In this document: piece after piece, positions 1 through 55,329 of the stretch
Position numbering within the stretch: the stretch's first letter is position 1
How the letters are laid out: each line of letters begins with the position of its first letter
Notes under the pieces: generated by a model
Told to the model about the DNA's origin: nothing
Database searches by the model: none
Seen by the model: only the letters and a program-made list of their open reading frames with translations
Made by a program: the position numbers and the translations under genes
Virus record (IMG/VR): IMGVR_UViG_3300021091_000091
Location: 1 to 55,329 of that record
DNA length: 55,329 nucleotides
Source: a virus
Strand: one strand, 5' to 3'

Positions 1-89
1 TCCAAAGCGATTTTAGCATTAGCAATAGCAGTTTCACGAACAGCTTTAGCATCAGCAATTGCTTCTTTTAACAATTTTGAACTTGCCAT
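1..89 (-). CDS. Partial alanine-rich head protein (N-terminus only)
   Basis: Only the first 29 codons are inside the window; the gene continues past base 1. The start ATG lies at 89-87, preceded by AAGGAAAAAA, a plausible ribosome binding site. The peptide begins MASSKLLKEAIADAKAV and is a charged, alanine-rich helix. It follows the protease and scaffold-like genes, where T4 has gp22 and gp23, so a prohead core protein or the start of the major capsid protein is possible. The fragment is too short to choose. Confidence 0.55.
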   Translation of the reverse strand, partial: MASSKLLKEAIADAKAVRETAIANAKIAL

Positions 90-200
90 TTTTTTCCTTA
101 TTTGTAGGATTTGTTAAGCTATTAAAAAAATTTCAGCTTAAATAGAATTATTTGATTGGCTTTTTGGTCACTACACAAAAGTGAGTATTCATTTACCAAT

Positions 201-224
201 AAAAAACACATATAGAAATGTGTT
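201..224 (-). terminator. Rho-independent terminator
   Basis: On the minus strand AACACAT and ATGTGTT form a 7-bp stem with a 6-base loop, followed by a run of T. It lies 63 bases past the stop of the 287-1312 gene and before the gene starting at 89. The stem is AT-rich, so strength is uncertain. Confidence 0.55.
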
Positions 225-233
225 ATTGTATGA

Positions 234-241
234 ATAAATAT
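234..241 (-). promoter_or_regulatory. ATATTTAT element (candidate late promoter)
   Basis: Exact copy of the octamer found in most gaps of the window. This one sits just upstream of the terminator hairpin and about 145 bases before the next start codon, unlike the 15-41 base spacing elsewhere. Confidence 0.35.
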
Positions 242-286
242 ATTAAAATTAATAAAAACGTAATTTTCTAAAGATTTTTTTAGAAA

Positions 287-1312
287 TTATCCTTTGCGTT
301 TGATAGATGATAGTTGGTCTAAATCGTAATCAGCGTACATAGAACTAACTTTATTATCAAGTTCTATTTCTAATTTTTGCTTTTGTACATTTAACTTTTT
401 AAGGTTTTCAACATTTTGTTTTGCCTTATCAGTTCCTTTATTTAATTTATATTTTTCTAATTCAGATTGAATTGCCATCAATACTTTAGCTATATCATTT
501 TGAATACCAGCAACACCTCTAGCTTCATTTACTACTCCTTCGGGTACACAATTTGGAACTTGCTTACCACCTTTGTTTTTCATTCCAACTTGCTTATATC
601 CTTTCCAACAAGGACCTGCTTCACTAACTACTTCTTCTCTGTGTGGTGCTTTAATTCCGTAATCTTTCTTTATATCAGATAGTCTTTGTAGTATTCCTTT
701 TAGAGTAGTTTGAAACTTCATTTTTTGTTCTGGATTTTTTGTAGATGAAATTTTATCTCTAAGTTTTTTTACTCTATCGTTATATCTTTGTATTTTTTCA
801 CCTGTTGTTTTTGCAGGTTCTTCATTTATTTTTTTTATTTTTTTATACCAATTCATAGTTGATAAAGTAGCATCTATATTAGCTTTAAGGTTTTCTTTTT
901 CTTTAGGATTTTTAGATTTTGTTAGCATGTTTTGCAAACTCTTAATACTTCTTTGCAAATCTTTCATTAATTGTGCATCCATATCCTCATTAATACCTTC
1001 GTTTGAATCACCATATTCATGATAATTTCCAGATGCTTGAGAAATATAGTTTTCTGCTTTAGAAATATGGTCTTGAATCCAAGCTGGGATTTGTTTTTCA
1101 TCCTTACCCATTTTAGCTTTTAATTCAGTTGCCATTTTAATAATAGTATCTAACTGATTTTGTCCCATAGAAACTTCGTGGTCTTCACCTTCAGCTTCAT
1201 TTACAGGTTTAAATGCACTTGCGTATGGATTAGAATATACTTTACCATATTCAAATTTCTTACCACCCATAGTAAAAGAACCCTTTCCAGCTAAATCAGT
1301 TAAACGAATCAT
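287..1312 (-). CDS. Tagged coiled-coil head protein, scaffold (gp22-like) candidate
   Basis: 341 residues, lysine-rich and mostly helical. It starts MIRLTDLAGK, a variant of the tag shared by many proteins here but without the glutamate at the end. Possible prohead-protease sites of the form V/I-x-E are seen at residues 37-39 (VNE-A), 107-109 (INE-D), 162-164 (INE-E), 229-231 (VSE-A) and 261-263 (VNE-A). Two coiled-coil blocks (about 110-165 and 172-220) look like each other. A Cys-Trp segment near 235-256 (GPCWKGYKQVG, then PNCVPEG) is of a kind common in marine T4-like phage proteins. Position after gp21 fits T4 gp22, a core protein that gp21 cuts into small peptides. Function inferred from position and cleavage motifs. 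Confidence 0.6.
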   Translation of the reverse strand: MIRLTDLAGKGSFTMGGKKFEYGKVYSNPYASAFKPVNEAEGEDHEVSMGQNQLDTIIKMATELKAKMGKDEKQIPAWIQDHISKAENYISQASGNYHEYGDSNEGINEDMDAQLMKDLQRSIKSLQNMLTKSKNPKEKENLKANIDATLSTMNWYKKIKKINEEPAKTTGEKIQRYNDRVKKLRDKISSTKNPEQKMKFQTTLKGILQRLSDIKKDYGIKAPHREEVVSEAGPCWKGYKQVGMKNKGGKQVPNCVPEGVVNEARGVAGIQNDIAKVLMAIQSELEKYKLNKGTDKAKQNVENLKKLNVQKQKLEIELDNKVSSMYADYDLDQLSSIKRKG

Positions 1313-1315
1313 ATC

Positions 1316-1873
1316 TTATTTCTTTTTCATTGCAAGTCTTTCTCTCATTACATCGGTTGGGATATCAGAGATTTCATAGTAACGATTTAAGATGTGACCC
1401 ATATCTTCATATAAAGCGTGTAATCTTTCATCCATTGCTTTTGCTTCTACTGAGAACTTATCAAATTGTTGCCCCAATTTTTGCAATTCCAACATATTTC
1501 TTTTTACAGTTTGAGCATCAAACCAATCGTTAGCCTCTCTCAATGATAATTCTTTTGCAGCCTCAACGATTGCACCCAATGTTTCCGCAACTTCAGTCAT
1601 ATCTGAATTGCGCTTCATTTGGTCTTGGAAAGTATTATAAGTTGAAATGATTTCTAAGAAATGCTTTTTAACTTCTAAAGAAAGTTTTCTATCAGGTTGT
1701 TCTAAGTTCTCTTTAATAGAAAACTTACCGTCTTTAATCTTTATTTCATTAATTGCAGTCTTACGAATATCATTATATCCCTTAGCTACTTTAGTTACAT
1801 ACTTTGGTTCTTCAACTTTTAGTTTAAATCTATTGTTGTGAACGTATGTGTATAAATCAAAATTCTTATTCAT
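1316..1873 (-). CDS. Unknown helical protein in the head-assembly cluster
   Basis: 185 residues, acidic and basic in alternation, mainly helical after residue 60, with a basic KKK end. No recognisable enzyme motif, signal peptide or membrane segment. It lies one base from the end of the prohead-protease gene and three bases before the scaffold candidate, so it is expressed with head genes. A core or internal head protein is the simplest reading, but I do not recognise the family. Confidence 0.6.
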   Translation of the reverse strand: MNKNFDLYTYVHNNRFKLKVEEPKYVTKVAKGYNDIRKTAINEIKIKDGKFSIKENLEQPDRKLSLEVKKHFLEIISTYNTFQDQMKRNSDMTEVAETLGAIVEAAKELSLREANDWFDAQTVKRNMLELQKLGQQFDKFSVEAKAMDERLHALYEDMGHILNRYYEISDIPTDVMRERLAMKKK

Positions 1874-1874
1874 A

Positions 1875-2471
1875 TTACGCTATTTCAGTTATAATTTCTC
1901 TCATTAAATCCTGTGCCTTGCAGTATTCACCACATACATCAGTACCAATTTGTTTTAGTGGATTTACGGATTCATTCATTGGGACCATAAATGCACCATG
2001 TGTAGATGGATTTGAAACAAAATCCCAACCAATTAATTCAAAATCTTCTTGTACTTCAACTCTATTTCCGTTAAGTGGTTTTGTAGAACCCATACCTCTT
2101 GATGAAATACCTAATAAGATACCTGCTTTTAATAATTCTTTAAGAATATTACCAGAAGGAGTTCCTAAAATTTCTACAGTACCACATAGGTCATCACCAT
2201 CCCACCAAATTTCTTTTATATTATGAGATACATTTTTGAGGTTGATAACTGTAGAATCGGGATGGTCTAATTCACCCAATGCTCTACGCTCCTTTATAAA
2301 AGTTGAATGATATTTCTTAGCTTCTCTTTCTAAAATTGGTTTTGGATATACCCTTCCATTTTGGTTTTCCGCACCAGCTCTTTGTAGAACACCTTTGACA
2401 ATCGTTCTACCAACTTCATCTTCTTTTACCTTACCTTCAAATAAGTGTGTTTCTATTAAAAGAGACTTCAT
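1875..2471 (-). CDS. 21: Prohead core protease (gp21-like)
   Basis: 198 residues, matching the T4 gp21 family of serine proteases that mature the prohead. The conserved GELDHP segment gives the catalytic histidine (H70), and GISSRG near 121-126 gives the nucleophile serine (S123 or S124). The early NQNGRVYP motif is also typical. In T4 this enzyme sits inside the prohead and cuts scaffold, capsid and internal proteins after (L/I)-x-E. That specificity matters here because many proteins in the window carry an N-terminal tag ending in that motif. Gene order portal - small genes - protease - scaffold candidate follows T4. Confidence 0.9.
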   Translation of the reverse strand: MKSLLIETHLFEGKVKEDEVGRTIVKGVLQRAGAENQNGRVYPKPILEREAKKYHSTFIKERRALGELDHPDSTVINLKNVSHNIKEIWWDGDDLCGTVEILGTPSGNILKELLKAGILLGISSRGMGSTKPLNGNRVEVQEDFELIGWDFVSNPSTHGAFMVPMNESVNPLKQIGTDVCGEYCKAQDLMREIITEIA

Positions 2472-2472
2472 A

Positions 2473-3147
2473 TTATTTTTTAATTTTATTTAACGATTCC
2501 ATTTTGCTTCTAATCTTAGAAACCATAGTACCTAATTGAGATTTATCTACACCAATAGCATCAACGACTTTTGCAACTAATTGAAGTTTTTGTATATTAT
2601 TTAATTTAGCATCTTTAATTTTATCAATAGCAATTCCCAATCTTTGTTTAACTACAGATGGAATAGTTGCTTTTGGTAATTCTGCAGAAATATCTTCTTT
2701 TACTTTGTAAGTTTCCCCATCCACTTCAAATTCATCTTCACCTTTTTCTTTAGCATCAGATACAGCTGCGCCAAATGCATTACCTTCGGATTTTTCTCCT
2801 CTACTATTCCAAGAAGATTCTATTTTATTAAAGAATGATTTTTTTTCTTCATCACTCATTTGAGATATTGATTTTCCAGATTTTTCTAAAGCCTTTTTGA
2901 AAAATTGTTGATATTCTTCTTCCTCAATCATTACTTCTTTTACTAATTCTTTAAGTCTATCTTTTGTTATAGTTTCTTTTTTCATTGGTAATCCTTTATG
3001 TTTTGTAGATGCAAAATCTTTAGCATCTTTTTTTGTCATTGAATCTGCTGCTTTTTGTACTTCAGCAGATGGTGCATCAATATCACCTTTTTGAGTGGCA
3101 TGTACCATACCCATAAATCTTTGTTGTGCTTTAGATACTGCTGGCAT
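2473..3147 (-). CDS. Head-region protein with DUF3008-like N-terminus
   Basis: 224 residues. The first 50 or so (MPAVSKAQQRFMGMVHA onwards) look like the small DUF3008 family, whose function is unknown. A second start-like segment, MKKETITKDRLKELVKE at about 55-71, then leads into an acidic helical region, so two small proteins may have fused. The middle (about 80-150) is rich in E, K and S. It lies between portal and protease where T4 has gp67 and gp68, the small core proteins. A core or internal protein role is inferred from position only. Confidence 0.6.
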   Translation of the reverse strand: MPAVSKAQQRFMGMVHATQKGDIDAPSAEVQKAADSMTKKDAKDFASTKHKGLPMKKETITKDRLKELVKEVMIEEEEYQQFFKKALEKSGKSISQMSDEEKKSFFNKIESSWNSRGEKSEGNAFGAAVSDAKEKGEDEFEVDGETYKVKEDISAELPKATIPSVVKQRLGIAIDKIKDAKLNNIQKLQLVAKVVDAIGVDKSQLGTMVSKIRSKMESLNKIKK

Positions 3148-3148
3148 A

Positions 3149-3703
3149 TTACAATTTTCTCATTTTTTCCGTAATTCCCATTAACCTTTCTCTGATTTTG
3201 TATAGGGCTGCATTTGTTCTTTTCCAGTAATCTTCTTTTTTAAGTCCGTTTTCAGTCTTAATTTTAGAGTACCAATTTACAAACTTCTCTATTTCAGAAA
3301 GTTGTTTATGTATATTAGAAACACCCCTACCAACTTTTGCTTTTGGTGAGGACATTTCTCTTTTTAATTCTAACCAACGATTTTCAGCTACAATCATTCC
3401 ACTAATATCCGCTACTTTTTCATTATCAATTTTTTTAGCTGCGGTTGGTTTTAGAGGAAGTCCTTCTTTTCTACTAGCAGGTACATCACCTAATGCATAA
3501 TCTTTTTCACCTTCTTTAACAATCGTACCACCTGTAACACTAGCCAATCTTTTATTTTTCTTTTTCTCAGAGCCAGGCTTTGTAAATGCAGCAGGTGTAT
3601 CGTAACCTGCAATATCTCCTGTTACTGTCATTTCTTCCAAAGTTTTTTGGATATATTTTTCTCTGATATACTTACGAATGGCCTCTTTTAATCTAGCTTC
3701 CAT
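3149..3703 (-). CDS. Head-region core protein candidate
   Basis: 184 residues, basic at the start (MEARLKEAIRKYIREKY), then a TVTGDIAGYDTPAAF segment that I recognise as recurring in T4-like phage head-region proteins, then lysine-rich helices. No catalytic motif. Starts at the stop codon of the 3703-4572 gene, so the two are translationally coupled. Position between portal and protease suggests a prohead core role like T4 gp67/gp68; sequence alone does not prove it. Confidence 0.6.
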   Translation of the reverse strand: MEARLKEAIRKYIREKYIQKTLEEMTVTGDIAGYDTPAAFTKPGSEKKKNKRLASVTGGTIVKEGEKDYALGDVPASRKEGLPLKPTAAKKIDNEKVADISGMIVAENRWLELKREMSSPKAKVGRGVSNIHKQLSEIEKFVNWYSKIKTENGLKKEDYWKRTNAALYKIRERLMGITEKMRKL

Positions 3704-4572
3704 TATTTTATTTTGGATTTTAGTTCTTTAATAAGCTCATAAGAAAGCATTATTGATGAAACTTGAGAATCAGATACAGTTTTTCCAATTTTCATTTTAT
3801 CTAAAATGGATATGGTTTCTGAAAGTTTGATTTGTGTAACTTTATCTTCTAATTTTACTTTAATACCCTCTAATTCAGAAATTATATTTGGTAATTCTTT
3901 TCCAACATAATCTGTAAATTTAGTGGTATTAGTAATATTATTGATATATTCTTTCAACAAATTTTTTTGTGAATTGTCTAAATTAGTGTATTTTTTGTTG
4001 AAAGTTTCTACTAGAATCTTATATGTAAGTAATCTAAGGTCTTTATCTTGTTGTTTATAGGATTCAATCAATTTTTTATCTTCGGTTGGTTGAGTTTGTT
4101 GAGCTGGTTTAGAAGTGATGTTTTCAATTAGGGTAATTTTAGAATTAAAGATATCTTTGATATCATATCCTTCTGCTCTTTTAGATTCGAATACTTTATA
4201 TATAGATGCTAATACTTTATAGTTAGAAATAGGGGAACTAAGGAATTGTTCAATTTCAAATTTTGCTGAAATTTCTTTAATAAGATTATATTTTTCTTTT
4301 GAAAGATTGGATATATTAAGTTTACTATGTGCATCACACACAGTTTCTACTAATTTATCAGCTTTTGTTTCTGAATTATATTTTTCTTTAAGAAGTATAT
4401 CATATAGACGTAATTCTTTGTTCAACTCCGTATTAGGAGCAAAGAATTCAGCCACTATTTTCTTTGCGTTTTCAGACTTATCTCCATTAAGAATTTCAAG
4501 CGTTATCTGCCTTACTAAAAGCTCAAATAACACTCCAGTATTCTTAAACTTTGAGTGTTTAATTTTTTTCAT
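3703..4572 (-). CDS. Conserved T4-like phage protein, unknown function
   Basis: 289 residues, all-helical, lysine and isoleucine rich. The opening KNTGVLFELLVRQITLEIL resembles a conserved hypothetical protein next to the portal gene in marine T4-like phages. No enzyme or membrane motif was found. The 66-base gap upstream of the start carries an ATATTTAT element at 4614-4621. It heads the cluster running through the protease and scaffold candidate, so a head-assembly role is likely but not shown. Confidence 0.65.
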   Translation of the reverse strand: MKKIKHSKFKNTGVLFELLVRQITLEILNGDKSENAKKIVAEFFAPNTELNKELRLYDILLKEKYNSETKADKLVETVCDAHSKLNISNLSKEKYNLIKEISAKFEIEQFLSSPISNYKVLASIYKVFESKRAEGYDIKDIFNSKITLIENITSKPAQQTQPTEDKKLIESYKQQDKDLRLLTYKILVETFNKKYTNLDNSQKNLLKEYINNITNTTKFTDYVGKELPNIISELEGIKVKLEDKVTQIKLSETISILDKMKIGKTVSDSQVSSIMLSYELIKELKSKIK

Positions 4573-4612
4573 TTACTTACCCTATATTTATTCTACCCTA
4601 TAAATTAACACA

Positions 4613-4621
4613 TATAAATAT
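4613..4621 (-). promoter_or_regulatory. ATATTTAT element (candidate late promoter)
   Basis: Reads GTTTATATTTATATG on the minus strand, 41 bases before the start at 4572 and in the gap after the portal gene. Would drive the portal-to-scaffold small-gene cluster. Confidence 0.45.
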
Positions 4622-4638
4622 AAACAAATTTTTCTTTA

Positions 4639-6414
4639 TTAAATTTTAGTTTCATCTAATAGGTTTTTTTCATCAAGCATACCTGATTTTTCGTTCAAAA
4701 ACTTCTTTTTTGATGAAATTCCATTTATATATTCACGTGCTAGTTTTTTAGCGTTTGTATTTAATCCTCTATCTTCTCTTTTTCTTTCTTTATGATAATC
4801 ATCATATCCCAATGGGTCTCTACCATATGGATGTTTATCTTTACCATAGGTATTTCCCTCTTTAGGTCTACCAACTCCTCTATTAAGTTCTATTTCAGTT
4901 TTTAATTTACTTATTTCTTCCTCAACATTTTGCTGTTGTGGTGGATTTGCTGGGTCCTGTCCTTGTTGTTCGATTGATGTCTGTCTAAAGCGGTCTTTAA
5001 GGTCTAATATCACTTTAGCTCTTTCAATATCAATTTCATCTTGTGATAATGAAAATACATTATTATAAGTCCAATCAGATGATAACATATTTAATGCTTT
5101 AACATCACTTGCCAATCTAACTTTTTCAGTCCACAAATTAACCTTTTCTTGCTCATATATTGTAGAAGCATTTGTTAAATTTAATTCAAAATTCGTCATT
5201 TCAGAATCTTCAATACCATTTGCTGCCAAATGAACAACTGCCATTTTAGCTAATTCACTTACAACTGTTCGTTGAATTCTTTCAATAGTTCTTGCAAAAC
5301 GTACATCTTCTGCAGCTAATGTTGCTTTACCATTTACATTTTCATCATAAGATAAGTAAGCTTTTGGTACTCTTAAAGCTGCAAATAATTTGTTTTTAAG
5401 ATAATCAATATCTTCGATTGCTGCATAATCTAATCCTTGCAAATTATCAATAGTTGTACCACTATCACTACCACGTACAGGAAGGAAGAAATCTTCAGTA
5501 AGATTTTGTATATTGTATTTTAAATTATAATCTCCTGTATTTTTATCAACAAATGGGGTTTTCTTCATTTTATTGATAATCTTCTGCATATAGTTATCCA
5601 CTTCTTGCGGTGGAATATTACCTATATCTATTTTAAATACTCTTTTTTCAGGTGCTCTCATAATACGATGGATTAACATCGCATCCTCCATAAGAGATAG
5701 TTGTTTCCAAATTCTTCTTGCTCCTTCAACCATTGATTTACCATATGGAAGAAAATTAGTATCTGATAACATACGAAAATGGGCCATCTCATATTGCTCA
5801 TATTCTTTTTTACCAAATCTGTCCAACTCTACCCTATATTTAACGTAATCAGGATTATTAGGGTCAGTACCCTCTAATCTCTCTACATTATAAGTTGAGT
5901 GAGGTGCTACATTAATAATACCTTTACCAGGAAGAATTTCTAATGCTACAAATGCATCACCATATTTTACCAAATTTCTAATCCAAGGCCACAAATTAAA
6001 TTCTATGTTCATAATATCATAGAATAAATTATGAAGCATTTCTCTTACATTCTCATTTGTGGATTTAATCTGAAGTACATCACCATATTCGTTTTTAGTT
6101 GTACTTTCATCTGCATATATATCAAGTGCTGAACCTATAATTGGGTCCATATCCATAGCATCATAATCTCTAAAAAGTTCTCTACGAACTTGATGGTATG
6201 CCATTGATTGTGCACCCTGATGGGTTTCGAAGTATGAACGTTGTAACTTTGTGTACCTATCTCTTAGGTTTACAAAATTTGTATTTGATTGTCTATCTTC
6301 AACATCTATAACTCTACGTTTACCATCTTTATCAACAGTTACTATTGCATTCGTTGAAAATAATTTTTTAAGTCTCCCAAAGAAACTTCTATCGTCTTGG
6401 AATTGTTCTGCCAT
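4639..6414 (-). CDS. 20: Portal vertex protein (gp20-like)
   Basis: 591 residues, a little longer than T4 gp20 (524). The N-terminal part (RRELFRDYDAMDMDPIIGSALDIYADESTT) followed by NVREMLHNLFYDIMN and the WPWIRNLVKYGDAFVALE stretch are characteristic of the T4-type portal. The portal forms the dodecameric ring at the head vertex, nucleates the prohead and is the channel for DNA packaging and ejection. The C-terminal 100 residues are charged and low in complexity (a QQ/PP stretch, then a KDKHPYGRDP segment). It lies downstream of the terminase gene with one small gene between; tail sheath and tube genes, which sit here in T4, are missing. Confidence 0.92.
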   Translation of the reverse strand: MAEQFQDDRSFFGRLKKLFSTNAIVTVDKDGKRRVIDVEDRQSNTNFVNLRDRYTKLQRSYFETHQGAQSMAYHQVRRELFRDYDAMDMDPIIGSALDIYADESTTKNEYGDVLQIKSTNENVREMLHNLFYDIMNIEFNLWPWIRNLVKYGDAFVALEILPGKGIINVAPHSTYNVERLEGTDPNNPDYVKYRVELDRFGKKEYEQYEMAHFRMLSDTNFLPYGKSMVEGARRIWKQLSLMEDAMLIHRIMRAPEKRVFKIDIGNIPPQEVDNYMQKIINKMKKTPFVDKNTGDYNLKYNIQNLTEDFFLPVRGSDSGTTIDNLQGLDYAAIEDIDYLKNKLFAALRVPKAYLSYDENVNGKATLAAEDVRFARTIERIQRTVVSELAKMAVVHLAANGIEDSEMTNFELNLTNASTIYEQEKVNLWTEKVRLASDVKALNMLSSDWTYNNVFSLSQDEIDIERAKVILDLKDRFRQTSIEQQGQDPANPPQQQNVEEEISKLKTEIELNRGVGRPKEGNTYGKDKHPYGRDPLGYDDYHKERKREDRGLNTNAKKLAREYINGISSKKKFLNEKSGMLDEKNLLDETKI

Positions 6415-6422
6415 AATTTATT

Positions 6423-6860
6423 TTACCATTTTCTACAAGACCAATATCTTGCTTTTGTTCTCGGACCAGGATTATCACAATTGTGTCTAGCTCTAAAGTT
6501 TGCTCTCCTGCCAGGGTTATTCTTTTTGATTTTCATACCCTTCTGACCGAAGTTTACTTTAATAACTTTACCAGTCTTAGGGTTTTTTACATATACCTTA
6601 AATTTCTTTACATCACCGGCTGTTGGTTTACCCAATTTTACCTCTCTACCTTGATACTCTGCTTCGTAAACACAACCACAATTAGCCTCATCTAATGAAG
6701 TTTGATAAGATTTAAGATATGCAATAAAATCATCCATATCTTCTTGCTCAACATCTAATTCATCATAATCATCTAATGGGTTATCTGCCGGTGTATCTCC
6801 TTTTGAGTATGCTTTATCAATATACTCATCTTCTTTTAGAATATTTGTTAGTTTAATCAT
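6423..6860 (-). CDS. Tagged internal/structural protein with cysteine-rich C-terminus
   Basis: 145 residues. It begins MIKLTNILKE-D, a clear copy of the capsid-targeting-like tag with an L-x-E cleavage motif, then an acidic region, then a second possible site SLDE-A near residue 58. The C-terminal half (GKVIKVNFGQKGMKIKKNN, then RARHNCDNPGPRTKARYWSC) belongs to a family I recognise as frequent in marine T4-like phages; its function is unknown. A good AGGAAA ribosome binding site precedes the start. Placement between terminase and portal, the tag and the upstream ATATTTAT element suggest a late protein packaged in the head. Confidence 0.7.
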   Translation of the reverse strand: MIKLTNILKEDEYIDKAYSKGDTPADNPLDDYDELDVEQEDMDDFIAYLKSYQTSLDEANCGCVYEAEYQGREVKLGKPTAGDVKKFKVYVKNPKTGKVIKVNFGQKGMKIKKNNPGRRANFRARHNCDNPGPRTKARYWSCRKW

Positions 6861-6889
6861 TTTGGTTTCCTTTTATTTTGACATATATC

Positions 6890-6907
6890 ATAAATATCAG
6901 TATTTAT
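6890..6907 (-). promoter_or_regulatory. ATATTTAT element inside an AT-rich inverted repeat
   Basis: ATAAATA and TATTTAT form a 7-bp inverted repeat with a four-base loop (6890-6907); the first arm includes the ATATTTAT octamer, 29 bases before the start at 6860. TTTG with N20 then TATATGTC overlaps it, a weaker host-promoter match. Confidence 0.4.
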
Positions 6908-6921
6908 CAAAACCCTACATT

Positions 6922-8523
6922 TTATAACCATTGCGATAGGTCTTCAATATCATTTCCAATTTTCATTTTCCAAGGATTATCATCTCTATTAGTAGGACCA
7001 TAAACTCCTTGATATTGAGTATTTGCAGAAATATTACCTAAAGCCGTTTTTGTAAGGTCAATACCTTCTTGTCTTAGACGAAGTGCAGTATCCCTAACCC
7101 ATAATCCAATACTAAATGCCATTGTCAAATCATCATTATAACTTTTCAAAGCTTCTGCTCTACCATTATGAAATATAAATGTAAACAATTCATCTATCAA
7201 CCGATTAGAACGAATTGTAACCGCTTTTTCTTTAAAATATTCATCTAATTTTGATATAATAAGTGGTCTTGTCTTAATCGTTGTAGAAAATCCAGCAACC
7301 ATCTGTCTTTCATCCGTACGGTATTTATTTTTCATTTGGTGCTCAACATCTACATATTTTAAATCTTTACTCATATAGAATAAGTTTTTATATTGCCTAT
7401 CTATACATTGCTGAATACATGCCCATCCAATATTTGAGTTTTCAACAACTAATAAAGCATCGTTATATTCAGTAGAAAGATTTACCAAAAAATTTCCAAA
7501 ATCTTTTGTATCAATTTTACCTCTATACTCAGCTACCTGAATTGCATTTATAATATCCATAACATGGCATGCCGAATAGTCAGAACCATCACCTCTTGCT
7601 ACGTCTGCTACAACCATATAAGAACCATTTGCTGTTGGATATTCCCATCTCCACAAATTGCCATCGAATCCAGTTTTTTCTATGGGGTCTTGACAATATG
7701 TTTCTTTATAAAACATTAATATATCAGGATCAATTACAGTATCACCAGAAGATACAAAATCACAATCACACTCTTGGGCTGCTTTTTTTGGACCTAATAA
7801 TTTTTCTTGTTCATCTCTCCAATTTTTGTCTCTCTCAGGATGAACTGTCCAATGTAGTTTTATAGTATTAAATGGATTAATTCCATCCTCTGCACCTAAC
7901 CAAGTTTTATGAAACCAATTACCTACTCCATTTGGTGTTGATAATGCTATACAACTACCTCCCGTTGCAAGTGTAGATTGAGCGGATACCCAAATATCAT
8001 CTATTTCTTCAATAAATGCTGCTTCATCAAATATTAATAGTGATAGTGCTTCCGAACGTCCAGCATCTGCTGATGAAGCAATGGCTTTAATTTGTGAACC
8101 ATTAGATAATCGTAAAGAGAGTTTATTATCTTCCATTGAGCCACCTTTTAACCAAGATGGAAGAAGGTCATGCATAACTCTTACTTTTGTTACTAAGTTT
8201 TTAGCAACATCTTGTTTTGTTGCAATTACTAATATATTAAAATCAGAATTAAACAACATACTCCAAAGTGAAAATCCTGCACAAAGAGTGGAAATACCTG
8301 TTTGGCGTGATTTAAGTATTATATTAAAACGATTATTTTTAAATTCAGTAAGGGTTTTTTCCTGAAATGGGTAAAGATGAAAAGGTATTTTACCTCTGAC
8401 TGGGTGCTGAATCATGCAATACTTTTTGGAAAAATGTATAGGGTCTGCAGCACACTTTTTATATTCTTCAGCTATAATCTCTTTTAAAGATTTTTTTTGT
8501 GTTATTCCTAAATTCTGAGCCAT
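6922..8523 (-). CDS. 17: Terminase large subunit (gp17-like)
   Basis: 533 residues. The packaging ATPase domain shows a Walker A-like SRQTGIST at about 72-79 and a Walker B LLIFDEAAF at 162-170 with D166 and E167. The C-terminal RNase H-like nuclease shows VVADVARGDGSDYSA around 304-318 with the metal-binding aspartates. This motor docks on the portal, translocates DNA into the prohead and cuts concatemers. It is shorter than T4 gp17 (610), lacking extra N-terminal sequence. Its start overlaps the stop of the 8523-9215 gene (TAATG), as for coupled terminase subunits. Confidence 0.93.
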   Translation of the reverse strand: MAQNLGITQKKSLKEIIAEEYKKCAADPIHFSKKYCMIQHPVRGKIPFHLYPFQEKTLTEFKNNRFNIILKSRQTGISTLCAGFSLWSMLFNSDFNILVIATKQDVAKNLVTKVRVMHDLLPSWLKGGSMEDNKLSLRLSNGSQIKAIASSADAGRSEALSLLIFDEAAFIEEIDDIWVSAQSTLATGGSCIALSTPNGVGNWFHKTWLGAEDGINPFNTIKLHWTVHPERDKNWRDEQEKLLGPKKAAQECDCDFVSSGDTVIDPDILMFYKETYCQDPIEKTGFDGNLWRWEYPTANGSYMVVADVARGDGSDYSACHVMDIINAIQVAEYRGKIDTKDFGNFLVNLSTEYNDALLVVENSNIGWACIQQCIDRQYKNLFYMSKDLKYVDVEHQMKNKYRTDERQMVAGFSTTIKTRPLIISKLDEYFKEKAVTIRSNRLIDELFTFIFHNGRAEALKSYNDDLTMAFSIGLWVRDTALRLRQEGIDLTKTALGNISANTQYQGVYGPTNRDDNPWKMKIGNDIEDLSQWL

Positions 8524-9215
8524 TATTCGCTGGGTGGTTTTACTAAATCGTAATTTTTATCTTTTATTTTATCCCAAGCATCATTTCTCCATTTTATTGC
8601 TTGTTCTACTTCAGACTCATAAAATGTAATATCGGATAGTATTTCAGCTTTTAATTCGTCTACATCTTTTTCTAATACCCATTTTTCAAGTCTTCCATCT
8701 TCATGCACAAATTCGTATTCTTGCTTTGCATCTTTATAAGCCTGATGAAGTTGCTCTAAAATTTCTTTACCTCTTGAAATAATATTAGATAAAATTTTAT
8801 AATGTTCATATTCTTCCCACAAACCATCCAATCGTATCAAAGTTTCTTTTTTACCTAAACAAGTAGCACAATATCCGGTTTTAGATATAAGTTTTTTATC
8901 TGCTCTACTTAATTTAATAGTACTACAATTTGGAGATTGACAGGTATTTAATTTAGATAAGTAATCTCTTACTTCGGCCATTGTTTCGGTAAGTTCATTA
9001 ATTCTAACTTTTCCGTATTCAGTTTGTTCCCAAGTTTTTCCTTGCCCATCAGTCCAACGTTCACCTATATCTTTTTTTCTATTTGCTTCAGCTACTTTAT
9101 CTGAATTTGCCATAGATATTGAAATATCTTTTTCATATTCACTACCCTGCAATACCATATTTACCAACTTTCTACGAGTTGGATGCATATACTTTTTTTG
9201 GAATTCCTTTGACAT
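8523..9215 (-). CDS. Zinc-finger coiled-coil protein, small terminase (gp16) candidate
   Basis: 230 residues, immediately upstream of and coupled to the large terminase gene, which is the T4 position of gp16. A four-cysteine module (C-x4-C near residue 93-98, then C-x2-C near 118-121) is flanked by helices, and the C-terminal half is a long acidic coiled coil. T4 gp16 is a ring-forming coiled-coil DNA-recognition protein of 164 residues; the zinc module would be an addition. I recognise the sequence type (opening KKYMHPTRRKLVNMVL) as conserved beside gp17 in related phages. The gp16 assignment is from position and shape only. Confidence 0.5.
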   Translation of the reverse strand: MSKEFQKKYMHPTRRKLVNMVLQGSEYEKDISISMANSDKVAEANRKKDIGERWTDGQGKTWEQTEYGKVRINELTETMAEVRDYLSKLNTCQSPNCSTIKLSRADKKLISKTGYCATCLGKKETLIRLDGLWEEYEHYKILSNIISRGKEILEQLHQAYKDAKQEYEFVHEDGRLEKWVLEKDVDELKAEILSDITFYESEVEQAIKWRNDAWDKIKDKNYDLVKPPSE

Positions 9216-9222
9216 ATTAATA

Positions 9223-9253
9223 GAAATATATTTGTATATATAAGTATATCAAA
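9223..9253 (-). promoter_or_regulatory. Host-type promoter candidate (TTTG-N19-TATATTTC)
   Basis: On the minus strand TTTG (9253-9250), 19 bases, then TATATTTC (9230-9223), close to the Bacteroidota consensus TTTG/TANNTTTG, 7 bases before the start at 9215. The spacer also contains ATACTTAT, one mismatch from the late-type octamer. Confidence 0.45.
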
Positions 9254-9266
9254 ATTAAATAAATCA

Positions 9267-11801
9267 TTATTTTTCGAAGAAGATACCTAAAATCTGATTT
9301 AGCGGTGCAAATGCACCTGTCAGTTTATAAGTGTTTCCACCATATACAAATACAATACCCTCATTTGGTACAATCTTATCAAATCCGCCTAAAGCATTTA
9401 ATCTCTGCAATTCTAATTTAAGTTTTTGTACTTGCTTAGGGTCACCACTTGCTTTTACCTGTTGTATAGTAGATTCCAATCTACTAACCATTTGTCTTTT
9501 TGCAGCTTTTGGATTTGCTGTAAGAACTGAACTCATAAACGAAAGAACTTCTGCCCCAACCCCTAAAAATATTTCTTCAAACTTCATTAGATTTTGTTTT
9601 GATATTTTTTGCTGGTCTTGCTTATCAGTCTGCTCAGCCCAAGCTTTTAATTTAACATCTTGAATTGTATTAATACGGAATGATTTATCACCAAAAGCCC
9701 ATCTTTTAACTAATCCTATTTTTTCTTGTGTGTCTAATTTTTTTGCACTTTTTTCTACAAATTTTGTCCACCAAGCTTGATGATAATCCGCAACACCATC
9801 CGAATCTACTAAATTAAATTCAGACTGTAATTTAGAAATCATTGAAATATATTTTCCTTGTAACTTAGAAAGTTTTTCTGATTTTGGGAGTTTTTGCATT
9901 GGTGGTCCTTGTATTGTGTACTTAGATTGAACATGTCCATTTACCTGTTTAATCATACCAGCCAATATTTTAGCGGCTTGTTGATTTTCTCCAATTATAT
10001 TTCCTTCTTTATCATATTCAAATGTTCCGTGAAATACTAGCAAAGGTTGTCCATAAGGAATTACGTTTACGGATGTTGGGTAAATTACTTCTAAGTTCAT
10101 AAAACAACTACCACCTTTGAATATCATTTTACGTTGTGGCTCTGATAAGGCTGATATTGCTTTTGATAAATCCGTCATTGCGAAATTATATGCATCTGTC
10201 AATCCACCCCTTCCTCCAAACTTTTGTGCAACTTGCCCAATAGTCATTGCACCTTCACCTTTATTTTTGAGATGCGATTTATTTCTTGCAGCAACTAATC
10301 TGCCATTTACCCAACTAATCGCCAATGCCTGTCCATCAGTTTTTTCTCTTGCTAATTCTAAATCACCATTTAAAGCTCTTACTACAATTTGTTTAAGGTC
10401 ACCAAATGTTAATCCCATTTCAATATCAAATGGGTGTGCCATATGACCGTATGCACCACCTTCTAATAAAAGAGATTCATCAATAGGTTCATATTTTTCA
10501 CTATCTTCTTTATCTAATTTGGATTTTAATTTCTTTACATCTTTTGGATTTGGTGCTCCATTAATATATCCATTCGGTAAACTTAAACCAACACCGGCTC
10601 CACCTGGCAATCCCATTTCATCCAACAAAGATTGTTCAAGTTCATCAATAATTTCGTTTATTTCTTCTTTTGATATTATTGTAGGTTTTTGATTTTTAGG
10701 TAGTTCCCAAAATCTTTTAGGTTTTTCTAAAGGAGTTTCTCTTTTCACTTCTTGCCAATCTTCTACGGTATGGGGGTCATCAGCTGGGTTAAGGGTACTT
10801 TGTAAAACATTTTGTACCTTATAATATGCTTTTCTAAATTGAGTTTCAGTATCTTTTGATTTACCCTTACCTCTCATAGCATCTGCTTTTGGTATAGCCA
10901 ATTGTGTATATCCACCTTGTTTATACCAATTTTCAGGTCTATTTTTGCCAAGTATTCTTTTTTGCCCATCAGCAACAAATGATGTGTCCGGTTCTTCACC
11001 GGCTGTAAAACCTGGTCCCGATACTTCATTTAATTTATCTTTTTTTGGAATTCTAAATGTTACGGCTTTTTTACCATTAATTGTTGGCATTCCATATTCA
11101 TCTTTGCTAATAGATTTTACAACAACTTTTTTGTTCTTAAATCTTCCCATTAATATAGTATCACCAACTTTCACATTCAATTTAATTTCTTCATTAATAA
11201 AATCTTTGAGAGTTTTAAGTTTAAGCGTTATTAATTTAAATACCTTTTCATCAAACTTAGGATAAGCTTTTAAAAATCCTTTTTTTCTTTCAGCTTCAGA
11301 ACCCGCACTTAACCAATAACGAACATCAGTACCACTAATAGGATTTGGTTGTGCTGGGGATGCGTACACATAACCTCGTTCTAAATAAGGTTCGATAACT
11401 TTTCCTTTATATTGTACAAAATATTTTCCGCCTAAACGGTCTTCATCTTTTTCTCCAACTACAGTAATAAAACCAGTAGTATCTTCATCAAATTTATTTA
11501 ATATTTCTTCTGGCGCATAAGGGTTTCTAACATTAACAATTTTGTTTGGTGAAATACCAAACATTTTTGTCATAATTACTTTTTTTTCGTTAAAATTAAA
11601 TGGAGATTTTTTTGAATCGGTTATATTTGATGTTCCAATATAAACGTTATCTTTCCCAAACTTTTTGATTAAGTGTTCAAAAGTTGCGTAGTGACCCTTA
11701 TGAAATGGTTGAAAGCGGCCCGAATAGACAACAACCACTTTATCTATCTTTGCCGCTTCTTCCAATATTGTTTCAACTAAATATTTTGTTAATCCCTTCA
11801 T
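9267..11801 (-). CDS. Tagged NMN-adenylyltransferase-like / nucleic-acid-ligase-like fusion
   Basis: 844 residues. Start MKGLTKYLVETILEE-A is a long form of the capsid-targeting-like tag. Residues 20-190 are a nucleotidyltransferase of the NMN adenylyltransferase/cytidylyltransferase type: GRFQPFHKGH at 28-37 and an ISGTDVR motif near 155-161. A second tag-like segment LKTLKDFINE-E (about 196-205) leads to a small SH3-like stretch (210-250). Further cleavage-type motifs are LNE-V (257-260) and LLLE-G (445-449). Residues 450-844 look like the ligase superfamily: KTDG at 487-490 (motif I lysine), R506, MNLEVIYP (motif III), EGIVF (motif IV) and a reduced YKL (motif V). Substrate unknown; DNA nick or RNA ligation possible. 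An ATATTTAT element precedes it. The processing idea is inference. Confidence 0.7.
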   Translation of the reverse strand: MKGLTKYLVETILEEAAKIDKVVVVYSGRFQPFHKGHYATFEHLIKKFGKDNVYIGTSNITDSKKSPFNFNEKKVIMTKMFGISPNKIVNVRNPYAPEEILNKFDEDTTGFITVVGEKDEDRLGGKYFVQYKGKVIEPYLERGYVYASPAQPNPISGTDVRYWLSAGSEAERKKGFLKAYPKFDEKVFKLITLKLKTLKDFINEEIKLNVKVGDTILMGRFKNKKVVVKSISKDEYGMPTINGKKAVTFRIPKKDKLNEVSGPGFTAGEEPDTSFVADGQKRILGKNRPENWYKQGGYTQLAIPKADAMRGKGKSKDTETQFRKAYYKVQNVLQSTLNPADDPHTVEDWQEVKRETPLEKPKRFWELPKNQKPTIISKEEINEIIDELEQSLLDEMGLPGGAGVGLSLPNGYINGAPNPKDVKKLKSKLDKEDSEKYEPIDESLLLEGGAYGHMAHPFDIEMGLTFGDLKQIVVRALNGDLELAREKTDGQALAISWVNGRLVAARNKSHLKNKGEGAMTIGQVAQKFGGRGGLTDAYNFAMTDLSKAISALSEPQRKMIFKGGSCFMNLEVIYPTSVNVIPYGQPLLVFHGTFEYDKEGNIIGENQQAAKILAGMIKQVNGHVQSKYTIQGPPMQKLPKSEKLSKLQGKYISMISKLQSEFNLVDSDGVADYHQAWWTKFVEKSAKKLDTQEKIGLVKRWAFGDKSFRINTIQDVKLKAWAEQTDKQDQQKISKQNLMKFEEIFLGVGAEVLSFMSSVLTANPKAAKRQMVSRLESTIQQVKASGDPKQVQKLKLELQRLNALGGFDKIVPNEGIVFVYGGNTYKLTGAFAPLNQILGIFFEK

Positions 11802-11813
11802 ATAGTTTGTTAC

Positions 11814-11827
11814 TATATAAATATTTA
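11814..11827 (-). promoter_or_regulatory. ATATTTAT element (candidate late promoter)
   Basis: TAAATATTTATATA on the minus strand; the octamer ends 15 bases before the start at 11801. It gives the tagged ligase fusion a late-type signal instead of a host-type one. Confidence 0.5.
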
Positions 11828-11830
11828 GGA

Positions 11831-12241
11831 TTACTCTTTTACAACTTTCATACCATTACTTCCATTAGGTATTTTTTGTTGAGCTTGTTGTCTTTGTTGT
11901 TCAGCTAATTGTTTTCTAGTTGGTGCTCCAGGCTGATATTGAACTGTGCCATCCTGTAAATTGATTCTACTTTGTGGGTATTTATCATCTAAAGCATCAA
12001 TTAAATCTCTGAGTTGAGAATTCAATGCTTTGAACTCATCCTCAGCTTTTTCTAAAAAATCATCCATTCTAACTACTTCTTCATTGATTTCTTTTTTACG
12101 AATGTAAATTTGACCGAATTCAGAAATGAGTCCAGAAATTTGTTGATTTAAATCATTTATTGATTTTAGAGTTTCTTCATCAATTTTTGCGATTTCTACT
12201 GTAATTTGTTGAGATTGTGGTATATTATCTAAACCTGCCAT
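11831..12241 (-). CDS. Coiled-coil protein, paralogue of 16767-17024
   Basis: 136 residues: a long coiled coil (about 20-95), then KYPQSRINLQDGTVQYQ, then a Q-rich tail. The gene at 16767-17024 has the same plan, with FGQI/LGQV in the coil and KYPxxxxxLQ(D/E)GTV at its end, so the two are paralogues. They flank the glycosylation cassette on both sides. Similar KYP...GT endings occur in short coiled-coil proteins of T4-like phages whose role I do not know. A small virion or chaperone-like protein is possible. Confidence 0.65.
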   Translation of the reverse strand: MAGLDNIPQSQQITVEIAKIDEETLKSINDLNQQISGLISEFGQIYIRKKEINEEVVRMDDFLEKAEDEFKALNSQLRDLIDALDDKYPQSRINLQDGTVQYQPGAPTRKQLAEQQRQQAQQKIPNGSNGMKVVKE

Positions 12242-12272
12242 AAATTATTATTTTTAATTGTTTGTATATAAT

Positions 12273-12282
12273 TATATAAATT
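12273..12282 (-). promoter_or_regulatory. Variant late-type element (AATTTATATA)
   Basis: One mismatch from ATATTTAT in the 42-base gap after the sugar-kinase stop, 31 bases before the start at 12241. Weaker than the exact copies. Confidence 0.3.
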
Positions 12283-12283
12283 T

Positions 12284-13030
12284 TTAATTTTCAAACACAG
12301 AAACACCTTTTTTTTGTACAACTTCTTTTGCGCAAAAGTTTGCCCAATTGATTGATTCTATTATATTTTTTGTTTCTAAGTATTTTGCAACAAATCCTGC
12401 TACAAAGGTATCACCGGCCCCACTTACATCTGCATTTTTAACCTTTTCAGTTTTTATAATTTTTCCTTTGTAAGCGGCACCACTACCATCTAAAGTTGTA
12501 ATTATTTTATCTTCCAACCATTTAGATTCTGATATTATATCATAATTATTTTGTGCTTCAAATCGGTTAAGTTTAATAAAGGTTATATCCTTACACCAAT
12601 CGCCTAAACGTTTTTTTGTATCTAATATTATTAAATTATGTAATCTAGAAATTTGTTGTATATCTTCTTCATTAAGAAACCCTTTACAATAATCTGATAT
12701 TATAATTGCATCATATTGTATGAAATCAGGTAAATCGTAAATATCAATTCGTTGAGTGCTATCATTTTCATCAACACGCAAATAAAGTTCATTTGTATCA
12801 TTATTTACATAACGAGTTTTTGTAATATTTCCTTTATCAGAAAAAATATCAACATTTAATCCCATAGCTGATAAATTATTTGCTACATTTCCAGCCATAC
12901 CATCTCCATAAATCTGTTTGAGTGGATTGAATACCGGCCCATTTCCTTCAGGAGATTTTCTTTTAGAAATTCCGTAGATGAAAATATCAGTGCATTGTTC
13001 TCCTATTACCAATATTTTATTTTTTTTCAT
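12284..13030 (-). CDS. hldA: HldE-type heptose 7-phosphate kinase (PfkB family)
   Basis: 248 residues, matching the kinase half of HldE, which makes heptose 1,7-bisphosphate in ADP-heptose synthesis. Evidence: an early VIGEQCTDIF strand, KSPEGNGPVF in place of the ISPEAPVPV substrate loop, GDGMAGNVANNLSAMG in place of PGGAANVA, TKTRYV with ELYLRVD (as in TKLRVL...LIRLD), and the PfkB end motif SGAGDTFVAG with the catalytic aspartate. It is about 70 residues shorter than the usual domain. It overlaps the next gene upstream by 14 bases, so the kinase and the adenylyltransferase are split but coupled. GmhA and GmhB are not in the window, so the substrate and the intermediate phosphatase would come from host or elsewhere. 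Confidence 0.8.
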   Translation of the reverse strand: MKKNKILVIGEQCTDIFIYGISKRKSPEGNGPVFNPLKQIYGDGMAGNVANNLSAMGLNVDIFSDKGNITKTRYVNNDTNELYLRVDENDSTQRIDIYDLPDFIQYDAIIISDYCKGFLNEEDIQQISRLHNLIILDTKKRLGDWCKDITFIKLNRFEAQNNYDIISESKWLEDKIITTLDGSGAAYKGKIIKTEKVKNADVSGAGDTFVAGFVAKYLETKNIIESINWANFCAKEVVQKKGVSVFEN

Positions 13031-13409
13031 TTTTTAATATTTTTGATGTGCTCAACTCTTTTATTTTTTGAAAAAATTCAACTTTTGGTATGTATTCTAT
13101 TCCTATTATTTCGTGATATTCGTAATCATCACCTATAACCATAATATCGGGTTCCCATTCTCTAATTCTATCTATTAATTCTTGATTTGTACTAAATGTT
13201 ACAACCGAATCTACATACCGAATAGATTTCATAAAATGTATTCTATCAGCTATACAATTAAAAGGTCTATCCTTGCCTTTTTTATCTTTTACTCTTTCAT
13301 CTGTATCTAATCCAACTCTGACTATACCCAAATTAGAAGCATGTTCTAATAAAAGAATATGGCCGATATGTAGAATATCAAAAGTACCATTTACCCAAAT
13401 TTTTTTCAT
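13017..13409 (-). CDS. rfaE2: HldE-type heptose 1-phosphate adenylyltransferase
   Basis: 130 residues, matching the C-terminal domain of HldE, which joins ATP and D-glycero-beta-D-manno-heptose 1-phosphate to form ADP-heptose. It shows NGTFDILHIGHILLLEHA (the HxGH nucleotide-binding motif), DTDERVKDKKGKDRPFN (compare NSDASTKRLKGDSRPVN), and VIGDDYEYHEIIG (compare VKGGDYKPEEIAG). Glycerol-3-phosphate cytidylyltransferase is a related alternative, but the KGKDRPFN and GDDY segments and the adjacent kinase favour the heptose enzyme. Its start overlaps the heptosyltransferase stop (TAATG), giving a coupled operon. Confidence 0.82.
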   Translation of the reverse strand: MKKIWVNGTFDILHIGHILLLEHASNLGIVRVGLDTDERVKDKKGKDRPFNCIADRIHFMKSIRYVDSVVTFSTNQELIDRIREWEPDIMVIGDDYEYHEIIGIEYIPKVEFFQKIKELSTSKILKNEKK

Positions 13410-14566
13410 TATAAAAACTTTTCTAATTCTTTTATTACCATTTCAGATGTTATTGATTTAGTACACTCAAATTGTCTATCAGTTCCTTTGTGGTCTGGAC
13501 ACCAATTCCAATCACCGGCATCCAAACGTAATCTATTAAAACATCCTTCACATTTACCCTTCGGTGCTCCAATACGAATACAATTCTCCATTTCAGCCCA
13601 TTTATAGGAAAATCCACTTATTAAAACTGTTGGTACATCTAATGCCCAACTTAACCAACTTAATCCACTACCAATACCAATGAATGCTTTTGATTTTAGC
13701 ATTTCATCCATAACCAATTCTATTGGACCGTTTGGATGTTGTACTATATTAGATGGTAATTGATTACCCATATAATTTTCACCTTCTTTAGATAGTAATT
13801 TTACTATATATCCCTTATTATTTAGCCAATCAACTACATCTTGCCATCCCGTTTGGTTATTCCAAAACTTAGATTGTGCCGTACCGTGAATACCAATACA
13901 CACCTGTTTATATCCTAATTCTATATTTGGATTTCTTTGTTTTATTTTTGGTTTTATTTCTTTAAATCGTAATCCCAAAATATCAGAACACATTTTTTGC
14001 ATTGTCTGGCATTTAGGGTCTATTGGATTTTTGTAAATATTAATTGTGTTATCTTCATTGTAGAATAACCCAATTGAATACATAGCATATAAATTTTCAA
14101 CTACTATACCAGGACTTACAAATTCAATATTTGGATATCTTTCTTCAAATAATGAATTCATAAAAGTTGATACAATCATTTTTGCATTGTGAAGTTTTCC
14201 AAATTCTTCAACATATGGTAACCACGCCAAGCTATCACCCAAAGCTTTTGAATCTAATGCAACATAAACTCTTTTATCTTTTGCATCAAATAAATGCTGA
14301 TACCAAAGTTTGCCGTTTTCATATATTTCAATTTTCCAATCAACAAAATATTCTACATTACATCGTGTCCACATATTATTACTAATTTCAGAATTGTACA
14401 TTACAAATCCTGTTTTATTATTAATAAATTTTACTTGATACTTTGATGCTTTTGCCCCTTTAATTTCTACACTTGCTCCTTTAACAAAATGTACAAATAC
14501 TTTATTATCAATATTTGCTTTATTGTTTAAATTTTTTATTAAATTATTGTATATCATTAACTCCAA
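13409..14566 (-). CDS. TibC-like protein O-heptosyltransferase
   Basis: 385 residues, resembling the bacterial autotransporter heptosyltransferase family (TibC, Aah; strand-loop-strand O-heptosyltransferases), which move heptose from ADP-heptose onto Ser residues of surface adhesins. An N-terminal beta-rich domain (1-95) precedes the GT-B fold. ALDSKALGDSLAWLPYVEEF at 103-122 gives the LGD...LP motif with D111, the expected catalytic base. GIGSGLSWLSWAL and PTVLISGF match the donor-binding half. Near the end four cysteines (C339, C342, C356, C368) reproduce the metal-finger pattern known for TibC. It sits with ADP-heptose synthesis genes and close to a giant Ser/Thr-rich fibre, its most likely acceptor. 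Modification of the host surface is the main alternative. Confidence 0.8.
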   Translation of the reverse strand: MELMIYNNLIKNLNNKANIDNKVFVHFVKGASVEIKGAKASKYQVKFINNKTGFVMYNSEISNNMWTRCNVEYFVDWKIEIYENGKLWYQHLFDAKDKRVYVALDSKALGDSLAWLPYVEEFGKLHNAKMIVSTFMNSLFEERYPNIEFVSPGIVVENLYAMYSIGLFYNEDNTINIYKNPIDPKCQTMQKMCSDILGLRFKEIKPKIKQRNPNIELGYKQVCIGIHGTAQSKFWNNQTGWQDVVDWLNNKGYIVKLLSKEGENYMGNQLPSNIVQHPNGPIELVMDEMLKSKAFIGIGSGLSWLSWALDVPTVLISGFSYKWAEMENCIRIGAPKGKCEGCFNRLRLDAGDWNWCPDHKGTDRQFECTKSITSEMVIKELEKFL

Positions 14567-16728
14567 GTTTTAACTGTCAAATCTAAAAGTGAATATCCTT
14601 CTGCCTGTTTAGAATACATTTTGTTTGTTGTGTATCTTTTTTTAGGGTGATGGTAAAACACATGATTGTACCAAAGGTCACCAACATCCCAACCACAATC
14701 CTTAATTCTTTCCATCCACCACCCTTTAGTTCGATTTGGAATCAAATAACAATGTGCTAAATCCTGATGATGTCCTGTTAAAGAAAACAATTCATCAATT
14801 TTAGTTCTTTCTCTACATGGATTATTTGCGAATGATATAAAATATGCATCGTTTAACTCTGACATGAAGCATGCTTTGTTTACAACATCAACGAATTCTT
14901 CTAATCCAGAGTAAATAAAAGCATCTGCTTCAAATATTAGTGTATAATCAAAATTTTCTTCATCAATTGTTTCTAATGCATTTCTATGAGCTAAATAACA
15001 ACCATAATGTCTACCAGTCATCCAACCCAATCCAGCACCAGGATATAATTCACCTGGTTTATTATCTTTACTAATATGTTCGGGTCTTCTACAATTTTCA
15101 GCAGGCGGTATTCCTTCATAAACTTTATTTACAATTGGTTCATATACCATACCATATCTTTCTAATTGTTGTAGAGATTCTATTGAAACTCTTTCTCTCA
15201 TATCATCAGGCCTAGTAAGCATATGTTTAATCTGAATACGAGGTTTTTTTCTAACAAATGAACGAAATCCTTGATAAAACTGCCCATAAAAGTATTCATT
15301 TGCTGCTCGTGTAACTCCATCAAAAACACCATAATCATCCCCACTAATTATTCCTGCAGGTTTTACTTTATTATACCAAACATTTAAATCATCTATCAAT
15401 GCTTCATAAGAATGGCCAGCATCAATCATTATAAAATCAATACTACTATTTGAAAAATTATTTGCAGCATTTTTAGATGTATCTTTTATTGTATTTATTT
15501 TTCCGTAATTATTTGATTGTACTGTATTATCAACAAATTCATAAAAAATATCTCCATTAAAAGAATTTACAATATTTTGATGCAGTTCTTCATCATCAGT
15601 TCCCTTCCAAGTATCTATTGAAGTAAAATTAATTTCTTTACCTGATTCTTTTATTTTTGATGCCAAATAATTTGTAGATTTTCCAAACCATGCACCAACC
15701 TCAACAAATGTTTCTCCACCAATAGCGCTATCAACAATAGTATTATATAATTCAGAGTATGCAAACCAACCAGGTATTTCATTAAATTCAGGTTGTAGCT
15801 TTTCTAAAATAATTCTTTTTGTAAGTTTTAAATCATCATCAATATAAGTTACTAATGAATTATTATCGTATGTATCTAAGTATGTATGTAACTTTCTAAA
15901 TAAGCAAGGAAGTTTATATGAAAGAGCTTCTTTAACTGATAATGGATTTAATTCTAATTTTGAAGAAAAATAAAAAAGGTCACATGCCTCATAAAATGTA
16001 TCAACATCATTTCTTTCTCCCCACACAATACAATTTTCAGGTTTGTATTGCATTAATGGTTTCCAATAACTTTCAAAGTTCATAGCTTGATTTCCAACAA
16101 AATGAAATTTAATTTTATATTTTTCTAATTGCCTTGCTATAGCAAATATTTCACCTTGATTTTTACCTTGAGAAAACAAACCAACATTAAGAACGTGCTT
16201 CCATGTTGAATCTAGTCCTAATTTTTCCTGTGCTTCTTTTTTATTAAATTGATATTCTTCTATTGGATATTCCCAAACTAAAGTTTCAATACCCAAATCT
16301 ACAAATCTCTGCCTGCTCCATTCCGAAACAAGAACATATCTATCTGGATGAAAAATTATATCCGATGGATTTGTTAATGAGCCATGCGTAGTACATACTA
16401 TAAAATATTTTCTATCTTTTGAAAATAATTTTTCTACAATATCAATAGGTAAATCAAATTCCGGTATTTCTTGAAAATGTATAATATCGGGATTAAAGAT
16501 TCTTATGAAATCAAAAATTTGTTTTTTGTTTTCCCCCAAAGTATGTACTGGTACTAATGATTTAATTCTATTTTTCTGAACTACAAATGCATCCCCACCA
16601 CTATTATTTATTTCAATTACTTCAATCTCAAAATCATTTAAAAAATGTTTAATTTGCTTGTAAGTATATTGAGGTTGGCCACCAGTAGAAAGATGTGGAC
16701 AGACATATAACAATCTTTTTTTATCCAT
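14557..16728 (-). CDS. Three-domain glycosyltransferase / methyltransferase / GT25-like enzyme
   Basis: 723 residues. Residues 1-310 are a GT-B glycosyltransferase (CPHLSTGGQPQ near the start, PDIIHFQE, HVLNVGLFSQGKNQ, and an acceptor/donor-side LELNPLSVKEAL motif). Residues about 313-505 are a class I SAM methyltransferase-like domain (TFVEVGAWFGKSTNYLA, then SIDTWKG and MIDAGHSYEAL). Residues about 510-723 resemble GT25 lipooligosaccharide transferases (LTRPDDMRERVSIE at the start, GCYLAHRNALE and LIFEADAF as the DxD-like site). First gene of the glycosylation operon, overlapping the heptosyltransferase start by 10 bases. It could extend and methylate a heptose-primed glycan. Sugars and acceptor are not readable from sequence. 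Confidence 0.75.
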   Translation of the reverse strand: MDKKRLLYVCPHLSTGGQPQYTYKQIKHFLNDFEIEVIEINNSGGDAFVVQKNRIKSLVPVHTLGENKKQIFDFIRIFNPDIIHFQEIPEFDLPIDIVEKLFSKDRKYFIVCTTHGSLTNPSDIIFHPDRYVLVSEWSRQRFVDLGIETLVWEYPIEEYQFNKKEAQEKLGLDSTWKHVLNVGLFSQGKNQGEIFAIARQLEKYKIKFHFVGNQAMNFESYWKPLMQYKPENCIVWGERNDVDTFYEACDLFYFSSKLELNPLSVKEALSYKLPCLFRKLHTYLDTYDNNSLVTYIDDDLKLTKRIILEKLQPEFNEIPGWFAYSELYNTIVDSAIGGETFVEVGAWFGKSTNYLASKIKESGKEINFTSIDTWKGTDDEELHQNIVNSFNGDIFYEFVDNTVQSNNYGKINTIKDTSKNAANNFSNSSIDFIMIDAGHSYEALIDDLNVWYNKVKPAGIISGDDYGVFDGVTRAANEYFYGQFYQGFRSFVRKKPRIQIKHMLTRPDDMRERVSIESLQQLERYGMVYEPIVNKVYEGIPPAENCRRPEHISKDNKPGELYPGAGLGWMTGRHYGCYLAHRNALETIDEENFDYTLIFEADAFIYSGLEEFVDVVNKACFMSELNDAYFISFANNPCRERTKIDELFSLTGHHQDLAHCYLIPNRTKGWWMERIKDCGWDVGDLWYNHVFYHHPKKRYTTNKMYSKQAEGYSLLDLTVKTWS

Positions 16729-16733
16729 AACTA

Positions 16734-16765
16734 CAAATATACGAAATTATTTTATACTTATCAAA
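16734..16765 (-). promoter_or_regulatory. Host-type promoter of the glycosylation operon
   Basis: On the minus strand TTTG (16765-16762), 20 bases, then TATATTTG (16741-16734): a full match to the Bacteroidota TTTG/TANNTTTG pattern with normal spacing. The -7 box ends five bases before the ATG at 16728, so transcription could start at or next to the start codon, giving a leaderless or nearly leaderless message. Confidence 0.65.
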
Positions 16766-16766
16766 T

Positions 16767-17024
16767 TTATTGTTCAAATGTTACTGTACCTTCTTGTAGG
16801 CTCACTTCTCCATTTGGGTATTTATTTTCTAAATTTTTTAAAATTTCATCCAATTCTATTTTCATTTTTGTAAAGCTTTCTTCTAAAGATTTTTTGTATT
16901 TCTTTAAATCTAAAAATCTCACTTCAACTTGTCCTAATTCAAAAATCACATCGTTAGAATCCGATTGTAATTTTCTTAATTTATCAACAATTTCTTGTGG
17001 TAGTTGTTCTGTTTTTATTGCCAT
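16767..17024 (-). CDS. Short coiled-coil protein, paralogue of 11831-12241
   Basis: 85 residues, nearly all coiled coil, ending KYPNGEVSLQEGTVTFEQ, very like KYPQSRINLQDGTVQYQ in the 136-residue paralogue on the other side of the glycosylation cassette. It lacks the Q-rich tail of the longer copy. An ATATTTAT element lies 22 bases before its start, so it looks late expressed while the cassette between the copies has a host-type promoter. Function unknown. Confidence 0.65.
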   Translation of the reverse strand: MAIKTEQLPQEIVDKLRKLQSDSNDVIFELGQVEVRFLDLKKYKKSLEESFTKMKIELDEILKNLENKYPNGEVSLQEGTVTFEQ

Positions 17025-17045
17025 AATTAAATATTATTTTATATA

Positions 17046-17054
17046 TATAAATAT
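17046..17054 (-). promoter_or_regulatory. ATATTTAT element (candidate late promoter)
   Basis: Exact octamer within a TATATATTTATATATATA tract, 22 bases before the start at 17024, in the 63-base gap after the fibre-chaperone stop. Confidence 0.45.
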
Positions 17055-17087
17055 ATAAATTTGAAATTATTTATCTATATGAATGAA

Positions 17088-17474
17088 TTAAGACTGAGGA
17101 GGATTAGGAATAATATAAGGAATTGATTTTGTAATATCTCTTAGTTTCTGTCTATACAAAGTCCATTCTGCCTGTTTTTCTGATGTTAGTGGATTATTTG
17201 GTAATTGAGTCCAATCCGAATTTCTTAATAATTCATTTCTTTGAGCTCTTATTTTATTTAATTCAATATTATCCAATACCATTTGAGTATAGGGAACAAA
17301 AGTATGCGCTCCCATTATCCATTTCCATTTCCCAGTTTTAACTTGGGTATGTGCTTCTTTCCATTGTTCTTCGTTAAGTTCAACATTTGGTGTTGGTATT
17401 TTATCACCATGTAATTCACGTGTATAAAATCCAGTGTATTCTCCATTTTCATTTATAGTTGCGTAATATATCAT
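17088..17474 (-). CDS. Tail-fibre assembly chaperone-like protein
   Basis: 128 residues from the ATG at 17474. A longer reading from 17507 would overlap the fibre gene, and its first 11 residues do not look like the family, so the shorter start is chosen. The C-terminal half (RAQRNELLRNSDWTQL, LTSEKQAEWTLYRQKLRDIT) matches the phage tail assembly chaperone type found after fibre genes. The N-terminal part (YYATINENGEYTGFYTREL) is also typical of these proteins. It lies 12 bases after the giant fibre gene and most likely helps it fold or attach. Confidence 0.75.
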   Translation of the reverse strand: MIYYATINENGEYTGFYTRELHGDKIPTPNVELNEEQWKEAHTQVKTGKWKWIMGAHTFVPYTQMVLDNIELNKIRAQRNELLRNSDWTQLPNNPLTSEKQAEWTLYRQKLRDITKSIPYIIPNPPQS

Positions 17475-17485
17475 ATTATTTTTTT

Positions 17486-20400
17486 TTAATATCCAACGGC
17501 TATCCAATATCCATCACCACCCGCATCTAAAACTAACTTAGCGTTGGCTGCGGTTACATCATAAACGTGATTAAAACCCCTGGAACCATCAGAATTTCTG
17601 TCAGTAGCACAAGTTACAGCTAAACATTTAGTTGGAAAAGCTAATGGGAAAGTAACTGTAACATTAGCAGCTGAATTTCCTGCTGTCGATACGTATCCCG
17701 CTTGAAGTATTAATCCATTTACTAATTTAGAATATCCAGTATTAGCTCCATGTGAAAATACACCATTAAAAAATCCTCCTGGTGGGACAGCGTAATAATT
17801 ACTACTTGTTACATAACCGGGAAAATTTGTTATTGTTCCACCAACATCTAAACCACCACTTACTATTAATACTGCTCCAGATTCAGCTCTAGGCATTTTT
17901 ACAAACCTTGTATTATCATATACAATTTGCATACCACCTGCAATTAATTCGGTTTTAGATTGAGCTATATTAACCGATACTGTGTTTAAAACAGGTGATT
18001 TTGGTGATTGACCATCACCACCACCCCAGTTTGCGTCATTATATACTTGGCCATCAATATATGGCGGGGGGAGAACATCAATGTCCGGTAAGAAATCATA
18101 TTGGGCTTCTAAATAAGAAGAAAATGTTTGTATTCTATAAAAATATCCACCTTTTAAAGTTACTGGAATTACGAATGTATTTGTTAAATTTACTTCCATA
18201 TCTACCTGAGCAAGATAACCAAAACTTTGTGTTTTTGTTGCATATGCAATCTTTGTTGCAATTGTTTCTTCGGGACCTATGTAAGTTTGTGGTACTGCAA
18301 AAACTCTAACACCATATGTTTGAGTCATTTGTCCTGATGAAATTGTTCCTGAACCAACTACGTCTGCTGATGTAAAAGAATTACCTGATGTTGTGACTGT
18401 AATAATCGCTGCTAATCCTTCTGCACTGCTTGGTACATAAAATGATGCTGAATTTGGACTTGCACTTGAACTGACCATAGGGTTGGTATCGAAAAACACT
18501 ACAAATGGAGAATTACTTGAGTTATTAGCACTTTCTGCTGTTGCATAATTTTCTTGTACTATATTTGGAGATGCTGAAGCGGATATTGGTGTAGTTATTG
18601 CTACAGTTGTTGATAATTGACCATTCGGATTTATATCAACTCTCAAATTACTAGCTGAATCATAAATTTCTATTGCAGGACGGTCCGCATTTAATTTAAT
18701 TTGACCAACAGATGCAGATGCGTACAAAAGACCGCCATCTACTTGCCATACTTCACTTCCTATTCCACCTCCAATTCTACCATCAGTAATATTAACAGAA
18801 CCTTGAATTTCTAAAGAATTTCCAGTCCATTTCATAAAATTATCACCTGCTGTATTTTTCAAAGACATTTTTGCTGAACCAGAAAGTAATCCTAAAAATA
18901 TTCCGTACTGGTCAAAACCGGAAGAACCCGTATAACTTTGTCCTACTGAAATAAAAGGATTTGAACCACTATTTGCTGAATCTGCATTAAGTTGTATTAC
19001 TGCAACCGAACCACTTGAACCAACGTTTACTGTTCTATTTGCGTAAACGTCTTGAGCAAAAAGAACATCAGTAGCTACCGAACTAAATGTAGCTCCAAAA
19101 GATTCCCAATAAGTTGCCGGAGTTCCAGTGATACCTGCTCCTCCCGTTGGGTCTTGGCCAGCACCAGCGGTATGAGTTGATTTTGCTAAATAATAAGCTC
19201 CATCTGCTCCTTGAACAACATCAACTCTTGTTGATGTTTTAGTATAAGTTCTACCCACCGTCCATCTCCCTCTATAAACCACTCCGGCTCCAGCAGCGCC
19301 GGTAGCACCAGCAGCACCTGCTATTGATTTTGTTAGAGATTGTACTTTTGCAATAGAAAATGAATCTCCATTTAATTTTTTACCTGTCAAAGTATAAGTA
19401 ACCGATGCTAAGTTTGCAGTCATATTACTATGATTTCCTACTATTGCATAATTTCCACCATCAGTTATTGAACCGGCAGTAATATTTGAAACCGCTGTTG
19501 AAACAGTAAATTTGCCCGCCGCAGTTCCTGCTCCATCATAATCTAATTGTATTGCTCCTTCATAAATGAAAATATTAGTACCGCTTCCATTATAATCACT
19601 TACAACACCAGCACTACTTGCAGGTAAAGTATGAGATTCATTTGTTAAAAAAATTGTTAATGCATCAGTTCCTTCTTGTACTCTTGCAATTGTTACGGTA
19701 TCAGTTATTGAATCTGCGGTTGCAGAAATTTCTACTAAAGTATTTACACCAAAATCAGCCTTTCTTAAAAATACAGTGTTACCTGTTGTTGTTACATTAC
19801 CACCAGATGATGCATCATATAAAGTTACAGATGGTGATGTAGTCCAGTTTGTAGTTGCTGATATGTTTTGTTTATTAGAATTTAATTCAACCCAATCTGG
19901 AGATAGTGTACCATTTTGTGCCTCAATAAATACTTGACTAGATGCTTCTAATCTTAATAATTTTGCAGAAATTGGTGCTATTGTCCAAGGGCCAAATCCA
20001 GGGTAACCTGTAGCAGCACTGGTGTTATTTGTTGATGTATGGTCTGAATTTGCTGTCCAAGTATTTCCACTATAAGTAACAATATCGTTTGTATAGTAAA
20101 TAGTACCACTTGCCCAAGGCCCCATTATTCTACCTTCATTAACTCCGCCAGGTGTTTGTTTTAAAGAGCCTCTAAGTGTTAATGTTGTCCCGTCCCACTC
20201 TAAATAATTTGAAGAACCACCAACTTTAAAATTTGTACCAGTATCATACCAATAGTTGTTGGCGTTTAGATACAACCCATTATTAGCACCATTTACTCCT
20301 CTACCAAGCTTCATTCCACCGGCGTTTAATAAACCACTTAGAATAAGAGCTTCACCATCCCATTTCATATAGTTATCACCGGAATAATCCTTTATTGATA

Positions 20401-23400
20401 ATCTACCATAAGTTCCTGCCGCACCTTGCTCATACAATCCAAGAAAAATACCCGGTCTGTCATATCCTATTACACCTGTACCGCTAGTTCCAGCTGCTCC
20501 AGATGTAGATGGATTTATACTTGTTCCACTTGTACCACCCGTACCAACAGTACCATGCTGACCTAACGAAATATATGGGTCTGACCTACCACCAGCTAAA
20601 ACAATATTAGCGTATTTTGATGTATTATTGTATGTGCCAACATTTATCGTATTCCTTACATATGATTCTTCAAATATTGCCAATTTTGCTGAAACAAAGA
20701 AATCTTGACTTCCTAAAAATTCCCACCAATCATTATCACCTGACGGAGTAGGTGCATGATAATTTACTAATACTCCGTTTTGGTCATATGTTGTGGGACC
20801 TGAACCACTTATAGCTGCATAGTATTTTACATCATCTTGCGTTGCTAAATATGTCACCGCATCTCTACGATTATTTGTAGTCTCAACTCCACCAATATAA
20901 TCCAACGTCGGGTCCCACTCACCTCGCATCACTATACCTGGTCCTGTTTCACCCTCAAATTGTACTGATAAAGATTGGGTTTTATAAATTGATTGTCTAT
21001 CTTCACAAATTATTTGGTAAACTATGATAGCAGTTCTATTTGTTTCAGGAGTATTCCAACCTGTAACACCCGCCATAGTTGCTGTTGGGGTACCTGGCAA
21101 ATAACTTCCAGCAGTCAATCCCCCACTTAATGTAAGATGACCGGATACTGCAGATATTTGTACTCTATATTGTTGTTCATATGATGAACTTCCATATGCA
21201 TCAGTTTGTGGTGAAGTAAATCCAGCAGGTTTATTTGTTAATGCAAGAGTACCTCTATTTGCAAAAATTTGCGTGCTAGTATTAGCGAGTGTCATCTCAC
21301 CAGAAACTTTATATACAGCTGCAGCATTCTCTCTTGTTAATTTTACATCATATGGTGCTGGTTCTGTAAATTGTACTGCAAATGATTGAGTTACAAATTC
21401 TGTATATCTAGTGGGTGGTGCTGTTCCTAAATTTGTAGAATATCCTTCAAATTCTATTTTATAAACAACCTCTCCACTTTTATTAATTGCTGGTTTTTGC
21501 CAACCAGTTATATTACTAAGAGATGCCGGATTTGTTAATATCTTATTTGATGATAAAGTAATGTAAGGTGATTTTGAAAAAATTGATGCTGAAGAAAATC
21601 CCAATATACCAATTAAGTTATTTAAATAGTCATAATCGGTTGCCTGTGGTGATGGGTATGCTGCTGTTATGACATTTTGCAATTGATTAACACCCTTGAA
21701 TGTAGGTAATTTAATTGCTGTTCCTTCAAAGTTTGTAGTGAATAAATCTGCAGTAATTGATGTATTTAGATTATCAGCAGATACTTTAAATGCATCAGCT
21801 CCCGCTTTTATACCAGCTATTGTTAATTGAGCTTCAGCTCTATAAGGATTATATATAGAAGAAGTATATGGATTACCATCAGTTAATTTTACTCTCCAAG
21901 TTTTATTTTCACCAGGTCCTGCTGCATCGGTGGCTGGAACAATAAATGTATAATAAGGTACACCTTCATAGTAAGGCCCATCATATAAGGTTTCACTACC
22001 ATCAGTATCAATATAAAATAGTGTAAACCAAGTTGAACCTGTATAATTTTGTGCTAACGCTTTTAATTCAACATCCCCATCTGGTGCTACTTTGTACCCA
22101 TCTCTATTATAATTTATAGTATAAGGATTTGCATTTAATTCTACTGTTCTTGCATTTGGAACTGAAACATTTTTTGTAAATGTTTGTGTTCTTTCAAATA
22201 TAGAAGATGTGTATTCATGCCCTGCCCCTAAAGCGAATGGAAATACTTGTATTGTATAAATTGCACTTGCAGATACATGTGGATAATCAAATCTATTAAA
22301 ATTAATCGTTGCTGTACTTAATGATGATGATGATAAAGAGCCAGTTCTTATGTAATAAGGACCTGCAGAACCTAATTCCACAGCTTTAGTTTCTATTAAA
22401 TTTATTCTGAATGTTCCGGCCGCAGTAGATTGAGTTGTAAATGTTAAAAAATCATCACCTTCTTTTACTCTGATTGTTGTATTAGCATTTGTATGTGAGG
22501 ATACAAATCCTACTTCATCAGCGGGTATAGATACTGATGTTGGTGAAATTACAATTTGAATTGGAGGAGGTCCATCTAATACTTTGGTATAATTTACTAC
22601 AACACTAGCAGTATATATAGATGATGTGAAATATGGATGAATTACTAATGGGTATGTAATACTTCCACTTAGATTAGTAAAATTTGATGATTGGGATACA
22701 ATAAGTGATGCAGTATATTGAGTACCAAAAGATGATGTAAAATGTATATTACCAGCTTTGACATTCCTTTCTATAATAGATGAACTTGCTATATAAAATT
22801 GTCCATGTGAATAAAATGGGTCATAAGCTGCACTTGAACTAAATACCAAATATCTTGCCCCTTGTTTTAATCGTATATCAGTAATACTGGGTTTAAAATC
22901 ATTTACAACTCCACGTGAATTAGCTGCTAATGTAATTGTAGATGGATTGACCTCAAATATAATTGTTTCATCTCCTGGCGTACCCTGTGGTACGATTGTA
23001 AATGTTTTATCTACTGAAATTGATGCAGTATCTAATGATGGTGAAGAATATGGTTCAGTATAAGTAAATTTGATTGTAATATTTTTACTCTGAGATAGTG
23101 GTGAACGCACTGAAGAATTCAAAGCCCCAGCTGCAATTGTTCTTTGATTTTCATCAATTGCAATTACTGAAATATCCGGATGTACACTTTGGGTTGTAAA
23201 ATAAAACCAATATTCAGGAATCCAATTTTGATTTATTGACATTGATGGAAATACTCTAAATGATGCAGTTATTGCATTTGTTCCACCCCTTTCAAAGAAA
23301 GATGCTGTAGCTATTGCTGATTGAGGTCTGAAAATACTTTCATTTCTTGGGTCTATATTAAAAGTATCTGCATTAAATAAAACAAAAGGTGTATCCAAAC

Positions 23401-25840
23401 CATCTTGTAAATCCTCTAAAATAATTGTTGCCAAAATAGATCCTGATGTTTCAAATGCTGGGCCAGATGCTGCTGATGCTGATGACATCATAAAAATTGT
23501 TCTTCTTACATCAATTGAATCTCTATTAAAAATAGCATTATAATTTATTTGGCCACTACCCAAAGAACCGCTTGTTAAACCTATAACTAAACCACTTGAT
23601 GATGCATAAGCAAGGTTTACAAATTTTTCATTTCCTTCAAAAGAGCGTGATATAATGTGCAATTGTGTATCAGGAAATCCTTTTTCAGGTTTAGTTAAAC
23701 TACTTAATTCAATATCATTAACACCATCAATACGAATGGCTTGAATTTCCAAAGACGATGTACTACTATTCCTTATTTGTGTACCTCTATATGGTCTTAT
23801 AACAAAATTTACGCCCCCAAATCCATCTAATACTCTTGTGAATATTACAGTATCAGTAAATCCTTCAGCTTCTCCAGTAATTTTTACTAATTGTACAATC
23901 TTATCAGTTCTTGAGCCGGTAAAGTGTTGCACTGTCATTGTTGGAGCATCAGATGTTATACCATCCAATAGACCAGGAAATCCACCACCCACAGTTATTG
24001 ATGATGTATAATCATTACCAAATAATTCAGTACCATCAAAGTCAAAAGATTGAGATGTGTATGTTACCGAACCCGTTAATAAGTTTTTGGTAACTGTAAA
24101 CCCTACTACTGTAGGTGGTACAGGATTGGAACCAGAATCAAACTGAAATTGTAATGAGCGTGGTGTAAATACTAATCCTTTTTGTATTGTTTGTAAATTA
24201 CCTCCATTAAAAGTTTTATTTGCTTCAACTAAAACGGGTATAAAATTATTATTGATATCATAAAATTCAAATCTATACAAAAAAGTTTCTTCAGGTAAAC
24301 TTCTTGGGACACTTTGAATAAATGTAATTGAATCTGGTGAATATGAAGTCTCTTGAGATGCTCTTAAACTAACATCCGCTAAATGCCAACCATTTCCTTT
24401 TATTTCAAAATAAAGTTTTGCGTTGTTAATTTGTTCTGCTTTAAAATTAGCTGATAATTGATTTTTTTGTAATAGAGAACTATCTGCTGTTATGGTTGAT
24501 ATATTTTGGTTTATTTGTATAGTAGTAGGCGAACCATTAATTGATGATTGTCTTGAACCACTTAAAAATACATTAATATAATTTCCAGCTAAAACTTGAT
24601 TACTACCAATTCTTACATTAAAATTAAGTGAATATTCCGTATCTTCGGTTATATCTAAAGACTTTGAGGTATAAAAATTATTAATACCAGAACTATCTAA
24701 TTTTATAGAATTAAATAAATAATTTTGATTAAATGATGTTGTTAGATTATTAGATGATGTTACCCAATAATTTTTAAAATTTGTATTATCAAAAATACCA
24801 TAAAATTCTTCATTTTTTATGGTTGATTCTAAATCTCTTAATAATTCATTTGATTCTAATCTTATTTCTTGAATAAATTGATAATCAGCTAAATCTGATT
24901 GAGATTTTCTAAATATTTTTACTCTTGCACAATCACCCACAAATGTTGTTATATCACTTAAATTAATTTTAGCAAAAGAACCCGTCAAAGCTGTCTTTAA
25001 ATTATTTGCACCTTCAATATAATTAAATGATGCTGTATATCCTTCGTTTATAAAATTTTGAACTAATCCATTTGAATCTGTGTGGGGTTTTAATACTAAA
25101 ACGTTTTTATTATTTATCACACTATCTACTAATGGAGAATAATTTAAATTAGGAATAGAGATAGTTGTACCAATAACTGAGCCAGTCCAATTGGTAGAAT
25201 CATTTATTTTTAGTAAATAGCTTGTAGGTATTGTAACATCAGTTATTTTTTGTCCTGCTATTGGAGATTGGGCTATACCATTTAAAGAACCAGTCTGAAT
25301 TATAGTAGTTGTTACATTATTAAAAATTGGTTTTACTATTTCATCAATATTAACAACAGGTCTTCTATAAAATCTAACTTTATCTTCATTTGATAAAAGT
25401 TTATTTATCTGAAAAGTTTTTTCCCATTTTACATTGTAAACATCTTTCCAATCATCAGGAATAGGAAGTGTAACACCACTTTCATCAATAAATGTTTTTA
25501 GTTCACCTAAAATAGTTATTTTTGCAGTTCCGATTGGAGTATCATCATAGATATATACAGCAATCAATTTTGATGTACCTTCGTAATATTCTGGTATTCC
25601 ATTACCTGGCTCATAATATATAGAATTTCCCTCAACATCTAAAATTTGAATTTTTACTTCTGTAGATTCTTTGAGATGTTCACTTCCTTCAATTAAAAAT
25701 CCGTTTTTGCCACCAGTAAAAGTATCCTTAAATTCTGTAATTTTGAAATATTTAGAATTCGGGTTTGTATCTACTTCAAATACGCCAAAAGATGTTAGAT
25801 TTTGTGATAAATTTTCTGCAAATTTTTTTATTACAGGCAT
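17486..25840 (-). CDS. Giant tail fibre / receptor-binding protein
   Basis: 2784 residues, the largest gene here. The N-terminal third (to about 900) is Ser/Thr/Asn-rich beta structure with many Ig-like repeats (recurring SFDFDG, TSSI and FTRVLDG-type strands). Three carbohydrate-module-like segments of the W...Y...D..Y type occur near 1636 (VMRGEWDPTLDYIGG), 1906 (GPWASGTIYYTNDIVTY) and 2185 (VYRGRWTVGRTYTK). A short collagen-like run lies near 2170. Three 'MKWDGEALILSG' type repeats sit near 1823, 1880 and 2333. The last 95 residues match the gp53-like tail-fibre C-terminal domain (KLVNGLILQAGY...VTFPLAFPTKCLAV...GYWIAVGY). Followed by its chaperone. Abundant Ser/Thr make it the likely acceptor of the nearby heptosyltransferase. 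Confidence 0.85.
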   Translation of the reverse strand: MPVIKKFAENLSQNLTSFGVFEVDTNPNSKYFKITEFKDTFTGGKNGFLIEGSEHLKESTEVKIQILDVEGNSIYYEPGNGIPEYYEGTSKLIAVYIYDDTPIGTAKITILGELKTFIDESGVTLPIPDDWKDVYNVKWEKTFQINKLLSNEDKVRFYRRPVVNIDEIVKPIFNNVTTTIIQTGSLNGIAQSPIAGQKITDVTIPTSYLLKINDSTNWTGSVIGTTISIPNLNYSPLVDSVINNKNVLVLKPHTDSNGLVQNFINEGYTASFNYIEGANNLKTALTGSFAKINLSDITTFVGDCARVKIFRKSQSDLADYQFIQEIRLESNELLRDLESTIKNEEFYGIFDNTNFKNYWVTSSNNLTTSFNQNYLFNSIKLDSSGINNFYTSKSLDITEDTEYSLNFNVRIGSNQVLAGNYINVFLSGSRQSSINGSPTTIQINQNISTITADSSLLQKNQLSANFKAEQINNAKLYFEIKGNGWHLADVSLRASQETSYSPDSITFIQSVPRSLPEETFLYRFEFYDINNNFIPVLVEANKTFNGGNLQTIQKGLVFTPRSLQFQFDSGSNPVPPTVVGFTVTKNLLTGSVTYTSQSFDFDGTELFGNDYTSSITVGGGFPGLLDGITSDAPTMTVQHFTGSRTDKIVQLVKITGEAEGFTDTVIFTRVLDGFGGVNFVIRPYRGTQIRNSSTSSLEIQAIRIDGVNDIELSSLTKPEKGFPDTQLHIISRSFEGNEKFVNLAYASSSGLVIGLTSGSLGSGQINYNAIFNRDSIDVRRTIFMMSSASAASGPAFETSGSILATIILEDLQDGLDTPFVLFNADTFNIDPRNESIFRPQSAIATASFFERGGTNAITASFRVFPSMSINQNWIPEYWFYFTTQSVHPDISVIAIDENQRTIAAGALNSSVRSPLSQSKNITIKFTYTEPYSSPSLDTASISVDKTFTIVPQGTPGDETIIFEVNPSTITLAANSRGVVNDFKPSITDIRLKQGARYLVFSSSAAYDPFYSHGQFYIASSSIIERNVKAGNIHFTSSFGTQYTASLIVSQSSNFTNLSGSITYPLVIHPYFTSSIYTASVVVNYTKVLDGPPPIQIVISPTSVSIPADEVGFVSSHTNANTTIRVKEGDDFLTFTTQSTAAGTFRINLIETKAVELGSAGPYYIRTGSLSSSSLSTATINFNRFDYPHVSASAIYTIQVFPFALGAGHEYTSSIFERTQTFTKNVSVPNARTVELNANPYTINYNRDGYKVAPDGDVELKALAQNYTGSTWFTLFYIDTDGSETLYDGPYYEGVPYYTFIVPATDAAGPGENKTWRVKLTDGNPYTSSIYNPYRAEAQLTIAGIKAGADAFKVSADNLNTSITADLFTTNFEGTAIKLPTFKGVNQLQNVITAAYPSPQATDYDYLNNLIGILGFSSASIFSKSPYITLSSNKILTNPASLSNITGWQKPAINKSGEVVYKIEFEGYSTNLGTAPPTRYTEFVTQSFAVQFTEPAPYDVKLTRENAAAVYKVSGEMTLANTSTQIFANRGTLALTNKPAGFTSPQTDAYGSSSYEQQYRVQISAVSGHLTLSGGLTAGSYLPGTPTATMAGVTGWNTPETNRTAIIVYQIICEDRQSIYKTQSLSVQFEGETGPGIVMRGEWDPTLDYIGGVETTNNRRDAVTYLATQDDVKYYAAISGSGPTTYDQNGVLVNYHAPTPSGDNDWWEFLGSQDFFVSAKLAIFEESYVRNTINVGTYNNTSKYANIVLAGGRSDPYISLGQHGTVGTGGTSGTSINPSTSGAAGTSGTGVIGYDRPGIFLGLYEQGAAGTYGRLSIKDYSGDNYMKWDGEALILSGLLNAGGMKLGRGVNGANNGLYLNANNYWYDTGTNFKVGGSSNYLEWDGTTLTLRGSLKQTPGGVNEGRIMGPWASGTIYYTNDIVTYSGNTWTANSDHTSTNNTSAATGYPGFGPWTIAPISAKLLRLEASSQVFIEAQNGTLSPDWVELNSNKQNISATTNWTTSPSVTLYDASSGGNVTTTGNTVFLRKADFGVNTLVEISATADSITDTVTIARVQEGTDALTIFLTNESHTLPASSAGVVSDYNGSGTNIFIYEGAIQLDYDGAGTAAGKFTVSTAVSNITAGSITDGGNYAIVGNHSNMTANLASVTYTLTGKKLNGDSFSIAKVQSLTKSIAGAAGATGAAGAGVVYRGRWTVGRTYTKTSTRVDVVQGADGAYYLAKSTHTAGAGQDPTGGAGITGTPATYWESFGATFSSVATDVLFAQDVYANRTVNVGSSGSVAVIQLNADSANSGSNPFISVGQSYTGSSGFDQYGIFLGLLSGSAKMSLKNTAGDNFMKWTGNSLEIQGSVNITDGRIGGGIGSEVWQVDGGLLYASASVGQIKLNADRPAIEIYDSASNLRVDINPNGQLSTTVAITTPISASASPNIVQENYATAESANNSSNSPFVVFFDTNPMVSSSASPNSASFYVPSSAEGLAAIITVTTSGNSFTSADVVGSGTISSGQMTQTYGVRVFAVPQTYIGPEETIATKIAYATKTQSFGYLAQVDMEVNLTNTFVIPVTLKGGYFYRIQTFSSYLEAQYDFLPDIDVLPPPYIDGQVYNDANWGGGDGQSPKSPVLNTVSVNIAQSKTELIAGGMQIVYDNTRFVKMPRAESGAVLIVSGGLDVGGTITNFPGYVTSSNYYAVPPGGFFNGVFSHGANTGYSKLVNGLILQAGYVSTAGNSAANVTVTFPLAFPTKCLAVTCATDRNSDGSRGFNHVYDVTAANAKLVLDAGGDGYWIAVGY

Positions 25841-25862
25841 TTTTTATTTTTGGTTATATAAA

Positions 25863-25870
25863 ATAAATAT
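25863..25870 (-). promoter_or_regulatory. ATATTTAT element (candidate late promoter of the fibre gene)
   Basis: TAAATATTTATTTTATATA on the minus strand, 22 bases before the fibre start at 25840. The 90-base gap is shared with the divergent plus-strand gene at 25931, for which only a weak TTTG-N19-TAGATATT match is seen (25849-25879). Confidence 0.45.
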
Positions 25871-25930
25871 TTAGATATTTTTTTATCTCCATAATTATAT
25901 ATAGAATTCTAAAGAAAAATAAAGAAATAT

Positions 25931-26107
25931 ATGAAAAAGTACGCAATGATACAAATTGATGCTGATATTCATCAATTATTAAAGGAATTTTGTAAAGATA
26001 AAGGTTACAAAATTAATGGGTTAGTAGAAACCCTAATAAAAGAAAAGGTGGAATCTATCAGAAAAATTCCACCTAAAAATGTATTACCAGTAAATCCTAA
26101 AAATTAA
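25931..26107 (+). CDS. Small ribbon-helix-helix regulator candidate (only plus-strand gene)
   Basis: 58 residues on the plus strand, read directly from ATG at 25931 to TAA at 26105-26107. The N-terminal YAMIQID strand followed by DIHQLLKEFCKDKG (helix) and INGLVETLIKEKVES (second helix) has the CopG/Arc ribbon-helix-helix pattern, so a DNA-binding repressor is likely. The proline-rich tail has no clear role. It fills a gap otherwise unusually large for this genome, is divergent from the fibre gene, and its last 11 bases overlap the end of the gp47-gp46 gene. Target operators are not identified; the gap on its left is an obvious candidate. Confidence 0.65.
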   Translation: MKKYAMIQIDADIHQLLKEFCKDKGYKINGLVETLIKEKVESIRKIPPKNVLPVNPKN

Positions 26108-29100
26108 TTTTTGAGAATCCATTCTCTTTCTTAATTTCAATCAGTCCATCTACGATATCTCTCATTTGCTCTAAGTGCGAAATCATCCAAATAAAATCAA
26201 ATTGGGTTTTTAGATATTGCATCATCATAAATAGGGATGATAAATTATCTGCATCCAATGTACCAAACCCTTCATCAATTACTAAGAAGTTAGGACGGGG
26301 TAATCCGCATATATTAATTAGAGCTACTCTAATAGCTAGACCCGATATAAATTTCTCCATACCACTACACATTTCTAAAGTCCATTCTTGGTCTTCGTAA
26401 ACTATTTTTGCATTGATATTTTTACCATCAGTATCCATTGAAAGTGAAAAATCTACCACCTGTGCTAAAATGTTATTTACTTCATTCTCTATAACAGGCA
26501 TTATTTTTGAAATAAGTTCATATGGTACTCCATCTTTTTTTACTGCATCTAAATAATAGGTATATAAAAAACTTTTTGATTCTAATTCTTTTACTTCTTT
26601 CATTTGATTTTTTGTTGAATCTATAAAAGAAATAAGAGAACCTATTTTCATTGTAGATGCTGTGATTTTTTTGTTCAATTCAGTAATCTTTTTATCTACA
26701 TCTTTTTTATCGGACTCTAATATTTTAATTTGTTCATTTATCTGAGTATTTCTTTGAATAGTAGCTTCCCATTCATAATACTTTGCAATATCCGATTCAG
26801 TAGTATCTAATTGATTCTGAAGTAATTCCTTTTGAGTTTCTAATGTTCCCAATTCAGCTTCAGCCTTTTCTCTTACCACAATACCCTTATGATATTTGTT
26901 ACGAAGTTCTACTAATTTAGCCCAAACATCATCCACTTCAGAATATGGTTCAGTGCCCTTAATTAACATTTGATGTGATATGTTAAGAGTTTCCAATTGT
27001 AATTCTTGCGTTTTAACAATTTCTTTTGTTGCAATAGCATCTTTAACAAAGACGTTGTTCATACAAAACTGGCAATTTGGGTCATACTCATGCTGTTCCA
27101 AATGTTTAAGTTTCTCTAAATTAGATTCGTATTGTGATTCTAATTTGTCTATTTGTTGTTGTACATCTGCTAATTTACCTTTAGCCAAATCCCATTCTTT
27201 TTTGGCATCATTAATATCCATTCCATTTACTATTGCATGCTCATTAATAGATTGAGATACCTGCCCTAATAACTCACCATATTCGTTTATTTTGCTTTTC
27301 TTATCCTCCCTATCACTTTTATTGTTTTGAATTTTTAGTTGAATGGTGCTCTTTGCAACCCCTAATCCTTGGATGTCTAATTTAGTATCAATTGGTGTTA
27401 GGGATTCCTTTAAATCAGATATTCCATTTTGAATTTCTTCTTTTTGTTTATTTAGAACTTTTGATTGGGATTCTAAGTCGGATAATTCTTTTTTTGTTTC
27501 TTTTAAGTCGGTTTCTTTTGTGGCTAATTCAGTCGTAAAATCCGTCCTTTTGAAATTTCTGATAAGTACAGCCACTTCCTTTATCTCATTTGATGCAGCC
27601 TCATACAACTTATCAAATATATCCAGCCCCATAAATTGAGCAAGTAAATCTTTTCTCTCCGATTGAGATTTATCAATGAATAGGGTGTTGTTCCCCTGCA
27701 AACTTAATGCTGTCATAACAAAATCCTCATACCTACCCACATACCCTTCAATGACCTGGTTGGTATCCCGCCTTTCCGTTCCGTTAAGGGATTCCGTTAC
27801 CCCATCTACCACTCTCCAAAATTCTACATCTACCTTAACGTTCTTTCCCTTATTAATAGTTCGGGCTTCCCTACGAATAAAGTATTGTACACCTTCTACT
27901 TCGAAATCTAATTGGCAGTGGAAATCATCTTTTCGGTTGTTCATAATGTGTGATGCCTTATAGGCTCTACTACACTTATCGAACAGGCAAAAGGAAATTG
28001 CATCGAATAGGGATGATTTACCTGCTGCATTTGGTGCGAATAATCCCATTAATCCGTTTACTTTATCGAAGTGGATTACATTATCCTCACCATAACTGAA
28101 CATATTGGAGAATTCAAATCTTACCGGCTTCCATTTTACGTTTCTTATTAGTTCGTCCAACTCTATTCTTCCGTTTATCTCTTTATTTAGAGATTGTATG
28201 CCTTCGATTTCTTCATCTGTCACAAACGGCATCATTCTTTGTATATAATCGGTAATGAGAGAGTTTTGGTAGGTGATATCGGTAATATCTTCCAATTGAA
28301 TTTGGTTATCTCTATCACCAGTCTTTTTCTTAGCTAAAGAATCAGTTTTGATAGTTGTAAAATCTTCAACACCATATTTTAACTTTATTTCGGTGATTGC
28401 TTTCTTTGTATCTACCGCATCAGTATCAGAAAACCTTACCCTAAGCCTTGGATACAAAGGTAAATCAGTAACGTCAGGTACAACTCCTCCGATAATATCC
28501 ATAGTATAGTACCCATAATCATTTTGTATATCAACTTCTTCATATGTTAATGTTTCTAAATCCCAAACTAAGAAACCATGCTTATCTAAGGTTTCTCCAA
28601 AGTTTTGTTGCACCAATGAACCTGCGTAAACACACTTACAACCTTTTGGTGAGATTAGTTCTTGTCTTTTGTGGATATCACCTAATAGGGCTAAATCGTA
28701 ACCATCAAACATATCAGTTGTGAAATGACGAGATGATACTACATAACCCACATCAGTTTGTGAGTGGTCCACAGGTCCATGAAATAGTGCAATCTTTTTT
28801 CTAGCCGGCATCATAATCCAATCATCTGCCTTAGGCCAATTATCTTTATTATCAAATATTGAGAATACCGAAAATGCAACTCCATCTTCCCAAAATATTT
28901 GAGTATCTTTTAAGTAATGAAAATTAGGTAAATCAAGTGCATCTACGATTGGAGTTAGTACATCCAAACGGTCCGAATTATTCATATTACAATCGTGATT
29001 ACCTGCAATAAGAATAGTTTTACAATGTTTAGAACATTCGGTAAATAACCAGCTAATCTCTTTCACTAATTCAGGTGACATCTCTAATTTAGCATGAGCA

Positions 29101-29249
29101 ATATCACCTGCTAAATAAATCATTGAATCTTCCGTACCTCTTTGGCGTATTTCATTAAACATCTTTTCAAATACACCTCTAAATTCTTTGTGCCTCTTTA
29201 CATTACGAATATGTATATCCGCTATATGATAAATTCTTTTTAAACTCAT
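26097..29249 (-). CDS. 46/47: Fused gp47-gp46 (SbcD-SbcC-like) recombination nuclease
   Basis: 1050 residues. Residues 1-330 are the Mre11/SbcD phosphoesterase: ADIHIR (D11, H13), LAGDIAH (D49), GNHDC (N84, H85), LFHGP (H157) and LLGDIHK (H193). The Rad50/SbcC part then follows: Walker A APNAAGKSS at about 405-413, long coiled coils with a zinc hook CQFC (C726, C729), a CSGMEKFISGLA signature near 960, and Walker B FLVIDEGFGTLD near 988. T4 makes gp47 and gp46 as two proteins that resect DNA ends for recombination-dependent replication; here they are one chain in the order nuclease then ATPase. It starts four bases inside the primase gene end, so it belongs to the replication operon. Confidence 0.93.
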   Translation of the reverse strand: MSLKRIYHIADIHIRNVKRHKEFRGVFEKMFNEIRQRGTEDSMIYLAGDIAHAKLEMSPELVKEISWLFTECSKHCKTILIAGNHDCNMNNSDRLDVLTPIVDALDLPNFHYLKDTQIFWEDGVAFSVFSIFDNKDNWPKADDWIMMPARKKIALFHGPVDHSQTDVGYVVSSRHFTTDMFDGYDLALLGDIHKRQELISPKGCKCVYAGSLVQQNFGETLDKHGFLVWDLETLTYEEVDIQNDYGYYTMDIIGGVVPDVTDLPLYPRLRVRFSDTDAVDTKKAITEIKLKYGVEDFTTIKTDSLAKKKTGDRDNQIQLEDITDITYQNSLITDYIQRMMPFVTDEEIEGIQSLNKEINGRIELDELIRNVKWKPVRFEFSNMFSYGEDNVIHFDKVNGLMGLFAPNAAGKSSLFDAISFCLFDKCSRAYKASHIMNNRKDDFHCQLDFEVEGVQYFIRREARTINKGKNVKVDVEFWRVVDGVTESLNGTERRDTNQVIEGYVGRYEDFVMTALSLQGNNTLFIDKSQSERKDLLAQFMGLDIFDKLYEAASNEIKEVAVLIRNFKRTDFTTELATKETDLKETKKELSDLESQSKVLNKQKEEIQNGISDLKESLTPIDTKLDIQGLGVAKSTIQLKIQNNKSDREDKKSKINEYGELLGQVSQSINEHAIVNGMDINDAKKEWDLAKGKLADVQQQIDKLESQYESNLEKLKHLEQHEYDPNCQFCMNNVFVKDAIATKEIVKTQELQLETLNISHQMLIKGTEPYSEVDDVWAKLVELRNKYHKGIVVREKAEAELGTLETQKELLQNQLDTTESDIAKYYEWEATIQRNTQINEQIKILESDKKDVDKKITELNKKITASTMKIGSLISFIDSTKNQMKEVKELESKSFLYTYYLDAVKKDGVPYELISKIMPVIENEVNNILAQVVDFSLSMDTDGKNINAKIVYEDQEWTLEMCSGMEKFISGLAIRVALINICGLPRPNFLVIDEGFGTLDADNLSSLFMMMQYLKTQFDFIWMISHLEQMRDIVDGLIEIKKENGFSKINF

Positions 29250-30181
29250 ATATTATTTAGTTTCGCCATCATCAAATCTTCCCACGAAGTTTCTTTGGCA
29301 TCTTTTAGTATTTCATTTACTTTTTGAAAACCCATTTCACCAGCATCTTTATCGGTTGGAATAATATTACGAACTCGGATACCATTCTTCATAAACCAAT
29401 CAGTATGTTTTGTAGAATCTTCAACAGCATCAGAATCTAATATAATAGTTACATCCTTTACACCTTTTTCTAATATTTTGTTTTTCAGATTACTAAGTAG
29501 AAATTTTCCCAATAGCGGAATTACATTTCTTTTTACCGAAAAAGAATCAAATACACCTTCCACTAAAACAATTGGTTCATTCCAATTTATCATATTATCA
29601 AATACGATTACATCTCTACTAATTGGTGGATTCTTATACTTCATTTTTTCATCTTCATAGAACGAGCGAGCTATGAAATAATTAAGGTCACCTTCTTCAT
29701 TATAAGATGGTATGATAATCCTACCACTATATAATCCATCTTCACAATAACCAATATTGTATTTAACAATATCGGCTTGAGTAATACCCCTTTTATTTAA
29801 ATAGTGAATGGCTTGGTTATAGATTGGGTTTATACCTTTTTTCTTAAAGTATAATTGTTTAAATTCAGTTGGTAATTGTAATTTAGCTACAAATTCCTCT
29901 TTTGCATTATATTCAGGTTCATCACCATATATATCCTTTACAATCGTTATATCTCTTAGGTCTACATTGAGTTTACGAAGTAATGAACCAATACTTCTAC
30001 CCTTAGAATCACATACCCAACAATGCCACCTTTGGGTCTCTATGTTTATTTGTAGTTTCTTTTTGTGATGATTACAAAATGGACAATAATGAGCTTGTTC
30101 ATTCCCCTTCAGAGATGAACCGACTCCTAATGCCGAGTCTAATATAGTGATTATTTTTAGCTTATTTCTAGCCGATAACAT
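29246..30181 (-). CDS. 61: DNA primase (DnaG/gp61-like)
   Basis: 311 residues. A zinc-binding module CPFC...CWVC (C33, C36, C54, C57) is followed by a Toprim domain with VLVEGVFDS (E208) and ILDSDAVEDS (D249, D251), as in DnaG-type primases. It makes RNA primers for lagging-strand synthesis with the replicative helicase, which is not in the window. The chain is compact, lacking a helicase-binding C-terminal domain of DnaG length, as for T4 gp61 (342 residues). A host-type promoter lies upstream and gp47-gp46 overlaps its end. Confidence 0.88.
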   Translation of the reverse strand: MLSARNKLKIITILDSALGVGSSLKGNEQAHYCPFCNHHKKKLQINIETQRWHCWVCDSKGRSIGSLLRKLNVDLRDITIVKDIYGDEPEYNAKEEFVAKLQLPTEFKQLYFKKKGINPIYNQAIHYLNKRGITQADIVKYNIGYCEDGLYSGRIIIPSYNEEGDLNYFIARSFYEDEKMKYKNPPISRDVIVFDNMINWNEPIVLVEGVFDSFSVKRNVIPLLGKFLLSNLKNKILEKGVKDVTIILDSDAVEDSTKHTDWFMKNGIRVRNIIPTDKDAGEMGFQKVNEILKDAKETSWEDLMMAKLNNI

Positions 30182-30209
30182 AATTTAGGTTATATCCACA
30201 AAAACTAAG

Positions 30210-30241
30210 TAAATATACAACTATTTTTTGAATAAACCAAA
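30210..30241 (-). promoter_or_regulatory. Host-type promoter of the primase/gp47-46 operon
   Basis: On the minus strand TTTG (30241-30238), 20 bases, TATATTTA (30217-30210): one mismatch from TANNTTTG, with the same spacing as the promoter at 16734. It lies 28 bases before the primase start. Confidence 0.55.
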
Positions 30242-30246
30242 TATAT

Positions 30247-30450
30247 TTATCCGCCGTATGAATTTTTAACATCCAATAAAAAATCAGATAAAAATTGTAA
30301 TTTATTTGCTACTTCTTCTCTAGGTTGATTCGCAAGAACAAATTGTTTAAGGTCTAATAATGATGCAGCTGCGATAGAGTGTGCATCATCTTTTGAATTT
30401 AAATATGCATCTGAAATGCCATATTTTTTACAAATTTCTGTAAGTGTCAT
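30247..30450 (-). CDS. Small unknown protein
   Basis: 67 residues, soluble and helical. The first 15 (MTLTEICKKYGISDA) have the look of a helix-turn-helix start, but the rest does not confirm it. It lies between the GIY-YIG-like gene and primase, twelve bases after the former, and is probably co-transcribed. I do not recognise the family. Confidence 0.5.
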   Translation of the reverse strand: MTLTEICKKYGISDAYLNSKDDAHSIAAASLLDLKQFVLANQPREEVANKLQFLSDFLLDVKNSYGG

Positions 30451-30462
30451 AACGTGTATTTA

Positions 30463-30870
30463 TTAATATATATCCTTTCGAAAGAATTTTCCTAAAATAT
30501 TTTCATTTAATGAATTTGGATTAGACAAAACTTCCATTTTAAATTGCCACCAAACTTCCCAATATGTGAGTGATTTTTTTGAAAAACAAAACTGAATAAT
30601 TTCTCTCTCAAAATCTCCAACCCTACCTGCCTTTATTTCTTCTTTAATCCATTCATTTGATGAATAATATGTTTCCCAATCAGATGCTTTACGAACTACT
30701 CTTTTACGAACCTTTCCTTTTAGGGGTTTTAGCCGGCGGACTTGCTTTAATGATTTTTTACCTATGTACGTCTTACCAGTAGGAATATGTGTAATCTTAT
30801 AAACAAAACCAATAGCACCATCGGGTGTATTTTCTTCCGTAACAATATTTCCCTTAAATTTCCAACTCAT
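30463..30870 (-). CDS. GIY-YIG-like endonuclease
   Basis: 135 residues. GFVYKITHIPTGKTYIGKKS at 22-41 is the GIY-YIG core in the VYK...YIG form seen in T4-like phage endonucleases; a basic stretch (RRLKPLKGKVRKRVVRK) and an ExxxWW segment (YWEVWWQFKME) follow. Such proteins are often mobile nucleases or small DNA repair nucleases. No intron or intein surrounds it, so it appears free-standing. Function in this phage is unproven. Confidence 0.65.
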   Translation of the reverse strand: MSWKFKGNIVTEENTPDGAIGFVYKITHIPTGKTYIGKKSLKQVRRLKPLKGKVRKRVVRKASDWETYYSSNEWIKEEIKAGRVGDFEREIIQFCFSKKSLTYWEVWWQFKMEVLSNPNSLNENILGKFFRKDIY

Positions 30871-30871
30871 A

Positions 30872-31084
30872 TTATCTTAGCGATGGATTGGATGAGTATT
30901 TTTTAGTTTTTAATACCCCACCTCTAGCTTTAAACAATCTTTTTTCATCTTTGATTAAATCCTTTGAAGGTTTCATCTCACCTCTGGGGTTATCAATACC
31001 GATTGGTGTTGTATCTACACCTTTTACATTAGCTGCTCCAGTTTTTGGAGGAGTTTTTGCGTACATATCTCTGATTGTTGGCAT
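30872..31084 (-). CDS. Small basic unknown protein
   Basis: 70 residues, low in hydrophobic content, Pro/Lys/Gly rich, likely disordered. It has a late-type ATATTTAT element 21 bases before the start, so it probably belongs to the virion or assembly set even though the next genes are replication genes. No family recognised. Confidence 0.5.
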   Translation of the reverse strand: MPTIRDMYAKTPPKTGAANVKGVDTTPIGIDNPRGEMKPSKDLIKDEKRLFKARGGVLKTKKYSSNPSLR

Positions 31085-31105
31085 TTTTTATAATTTTATC
31101 TCTAT

Positions 31106-31113
31106 ATAAATAT
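31106..31113 (-). promoter_or_regulatory. ATATTTAT element (candidate late promoter)
   Basis: GGTTATATTTATATAGAG on the minus strand, 21 bases before the start at 31084. Confidence 0.45.
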
Positions 31114-31117
31114 AACC

Positions 31118-31981
31118 TTATGTGTCTAAACGAATAATAAAATTTACAGGATAATCGGGTAAAGATTTTATTGGTTGTGGTAATTTTGCCACCGCAACCA
31201 TATTAAGTTCGTTATCGTATAAACCTATTGTTGTTATATATGGAGCTAGGTATGAACCAGTCAAATCTACTGAGGAACTGTAATCGTATTCACCAAACCC
31301 CCCTACTTTTGAAGAATCTATTGATGATGTAATTGAATACAATTTTATTTTACCATACGTTTTATCACTATTCCAATCAATAGCTGTTGGGTTTTGTGAA
31401 ACATTAAATTCATTTTCTAAAACAGAAATAAATATTTCATTTTCATATATAGTTTTTGTTGAACGATAAGCTAAAGAAAAAGAACCACTAAATGTTGAAC
31501 CGCTTACTATATCACGTGTAAAAACAACCAAACCTCTATCATAAAATATGTTACCGGCAATATTACTTCCCGAATCTTGTATATTTGAAAATAAATCATC
31601 AGTATATGTCTTAGATGTTACACCATCAGTAAAAATAAAACTTCCCGGTTTAATTCCTTCGCCATAATATGATTGTGGAATAGAAAAAACAACTAACTGA
31701 TTGTTTAATACTCTTTCATTTTTTGAAGTATATGAAATTCTTTTACCAACTTCAGTTAGTATCGAACCTGTTGATGGGTTTGTATAGAATTGTGCTTTTA
31801 TTGAATGATAAAAGGGTATTTTTGCTATACCATAAGATTTTTCTTCTATCTCCTCATCATAATTACCCAAACTTCCACTTTTTCCAAAAATAGGATTTAT
31901 ATCATTTTCATCCAAAACCCATTCTTTATAAACTTTAAAAGGTCTAATTACTACATCCGATTTTGGTATTTCTTTTAACAT
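31118..31981 (-). CDS. Virion structural protein, paralogous C-terminus with 32061-33272
   Basis: 287 residues, beta-rich, no enzyme motif. Its last 50 residues (ITTIGLYDNELNMVAVAKLPQPIKS) match those of the 403-residue gene upstream (ITTIGLYNDSNEMIAVAKTSQPIVKS), and both have an (E/R)EFN-S-NPTA segment about 45-70 residues earlier. It follows a perfect terminator and its own late-type element, so it is separately transcribed. A tail or baseplate-associated virion protein is likely by position next to the large structural genes. Confidence 0.6.
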   Translation of the reverse strand: MLKEIPKSDVVIRPFKVYKEWVLDENDINPIFGKSGSLGNYDEEIEEKSYGIAKIPFYHSIKAQFYTNPSTGSILTEVGKRISYTSKNERVLNNQLVVFSIPQSYYGEGIKPGSFIFTDGVTSKTYTDDLFSNIQDSGSNIAGNIFYDRGLVVFTRDIVSGSTFSGSFSLAYRSTKTIYENEIFISVLENEFNVSQNPTAIDWNSDKTYGKIKLYSITSSIDSSKVGGFGEYDYSSSVDLTGSYLAPYITTIGLYDNELNMVAVAKLPQPIKSLPDYPVNFIIRLDT

Positions 31982-31996
31982 TTATTTTTATTTTAT

Positions 31997-32004
31997 ATAA
32001 ATAT
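31997..32004 (-). promoter_or_regulatory. ATATTTAT element (candidate late promoter)
   Basis: AGAAATATTTATATAAAATA on the minus strand, 15 bases before the start at 31981 and just after a terminator, so this unit must restart transcription here. Confidence 0.5.
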
Positions 32005-32014
32005 TTCTCAAACG

Positions 32015-32039
32015 AAAAACCCCCTTTCGGGGGTTTTTT
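32015..32039 (-). terminator. Strong rho-independent terminator
   Basis: AAAAACCCCC, loop TTTC, GGGGGTTTTT: a perfect 10-bp stem with A and T runs on both sides, so it could act in either direction. It sits 22 bases past the stop of the 32061-33272 gene. Confidence 0.9.
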
Positions 32040-32060
32040 CAAATTAAATTTTTATTTGTA

Positions 32061-33272
32061 TTAAAATGAAAGTTTAACTTTTATAAGGACTTCTTTATCA
32101 AATGATTTGACGATTGGTTGTGAGGTTTTAGCTACAGCAATCATTTCATTAGAATCATTGTAAAGACCTATTGTTGTAATAAATGTTTGTGGGTCAGTAT
32201 TAAAAGTGCTTTCTGCAAAAGTACCATCAGTATTAATTGCGGTTGGGTTATTAGAATAATTAAATTCTCTATTTGTTGCTCTTACAAAGAAATGTTGAGT
32301 TGATACATCTTCAGTTCTTCTTGCTTCAAAATCACCACCTTTCTGAATTGCAAAATGTAATAATTTATGATTAACAGCTTCATGAGTTGTTAATACTCCA
32401 CCTACTAAACTTCCAGTATTAGTCTGTCCAACGCCTCCTACATTTCCTACAATAGTTCCAACTGCTGATGGATTTAAAACTACTATACCTTTATCAGGAT
32501 AAAATAATCCATATCCAAGACCATTCGATGATGTTGTTGATACTATTGTTGCCTCATTTTGAGTTCCTAAGTTTAGAGAACCGGATACTACTTTAAATAC
32601 CCTACCAGCTTTACCCAATGTATCACCGAATTTCTTACCACTATCATCTATAAATGTAAATAAACCATTTGAACCAGAAAGTTTTAATGACCAGTTTCCA
32701 GCATCCATTTCCTCTCTAAATCTTGCTCTAGCTATATTGATAATATAAATATTATTTGATTCAGTTGCTACTCCGCTTCCATTTTCAAATTTGAATTTAG
32801 CAGTAGGGTCATCCAATAACATTGTACGGTATTGAGCGTAAGTTGCTTTAGTTGCTAATAATGAATTATCATCAGTTGCTAAACTTACTGAGCCACTTCC
32901 ATCAACGTGTCCATAAGCTACTGCATACTGAACTTCTGCCGAAGAATAAGTTGTTGGGTTTTCGTTATAAATATTATAGTAGTATTGTCCGCTTGTTGCG
33001 CTTACTTGGGTTGATGAGGTAAAAAATGAAGTTAAAGAACCAGAATCATTTGACCATAATCCAGTTGTTACAACTTCTACTTTTGCATTTACCTTATCAA
33101 AATCTCCAAATCTTTTGTATATTCCGTTTGTAACACCCGAACCAACTGCAATTTGTTGTCCTGCTGGTAAAACAGAGTTTAACAAAGATACAATTGCGTT
33201 TGTATCAATTGTTCCCTGATTTGCTAATGCTGCTAATTGGGCGGTTACATTAGGGTCATTTATTAGTGCCAT
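32061..33272 (-). CDS. Virion structural protein
   Basis: 403 residues, Ser/Thr/Gly-rich and beta-rich. It has no enzyme motif. The C-terminal segment is shared with the 31118-31981 protein (ITTIGLYNDSNEMIAVAKTSQP). It lies between that gene and the 207-residue protein, and a strong terminator follows it. Tail or baseplate surface component likely; family not recognised more closely. Confidence 0.6.
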   Translation of the reverse strand: MALINDPNVTAQLAALANQGTIDTNAIVSLLNSVLPAGQQIAVGSGVTNGIYKRFGDFDKVNAKVEVVTTGLWSNDSGSLTSFFTSSTQVSATSGQYYYNIYNENPTTYSSAEVQYAVAYGHVDGSGSVSLATDDNSLLATKATYAQYRTMLLDDPTAKFKFENGSGVATESNNIYIINIARARFREEMDAGNWSLKLSGSNGLFTFIDDSGKKFGDTLGKAGRVFKVVSGSLNLGTQNEATIVSTTSSNGLGYGLFYPDKGIVVLNPSAVGTIVGNVGGVGQTNTGSLVGGVLTTHEAVNHKLLHFAIQKGGDFEARRTEDVSTQHFFVRATNREFNYSNNPTAINTDGTFAESTFNTDPQTFITTIGLYNDSNEMIAVAKTSQPIVKSFDKEVLIKVKLSF

Positions 33273-33286
33273 ATTCTATTTTAATT

Positions 33287-33910
33287 TTAAGATTGATAAG
33301 TTACTGTTACAGGTATAGTTTGAGAACCGCCTGTTTCATTTCCAAAAACAGTAATTGTTGTTGATACATCAAATGTCAATGATGGGTTTGGAGTGAATCT
33401 AAATTCTAGTCCAGTTACAACTTGTGCAGTTGTTGAAACTTCTTCTCCTAAGAAAACAGGAACAGTACCTGTTGCTGTTGCTCCTTTTGTTACAGTTAAT
33501 GTACCAGCTGTTTGGTCAGCTAATACCATTGTATATCCAGCTGATTGGTTACTCGGCGGATTTGTTGTTGGTGATAGTCCTACACCACCTTCTAATTGGG
33601 TGACACCAATTGAAGGTACACCTAATTTAACTAAAGGAATTTGAACAGTTCCTTTTGGTAGAGTTACTAATTTATATCTTAAAACCTGAGTTTCATCAGG
33701 AGTTGCTTCTGTAATAGGAATTGCTCTAATTGCAGAATCATAATAAGCTGACCCCTTTGGGTGTGCCGGTTCATATAATGTATAATCAATTTCATCATCA
33801 CCCAAAGCGAATTTGGTGATGTTTAATGATTGACCAGATGCTAACTTTTGTCTACCTTTTTTAGTTAAGATAGCATCTACGGTAATTTCGGTATTATCTA
33901 AATATGCCAT
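33287..33910 (-). CDS. Conserved phage structural protein
   Basis: 207 residues. The N-terminal half (MAYLDNTEITVDAILTKKGR, then ITKFALGDDEIDY) is a pattern recurrent in tail/baseplate-region proteins of marine and environmental T4-like phages. The second half is a Ser/Thr/Pro-rich Ig-like beta domain. No enzyme motif. A late-type element lies 31 bases before the start. Exact role unknown. Confidence 0.6.
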   Translation of the reverse strand: MAYLDNTEITVDAILTKKGRQKLASGQSLNITKFALGDDEIDYTLYEPAHPKGSAYYDSAIRAIPITEATPDETQVLRYKLVTLPKGTVQIPLVKLGVPSIGVTQLEGGVGLSPTTNPPSNQSAGYTMVLADQTAGTLTVTKGATATGTVPVFLGEEVSTTAQVVTGLEFRFTPNPSLTFDVSTTITVFGNETGGSQTIPVTVTYQS

Positions 33911-33941
33911 TTGATATTGTTTTTAATGCTTTATTTCTAAA

Positions 33942-33949
33942 ATAAATAT
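33942..33949 (-). promoter_or_regulatory. ATATTTAT element (candidate late promoter)
   Basis: GGTTATATTTATTTTAG on the minus strand, 31 bases before the start at 33910, in the 60-base gap after the 1722-residue gene. Confidence 0.45.
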
Positions 33950-33970
33950 AACCAATTATTATTTTCAATT

Positions 33971-36900
33971 TTAATCAACTTCAAGTATTGGTTCACCACT
34001 ACCTCTACCGGTCTTAGCCACTCTAAGTATGTTAGGATTGGTTGTAAATGTTTCTACTGGAGATAACCCATCAGGTGTTGTTGCTGTGGTTTGTTGAGAA
34101 CCCTTCCAAAAAGAACGTATCATACCTTCACCTAAATTATTAACATATCGGTAATGACTTGGTAAATAACCATTTAAAGGTGTGACTGAAACTATTTCAT
34201 TACCCACAACTAAACTTCCACTAAATGGAATTAAAGAAACTCTGAATTTATTGTATGGAACTAAAACATCTTCGTATTTTACTTGCGAGCCCGATACTGC
34301 TCCATTTGTAGGGTATCCAGAAACTTGTGTTGATACTTTTCGGTTTTTTTGTTCCTTCACTAAATAAATATTTTGTCTACTTTGAGTATAATTTCCAAGA
34401 AAATCATACTTTTTAAAAATACCAACTCCACCTATTGCAAAAAGACCATAACCTAAGTTTGATATAGAATCTTTTTCCATTCCGATAATTTCTATATTAA
34501 ATACATCTGCTTCTCCACTTAATGTAGCACCATTTGGTACTGTGATTTCAGCATTATAAAAAGGAGCGATAGCTTCTAAAATAGTATTATCATCTAAATT
34601 TATTTCAGTAGTATAAGTAAGATACGATGAATCTAATTGTGTTTCAGAATCAAGGTTTATTGTTGTTTCATAATTATTTATATCACCCACTAATGTTGTA
34701 GAATTATTTAAATCTAATTCACTATTATAAACATCGTATGTTAAATTAATACTTATATCGTTAAATGTATTAATAGATGTTTCAAAATCATTTCTTAACG
34801 AAACTGGTTTATCCCAGCGTGTTTTACTTCTTTCTAAATAGTGTGGTTCTATTAACAAACCTTTTGAAACCTTAGCTCTTGCTGGGGCTAAATCAATCAA
34901 AACATCAAATAAAGATTTATTAATATATTTTACTAATTGAATATATTCATTAATGTTTCTATCTAACCTCTGAAAATAATATTCACGCAATTCATCTAAT
35001 TCTCTATAAGTTTCTTTATATTCATCAGATGGGTCACCAATATAGTTATCAATATTAAATTCTCCAAAAGATTTTATAATATCCATATTTAATTCTTTTA
35101 TTGGAGAGAAAAATAATCCTAAACGAGATGAATCTATTGGGGCTCTATCAAACGATTTTTTTGTTGCTCTGATTCTATGTGAAAGATTTGAAATTAAAGT
35201 TTGTTCTTCAAAACGAATTTTATTTGAAACGTTAAATCCTAAAGATGGTACAGTTGCCGTAACCGTCCTTTCGTATGGTGTATATTGAAAAGGATATGTT
35301 GATGCAGAATACATATTACTTGCCGAAGCATATAATTCACCATAACTTTGATTTATTGCTACATTTTTAATAAATGGGTCTGCTGTTCTATCTTTTGGAT
35401 ATTCAAAATCTAAACGGAATAATAAATCAGTTGTAGAAGCAGTATATGAATTACCAGCTATTGAATCAGGCTGAAGTACATGATTATTAAATTTACTTCT
35501 TTGTAATGGAACTCTCCATAAACGGAATTCATCAATATTACCTTTAAATCCATTACCACCAATTTGTATAAATGAACCACTAGTCCATTGTGTATCTTCT
35601 GTAAAAATAGACATACTAACTGATGTGATAATTCTATCTCCATTAGATGTTCCTAACCAAACTTCAAATAATGAACCATTTCCAGCGTAATCATTTCTAT
35701 TAATACAAATAGTAGAATAATATTCTGTAGATATTGGAAAATCTAAACTTCCGGTTACCAAATCAGGACCAAATACATATTCAACAGACGAAGTTATATA
35801 TGGATAATAAACACCGCTTGATTCAAAATAAGATACCAAAGATGCATCTCCACCAAAATTTAATTCTAATTTTCCAAATGAACCCGTTGTTTGTATCAAG
35901 TCTAAAGTCCATTGACTTGCCGATAGTAATGTATATTGAGTATTTGGTAAAGTATTTGGTTTAAAATTAAACTCAATGACTGCTGGTTTGTTTCCATCAA
36001 CTTCTTTCCATGGAATTATTAAGCTTGAACTTTCTTGTAAATAAATAGCTGCAGTCCTATCTTCAAAAGTAAATTTTTGAGAACCACCATTTGTTGGGTC
36101 AGTAGGTCCTCCGAATTCCATTATTGTTAAAAGAGATTGTGGTACACCATAACATGCCATAATAGCTTTCATAGCTCGTGCTGTACCTTTGTGTTTTAAC
36201 AAATATGGTAAATTATTTATAATTCTTCTCCAAACTTGATTATTAGCTTCTTCTAATGATATTGAGTATTTTTGTAATCCTTCTTTATACTGTCCAAATG
36301 CATATTCCCACAAATATTGAGAATCAAATGCTCTCTTACCATCCCAACCAAATGATTTTAATAAATGCCATACCAAATCATCAGGTATACCCATATCAAC
36401 TTTTTCCTCTATAACTTTTACTCTATTTAATGCATTAATATAACTCCAAATAATATCAAAGTGCTGTCCTATCATATCTAAGAACAATAAAAATTGGTCG
36501 TTATTATAATCTGAATAAATAAATTCAGGTATATTGTTTTTTAAAAGATTATTATTGTACTTATCATAATTTATAGCTGATTGCACCAAAGCTTCGTACC
36601 ATGCTATAACATTTGTATTTGTAGTTGGACTAAGTATATACGATGGTACACTTGTTATTGGATTTACAAATATTTGTTTAGGATATGCTAATGAATCAGT
36701 TGAACTATATAAATAATATTCAAATCCATCTAAATTTCTAATTGCTGCATTTAAATCTGCTAATATTTTTTTTGCCTCATTAGCTTGACTGGGACTTGTA
36801 AATTGCTGAACTTCCCAAAGGATATCATACAATCCATCTTCCGTTAATATTTGAGCACCATCTAAAGTTAATACTACTTCATGTGTAGAAGCAGCTTCAG

Positions 36901-39139
36901 CTGTCAATCCACCTTCATACGCTTCATATGGTGGAGTAAATGTATTTGCAGATAATGCATTATATCTATTTTTTAATTTTTCAATTAATTTTATTTTAAA
37001 GAAAAAGTTTTCTGCTCTTTCGGTAGCTGAACCAAAATGGGAAAAGTTTTCAAATGTATAGAAAGAACCACTCGAATATTGTATATTCAATTTTTTGGTA
37101 TCAATGCCAACACTTTCTAAGTATCTATTTGCTATTGAATCCGAAGTTGTAGAACCACTAGCTATTAAATCCGTAAATACTTCGAATCCAAGTCCGGTAT
37201 CTGGCTCTATTGAAAAGTTTGGCCCTCTTAATTGTGGACAAACATCAGTATCAATACCAGTAATTGAAATGGTTTCTATTATAGGATTCGATTGAATTTT
37301 AGAAATCCATACTTGGTCATTTGGTTGAATTGCTGTTGATATTGGTTCGTATAGTTTTAATATCAAAGATTCTCTATCCCCAAGCCAAGTTGTAATTATT
37401 TTGTTATTACCATTACCTAAATGTAAAACGTGCGTTAAATATTTTGAGTTTTCTTCTGCAAATATGTTTGGATTCAATTGTCCCAAAAATCCTTCAGCTA
37501 TTCTATTTATTGCAGTTTCTTTTGGTACTATTTTATTAGACTTTTCAAAATTTATAATAATTAATTCATCTTTACCAACTACTTTTTCTATACCACTTAT
37601 ATTATAGGGTGTTAATACTAAAGTAATTGAGTTACCATCTTGTTTAGATGCAAGTTTTAATAATTCACCATAATTAAATTTAATTTTTCCAGCCGCCTGA
37701 GCTTTTGTTGTTGTAGAAGTACCAAAAGGTTTTATTAAAATGTAATCAGTATTTATTGATTGCCATGCTATTTCAAAATCAACATCATATCCACAATAAT
37801 CTTTACCTTTTATTGTAGAAGGATAGATTATATTTCGTATATCTGGTATTCCTACATATGCTTCACTTACTACATTAATAATAGATTCTATTGATTCACC
37901 ATTTCCATCTTGATTTGATGGTACTAAACTTAATTTATATACACCAATTTTATCAAAATATTTTTCAGGTATTGCTATAGCTGCCGTTTCTCCTCTTACA
38001 GTTTCAAAAGGATTTCCGAAATCAATAGTTTGGTTATTAAGAAAAGCTTTTACATTATCTAAATTTCCAGCTTTTTTTAATCCAATAACTACTCCAGCTT
38101 TTGAATTAATATTATATTTAGAAAATTCTTTTTCATTACTAAAAAATAAACTTGGTAATTCTTTTACAGTAATATTAATAAATTCTGATATTATTTCTAT
38201 CGCCAAATTTGATTTTAAAATAAAATCACTTTTTATACTTTCTAATGTATCCTCTGCTTCAATTAATTTTTTTTCTGTTTTACCCGTTAAGACTATACTA
38301 ACAATTCTAAAAGTTTTATTAGCTTCAACAATTTTTACCTTTGTACCAGATGGATACAATAAATTATTTTCACCTTTTTTTAATTCAATTCTTTCGGAAT
38401 CATTTATTAATAAAATTGCAGAAAACTCGGGCCCATTTAAAGAAATATCTAAAGATTCAAGTTTTTCTTTAGGTGTATAATCAATTGGTAATCTATCTTT
38501 TAATTTAAAATTATTAAAATCTAAATTTTTTATTTTACTAGATACATCATAATCATATGGTACAAGAATATCATTTTCGTATTTTGTTATCCTTAAAGTA
38601 TAAATTGGTTCTTTTACAAAAACTGGTTCTGAAGCTCGTTTTGCGCCCGAATCAAAATTTCTATTTGGAAGCCCATCTTTGTCAAATTGATTGTAATTAT
38701 TATCGACAGGAGTCAAATCCCTAATAAAAGAATCGTCTTTATAATATTTGTAATCTAAAAGAGTTTCAATAATATATTTTTCATTATTAATATACCCTTC
38801 TTTTTTTACTTCAATAGTATAACTATTATTTTGCTTTAGTACATCTTCTACATTTATATCAAAAGAATATGGTGTTGATTTAAATATATTTTCACCATTT
38901 ATACATACATAAGAATTTTTTTCAGAAGAATTGATAACAAATCTGAAATCAGGTGTATAGTTTATTGTGCCAATTGATTCTGGTTTTTTTGATACCGGAA
39001 TAGGTGCGCCGGTTGATGGGTTTTTTATATATACATCCCCATTTTCAGAAACACCGCTTTCTAATGCATTTAAAAATTCTAATTTTTGTGCATCACTTTT
39101 TGGTTCTAAACTATCCTCTATATCAAGTATTCTTGCCAT
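33971..39139 (-). CDS. Large baseplate/tail structural protein with jellyroll domain
   Basis: 1722 residues. The N-terminal half is a string of beta and alpha/beta domains. Around 985-1030 lies NNLPYLLKHKGTARAMKAIMACYGVP, typical of tail protein I-type baseplate components, preceded by FDIIWSYINALNRV. A LamG/concanavalin-like jellyroll follows (about 1055-1240, with IEFNFKPNTLP and FKGNIDEFRLWRVPL). The end (about 1330-1500) has long helices and DLAPARAKVSKGLLIEPH, then beta repeats. In T4 the wedge protein gp7 (1032 residues) is the largest in this position class, but homology is not obvious by eye. Role: baseplate wedge or fibre-attachment protein. Confidence 0.7.
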   Translation of the reverse strand: MARILDIEDSLEPKSDAQKLEFLNALESGVSENGDVYIKNPSTGAPIPVSKKPESIGTINYTPDFRFVINSSEKNSYVCINGENIFKSTPYSFDINVEDVLKQNNSYTIEVKKEGYINNEKYIIETLLDYKYYKDDSFIRDLTPVDNNYNQFDKDGLPNRNFDSGAKRASEPVFVKEPIYTLRITKYENDILVPYDYDVSSKIKNLDFNNFKLKDRLPIDYTPKEKLESLDISLNGPEFSAILLINDSERIELKKGENNLLYPSGTKVKIVEANKTFRIVSIVLTGKTEKKLIEAEDTLESIKSDFILKSNLAIEIISEFINITVKELPSLFFSNEKEFSKYNINSKAGVVIGLKKAGNLDNVKAFLNNQTIDFGNPFETVRGETAAIAIPEKYFDKIGVYKLSLVPSNQDGNGESIESIINVVSEAYVGIPDIRNIIYPSTIKGKDYCGYDVDFEIAWQSINTDYILIKPFGTSTTTKAQAAGKIKFNYGELLKLASKQDGNSITLVLTPYNISGIEKVVGKDELIIINFEKSNKIVPKETAINRIAEGFLGQLNPNIFAEENSKYLTHVLHLGNGNNKIITTWLGDRESLILKLYEPISTAIQPNDQVWISKIQSNPIIETISITGIDTDVCPQLRGPNFSIEPDTGLGFEVFTDLIASGSTTSDSIANRYLESVGIDTKKLNIQYSSGSFYTFENFSHFGSATERAENFFFKIKLIEKLKNRYNALSANTFTPPYEAYEGGLTAEAASTHEVVLTLDGAQILTEDGLYDILWEVQQFTSPSQANEAKKILADLNAAIRNLDGFEYYLYSSTDSLAYPKQIFVNPITSVPSYILSPTTNTNVIAWYEALVQSAINYDKYNNNLLKNNIPEFIYSDYNNDQFLLFLDMIGQHFDIIWSYINALNRVKVIEEKVDMGIPDDLVWHLLKSFGWDGKRAFDSQYLWEYAFGQYKEGLQKYSISLEEANNQVWRRIINNLPYLLKHKGTARAMKAIMACYGVPQSLLTIMEFGGPTDPTNGGSQKFTFEDRTAAIYLQESSSLIIPWKEVDGNKPAVIEFNFKPNTLPNTQYTLLSASQWTLDLIQTTGSFGKLELNFGGDASLVSYFESSGVYYPYITSSVEYVFGPDLVTGSLDFPISTEYYSTICINRNDYAGNGSLFEVWLGTSNGDRIITSVSMSIFTEDTQWTSGSFIQIGGNGFKGNIDEFRLWRVPLQRSKFNNHVLQPDSIAGNSYTASTTDLLFRLDFEYPKDRTADPFIKNVAINQSYGELYASASNMYSASTYPFQYTPYERTVTATVPSLGFNVSNKIRFEEQTLISNLSHRIRATKKSFDRAPIDSSRLGLFFSPIKELNMDIIKSFGEFNIDNYIGDPSDEYKETYRELDELREYYFQRLDRNINEYIQLVKYINKSLFDVLIDLAPARAKVSKGLLIEPHYLERSKTRWDKPVSLRNDFETSINTFNDISINLTYDVYNSELDLNNSTTLVGDINNYETTINLDSETQLDSSYLTYTTEINLDDNTILEAIAPFYNAEITVPNGATLSGEADVFNIEIIGMEKDSISNLGYGLFAIGGVGIFKKYDFLGNYTQSRQNIYLVKEQKNRKVSTQVSGYPTNGAVSGSQVKYEDVLVPYNKFRVSLIPFSGSLVVGNEIVSVTPLNGYLPSHYRYVNNLGEGMIRSFWKGSQQTTATTPDGLSPVETFTTNPNILRVAKTGRGSGEPILEVD

Positions 39140-39141
39140 AT

Positions 39142-40533
39142 TTATTCGTAATTCAGATTTTCTATTTCTTTAGAAAAATAATCATCAACATTTATTTCGC
39201 CATTTGATTTATTTTTACCTATACTTCTAAATTTAGAACCGCCGCCGCCAAATATTTTATCATTTCTTTTATCTGAATTTTCATCTAAATCTTTTTGAAT
39301 TGGTATTCTTATATCAGTTTCCGGAAATGGTTTTATTATAACGTCTGAAATAACAATATCCTCCATTGGAAATTGCTTTATAGGAATATCATCTACTTTT
39401 ATAATATCAATAATAGGTCCTGAGTCATCAACCGGCGGAATCATATCTTTAGGAAATTTTATTATTGGTGGTGGTTCGTCTATTGGTAATTGTTTTTTTA
39501 ATTTATATTTGATATCAGTATTTAGTACAGGTTCTTTTTTTTCTACAACAGCGATTGTTTTAACAGTTGGTTTGCCAGTCTCAACTATAACATCAGATGT
39601 TGTTTTTTGTAAAATCGTAGATACCTCATCTAAACTTTCATTTGTAGATAAATCAAATGTTGATGTATTTTTAATATCTGGATTTGGTAAAAATTTATTT
39701 AATACAGATACGAGTATTTTTTGTATAGATGCTTGCAATTCATTACTATATATTGTAACTTTTGGTTTAATTTTTTTTGCTTTACCATAATTTATATCAT
39801 TTATATCTGATATTCTATTTGTAAATTCATAAATACATGCTTCCATAAATAATTTATGTACATTAGTAACAAAAATATCAAAACTTTGTATTTTATATTC
39901 ATTTACCATTGATTGAAAAAAAGACTCTCCATATTTAGTTTTTAAAAAAGAACCAACTAAAGAAGGGTTTATTTTTTCAATGTATTCAAATGCTTGGATT
40001 ATATAATCTTCTCTAAATTTTTTATTATTTACAAATGTGTTATATCGCTCTTTTAAATTATCTAATAATTCAGCGGGTTGGTTCTTTATTAGTGGGAACA
40101 ATCTCACTTCCGTTCTTGATGGCGATATTTCTGATATCCACATTTTATCCAAAATATTGTTACTACCAACTCTTTTATTTATTAAAGTAATTTGAGTTTT
40201 AAATATACCATTGTTATATCCAGCCTCTCTTAATAATCTTTCAACATCTATGAAATATTCTTTTGGAAGTTGATATTTTTGAAAAATTGTTCCGTTTGGT
40301 ATTAAAAAATAATCATTTATATTTTGTGTTGATAGTGTTATATACCTAACCAATTCTCCATTTATTTGCGGCAATTGGTTATCATTTGAATCATAAACAA
40401 TAAATTCTATGGCATCATTTTCACTAAAACCAAAAAATGATTGTAAATCTCCCAACTCAAAGATAGCCCTATCTTTTTGGTCGATTAAATAGCCTTTATT
40501 TTCAATTACACTTTTTATTGATTGTAATGCCAT
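39142..40533 (-). CDS. Baseplate-region protein, unknown
   Basis: 463 residues. The first 230 are mixed alpha/beta with a basic helical part; then comes a long Pro/Ile/Asp-rich low-complexity section (about 340-420, containing many IIDI, PPPII and KPFP-type pieces), and a charged tail. No catalytic motif. It ends two bases before the 1722-residue gene starts and belongs to the baseplate operon. The extended section may be a flexible linker. Family not recognised. Confidence 0.55.
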   Translation of the reverse strand: MALQSIKSVIENKGYLIDQKDRAIFELGDLQSFFGFSENDAIEFIVYDSNDNQLPQINGELVRYITLSTQNINDYFLIPNGTIFQKYQLPKEYFIDVERLLREAGYNNGIFKTQITLINKRVGSNNILDKMWISEISPSRTEVRLFPLIKNQPAELLDNLKERYNTFVNNKKFREDYIIQAFEYIEKINPSLVGSFLKTKYGESFFQSMVNEYKIQSFDIFVTNVHKLFMEACIYEFTNRISDINDINYGKAKKIKPKVTIYSNELQASIQKILVSVLNKFLPNPDIKNTSTFDLSTNESLDEVSTILQKTTSDVIVETGKPTVKTIAVVEKKEPVLNTDIKYKLKKQLPIDEPPPIIKFPKDMIPPVDDSGPIIDIIKVDDIPIKQFPMEDIVISDVIIKPFPETDIRIPIQKDLDENSDKRNDKIFGGGGSKFRSIGKNKSNGEINVDDYFSKEIENLNYE

Positions 40534-40544
40534 ATTATTTACTT

Positions 40545-41555
40545 TTAACTACTTCCCCTAAACTTCTCTAAATATATTGATAAAGAAACCTCAGAACTAG
40601 AACCTGCACTTGATTTAATTTTTAATGAGCTTCTATACTCTCTATCTCCAGCAAAACCTACAGAACCTTTAGGTTTTTGGTCTCTAATCCAACCAATATT
40701 TTCTTTTAATGTAACATTTTTAGTTTCACCTGCTTTTAAAGTTACTGAGCCAGGAACATTAATAATTGGGTCTCCAGAAATATTAAATGTTATTGTTGTA
40801 TCCTTATCTGTAGTGAAATTAGTTAATTCTAAGGTAGGTCCGTTAATAAATTCTTCTGTGTTTTTATTTGCTCTTGCTCTATATGCTATATCTCCAATAT
40901 CTTTATTTTTAACCTCAATTATTTTTGCTGAAAAATCTTCACCTACTTTAGCACCTTCTGCCAATTTACCTTGCTTACCATATAATTGGTCTCTTAAAGC
41001 ACCTAACTCCTGTTCTAATGCTTGATTTCTTGCAAATAAAGAAACTCGTTGAATAGATTCAGCAATTGCTCTTTGTATTGCATTTTGTAAATCAATTATT
41101 GTTGTTGAAACTTTATTAGTTGATTGAGCAGCTATATTATCTGCATTTGCTACTAAAAGTTCTTTACCATCAATTTCTACTCGTAAACTTTGTGATACAA
41201 TTTCTAATTCAGTAACTTTAGCTCTCAAATCTAAAATAATATCCGTTTGTTCAGCTATTGTTATATCTCTTAGTCTAATATCTTCTAATGCAGCATCATA
41301 TATTACTTTTAATACAGTCTCAGGTAATTCTGGTTCTTCTACAGGTAATAATTCAAAAATTGTAGTATCAATAGATTTAATTAATTCATCTACATTATAC
41401 TTTGGTTTTACAAGCTTTCCAAAAACAACACCATCTTCTAAATCAGTATCTCTAAATTCATACATTCCATTATCATTTTTAGAACGCACACTTAGTGACC
41501 CACTAATTTCAATGGAGTTTACTAATGAATCATTTTTTAGACCGGTTTTTATCAT
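40545..41555 (-). CDS. Coiled-coil and Ig-like virion protein
   Basis: 336 residues. A central trimeric-looking coiled coil (about 90-200, many heptads through TEQTDIIL-like, RAKVTELEI and ARNQALEQELGALRD pieces) is followed by a beta-sandwich (about 235-336) with TLKAGETKNVTL. Such a shape suits a short fibre or a spoke on the baseplate. It sits in the baseplate operon with no overlap to neighbours. Function by shape and position only. Confidence 0.55.
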   Translation of the reverse strand: MIKTGLKNDSLVNSIEISGSLSVRSKNDNGMYEFRDTDLEDGVVFGKLVKPKYNVDELIKSIDTTIFELLPVEEPELPETVLKVIYDAALEDIRLRDITIAEQTDIILDLRAKVTELEIVSQSLRVEIDGKELLVANADNIAAQSTNKVSTTIIDLQNAIQRAIAESIQRVSLFARNQALEQELGALRDQLYGKQGKLAEGAKVGEDFSAKIIEVKNKDIGDIAYRARANKNTEEFINGPTLELTNFTTDKDTTITFNISGDPIINVPGSVTLKAGETKNVTLKENIGWIRDQKPKGSVGFAGDREYRSSLKIKSSAGSSSEVSLSIYLEKFRGSS

Positions 41556-41557
41556 CT

Positions 41558-42640
41558 TTAATTTTTAACTACACTAAATGTTAATTCATCATCATAATAA
41601 TCTGAAACACCATCATTATCTATTCTAAATTCAATTTTATAAACTCTGCCGTCTTTCCAATTTGAAAGATTTAAATTTATAAAATTACCTTCGGAATTAC
41701 AACTAATTTTGGAATAATCGCTAAATGGAATTATTATGTCATCAGATGCAAAGTCTTTTATTTGATAATAAGATGTTTGTGGTAAATATTTTGATGTATT
41801 ATATGAAAATGAATTTGTAAATGTTTTTAAAGGAAAAAGTTCTCTAGCAAATAATTTAAGTTTTACAATAGTACCAATTTTGTATTCGCTTTTTAAATTT
41901 ACAATTCCTATTTTTTTATCATCTGTAGTTAATGGCAATAAACTGCCCGTAGAAAATGTTTGGTCATTATAACCAACTCTTATTTTTGGTTCATATATGG
42001 TATTCGTCTCTTTACTAAAAAATTTAAGTTTACCATAATCTTTTGTATCGTTTTCAAAACTATCCGAATGTCTTACAACAAGTCCATCATTTGGAGTTCC
42101 GCCATTGATTGAACCGCTCATCCAACTTTTTAACATTTCTTTGATATCCATTTCAATATCTGCTGTTTGGTAATCAAAGGATTGGGATGCTGCGTTTGCA
42201 ATCCACCACGTTCCACCTTGTCCATTATTTGGATTTGCATCAGTACCTGCTGCCAAAGTATTTTCAAGCCAATCTAATTTACTATCACCCTCTCTATAAT
42301 TCCATGTTATACCTTGTGTAGAAATATTATCAAATCTTGTTCCTATTCCCATTTCCCAACTTCCAGATACTTTGTAAGCATACAATGTATATTGTAATGG
42401 AATCTCTTCACTTTTAGTTTGTTTTAGAAGTAAAGTCGCTTGTTGCATTCCTAAAGAGGTATTTGTTAAAGATGCTGATAAAAAACCAACATCAAATTTA
42501 ATAAAACTACGTGAAATATCTTTTATATTTCCATAATATACTTTACTAACTTCTAATATTTCATCCAAACCAGTATTTTGATTTGGTTGTTGAAGATAAA
42601 CTGCTGCATCTTTTGATGCTGTTAAAAAATAGTATGCCAT
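41558..42640 (-). CDS. DNRLRE-like carbohydrate-binding virion protein
   Basis: 360 residues, beta-rich. The first half follows the DNRLRE pattern: DISRSFIKFDV, ATLLLKQTK, YTLYAYKVSGSWEMGIGTRFD, and a TWWIANAASQSFDYQTADIEMDIKEML-type stretch ending in a VVRHSDSFENDTKDYGKLKF strand. These jellyroll domains are found in surface and phage structural proteins. The C-terminal third is another beta domain. Its start overlaps the gp6-like gene stop (TAATG). Baseplate periphery likely. Confidence 0.65.
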   Translation of the reverse strand: MAYYFLTASKDAAVYLQQPNQNTGLDEILEVSKVYYGNIKDISRSFIKFDVGFLSASLTNTSLGMQQATLLLKQTKSEEIPLQYTLYAYKVSGSWEMGIGTRFDNISTQGITWNYREGDSKLDWLENTLAAGTDANPNNGQGGTWWIANAASQSFDYQTADIEMDIKEMLKSWMSGSINGGTPNDGLVVRHSDSFENDTKDYGKLKFFSKETNTIYEPKIRVGYNDQTFSTGSLLPLTTDDKKIGIVNLKSEYKIGTIVKLKLFARELFPLKTFTNSFSYNTSKYLPQTSYYQIKDFASDDIIIPFSDYSKISCNSEGNFINLNLSNWKDGRVYKIEFRIDNDGVSDYYDDELTFSVVKN

Positions 42641-44676
42641 TATCTTGCTCTACCTTTAATATCTGAATCTGGGTATTTAATTTCAAAAATTGAAGGGTCT
42701 AAAGATGGATACACTATCTTACTTTTAGTTGCCGCTTCTATATTGTAGGAATTTACTGAATAAATACCACCACATTTATTTATAACCTTTAGCATTGGAA
42801 CTGATTGTACACCTTCTACATTTGCAATAAGTAATTCAACTTCACTCAAATTTATAGTTTGATTAAATCCCCAATTATCAATAATAAAATAATCTTTTAA
42901 ATCAGTTATACATTTAGCTAAAACTTCATTTTTATTATAATTTTGAAAACATATAATTTCAAATTCCAATCCTATATTAATTATAAAACCATCATTTATA
43001 TTTATTCCATCAGTCAATATTCTATATTCATTAAAATATGTTTTTAAGTTCTCTTTAATACCTCTATTTAATGTAGTAAGATGCCCATTTGAATTATACC
43101 CTAATAAATAAAGGTTTATAGCAAACGGATTGTTTTTTTCATTTTCATTTGAAGTTTTTCCAATTAAAAATTGTGTGATTTCAGATTTAACACTTGCTAA
43201 ATTTGGTTCTTCTGTATCTGGTTTATTTACAAATCCCATAACCAAATCAGTAAATTCTTGCAATGCATTTGGTGATGCTAATATTGATGATGGTGAATTA
43301 TTATCTAAAGTACCATCAGCTACAGCATATGCTTTAGCAATTCCACCAAATTTAGATGGCATTGATAATGCTCTTACTTGATAATCTTTTGCAGTTACTG
43401 CTCTATTTTGAGAACCAAAATTTGCTAATGCGTTTTGTCTTATTTCTTCTATTGTTTCACCATCTCTACCACCAATAGCTGGTATTTCGTTATCAACCGC
43501 AACTGATGTTTTTATATTATCGTATAAAACTCTTTCGCTAGTATTATATTGTGATAAATCTTCTTCAAATTCTATTCCATCAATTTGTGTTAATTCTCCT
43601 TGTGTAATATTGGAATCCACACCACCACCAATAAAGTATTTAACTGTAATTGTAGTATTTGATGGAGAAGTGCCATAAGTTTTTGTTTTCAAAAAATTAG
43701 TAGGGTCAAAAGATTCTTCTAATCTATTTATGGAATTTGGTAATCCCAATCCTACATTTTTGAGATTTGGTATCAATAATTCATCAGATGCCGTAGGGTC
43801 TCCTGCTCCAAATTGTATGGTAGTTGTACTATCAGAATTTATTTTAGTAACAAATCTCCTTGAAGTTTTTATTGTTTTTAAAATGTAAGGTACAGTTGAT
43901 TTAAATTGATATAAATCAGGATCGTTAGATGGAGAATTTGGTTCTTGAATAAATACCATTTCTTGAGCTAAATATGGTACTTCATAATATTTGTTTCCAT
44001 TAGAATCTCTTACATCATATATTTCTATTATATTTGATTCTGTCAACTTAATTGATTCAAAAGCTTTATAATTTCCAAATGTAAAAGTTTGTGTTTCTTC
44101 TGTTGCAGAAATTGCATCTATATATTTTTTGAATAAATAAAATGTAGGTTCTCCAGTAGTTATATTTCGTTGATATATGGTTGTTTCTCTTTCTGTTTCG
44201 TCAGAAAAATCTACTATATCTGTTGTTCTAAATAATATCCCATTAGTTTTTGATTTTATTCTAAGTCCTGCTTTTATTTTTAAGAAATATTTTTCGTCAG
44301 GTTTATTGTCTATCCCAGTTCCAATTGAAGGAACAAGTTGGTATATTGAAATTTTAGTTACTGCTGGACTTGTAACTTTTGGTTTGTATCCTAAAAATTG
44401 CGCCAAAGCTAAAACATTTTTTTTATCTTCAGCATATGGTAATAATGATTCTTTTAATGTATCATCCACATAATAAGAAAGAACATCACCTATATATGAT
44501 GCCATTTCAATAAACATCATTCCAGGAGATGTTTCATTAAAATCATTATACGTTTTTGGAAAATAATTTTTAGTAAATTCAATTAAGTTGCTTCTAAAAG
44601 AACTAAAATCTTTATTTAGATACTTAATATCTTTACCTTTATTTCTAAAATTTTTATTTATACTTTTTAATGCCAT
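42640..44676 (-). CDS. 6: Baseplate wedge protein (gp6-like)
   Basis: 678 residues, close to T4 gp6 (660). The opening DFSSFRSNLIEFTKNYFP, then NETSPGMMFIEMASYIGDVLSYYVDDTLKE is the hallmark of this family. The middle region VRALSMPSKFGGIAKAYAVAD and the end with EVELLIANVEGVQSVP match the baseplate J/gp6 core domains. gp6 dimers form the continuous ring that joins six wedges and whose rearrangement triggers sheath contraction. It lies after gp25, its structural partner in T4, 10 bases apart. Confidence 0.88.
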   Translation of the reverse strand: MALKSINKNFRNKGKDIKYLNKDFSSFRSNLIEFTKNYFPKTYNDFNETSPGMMFIEMASYIGDVLSYYVDDTLKESLLPYAEDKKNVLALAQFLGYKPKVTSPAVTKISIYQLVPSIGTGIDNKPDEKYFLKIKAGLRIKSKTNGILFRTTDIVDFSDETERETTIYQRNITTGEPTFYLFKKYIDAISATEETQTFTFGNYKAFESIKLTESNIIEIYDVRDSNGNKYYEVPYLAQEMVFIQEPNSPSNDPDLYQFKSTVPYILKTIKTSRRFVTKINSDSTTTIQFGAGDPTASDELLIPNLKNVGLGLPNSINRLEESFDPTNFLKTKTYGTSPSNTTITVKYFIGGGVDSNITQGELTQIDGIEFEEDLSQYNTSERVLYDNIKTSVAVDNEIPAIGGRDGETIEEIRQNALANFGSQNRAVTAKDYQVRALSMPSKFGGIAKAYAVADGTLDNNSPSSILASPNALQEFTDLVMGFVNKPDTEEPNLASVKSEITQFLIGKTSNENEKNNPFAINLYLLGYNSNGHLTTLNRGIKENLKTYFNEYRILTDGININDGFIINIGLEFEIICFQNYNKNEVLAKCITDLKDYFIIDNWGFNQTINLSEVELLIANVEGVQSVPMLKVINKCGGIYSVNSYNIEAATKSKIVYPSLDPSIFEIKYPDSDIKGRAR

Positions 44677-44686
44677 TTTTTGTTAA

Positions 44687-45109
44687 TTAGACAGTAAATG
44701 TTAGAGTTTCCATATTAGGATTATCTTTTAATCTAAACTTTAAAGAAACCTCAACTCTATTATTATCTTTTAATTCTTTTGTTTGCTGAATATCAATTGA
44801 ATTTATTTCAACATAGGGTAACCAATTATTAATAGAATTATTAATTGTTTCTTCTATTCTATCGGGTAAATCTTCAGTATTTTGTTCAAACAAAAGTTCC
44901 TGCAAACCACTTCCTAAATTTGGTTGCATTATTCTTTCAAATCTTTTAGTCAAAAGAAGACTTTTAATGTTTGTACTTAATTGTTCAGTAGTTGTATAAG
45001 ATTGATTAAAAGCAGAATTTCCTATTTGTAATGGTAATGTTATACCAATAGCGAAATCATTATACTCTTTAGTATCTAATACTCTTTTTTTACCTAATAG
45101 AATAGCCAT
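44687..45109 (-). CDS. 25: Baseplate wedge protein (gp25-like)
   Basis: 140 residues (T4 gp25 has 132). It shows the gp25/T6SS TssE pattern: FAIGITLPLQIGN, SIKSLLLTKRFER-like helix (NIKSLLLTKRFERIMQPNLGS) and LPYVEINSIDI, followed by a beta strand pair. gp25 sits at the inner baseplate and starts sheath assembly. It is coupled to the 156-residue gene by a TAATG overlap. Confidence 0.88.
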   Translation of the reverse strand: MAILLGKKRVLDTKEYNDFAIGITLPLQIGNSAFNQSYTTTEQLSTNIKSLLLTKRFERIMQPNLGSGLQELLFEQNTEDLPDRIEETINNSINNWLPYVEINSIDIQQTKELKDNNRVEVSLKFRLKDNPNMETLTFTV

Positions 45110-45579
45110 TATTTTTTAAATCTTTTTACAAGCTCTGAATAATCTCTATTCAATGCTTTATCTAATTCAGCTACGCCGGTTTGAACACCCAATCCAGTCT
45201 TGTGAGGTCCACCTCCGGCAAATTCACCATAACCCATTTTTTCAGCCATTGCTGTTCTACCTACAATTGAACCCATATCATTTGTTCCAAAAGCCATAGT
45301 CCTGTAACCTTCATTGTTTGATAATCCTGCCTTAGTTTCATTTAGTATTTGATTAATCATTGGATTTTTAGTATAGGTTTTTTGTTCAACCACTTTAGGT
45401 TTATCATCACCCAAAATAGCTTTTGCCATACTAAGTTCAGTATTTTTGGGTTGTTTTTTTTCAGCTAATATTTTTTTCATTTCAGAACCTACAACTTCTT
45501 TAACAATGGTAGGAAGTTGTTGTTTTAGTTCCTCTTTAATCAATATTTGAATTGCTTGAATTAATTTGTCTGTGTTCAT
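45109..45579 (-). CDS. Conserved T4-like baseplate-region protein
   Basis: 156 residues. An N-terminal helix (LIQAIQILIKEELKQQLPTI) and charged linker precede a Gly-rich section (EKMGYGEFAGGGPHKTGLGV) and a closing VAELDKALNRDYSELVKRF helix. I recognise similar proteins next to gp25 in marine T4-like phages; their function is unknown to me. AAAGGA four bases before ATG is a good ribosome binding site, and a late-type element lies 21 bases upstream. Confidence 0.6.
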   Translation of the reverse strand: MNTDKLIQAIQILIKEELKQQLPTIVKEVVGSEMKKILAEKKQPKNTELSMAKAILGDDKPKVVEQKTYTKNPMINQILNETKAGLSNNEGYRTMAFGTNDMGSIVGRTAMAEKMGYGEFAGGGPHKTGLGVQTGVAELDKALNRDYSELVKRFKK

Positions 45580-45600
45580 AATCCTTTATTTGTTATGTTA

Positions 45601-45608
45601 ATAAATAT
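45601..45608 (-). promoter_or_regulatory. ATATTTAT element (candidate late promoter)
   Basis: CTAAATATTTATTAACATA on the minus strand, 21 bases before the start at 45579, heading the gp25-gp6 cluster. Confidence 0.45.
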
Positions 45609-45630
45609 TTAGATTTGATTTTTGTAAGTT

Positions 45631-46680
45631 TTATACTTTTTTTTGGGATTCGATTGCTGCTTTTCCATTCTGATTTAATCTCCATAATGCTATTGTATTT
45701 GTATCAACATGGTTTTTTTGAATACCTCTTTGGGTAAAATCGCTTACCCAATTCCAGCCAGTCCATACCTGAATATGACCGTATGGTTTATTATTTGTAT
45801 ATCCCATAACGATTATATCCCCAATTTGCCATTCAGCAGGGTTTCCTATATAGGATTTTGTAAAATCAGGAGCACCATTTGAGCCATTAGGAACTACTAT
45901 TTTTTTCTTATCTTCATAGTAGATTTTTCCACCTATTGATTTTGCAAAAGTTGATACACCACCACCAGTTGATGGATTTTTAAATGAAAACCAATCCGCA
46001 TTTCCACTAATTTGACCTAACCCTTGAATACCAGTCAAGGCGGTAACTACAGCCTGTGTTCCTTGTGGGCAAAGTCCATGTACTCCTTTTATATATCCGC
46101 TTTTTAAATTTGGATAACTTACTCTTTGATTTTTACCAAGAGTTCTAGCCCACTGCCCTGCTTTTTGTAGTAATTCATCTAAATTTTTATATCCAGTCTT
46201 TATATTTTGAGCGGGTGGTAATTTTATAATACCTTGGTCAATTAATATTTGGTTTAATTTTTCTGCTTTTATTTGATTTACTTGGCTTGCTGCATTTGAA
46301 GATTCTTGTTCAGAATTTGAATCTTTATATTCATTGGGATTTGATGCTTGATATTTTTTATATTCTATTGCTATTGCATCTATTTTTGCTGAATTAGGAT
46401 TTATAATATCCTGAACTTCTGGGTCATTAGGGTCCAAATCAGTTTTACTCCAATCAATTTTATCATATAATTCTTGAGAAGGTGATGGTGTTGGCGCTGC
46501 CGGTGGTACTGTGTAACCCGTCCAATTTAAAACACCGGGCGCAGGAGTTGGTACTGGTATTGTTGGATATAAAGATATGGTATTTACTATACCACTAACT
46601 GTAGTTAAATGCTGTGTTGCATATTGAATAAAATCATCTATTATTAACGATGTATTTTTTGTAGGACTGATTATTGACAT
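45631..46680 (-). CDS. CHAP-like cysteine peptidase, baseplate-associated
   Basis: 349 residues. The C-terminal half looks like a CHAP/NlpC-P60-type peptidoglycan amidase: GLCPQGTQAVVTALTG (catalytic Cys), a GDIIVMGY strand, and YGHIQVWTGWNWVSDF (catalytic His). The first 160 residues are a Pro-rich, helical targeting part. No signal peptide. It sits in the hub region together with an M15 peptidase, so the likely job is local wall degradation at injection. A free endolysin role is possible but it lacks a holin neighbour. Confidence 0.68.
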   Translation of the reverse strand: MSIISPTKNTSLIIDDFIQYATQHLTTVSGIVNTISLYPTIPVPTPAPGVLNWTGYTVPPAAPTPSPSQELYDKIDWSKTDLDPNDPEVQDIINPNSAKIDAIAIEYKKYQASNPNEYKDSNSEQESSNAASQVNQIKAEKLNQILIDQGIIKLPPAQNIKTGYKNLDELLQKAGQWARTLGKNQRVSYPNLKSGYIKGVHGLCPQGTQAVVTALTGIQGLGQISGNADWFSFKNPSTGGGVSTFAKSIGGKIYYEDKKKIVVPNGSNGAPDFTKSYIGNPAEWQIGDIIVMGYTNNKPYGHIQVWTGWNWVSDFTQRGIQKNHVDTNTIALWRLNQNGKAAIESQKKV

Positions 46681-46691
46681 AATATTTAAAT

Positions 46692-47981
46692 TTATTCATA
46701 AATTGATACGTGCATAGGGTCATTGTTTTTTAACCACGTCAAACCTTCATTTTGGAAAATTTTTGCAACTTCCAAAAATCCTAAATCAAAATCATTAAAA
46801 TCTCTAACTTTTGTTTTTCCAGAATATATACCATCTGTAGCGAATTTATAACCATATGGATATATTTCGGTATTCATATCTATTGCCAATCCCCAACTAT
46901 GATTTGATAAGCGTGTTCCATTTGTTACATTTCTTAGAGCCAACCCACCACCACAATTTTTTATATATTTTTGAAATCCTTTTGCTTCGATTTTTTTAAA
47001 TGCAGGTTCAACAACTGCTTTTAATTGTTTGTGAACCAAAACAGAAGTACTTCCGCTAGAAGTTGGTATTATTATTTTAGCACAATTTTGTTTTAAATAC
47101 TCTGGATTTAATTTGAACCAAACTCTAACACCCTTACCACCAGTTTTTTGAAGGTATTCATTTATTTCACTTGATGTAGTTAGTTGGTTTGTTAATGGAA
47201 ATTTGTCTGTTCCTTTTTTGTACCAACTTTGTTTAGATGTAGTTGGAATATCCACTTCAAAATTTCCATACTGCCCAATACCCGGCCAAATTCCATTTGC
47301 AACTGCATCATATAGTTTTTTATCACCTTTTACAGGATCTATTTTCTTTTTTGGTTTATCTTCAGGTTGTTCTTCCGGAACATCAGATGTACCGGCATCA
47401 TCTCCTTGTTCCAATCCCAATTCTTTTTTATATTCAATAACACTTTGTTTTATTTGAGTTGGTGTTGGCAATCTATCATCATATATAACGATTGTTGTTT
47501 TAAAAATTTCATCATAAGTTTTTTGGCTTTCCTTATATTTTTCTAAATCTTCTTTAACACTAACCGGCGGGTCTTGTGGTGGTGCTAATACTTGCTGGGG
47601 AGGTGTCCATGTACCAATATTAGTAACTATATTTGATGTTACAGCTATATTTGCAGTCGCACCAACAGCTGGTATGAATGGGATTGGTACTTCATTTAAT
47701 ACTGCTCCTGTCCAATATGCCTGTACTGCTTTACCAAGCTCACCTACTAAATCATAAGGTTGTTTGGATGATTGTCCTTTTAATAAAACTGCATAAACAA
47801 GTTCCTCCATTAATTTAGTATTACCTTTTTTTACCTTAACAAAATTTAAGGTATCATATCCTCTTTTTATCGCAGCATCATACTCTGTTGTCCAAAGTTT
47901 TGCTACTCTTTTTAAATCAGGCAAACTATTTGGATTATTTGCATATTTTAATATATTAGATTTAAATAATGCCCAAGACAT
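46692..47981 (-). CDS. M15-family (VanY/D,D-carboxypeptidase-like) peptidase, baseplate-associated
   Basis: 429 residues. The C-terminal domain has TRLSNHSWGLAIDMN (H and D zinc ligands) and NDPMHVSIYE (second His ligand), the M15 peptidase pattern used by phage endolysins that cut stem peptides. The first 200 residues are helical with a Pro/Glu/Lys-rich linker (about 150-190). No signal peptide or membrane segment. Neighbours are the CHAP-like peptidase and the gp5-like spike, so it is probably part of the cell-wall puncture apparatus. Confidence 0.75.
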   Translation of the reverse strand: MSWALFKSNILKYANNPNSLPDLKRVAKLWTTEYDAAIKRGYDTLNFVKVKKGNTKLMEELVYAVLLKGQSSKQPYDLVGELGKAVQAYWTGAVLNEVPIPFIPAVGATANIAVTSNIVTNIGTWTPPQQVLAPPQDPPVSVKEDLEKYKESQKTYDEIFKTTIVIYDDRLPTPTQIKQSVIEYKKELGLEQGDDAGTSDVPEEQPEDKPKKKIDPVKGDKKLYDAVANGIWPGIGQYGNFEVDIPTTSKQSWYKKGTDKFPLTNQLTTSSEINEYLQKTGGKGVRVWFKLNPEYLKQNCAKIIIPTSSGSTSVLVHKQLKAVVEPAFKKIEAKGFQKYIKNCGGGLALRNVTNGTRLSNHSWGLAIDMNTEIYPYGYKFATDGIYSGKTKVRDFNDFDLGFLEVAKIFQNEGLTWLKNNDPMHVSIYE

Positions 47982-47984
47982 ATT

Positions 47985-48722
47985 TTATTTATTTGTATAA
48001 TTAGTTGATGTTGGTATTTGTGATTGAGCTTGTTGAACACTACTTTGTACTGAACTTTGAGCTTGAGAAATAGCTGATTGTGCAGAAGATTTTGCTTGCG
48101 ATATAGCTGATTGTGCCGCACCTTGAGCTTGAGATACCGCGCTTGTAATTACTGATGCATCTAGTTTTGGAATATTTGGTACTTTTGGACTTTTAGGTAT
48201 TTTTGCATCTTTTATTTTAGCAAGTTTATCTTTGTTCGAAAATAATTTTGGTTTTTTAAGTTTTTTTGGTTTAAATTCTTTTACTTTTGGTAACTTTGGT
48301 AATTTAAATCCTTTTATAGCTCCTACAATACCCGCAACTGCACCAGTAGCTGCGCCCGCTATCGCGCCCGCCTGTCCTGCTAAAGCACCTGCCTGTCCTG
48401 CTAAAGCACCTGCCTGTCCTGCTAAGGCACCTGCTTGTCCTGCTAAAGCACCTGCCTGTCCTGCTAAAGCACCTGCCTGTCCTGCTACGGCACCTGCCTG
48501 TCCTGCCAAAGCACCACCTGCTTGTCCTACCAATGCACCTGCTTGTCCTGCTACGGCACCTGCCTGTCCACTTATTTGAGAAGTTGTTTGAGAAACTAAT
48601 TGTTGATTTTGAGAGGTAGCTTGTTGTAATTGTGTTGCTAATTGCTGTGTTTGCTGATTTTGCTGTTGAATTGTATTTTGCAAATCATTTTGAGTAATAG
48701 GTATAATTGTTGTCTTTGGCAT
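47985..48722 (-). CDS. AGQAGAL-repeat protein of the hub region
   Basis: 245 residues in four blocks: a Gln-rich start (QNQQTQQLATQLQQ); about ten Ala/Gly heptads of the AGQAGAL type (52-120); a Lys/Pro stretch (KLPKLPKVKEFKPKKLKK); and an AQ-rich SAISQAQSSVQ tail. The heptads are made by a 21-base tandem DNA repeat and have a glycine-zipper look, so they could form a helix bundle or insert in a membrane. Coupled to the gp5-like gene by TAATG. Function unknown. Confidence 0.6.
   Translation of the reverse strand: MPKTTIIPITQNDLQNTIQQQNQQTQQLATQLQQATSQNQQLVSQTTSQISGQAGAVAGQAGALVGQAGGALAGQAGAVAGQAGALAGQAGALAGQAGALAGQAGALAGQAGALAGQAGAIAGAATGAVAGIVGAIKGFKLPKLPKVKEFKPKKLKKPKLFSNKDKLAKIKDAKIPKSPKVPNIPKLDASVITSAVSQAQGAAQSAISQAKSSAQSAISQAQSSVQSSVQQAQSQIPTSTNYTNK
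48368..48572 (-). repeat. Tandem 21-base repeat encoding AGQAGAL heptads
   Basis: About ten units of gcacctgcctgtcctgctaa (plus strand, followed by one more base) with a period of 21 bases and one 24-base unit near 48511. Much richer in G and C than its surroundings. In frame throughout. Confidence 0.9.
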
Positions 48723-49963
48723 TATGATGTTTGATTTAACTTACTTAATATATCATTTAGCTTTGATTTAATATTTCCAAATTGAGATAAATTTGTAGGT
48801 CCCTCTGCTGTTGGCCCAGATGGGGTAAGAAATATTTGCTGGGTAATAGCATCAATAAGTTCTGATAAAATATTTACTAATTGCTTTCCTTTCACTAATG
48901 GTTCTAATTGGTCATTTCCTAAAAATATAGAACCTTTGCCTGTATAAAAAACCACATCTCTATCATTTGTTACAAAGTTTATATTATCGCCAACAGTTAC
49001 ATCCATACCAAGCTTATTATCTATTGATAATCCACCATCAGAAATAAAACCATAATTTTTCTTAGAAAAGAACATCATTTCTGCATTTTTAGAGGAAAGA
49101 ATTATTCTTCCAGAATTTATTAATATTTGGTCTCCAATTAATTTTGTTGGATAATTGGTAAAAGAAGCTGGTTTTGTTTCAAAATCAGTTGAACCTTTAT
49201 CTGATAAAGTACCGGGTGTAAATGGTAATTCAAATTGCTCAGATGTCATAGCTATTATACTACCATCTCTATTAAAATCTTCTTCTACACTTTGATTTTC
49301 TTTGTACTTATCAGTTTTACTTATACCACTTTCATTATTTCTTAATATCAAAGATGGAGCATATTTGTTATCAACATTATTATATCCAGAAAGTCTAATA
49401 GTATTTCCAAATCTACCTTCTATCAAAAAATCCCCTTCATATAATTTTAAATTATGTAAATATTGTTTTGCTTCATAATACTTTCCATATCCTTTTGTTG
49501 CAGATTTATTAGATTCATTTGTATTTGAAATTCCTGTAGTTGCAACATTGTTATACTCTTGTGCATTATTTTGAAGTTGATTTTCTTTTGCAAATTCAGA
49601 TGCTATTGCATCGTCTTCTGCTGTAACGGAAGGATTAAAAGTCATTCCTATTTTACGATAATAACAATGACCACTTTGAATTTGAATTATTTCTACTATC
49701 TCATTTCTAACAGGTAAATTTTTAACATTTTTATCTAATGGAAATGCTATTGGTAATTCTTCATCAGAAATAGTGCCCGTATCTCTAGTCCTAAATCTTA
49801 TTGCACCTATGTATGAAGAATATCCATTTTGCTCAACCGCATACTTATTGTTTTCATCTAAAATTATATCATAAACATATGCTAATTTAGAATCATATCC
49901 TGGTGCACTATTGGAATTAATAGAATTATTTACACCAACTCTACCCGATGATAATCCTGCCAT
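48722..49963 (-). CDS. Central spike / hub protein (gp5-like, without lysozyme domain)
   Basis: 413 residues. The N-terminal part (about 25-115) is an OB-fold-like hub domain (KLAYVYDIILDENNKYAV...YIGAIRFR...PVRNEIVEIIQ). The middle (from about 165) has the EGRFGNTIRLSGYNN segment and a repetitive beta region (RIILSSKNAEMMFFS, ISDGGLSIDNKLG, VTVGDNINFVTN), the type of a beta-helix or spike. A C-terminal helix pair (LVNILSELIDAITQQI) follows. T4 gp5 carries lysozyme between OB and helix; none is seen here, and two separate peptidases lie downstream. Confidence 0.7.
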   Translation of the reverse strand: MAGLSSGRVGVNNSINSNSAPGYDSKLAYVYDIILDENNKYAVEQNGYSSYIGAIRFRTRDTGTISDEELPIAFPLDKNVKNLPVRNEIVEIIQIQSGHCYYRKIGMTFNPSVTAEDDAIASEFAKENQLQNNAQEYNNVATTGISNTNESNKSATKGYGKYYEAKQYLHNLKLYEGDFLIEGRFGNTIRLSGYNNVDNKYAPSLILRNNESGISKTDKYKENQSVEEDFNRDGSIIAMTSEQFELPFTPGTLSDKGSTDFETKPASFTNYPTKLIGDQILINSGRIILSSKNAEMMFFSKKNYGFISDGGLSIDNKLGMDVTVGDNINFVTNDRDVVFYTGKGSIFLGNDQLEPLVKGKQLVNILSELIDAITQQIFLTPSGPTAEGPTNLSQFGNIKSKLNDILSKLNQTS

Positions 49964-49964
49964 T

Positions 49965-50357
49965 TTACTTTACTGCTTTTTTAAGTTCTTCTAATTCAAA
50001 TTCTAAATCATCTACTCTTTCCACCTCTTGTTTAGTTTCTTCTAATTCTTTTAGAAGTTGATTTTTTTCAAATTCTGAAAGAAATCCATCTTGTCCTTCA
50101 ATCTTTTTATCAGCTGCTATAATTTTTATTGCTATTGTTGCTAATTTTACTAATTGGTCATCATTTTTTACTGAACTATCAATTAGTGATGATATAACAG
50201 GTCCTATGGCAGCAACATCATTTGTATGCTTAACCATTTTTTTCAATTCTTCAATAAGACCTGATATTTTTTGTTTTTTTGAAAATTGATTATTATAGAT
50301 ATCTTCAAAAAGAGAACTTAGATTTTTTCCTTTAAATAACTCGAATTCTGTTGACAT
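49965..50357 (-). CDS. Small helical protein, coiled coil at C-terminus
   Basis: 130 residues, entirely helical; the last 35 (SEFEKNQLLKELEETKQEVE) form a coiled coil. No enzyme motif. Separated by one base from the spike gene and preceded by a late-type element 23 bases upstream, so it heads the hub operon. An assembly helper or hub-associated protein is possible. Family not recognised. Confidence 0.55.
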   Translation of the reverse strand: MSTEFELFKGKNLSSLFEDIYNNQFSKKQKISGLIEELKKMVKHTNDVAAIGPVISSLIDSSVKNDDQLVKLATIAIKIIAADKKIEGQDGFLSEFEKNQLLKELEETKQEVERVDDLEFELEELKKAVK

Positions 50358-50380
50358 ACTTTTTATTTTAGTGTACGTCT

Positions 50381-50388
50381 ATAAATAT
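50381..50388 (-). promoter_or_regulatory. ATATTTAT element (candidate late promoter)
   Basis: TACATATTTATAGACG on the minus strand, 23 bases before the start at 50357, in the 51-base gap between the hub operon and the tagged-protein operon. Confidence 0.45.
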
Positions 50389-50408
50389 GTATAATGAAAA
50401 AAGTGGAT

Positions 50409-51221
50409 TTATTTTGTGATTATCTCAATCTTAATCTTTGGTTGATAATCTTTTGGTAATTTATTATTTATACCCTTAAATACTTTTACTTTATCCTTAA
50501 AGTAAGTTATTTCTATTATTTTGTCTGTCAAATTCATTACAGTTTGGGAAGATGTAGACATTTCGGATGTATCTCTTTTCATATTAAGTTGGGGTCTATT
50601 TGGAAAAAATTCTTTTCTCATTGCTGCTGCTATTTCTTTCCAATCTTCCACTGTATTAACTGATTTTTCAGCCGATATTTTTCTCATTTTTGATGACAAA
50701 TATTTTTCTCCACTTGTATATCCTGCATCAGTAAAAAGATGACCATGATTTGTACGAACAACAGGTGATTTGGAATTTTGTAATTGTACATCCGGCTTAT
50801 GCTTTGATGTAGTTTCAATACTAACCATATGTTTTGGAGATGATACAAATGTATGCCCTTTAAGAGATAATCCACTCTTACCCTTATAAGATATTGTAGC
50901 TCTGATTGCATCTATGAGTGTTGGTTGTTTTAAAATGTTTCTCATCTTGTCACCATCTGGCCCAGGCTTACCCCCTTTTTTAACTATCTTAGCTTCTGCT
51001 TCATCGTGCCCCACTAATAAAGCAGAGTTTACCACTCCAATTCCATACTCATTAAGACCCTCACTCCAATCAGTAATTAAATCATGTAAATAAGCAACTT
51101 CCACACCATCTATAATAGTATGTACAATTTCAAGTTCTGGATTATACATTCTATCCCTATTTTTAGCAAGAATAAATTTATCACCAACTTCTTTAGATAC
51201 AATAATACATTCGTTTATCAT
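50409..51221 (-). CDS. Ntn-hydrolase (peptidase C45/acyltransferase-like)
   Basis: 270 residues. MINECIIVSK...FILAKNRDRMYNPE has the layout of N-terminal-nucleophile hydrolases of the C45/penicillin acyltransferase/choloylglycine type: Cys5 as nucleophile and the N21-R22-D23 motif. RTNHGHLF near 157-164 fits the substrate-binding region. These enzymes become active when the residues before the Cys are removed. Here the four residues before it are M-I-N-E, and I-N-E is also a gp21-type cleavage motif. The start overlaps the 51218-51763 stop. Substrate unknown: an amide of the host envelope, a signal molecule or a protein are possibilities. Confidence 0.7.
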   Translation of the reverse strand: MINECIIVSKEVGDKFILAKNRDRMYNPELEIVHTIIDGVEVAYLHDLITDWSEGLNEYGIGVVNSALLVGHDEAEAKIVKKGGKPGPDGDKMRNILKQPTLIDAIRATISYKGKSGLSLKGHTFVSSPKHMVSIETTSKHKPDVQLQNSKSPVVRTNHGHLFTDAGYTSGEKYLSSKMRKISAEKSVNTVEDWKEIAAAMRKEFFPNRPQLNMKRDTSEMSTSSQTVMNLTDKIIEITYFKDKVKVFKGINNKLPKDYQPKIKIEIITK

Positions 51222-51763
51222 CTTACAGTACTACTAAATGATTTTTTTAAATCATATGTTTGTGAAAGGTCTATAACCTGTAATCTTAGTTTTGTCAAAC
51301 CATGCTTTTGTTTAAGAATATCCATTACTTTTTTAGCTTCTGGCATATTCTTAGCTTTTGTATATGCTACAACTTCATCCTTTTCGCCAGGCGGAACACC
51401 CCATATAATAAACTCTTTTTCTTCTTTTAGGAATGATTTTAATGTTATTGTTTGTTCACTTTTTTTAATACTATTTATAAAACTTCTATATACAGCAGCT
51501 GCTGAAACTTTACCTGCTGCTTTAGCCCTCTGTTCCATAGCAATTGCTGCCTGTATTTTGTGAGCGTGTGGTTTTCCACTATTTTTTATTTTATTTACGC
51601 TACTTTTTGCATCTTTAACCGTAGCGAACTTTAATCCATGAATTGTCCCTTTGGGATTTTCATCAGTATATAAATCACTATGATTTGAACTACCCTTATG
51701 TTGACCTGATTTTCGTGGTATTCTATTATTTGCTTCCTTTAATAATAATTTTAAACTTATCAT
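51218..51763 (-). CDS. Tagged protein with second internal tag (two-part)
   Basis: 181 residues. Starts MISLKLLLKE-A, a capsid-targeting-like tag with L-x-E cleavage. Residues 10-100 contain GTIHGLKFATVKDA and HKIQAAIAMEQRAKAAGKVSAAAVYRSF, a family I recognise from other phages without known function. At about 101-112 a second tag-like TITLKSFLKE-E appears, followed by an unrelated 65-residue domain (FIIWGVPPGEKDEVVAYTK). It looks like two packaged proteins fused end to end, with a possible cut between. ATGA overlap with the gene upstream. Confidence 0.65.
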   Translation of the reverse strand: MISLKLLLKEANNRIPRKSGQHKGSSNHSDLYTDENPKGTIHGLKFATVKDAKSSVNKIKNSGKPHAHKIQAAIAMEQRAKAAGKVSAAAVYRSFINSIKKSEQTITLKSFLKEEKEFIIWGVPPGEKDEVVAYTKAKNMPEAKKVMDILKQKHGLTKLRLQVIDLSQTYDLKKSFSSTVR

Positions 51764-52335
51764 ATACTTGGTAATCCTTGTGCTTTTGCAAATTTATTTA
51801 TAAACCTTTTTGTTGTTCCATCATTTAAAACATTTACCCATTCTTTAATGGCCTGTCTTGTTATTACATTTTTCCACTGCTTATAATTTGATACCATTCC
51901 AAAATTTGAACCTGGCGTTGGTATATCTCTACTATCTTTTGTTTTATCAGGATATAATTCTGAAAATACTTTATCTAATTTTTCTTGTGCTATTTTACTT
52001 TCTAACCATCTACTAACCAAACTCCTTTCGTATTCTAATTTAGAAAAATCTATCTTTTGTTTTTCACCATTATTTCTAGCTTTCTCAATTTGCTTTTCAA
52101 ACTCTTTTAATTTCTTATCATTTTTAAGAGTAAAATAAACATACTTATTAAAATTTCCATCATCTAAAGAATCCAACCATTTAATATGTGGATTTCCAAC
52201 AAACTTTTTATATTCTGATTTATTTCTGAATCCTCTAACCACCATTGAAATTGTCCACATTATAAATTGAGCTGCAGCAAATATTAAAAGTTCTTGTAAA
52301 AAGCCTTCGTTCAATATTTTTTTTAATCTAATCAT
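51760..52335 (-). CDS. Tagged protein with membrane helix
   Basis: 191 residues. MIRLKKILNE-G is a tag with an L-N-E cleavage motif. One hydrophobic segment follows (about 15-35, LLIFAAAQFIMWTISMVV), then a basic, Lys-rich helical domain to the end. If the tag is cut, the new N-terminus would be the membrane helix. A packaged membrane protein delivered with DNA is possible. Family not recognised. ATGA overlaps on both sides. Confidence 0.6.
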   Translation of the reverse strand: MIRLKKILNEGFLQELLIFAAAQFIMWTISMVVRGFRNKSEYKKFVGNPHIKWLDSLDDGNFNKYVYFTLKNDKKLKEFEKQIEKARNNGEKQKIDFSKLEYERSLVSRWLESKIAQEKLDKVFSELYPDKTKDSRDIPTPGSNFGMVSNYKQWKNVITRQAIKEWVNVLNDGTTKRFINKFAKAQGLPSI

Positions 52336-53741
52336 TTTAATTCGGCGTTTTTTAATTCTCTTGCTAAATCATGCATAATTCTTTTTGTAAATTGAACTGA
52401 ATCTTTACCTAAAAATGATATACCTGAAATGTTTGTAATATCTTTATGTCCACCTGATTGTTTTACAATTAAATCGTATGCTGAAATGGTTATTGTTTCT
52501 AATTTTTGTTTTTCAGGCTCAGTAAGATTATTATAATGCTTTTTGGAAATTGCATCTATTAAATCTTTTTTATCATCATTAGGTATTCCTTTTGCTTCTT
52601 TACCAAATAATGCGGATAGGTCTTTTAGTGTGAATCCAAAAGAACGTTCAGAACCTAAAGTAAGTATATCAGATTCCATTTTCTTTTTTATATCTCTAAA
52701 TGTAAGTTGTTTACTGTCTAAATAACTTTTATATTTTTTTAATATCTTCATCGCTATATCACCCAAATTAAATTGATTTACACCCTTTTTAAATGGATTT
52801 TTTGAAGCTTGTACTAATCCCATAGGATATCCTAAAATCATATAATGAGCATCAGGATTCGTTTTAAATGGAATATATCTATCATACCCACCACCTCTAA
52901 GATTACCCATACCATATTGAACAATTACATTACCAACTTTTCCATAATTTCCATTTTCCAAGTTTTCAATATCTCTATTACGAGATAAATCCCTTTGCAT
53001 TTTTTCAGGTCTTTGAGAATGAATATAAACTGCTTGTGGAATATCTAAATCTTCTGGTTTTAATCCTGCTGCTTTAGCGTTTTTCATAGTAACATTAAAA
53101 ATACTAATCAAAGATGGATTTGCTTCCATTACTATTTTTTCTAAAAATCTTGGTTGATTTTTAAATGCTAATAACACTTTATTTGCAACAAATCCCATAG
53201 CCACTCTATTTTTTGAAGATGATTTACTTCTATCATACTTAAAAGCTGTTGCTATAAATTCATCTACATCAATTCCTTGTCTTGCAAAATCCGCTGAATC
53301 AACTGTTGAAATAATTTTTATATCTTCGTTTGGAAATATATCATTCGGTGAAAGTTCTTGAGAAATTGTTTCTACGTTTGATGGTTTCTTTTTAAAGCTA
53401 GATGCAGTTCCTCTTTCTACTCCACTTTGAGATTCATGATGGTCAGTATGTATTGTTACACCTGGTTTTCCGTGTGCAAAATCTACTAAAACAACCATAT
53501 GACCTGGAGTTGGTTTTGGTGCAGAATATTCTCTACCACCATATTGTATGTGCTCAGCATTTACAACTTTTATACCATACCTTTCTAAGTATGCTTTCAT
53601 TCCGATTGCACTTGTTACTCCATCCAAGTCCATATGAAAGTATAAATCAGCCTTATTATTTTCTTTTGCTAATCTTCGTATATCTCTAATTCCGGATTCG
53701 GTGAGTAATACCTCATTTAACAAATTAGAAAGCTTAATCAT
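52332..53741 (-). CDS. Tagged DHH-family phosphoesterase
   Basis: 469 residues. MIKLSNLLNE-V and a further LLTE-S at 12-15 are tag-type cleavage sites. The DHH motifs follow in order: FHMDLDGVTSA (35-45; D38, D40), LVDFAHG (85-91; D87), DHHES (100-104) and a VDSADFARQG segment near 150. DHH enzymes include RecJ, nanoRNases and cyclic di-AMP phosphodiesterases. The second domain has RGGGYDRYIPF instead of the usual GGGH...A of DHHA1, so the substrate cannot be named. If packaged, it would act very early in infection, for example on RNA, DNA ends or signalling nucleotides. Confidence 0.72.
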   Translation of the reverse strand: MIKLSNLLNEVLLTESGIRDIRRLAKENNKADLYFHMDLDGVTSAIGMKAYLERYGIKVVNAEHIQYGGREYSAPKPTPGHMVVLVDFAHGKPGVTIHTDHHESQSGVERGTASSFKKKPSNVETISQELSPNDIFPNEDIKIISTVDSADFARQGIDVDEFIATAFKYDRSKSSSKNRVAMGFVANKVLLAFKNQPRFLEKIVMEANPSLISIFNVTMKNAKAAGLKPEDLDIPQAVYIHSQRPEKMQRDLSRNRDIENLENGNYGKVGNVIVQYGMGNLRGGGYDRYIPFKTNPDAHYMILGYPMGLVQASKNPFKKGVNQFNLGDIAMKILKKYKSYLDSKQLTFRDIKKKMESDILTLGSERSFGFTLKDLSALFGKEAKGIPNDDKKDLIDAISKKHYNNLTEPEKQKLETITISAYDLIVKQSGGHKDITNISGISFLGKDSVQFTKRIMHDLARELKNAELK

Positions 53742-54202
53742 TATCCCTTACATTTCCTCCAGCTACCGCCTTTTCCTTTGTAATTTTTTGCAGCCCATCC
53801 ATTTGCGTACGCTGATGGATAAACATCAAACTTCTTTTTAGCTGCTGCTTTAGATGCTGCCCATTTACCCGGATCGGTTGGACAATTCTTTTCTAAGAAT
53901 AATTCCATTTTTTGTTCTACAGTTAATACTTTTTCCATATTTTCGTTTTTCTTTTTCTTTTTACCAGCACAATGTGCTTTTTGTGAGAATCCTTTTGGGT
54001 TACTACAATTTATAGATTTTTTATATTTTTGTGACCAACCTTCTTTTACTTTTTTTGGTTTTTCTTTTTTAAATGGATTTGGATTTTCTTTACTACCTCT
54101 ATAATCATAAGCAAATTCATGCTTTTCTGGATTTACTTTTTTGACATCGTATTTCTTTCCAGTTTCTCTATTTTTAACAAATATATCAGATAGACGTATC
54201 AT
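53741..54202 (-). CDS. Tagged basic protein, DUF-type phage family
   Basis: 153 residues, strongly basic. It starts MIRLSDIFVKN: same opening as the tag but no glutamate, so cleavage may be lost or shifted. KSINCSNPKGFSQKAHCAGKKKKK and DPGKWAASKAAAKKKFDVYPS are patterns I know from many T4-like and marine phages, in proteins of unknown function. The basic character suits binding to packaged DNA. TAATG overlap with the gene upstream. Confidence 0.65.
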   Translation of the reverse strand: MIRLSDIFVKNRETGKKYDVKKVNPEKHEFAYDYRGSKENPNPFKKEKPKKVKEGWSQKYKKSINCSNPKGFSQKAHCAGKKKKKNENMEKVLTVEQKMELFLEKNCPTDPGKWAASKAAAKKKFDVYPSAYANGWAAKNYKGKGGSWRKCKG

Positions 54203-54549
54203 TATTCTCCAGTTTTTTCTTTTATAATTAACTCACCTAAAACTTCTAATAATCCAACTATTTTTTGAAATTGTACTGCATCAGGTTTTTCACTTGCCAT
54301 CAATTTATGCAAAGATTCCATATATTGATTATAAGATGAAGTTGCTTTTTCTAAATTAAACTTACCTTCTGCTGCTTCTTTATAGTGTGGAAGTTTTACT
54401 ACAAAGTGTTCATATGTAAGAATTGCAGGTCCACCTTTAGCTTTTGCATCAGATGCTATCTTAGTTGCACCGTCCAATCTCTTATTTGCAAAATCAGATA
54501 TTTTCATATCCTCAAATTCTTCTTTTAATATTTCAGATAATTTAATCAT
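54202..54549 (-). CDS. Tagged small helical protein
   Basis: 115 residues. MIKLSEILKE-E tag with an L-K-E motif, then soluble helices (SSYNQYMESLHKLMASE). No catalytic motif or membrane segment. TAATG overlap with the gene upstream. A packaged internal head protein is the most likely role; family not recognised. Confidence 0.65.
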   Translation of the reverse strand: MIKLSEILKEEFEDMKISDFANKRLDGATKIASDAKAKGGPAILTYEHFVVKLPHYKEAAEGKFNLEKATSSYNQYMESLHKLMASEKPDAVQFQKIVGLLEVLGELIIKEKTGE

Positions 54550-54863
54550 TATGCACCTGTTTTTACAAATGTTGGTTTTTGACCTTTTGATTTTTCACCA
54601 CCTTTCTTACTATCTCCTGCCTTAGATTGAGCTGCTCTTTTTCTTTTTACAAATGATGCTCTACCATCAGGCCCTAACTTAGCTGCTTTATCTTTTGATA
54701 AACATGCCGCATATGCCGAACCTTTTTTACTATCACCACACTTACCTACTTTCTTACCTTTGGAATCATATCTATCCCAACCACCTCCGGATGATGAACC
54801 ACCACCACCTTTACCAAACCATTTACGAAGGTCTTCTCCTATTATATCTCTTAGCAGTATCAT
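54549..54863 (-). CDS. Tagged Gly/Ser/Lys-rich protein
   Basis: 104 residues. Starts MILLRDIIGE-D, a tag variant ending in I-G-E. The body is disordered, rich in Gly, Ser and Lys (GGGGSSSGGGWDRYDSKGKK...), with two cysteines in KCGDSKKGSAYAACL. Similar short basic sequences occur in other T4-like phages. Likely DNA-binding internal protein. TAATG overlap with the gene upstream. Confidence 0.65.
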   Translation of the reverse strand: MILLRDIIGEDLRKWFGKGGGGSSSGGGWDRYDSKGKKVGKCGDSKKGSAYAACLSKDKAAKLGPDGRASFVKRKRAAQSKAGDSKKGGEKSKGQKPTFVKTGA

Positions 54864-55135
54864 TAGAATGCTATTGTTACGATTTCATTATCTATTTCCA
54901 CCCAACGAACTCTGAGTGATACTAATTTTTTCATATCATCGGCTTCAAGTCTATATCCGTTTCCCATTGTTTGTCTTGCTTCAATATCAACAATATATCC
55001 GTGAATACCTTGAAAAATTTGTGTATTTTCTCCACCAATTATTTTTTCAAAAGCCATTACTTGCTTTTTTCTTTGTGGGTCCAGTTGATTAAACTGAATT
55101 TCTTCCGCTTCGTTGAGTTGTGTAAGTCTAATCAT
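54863..55135 (-). CDS. Tagged small protein
   Basis: 90 residues. MIRLTQLNE-A is a short form of the tag, L-N-E then A, the best match to the T4 gp21 consensus. Then a small alpha/beta domain (IFQGIHGYIVDIEAR, VSLRVRWVEIDNEIVTIAF). First complete gene of the tagged operon in the window, nine bases past the stop of the partial gene at the edge. Family not recognised. Confidence 0.65.
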   Translation of the reverse strand: MIRLTQLNEAEEIQFNQLDPQRKKQVMAFEKIIGGENTQIFQGIHGYIVDIEARQTMGNGYRLEADDMKKLVSLRVRWVEIDNEIVTIAF

Positions 55136-55144
55136 TTTATTTTT

Positions 55145-55329
55145 TTATTTTGCTAATAATCCAACTCCTAAACCTATACCTACCCCAACAGCAGCACCTT
55201 TGAATTTATTCCAAAATGCTTTTCTTTTAGCCACTTTAAGGTCTTTTTTTAGTAAGTCACTTACTTGTTGTTGTAATTCAAATTGTTTAGATTTATATGC
55301 TATTGCAGAATCGGCACTTACTAATGCTG
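55145..55329 (-). CDS. Partial membrane-anchored coiled-coil protein (C-terminus)
   Basis: The last 60 residues of a gene that begins beyond the window, ending at the TAA at 55145-55147. A coiled coil (about 15-30, YKSKQFELQQQVSDLLKKDL) is followed by a basic patch and a Gly-rich hydrophobic C-terminus (FKGAAVGVGIGLGVGLLAK), which could be a membrane anchor or glycine zipper. The pattern is seen in small phage lysis or structural proteins; nothing more can be said from the fragment. Confidence 0.6.
   Translation of the reverse strand, partial: ALVSADSAIAYKSKQFELQQQVSDLLKKDLKVAKRKAFWNKFKGAAVGVGIGLGVGLLAK

Follow-up and report, generated by a model that had tools for sequence, protein, structure and literature searches.

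A shared N-terminal tag on unrelated genes of one phage

Why do otherwise unrelated proteins of a single phage begin with nearly the same ten residues? This question is posed by a 55-kb IMG/VR virus fragment (31% GC; hereafter the window, meaning the whole analysed stretch of 55,329 nucleotides) of an uncultured aquatic T4-like phage. A preliminary description had named seven such peptides, and all seven were genuine gene starts, all on the minus strand and in front of unrelated bodies. Six of them lie within positions 51218-55135, to which the whole set had been assigned; the remaining tag, MIKLTNILKE, lies outside this range, between the terminase and portal genes. Two imperfect copies, MIRLTDLAGK and MIRLSDIFVKN, were also present at gene starts, as described. 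An 844-residue protein had been added to the set as a ligase fusion: its N-terminal nucleotidyltransferase part and a variant of the tag were confirmed, but Pfam and PDB searches gave no confirmation of the ligase part. The tags are located as follows.

1283..1312, minus strand: imperfect tag MIRLTDLAGK, with no Glu at position 10, of a 341-aa protein (287-1312)
6831..6860, minus strand: tag MIKLTNILKE of a 145-aa protein (6423-6860); tag retained in orthologues from loci L102, L013, L022 and L046
11772..11801, minus strand: tag variant MKGLTKYLVE of the 844-aa nucleotidyltransferase fusion (9267-11801; CTP_transf_like, E 1.9e-7)
51422..51451, minus strand: second tag copy TITLKSFLKE inside the 51218-51763 product (residues 105-114), placed from the translation
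51734..51763, minus strand: tag MISLKLLLKE of a 181-aa protein (51218-51763); tagged homologues in L091 and L092
52306..52335, minus strand: tag MIRLKKILNE of a 191-aa protein (51760-52335); the L100 orthologue has MIRLTNILLE
53712..53741, minus strand: tag MIKLSNLLNE of a 469-aa DHH-like phosphoesterase (52332-53741)
54173..54202, minus strand: imperfect tag MIRLSDIFVKN of a 153-aa protein (53741-54202)
54520..54549, minus strand: tag MIKLSEILKE of a 115-aa protein (54202-54549)
54834..54863, minus strand: tag MILLRDIIGE of a 104-aa basic, Gly-rich protein (54549-54863); the L052 homologue has MIRLIDLLDE
55109..55135, minus strand: nine-residue tag MIRLTQLNE of a 90-aa protein (54863-55135); orthologues have MIKLTQLNE (L100) and MIRLTQINE (L286)

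The pattern M-I-x-L-x-x-(L/I)-(L/I)-x-E, or its nine-residue variant, occurred at 7 of the 48 gene starts in the window versus 0 of the 220 methionines inside these proteins, a frequency beyond chance. Unsupervised pairing of the window N-termini gave five pairs, against none in five internal controls. Among the six perfect ten-residue tags, mean amino-acid identity fell from 0.53 to 0.07 across the next nine codons. The DNA spelling varied among the window tags, in agreement with the earlier remark that different codons encode the same peptide.

The (L/I)-x-E ending attributed to the set holds for the window tags generally, with the exception of the copies on the 287-1312 and 53741-54202 proteins; these are without Glu10 and are therefore not expected to be cut there. 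Since Asp at position 10 of the T4 capsid-targeting sequence (CTS) permits targeting and blocks processing (PMC9026906), both proteins might be targeted yet uncut. Orthologues of the 287-1312 product begin MISLGGLVSQ and MIKLGGLINQ. By eye, a segment resembling this product follows a perfect MIKLKDLLKE in a protein of L240, and a segment similar to the 53741-54202 product follows the tag of an L194 protein, MIKLKDLLKEDEIVKNKKTGNVYVVK.

Relatives of the 54202-54549 product were found in nine IMG/VR loci and in phage immuto, and in nearly all of them the tag ends in LLKE, LLRE or LLNE. The DHH match of the 52332-53741 product was under the Pfam cut-off (E 4e-4), its AlphaFold model had a pLDDT of 42, and a PDB sequence search returned no meaningful match; an orthologue with 72% identity begins MIRLTDILKQ. 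Orthologues of the 844-aa fusion begin MNELSNFLIE, MNRLAQFLIE, MNELSQFLVE and MNKLTKWLVE, keeping L4, an aromatic residue at position 7, a hydrophobic residue at position 8 and E10. This register, M-N-x-L-x-x-F-L-x-E, is the same as that of the MIKLxxLLxE tag (class 1).

The internal TITLKSFLKE, which the preliminary description had overlooked, stands in exact register with the N-terminal tag of the 51218-51763 protein. Its placement suggests that the product may consist of two cargo domains with a second cleavage site between them. In the L076 member of the 844-residue family, a segment resembling, by eye, the first domain of the 51218-51763 product directly follows the tag. Because of the internal tag and this segment, domains seem to shuffle behind tags.

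A gp21-type protease in the same window

A T4-like head module is encoded in the window.

1316..1873, minus strand: core-protein candidate directly downstream of gp21, without the tag here, starting MNKNFDLYTYVHNN...
1875..2471, minus strand: gp21-like prohead protease, 198 aa (PF03420, E 1.8e-31; phrog_207, E 2e-52; PDB 5JBL, E 3.4e-28)
4639-6414, minus strand: gp20-like portal, phrog match (head module 4639..8523: phrog_213, E 4e-62, and phrog_2, E 6e-46)
6922-8523, minus strand: gp17-like large terminase, phrog match (from the same pair)

The gp21 homologue previously placed at 1875-2471 was thus corroborated by both Pfam and the T4 gp21 structure (5JBL). Besides the profile match, it has the GEL-x-H and SSRG-x-GS motifs of peptidase S77, its GELDHP and ISSRGMGS aligning to GELNHP and VSSRGLGS of T4 gp21, and its N-terminus, MKSLLIE/T, is similar to MNEPQLLIE/T of the T4 protein. 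This gp21 is presumably the processing enzyme for the tags. The window portal is 47-49% identical to the portals of Flavobacterium phage immuto and Microcystis phage Mel-JY01. Orthologues of the 1316..1873 product begin MIKLKDLLKE, MKLTQLLKEN, MSKKIKLKDLLEEN or M.xFDIRKWxxLNES; judging from these starts, the tag is kept or swapped among members of the family directly downstream of gp21.

Anatomy of the tag

Tag anatomy was analyzed in non-redundant proteins conditioned on M-I-[KR]-L alone. Given these residues, position 7 was L or I in 91-93%, position 8 was mostly L, I or V, and position 10 was Glu in 65% (55 proteins from loci not chosen by the tag) to 80% (69 others), with positions 5, 6 and 9 variable and no consensus from position 11 on. 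Cleavage of a propeptide behind residue 10 would produce such a profile. The capsid protein of the clade has a conserved LLDE/A or LISE/A motif at the site of T4 FLTE/A. Co-variation of P4 between the tag and the capsid site (F in the T4-like references, L or I here) was suggestive, and was dropped as proof because T4 gp24 itself has LLRE. In the 250 tagged genes, 136 peptides were spelled in 227 ways at the DNA level, and Leu codon use was close to background; on these sequences, conservation of the tag is at the protein level.

Distribution in relatives and genome collections

In 80 related loci retrieved via gp21, MIKLKDLLKE, MIRLKNLLKE, MISLKNLLNE and similar peptides were found ahead of unrelated proteins. 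The preliminary description had named absence of the tag from homologues in related phages as the observation that would speak against it; we looked for such absence, and the tag was present. With a strict form of the pattern, 56 matches were obtained among 1186 genes of gp21-clade loci; there were none among 263 genes of random loci on contigs lacking gp21, none among 129 genes of random loci on gp21-bearing contigs, and none in eight reference phages. Because it was absent from the random gp21-bearing contigs, the tag is lineage-specific and not universal among gp21 phages. gp21 was encoded on 24 of 48 contigs with the class 1 pattern versus 9 of 33 random contigs, the latter, fetched by random 16-mers, being a weak control since several came from one T4-like family. 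The gp21-less class 1 contigs were mostly fragments, and a T4-like identity is common among large aquatic phage contigs in general; with both samples dominated by fragments and T4-like phages, the association by contig content is moderate only.

Back-translated MIKLK[DN]LL[KN]E matched at least 120 viral contig stretches, and a residue-permuted control peptide of the same composition matched none. The 80 viral matches that were analyzed represent 67 distinct proteins in 32 clusters, and 75 of them have no in-frame ATG upstream. In bacterial and archaeal genomes totalling 257 Gb, six matches were obtained; two were gene starts, both on phage-like contigs, and none was a genuine bacterial gene start. 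One of these two contigs carries three tagged genes in a row. Up to seven tagged genes were present per contig. Across all loci, including relatives and some retrieved with the tag as query, the distinct tagged proteins numbered 264 and formed 99 body clusters after tag removal.

Further tag classes and their cargo

Two further patterns, taken from the unsupervised N-terminal search described below, were each found in at least 120 stretches. Class 2, M..FDL[KR]KFLxENKLTxNS..., gave 96 proteins in 44 clusters among the matches listed, and its full form, MxNFDLKKFLVENKLTxNSRxLxE, spans about 24 residues. Class 3, the 20-residue MKKSELKQIIKEEIxxVLNE, gave 123 proteins in 93 clusters among the matches listed. 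Conservation inside both patterns is imposed because the proteins were retrieved by them; the (L)-x-E at positions 18-20 of class 3 was not imposed by its retrieval pattern, and conservation stops at E20. Both classes end in (L/I)-x-E. gp21 was encoded by 17 of the 20 large contigs that bore class 2 or 3 tags; fragments are frequent among the contigs. Among named phage records, class 2 was found in immuto isolates only, and the 20-residue class 3 query had no match at that sensitivity. In the genome of immuto (NC_055915), which is in culture on Flavobacterium sp. LMO8, the genes at 24569-24994, 103366-103806 and 112261-112575 carry class 1 tags, those at 103806-104354, 1803-2318 and 118632-118931 class 2 tags, and those at 102294-102869, 102880-103359 and 113188-113946 class 3 tags. 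On balance, and with some reserve, we favour the broader view that aquatic T4-like phages of the lineages around immuto, if not more widely, would use several interchangeable address tags (classes 1-3), all at gp21-type (L/I)-x-E sites, that load well over 200 unrelated families into heads, and that these would form a readable delivery code predicting the packaged effectors of uncultured phages.

Most tagged families are without annotation. The annotated cargo included zeta-toxin-type kinase, NUDIX, HD, NT5C-like, ADP-ribosyltransferase-like, zincin-like and, in the window, DHH-like proteins, as well as a 2H phosphoesterase with weak Acb1 similarity and a phage lysozyme with LysM; several of these annotations are under family cut-offs and serve as leads only. 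With 46 members, the most frequent tagged family takes the scaffold position immediately downstream of gp21. Several of the tagged products are either small and basic or low in complexity, a tagged protein in L228 resembles tail lysozyme, and the cargo set varies from phage to phage. Within the window, the six-gene tagged cluster adjoins tail genes, not head genes, and several tagged genes sit side by side with overlaps of a few bases. For some tagged proteins, among them the family that follows gp21 directly, a role in the core is more likely than one as an injected effector.

What the tag would do

The T4 CTS register, the sharp end at E10, the (L/I)-x-E site of the capsid protein and the presence of gp21, together with retention of the tag in related phages and its near absence from bacterial genomes, strongly, if indirectly, support a putative T4-like capsid-targeting propeptide cleaved by gp21. 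We put the probability that MIKLxxLLxE is a prohead-core targeting propeptide of the T4 CTS kind, removed by gp21, at roughly 0.85. As the head is assembled, residues 1-10 would dock the tagged protein onto the scaffolding core through residues 4 and 7. Once the shell has closed, gp21 would cut after Glu10 at (L/I)-x-E, read through residues 8 and 10, so that the remainder of the protein would stay in the head with the DNA; tagged non-core proteins would then exit with the DNA at infection. We strongly infer packaging of the tagged proteins from their sequences, and infer docking and cleavage of the tag; injection, though plausible, and an early anti-host role of the tagged enzymes are more speculative.

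The tag might instead label parts of the scaffolding core that are destroyed or trimmed by gp21, as an assembly signal with few or no proteins delivered to the host. The 46-member family beside gp21, the small basic or low-complexity products and the single cleavage consensus common to capsid protein, gp21 and scaffold are all consistent with this, but we consider it unlikely, because many bodies are folded enzymes (NUDIX, zeta-type kinase, HD, ART-like and DHH-like) with no evident scaffold role and because the cargo set differs between phages, as with the T4 internal proteins. Still less probable, in our view, is an amphipathic N-terminal helix that directs proteins to a membrane, the tail or a replication compartment, its (L/I)-x-E ending being incidental. 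The tag sequence is able to form such a helix, and both the tail-side position of the six-gene cluster and the lysozyme-like L228 protein would suit it; a membrane helix, however, needs neither Glu exactly at position 10 nor conservation stopping there, class 2 and 3 tags likewise end in (L/I)-x-E, and the register is that of the experimentally dissected T4 CTS. We give practically no weight to two readings without a peptide signal, a translation-initiation feature of the mRNA or a remnant of recent gene duplication: AT-rich starts and adjacent genes with few-base overlaps would fit either, but both were rejected on the codon diversity (227 spellings in 250 genes, Leu codons near background) and on permuted codons of equal composition, which gave no matches, and the bodies have no detectable similarity to one another.

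If the targeting-propeptide reading is true, the packaged cargo of a phage could be listed from its DNA sequence alone. Virion proteomics requires cultures, and for uncultured phages a packaging tag would turn the question of what is injected into a database query. Candidate first-contact effectors would be the kinases, the ADP-ribosyltransferase-like, NUDIX, HD, 2H/Acb1-like and DHH-like proteins, and many families without assigned function. The tag would also supply new head-targeting peptides for protein packaging beyond the T4 system.

Comparison with known systems

In T4 IPIII, the first ten residues suffice for packaging, with positions 4 and 7 serving targeting and positions 8 and 10 processing (PMC9026906). 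The T4 core carries gpAlt and internal proteins (PMC9958956), and anti-defence proteins, IPI and IPIII, are among its injected internal proteins (PMC9391042). Like the CTS of IPI, IPII and IPIII, the tag has ten residues, hydrophobic positions 4, 7 and 8, Glu10, unrelated cargo and a genomic gp21. Several features of a T4-type CTS are present here: about ten N-terminal residues common to unrelated proteins of one phage, constrained positions 4/7 and 8/10 (position counts set against the mutational result), an end at the gp21 consensus (L/I)-x-E except in the two window copies, and an S77 gp21 in the window. In sequence, MIKLxxLLxE differs from T4 MKTYQEFIAE, with M1 and E10 alone identical, and we therefore file the tag as a functional equivalent of the T4 CTS, not as a sequence homologue. 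Also unlike the T4 CTS, it precedes about 100 cargo clusters in our sample, is enzyme-rich in its cargo, belongs to a distant, mostly uncultured lineage and has a predicted packaging role.

An unsupervised search for N-terminal 12-mers shared between non-homologous proteins recovered, as a positive control, T4 MKTYQEFIAE (twice), MKTFKEFIKE and MKTFKEFTST, and also P-SSM2 MKSFKQFLEE, MKSFSQFLTE and MKSLSQFIIE (MKSFxQFLxE type). The same search found the window tag; immuto and contig G004 yielded further tags. The tags were undescribed in the open-access literature searched on the T4 CTS, on CTS in cyanophages and marine phages, and on Mel-JY01. T4 already provides the concept; new, as far as that literature goes, are the sequence, the lineage, the scale and the extra tag classes.

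T4 gp24 begins MAKINELLRE/S, and gp24* is without the first ten residues of gp24 (PMC9958956). This propeptide, like the tag, has ten residues and an (L)LxE ending; gp24 is the capsid vertex protein, whereas the tags here sit on cargo. Ejection proteins of the giant Salmonella phage SPN3US have long N-terminal propeptides that are processed by the prohead protease and for which a targeting role has been proposed (PMC5694885). Processing by a prohead protease and proposed targeting would be common to both systems, but the SPN3US propeptides are mostly >100 residues and protein-specific, whereas the tag described here is short and shared.

Additional tag classes

Besides the class 1 tag (MIKLxxLLxE), unrelated proteins begin with two additional N-terminal tags, class 2 (MxNFDLKKFLVENKLTxNSRxLxE) and class 3 (MKKSELKQIIKEEIxxVLNE), both terminating in (L/I)-x-E. 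As many as four copies of class 2 occur within 6.8 kb (locus L435), and as many as six of class 3 within 7.4 kb (L548).

L524-L639 and L404-L523, also L002-L005 (Flavobacterium phage immuto): loci with these two additional tag classes
L002:25061-25456 and L004:11675-12139: two unrelated immuto proteins whose common 22-residue start, MKKQILSEQF(K/R)RMQ(F/K)LAGIITE, may represent a fourth class of tag

Head-gene region of the window

2473-3147: gene between the gp21 (prohead protease) gene and the 3149-3703 gene

Its product contains an internal class-3-like stretch, ITKDRLKELVKEVMIEE, at which the homologue in L019 begins, suggesting a gene fusion in this region. Between the head and tail genes, 12284-14566 holds a run of genes that by eye resemble those for sugar kinases, cytidylyltransferases and glycosyltransferases and may form a cassette for surface sugars or nucleotide sugars.

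Tagged proteins in related loci

L007:10276-12718: three tagged paralogues of Microcystis phage Mel-JY01, starting MIKLxSLxxE-IISDRVWHLT...
L007:29976-30464: further Mel-JY01 tagged protein, starting MSLINVIIEA
L277:1725-2894: tagged 2H phosphoesterase

Several tagged genes were also observed on two phage-like contigs in GTDB MAGs assigned to Flavobacteriaceae (L401) and Candidatus Nitrosopelagicus (L402), a placement that probably reflects mis-binning. The three Mel-JY01 paralogues have no Pfam match and appear ADP-ribosyltransferase-like by eye. The phosphoesterase, whose 2_5_RNA_ligase2 match exceeds the cut-off, weakly resembles anti-CBASS Acb1 and is a candidate packaged anti-CBASS protein.
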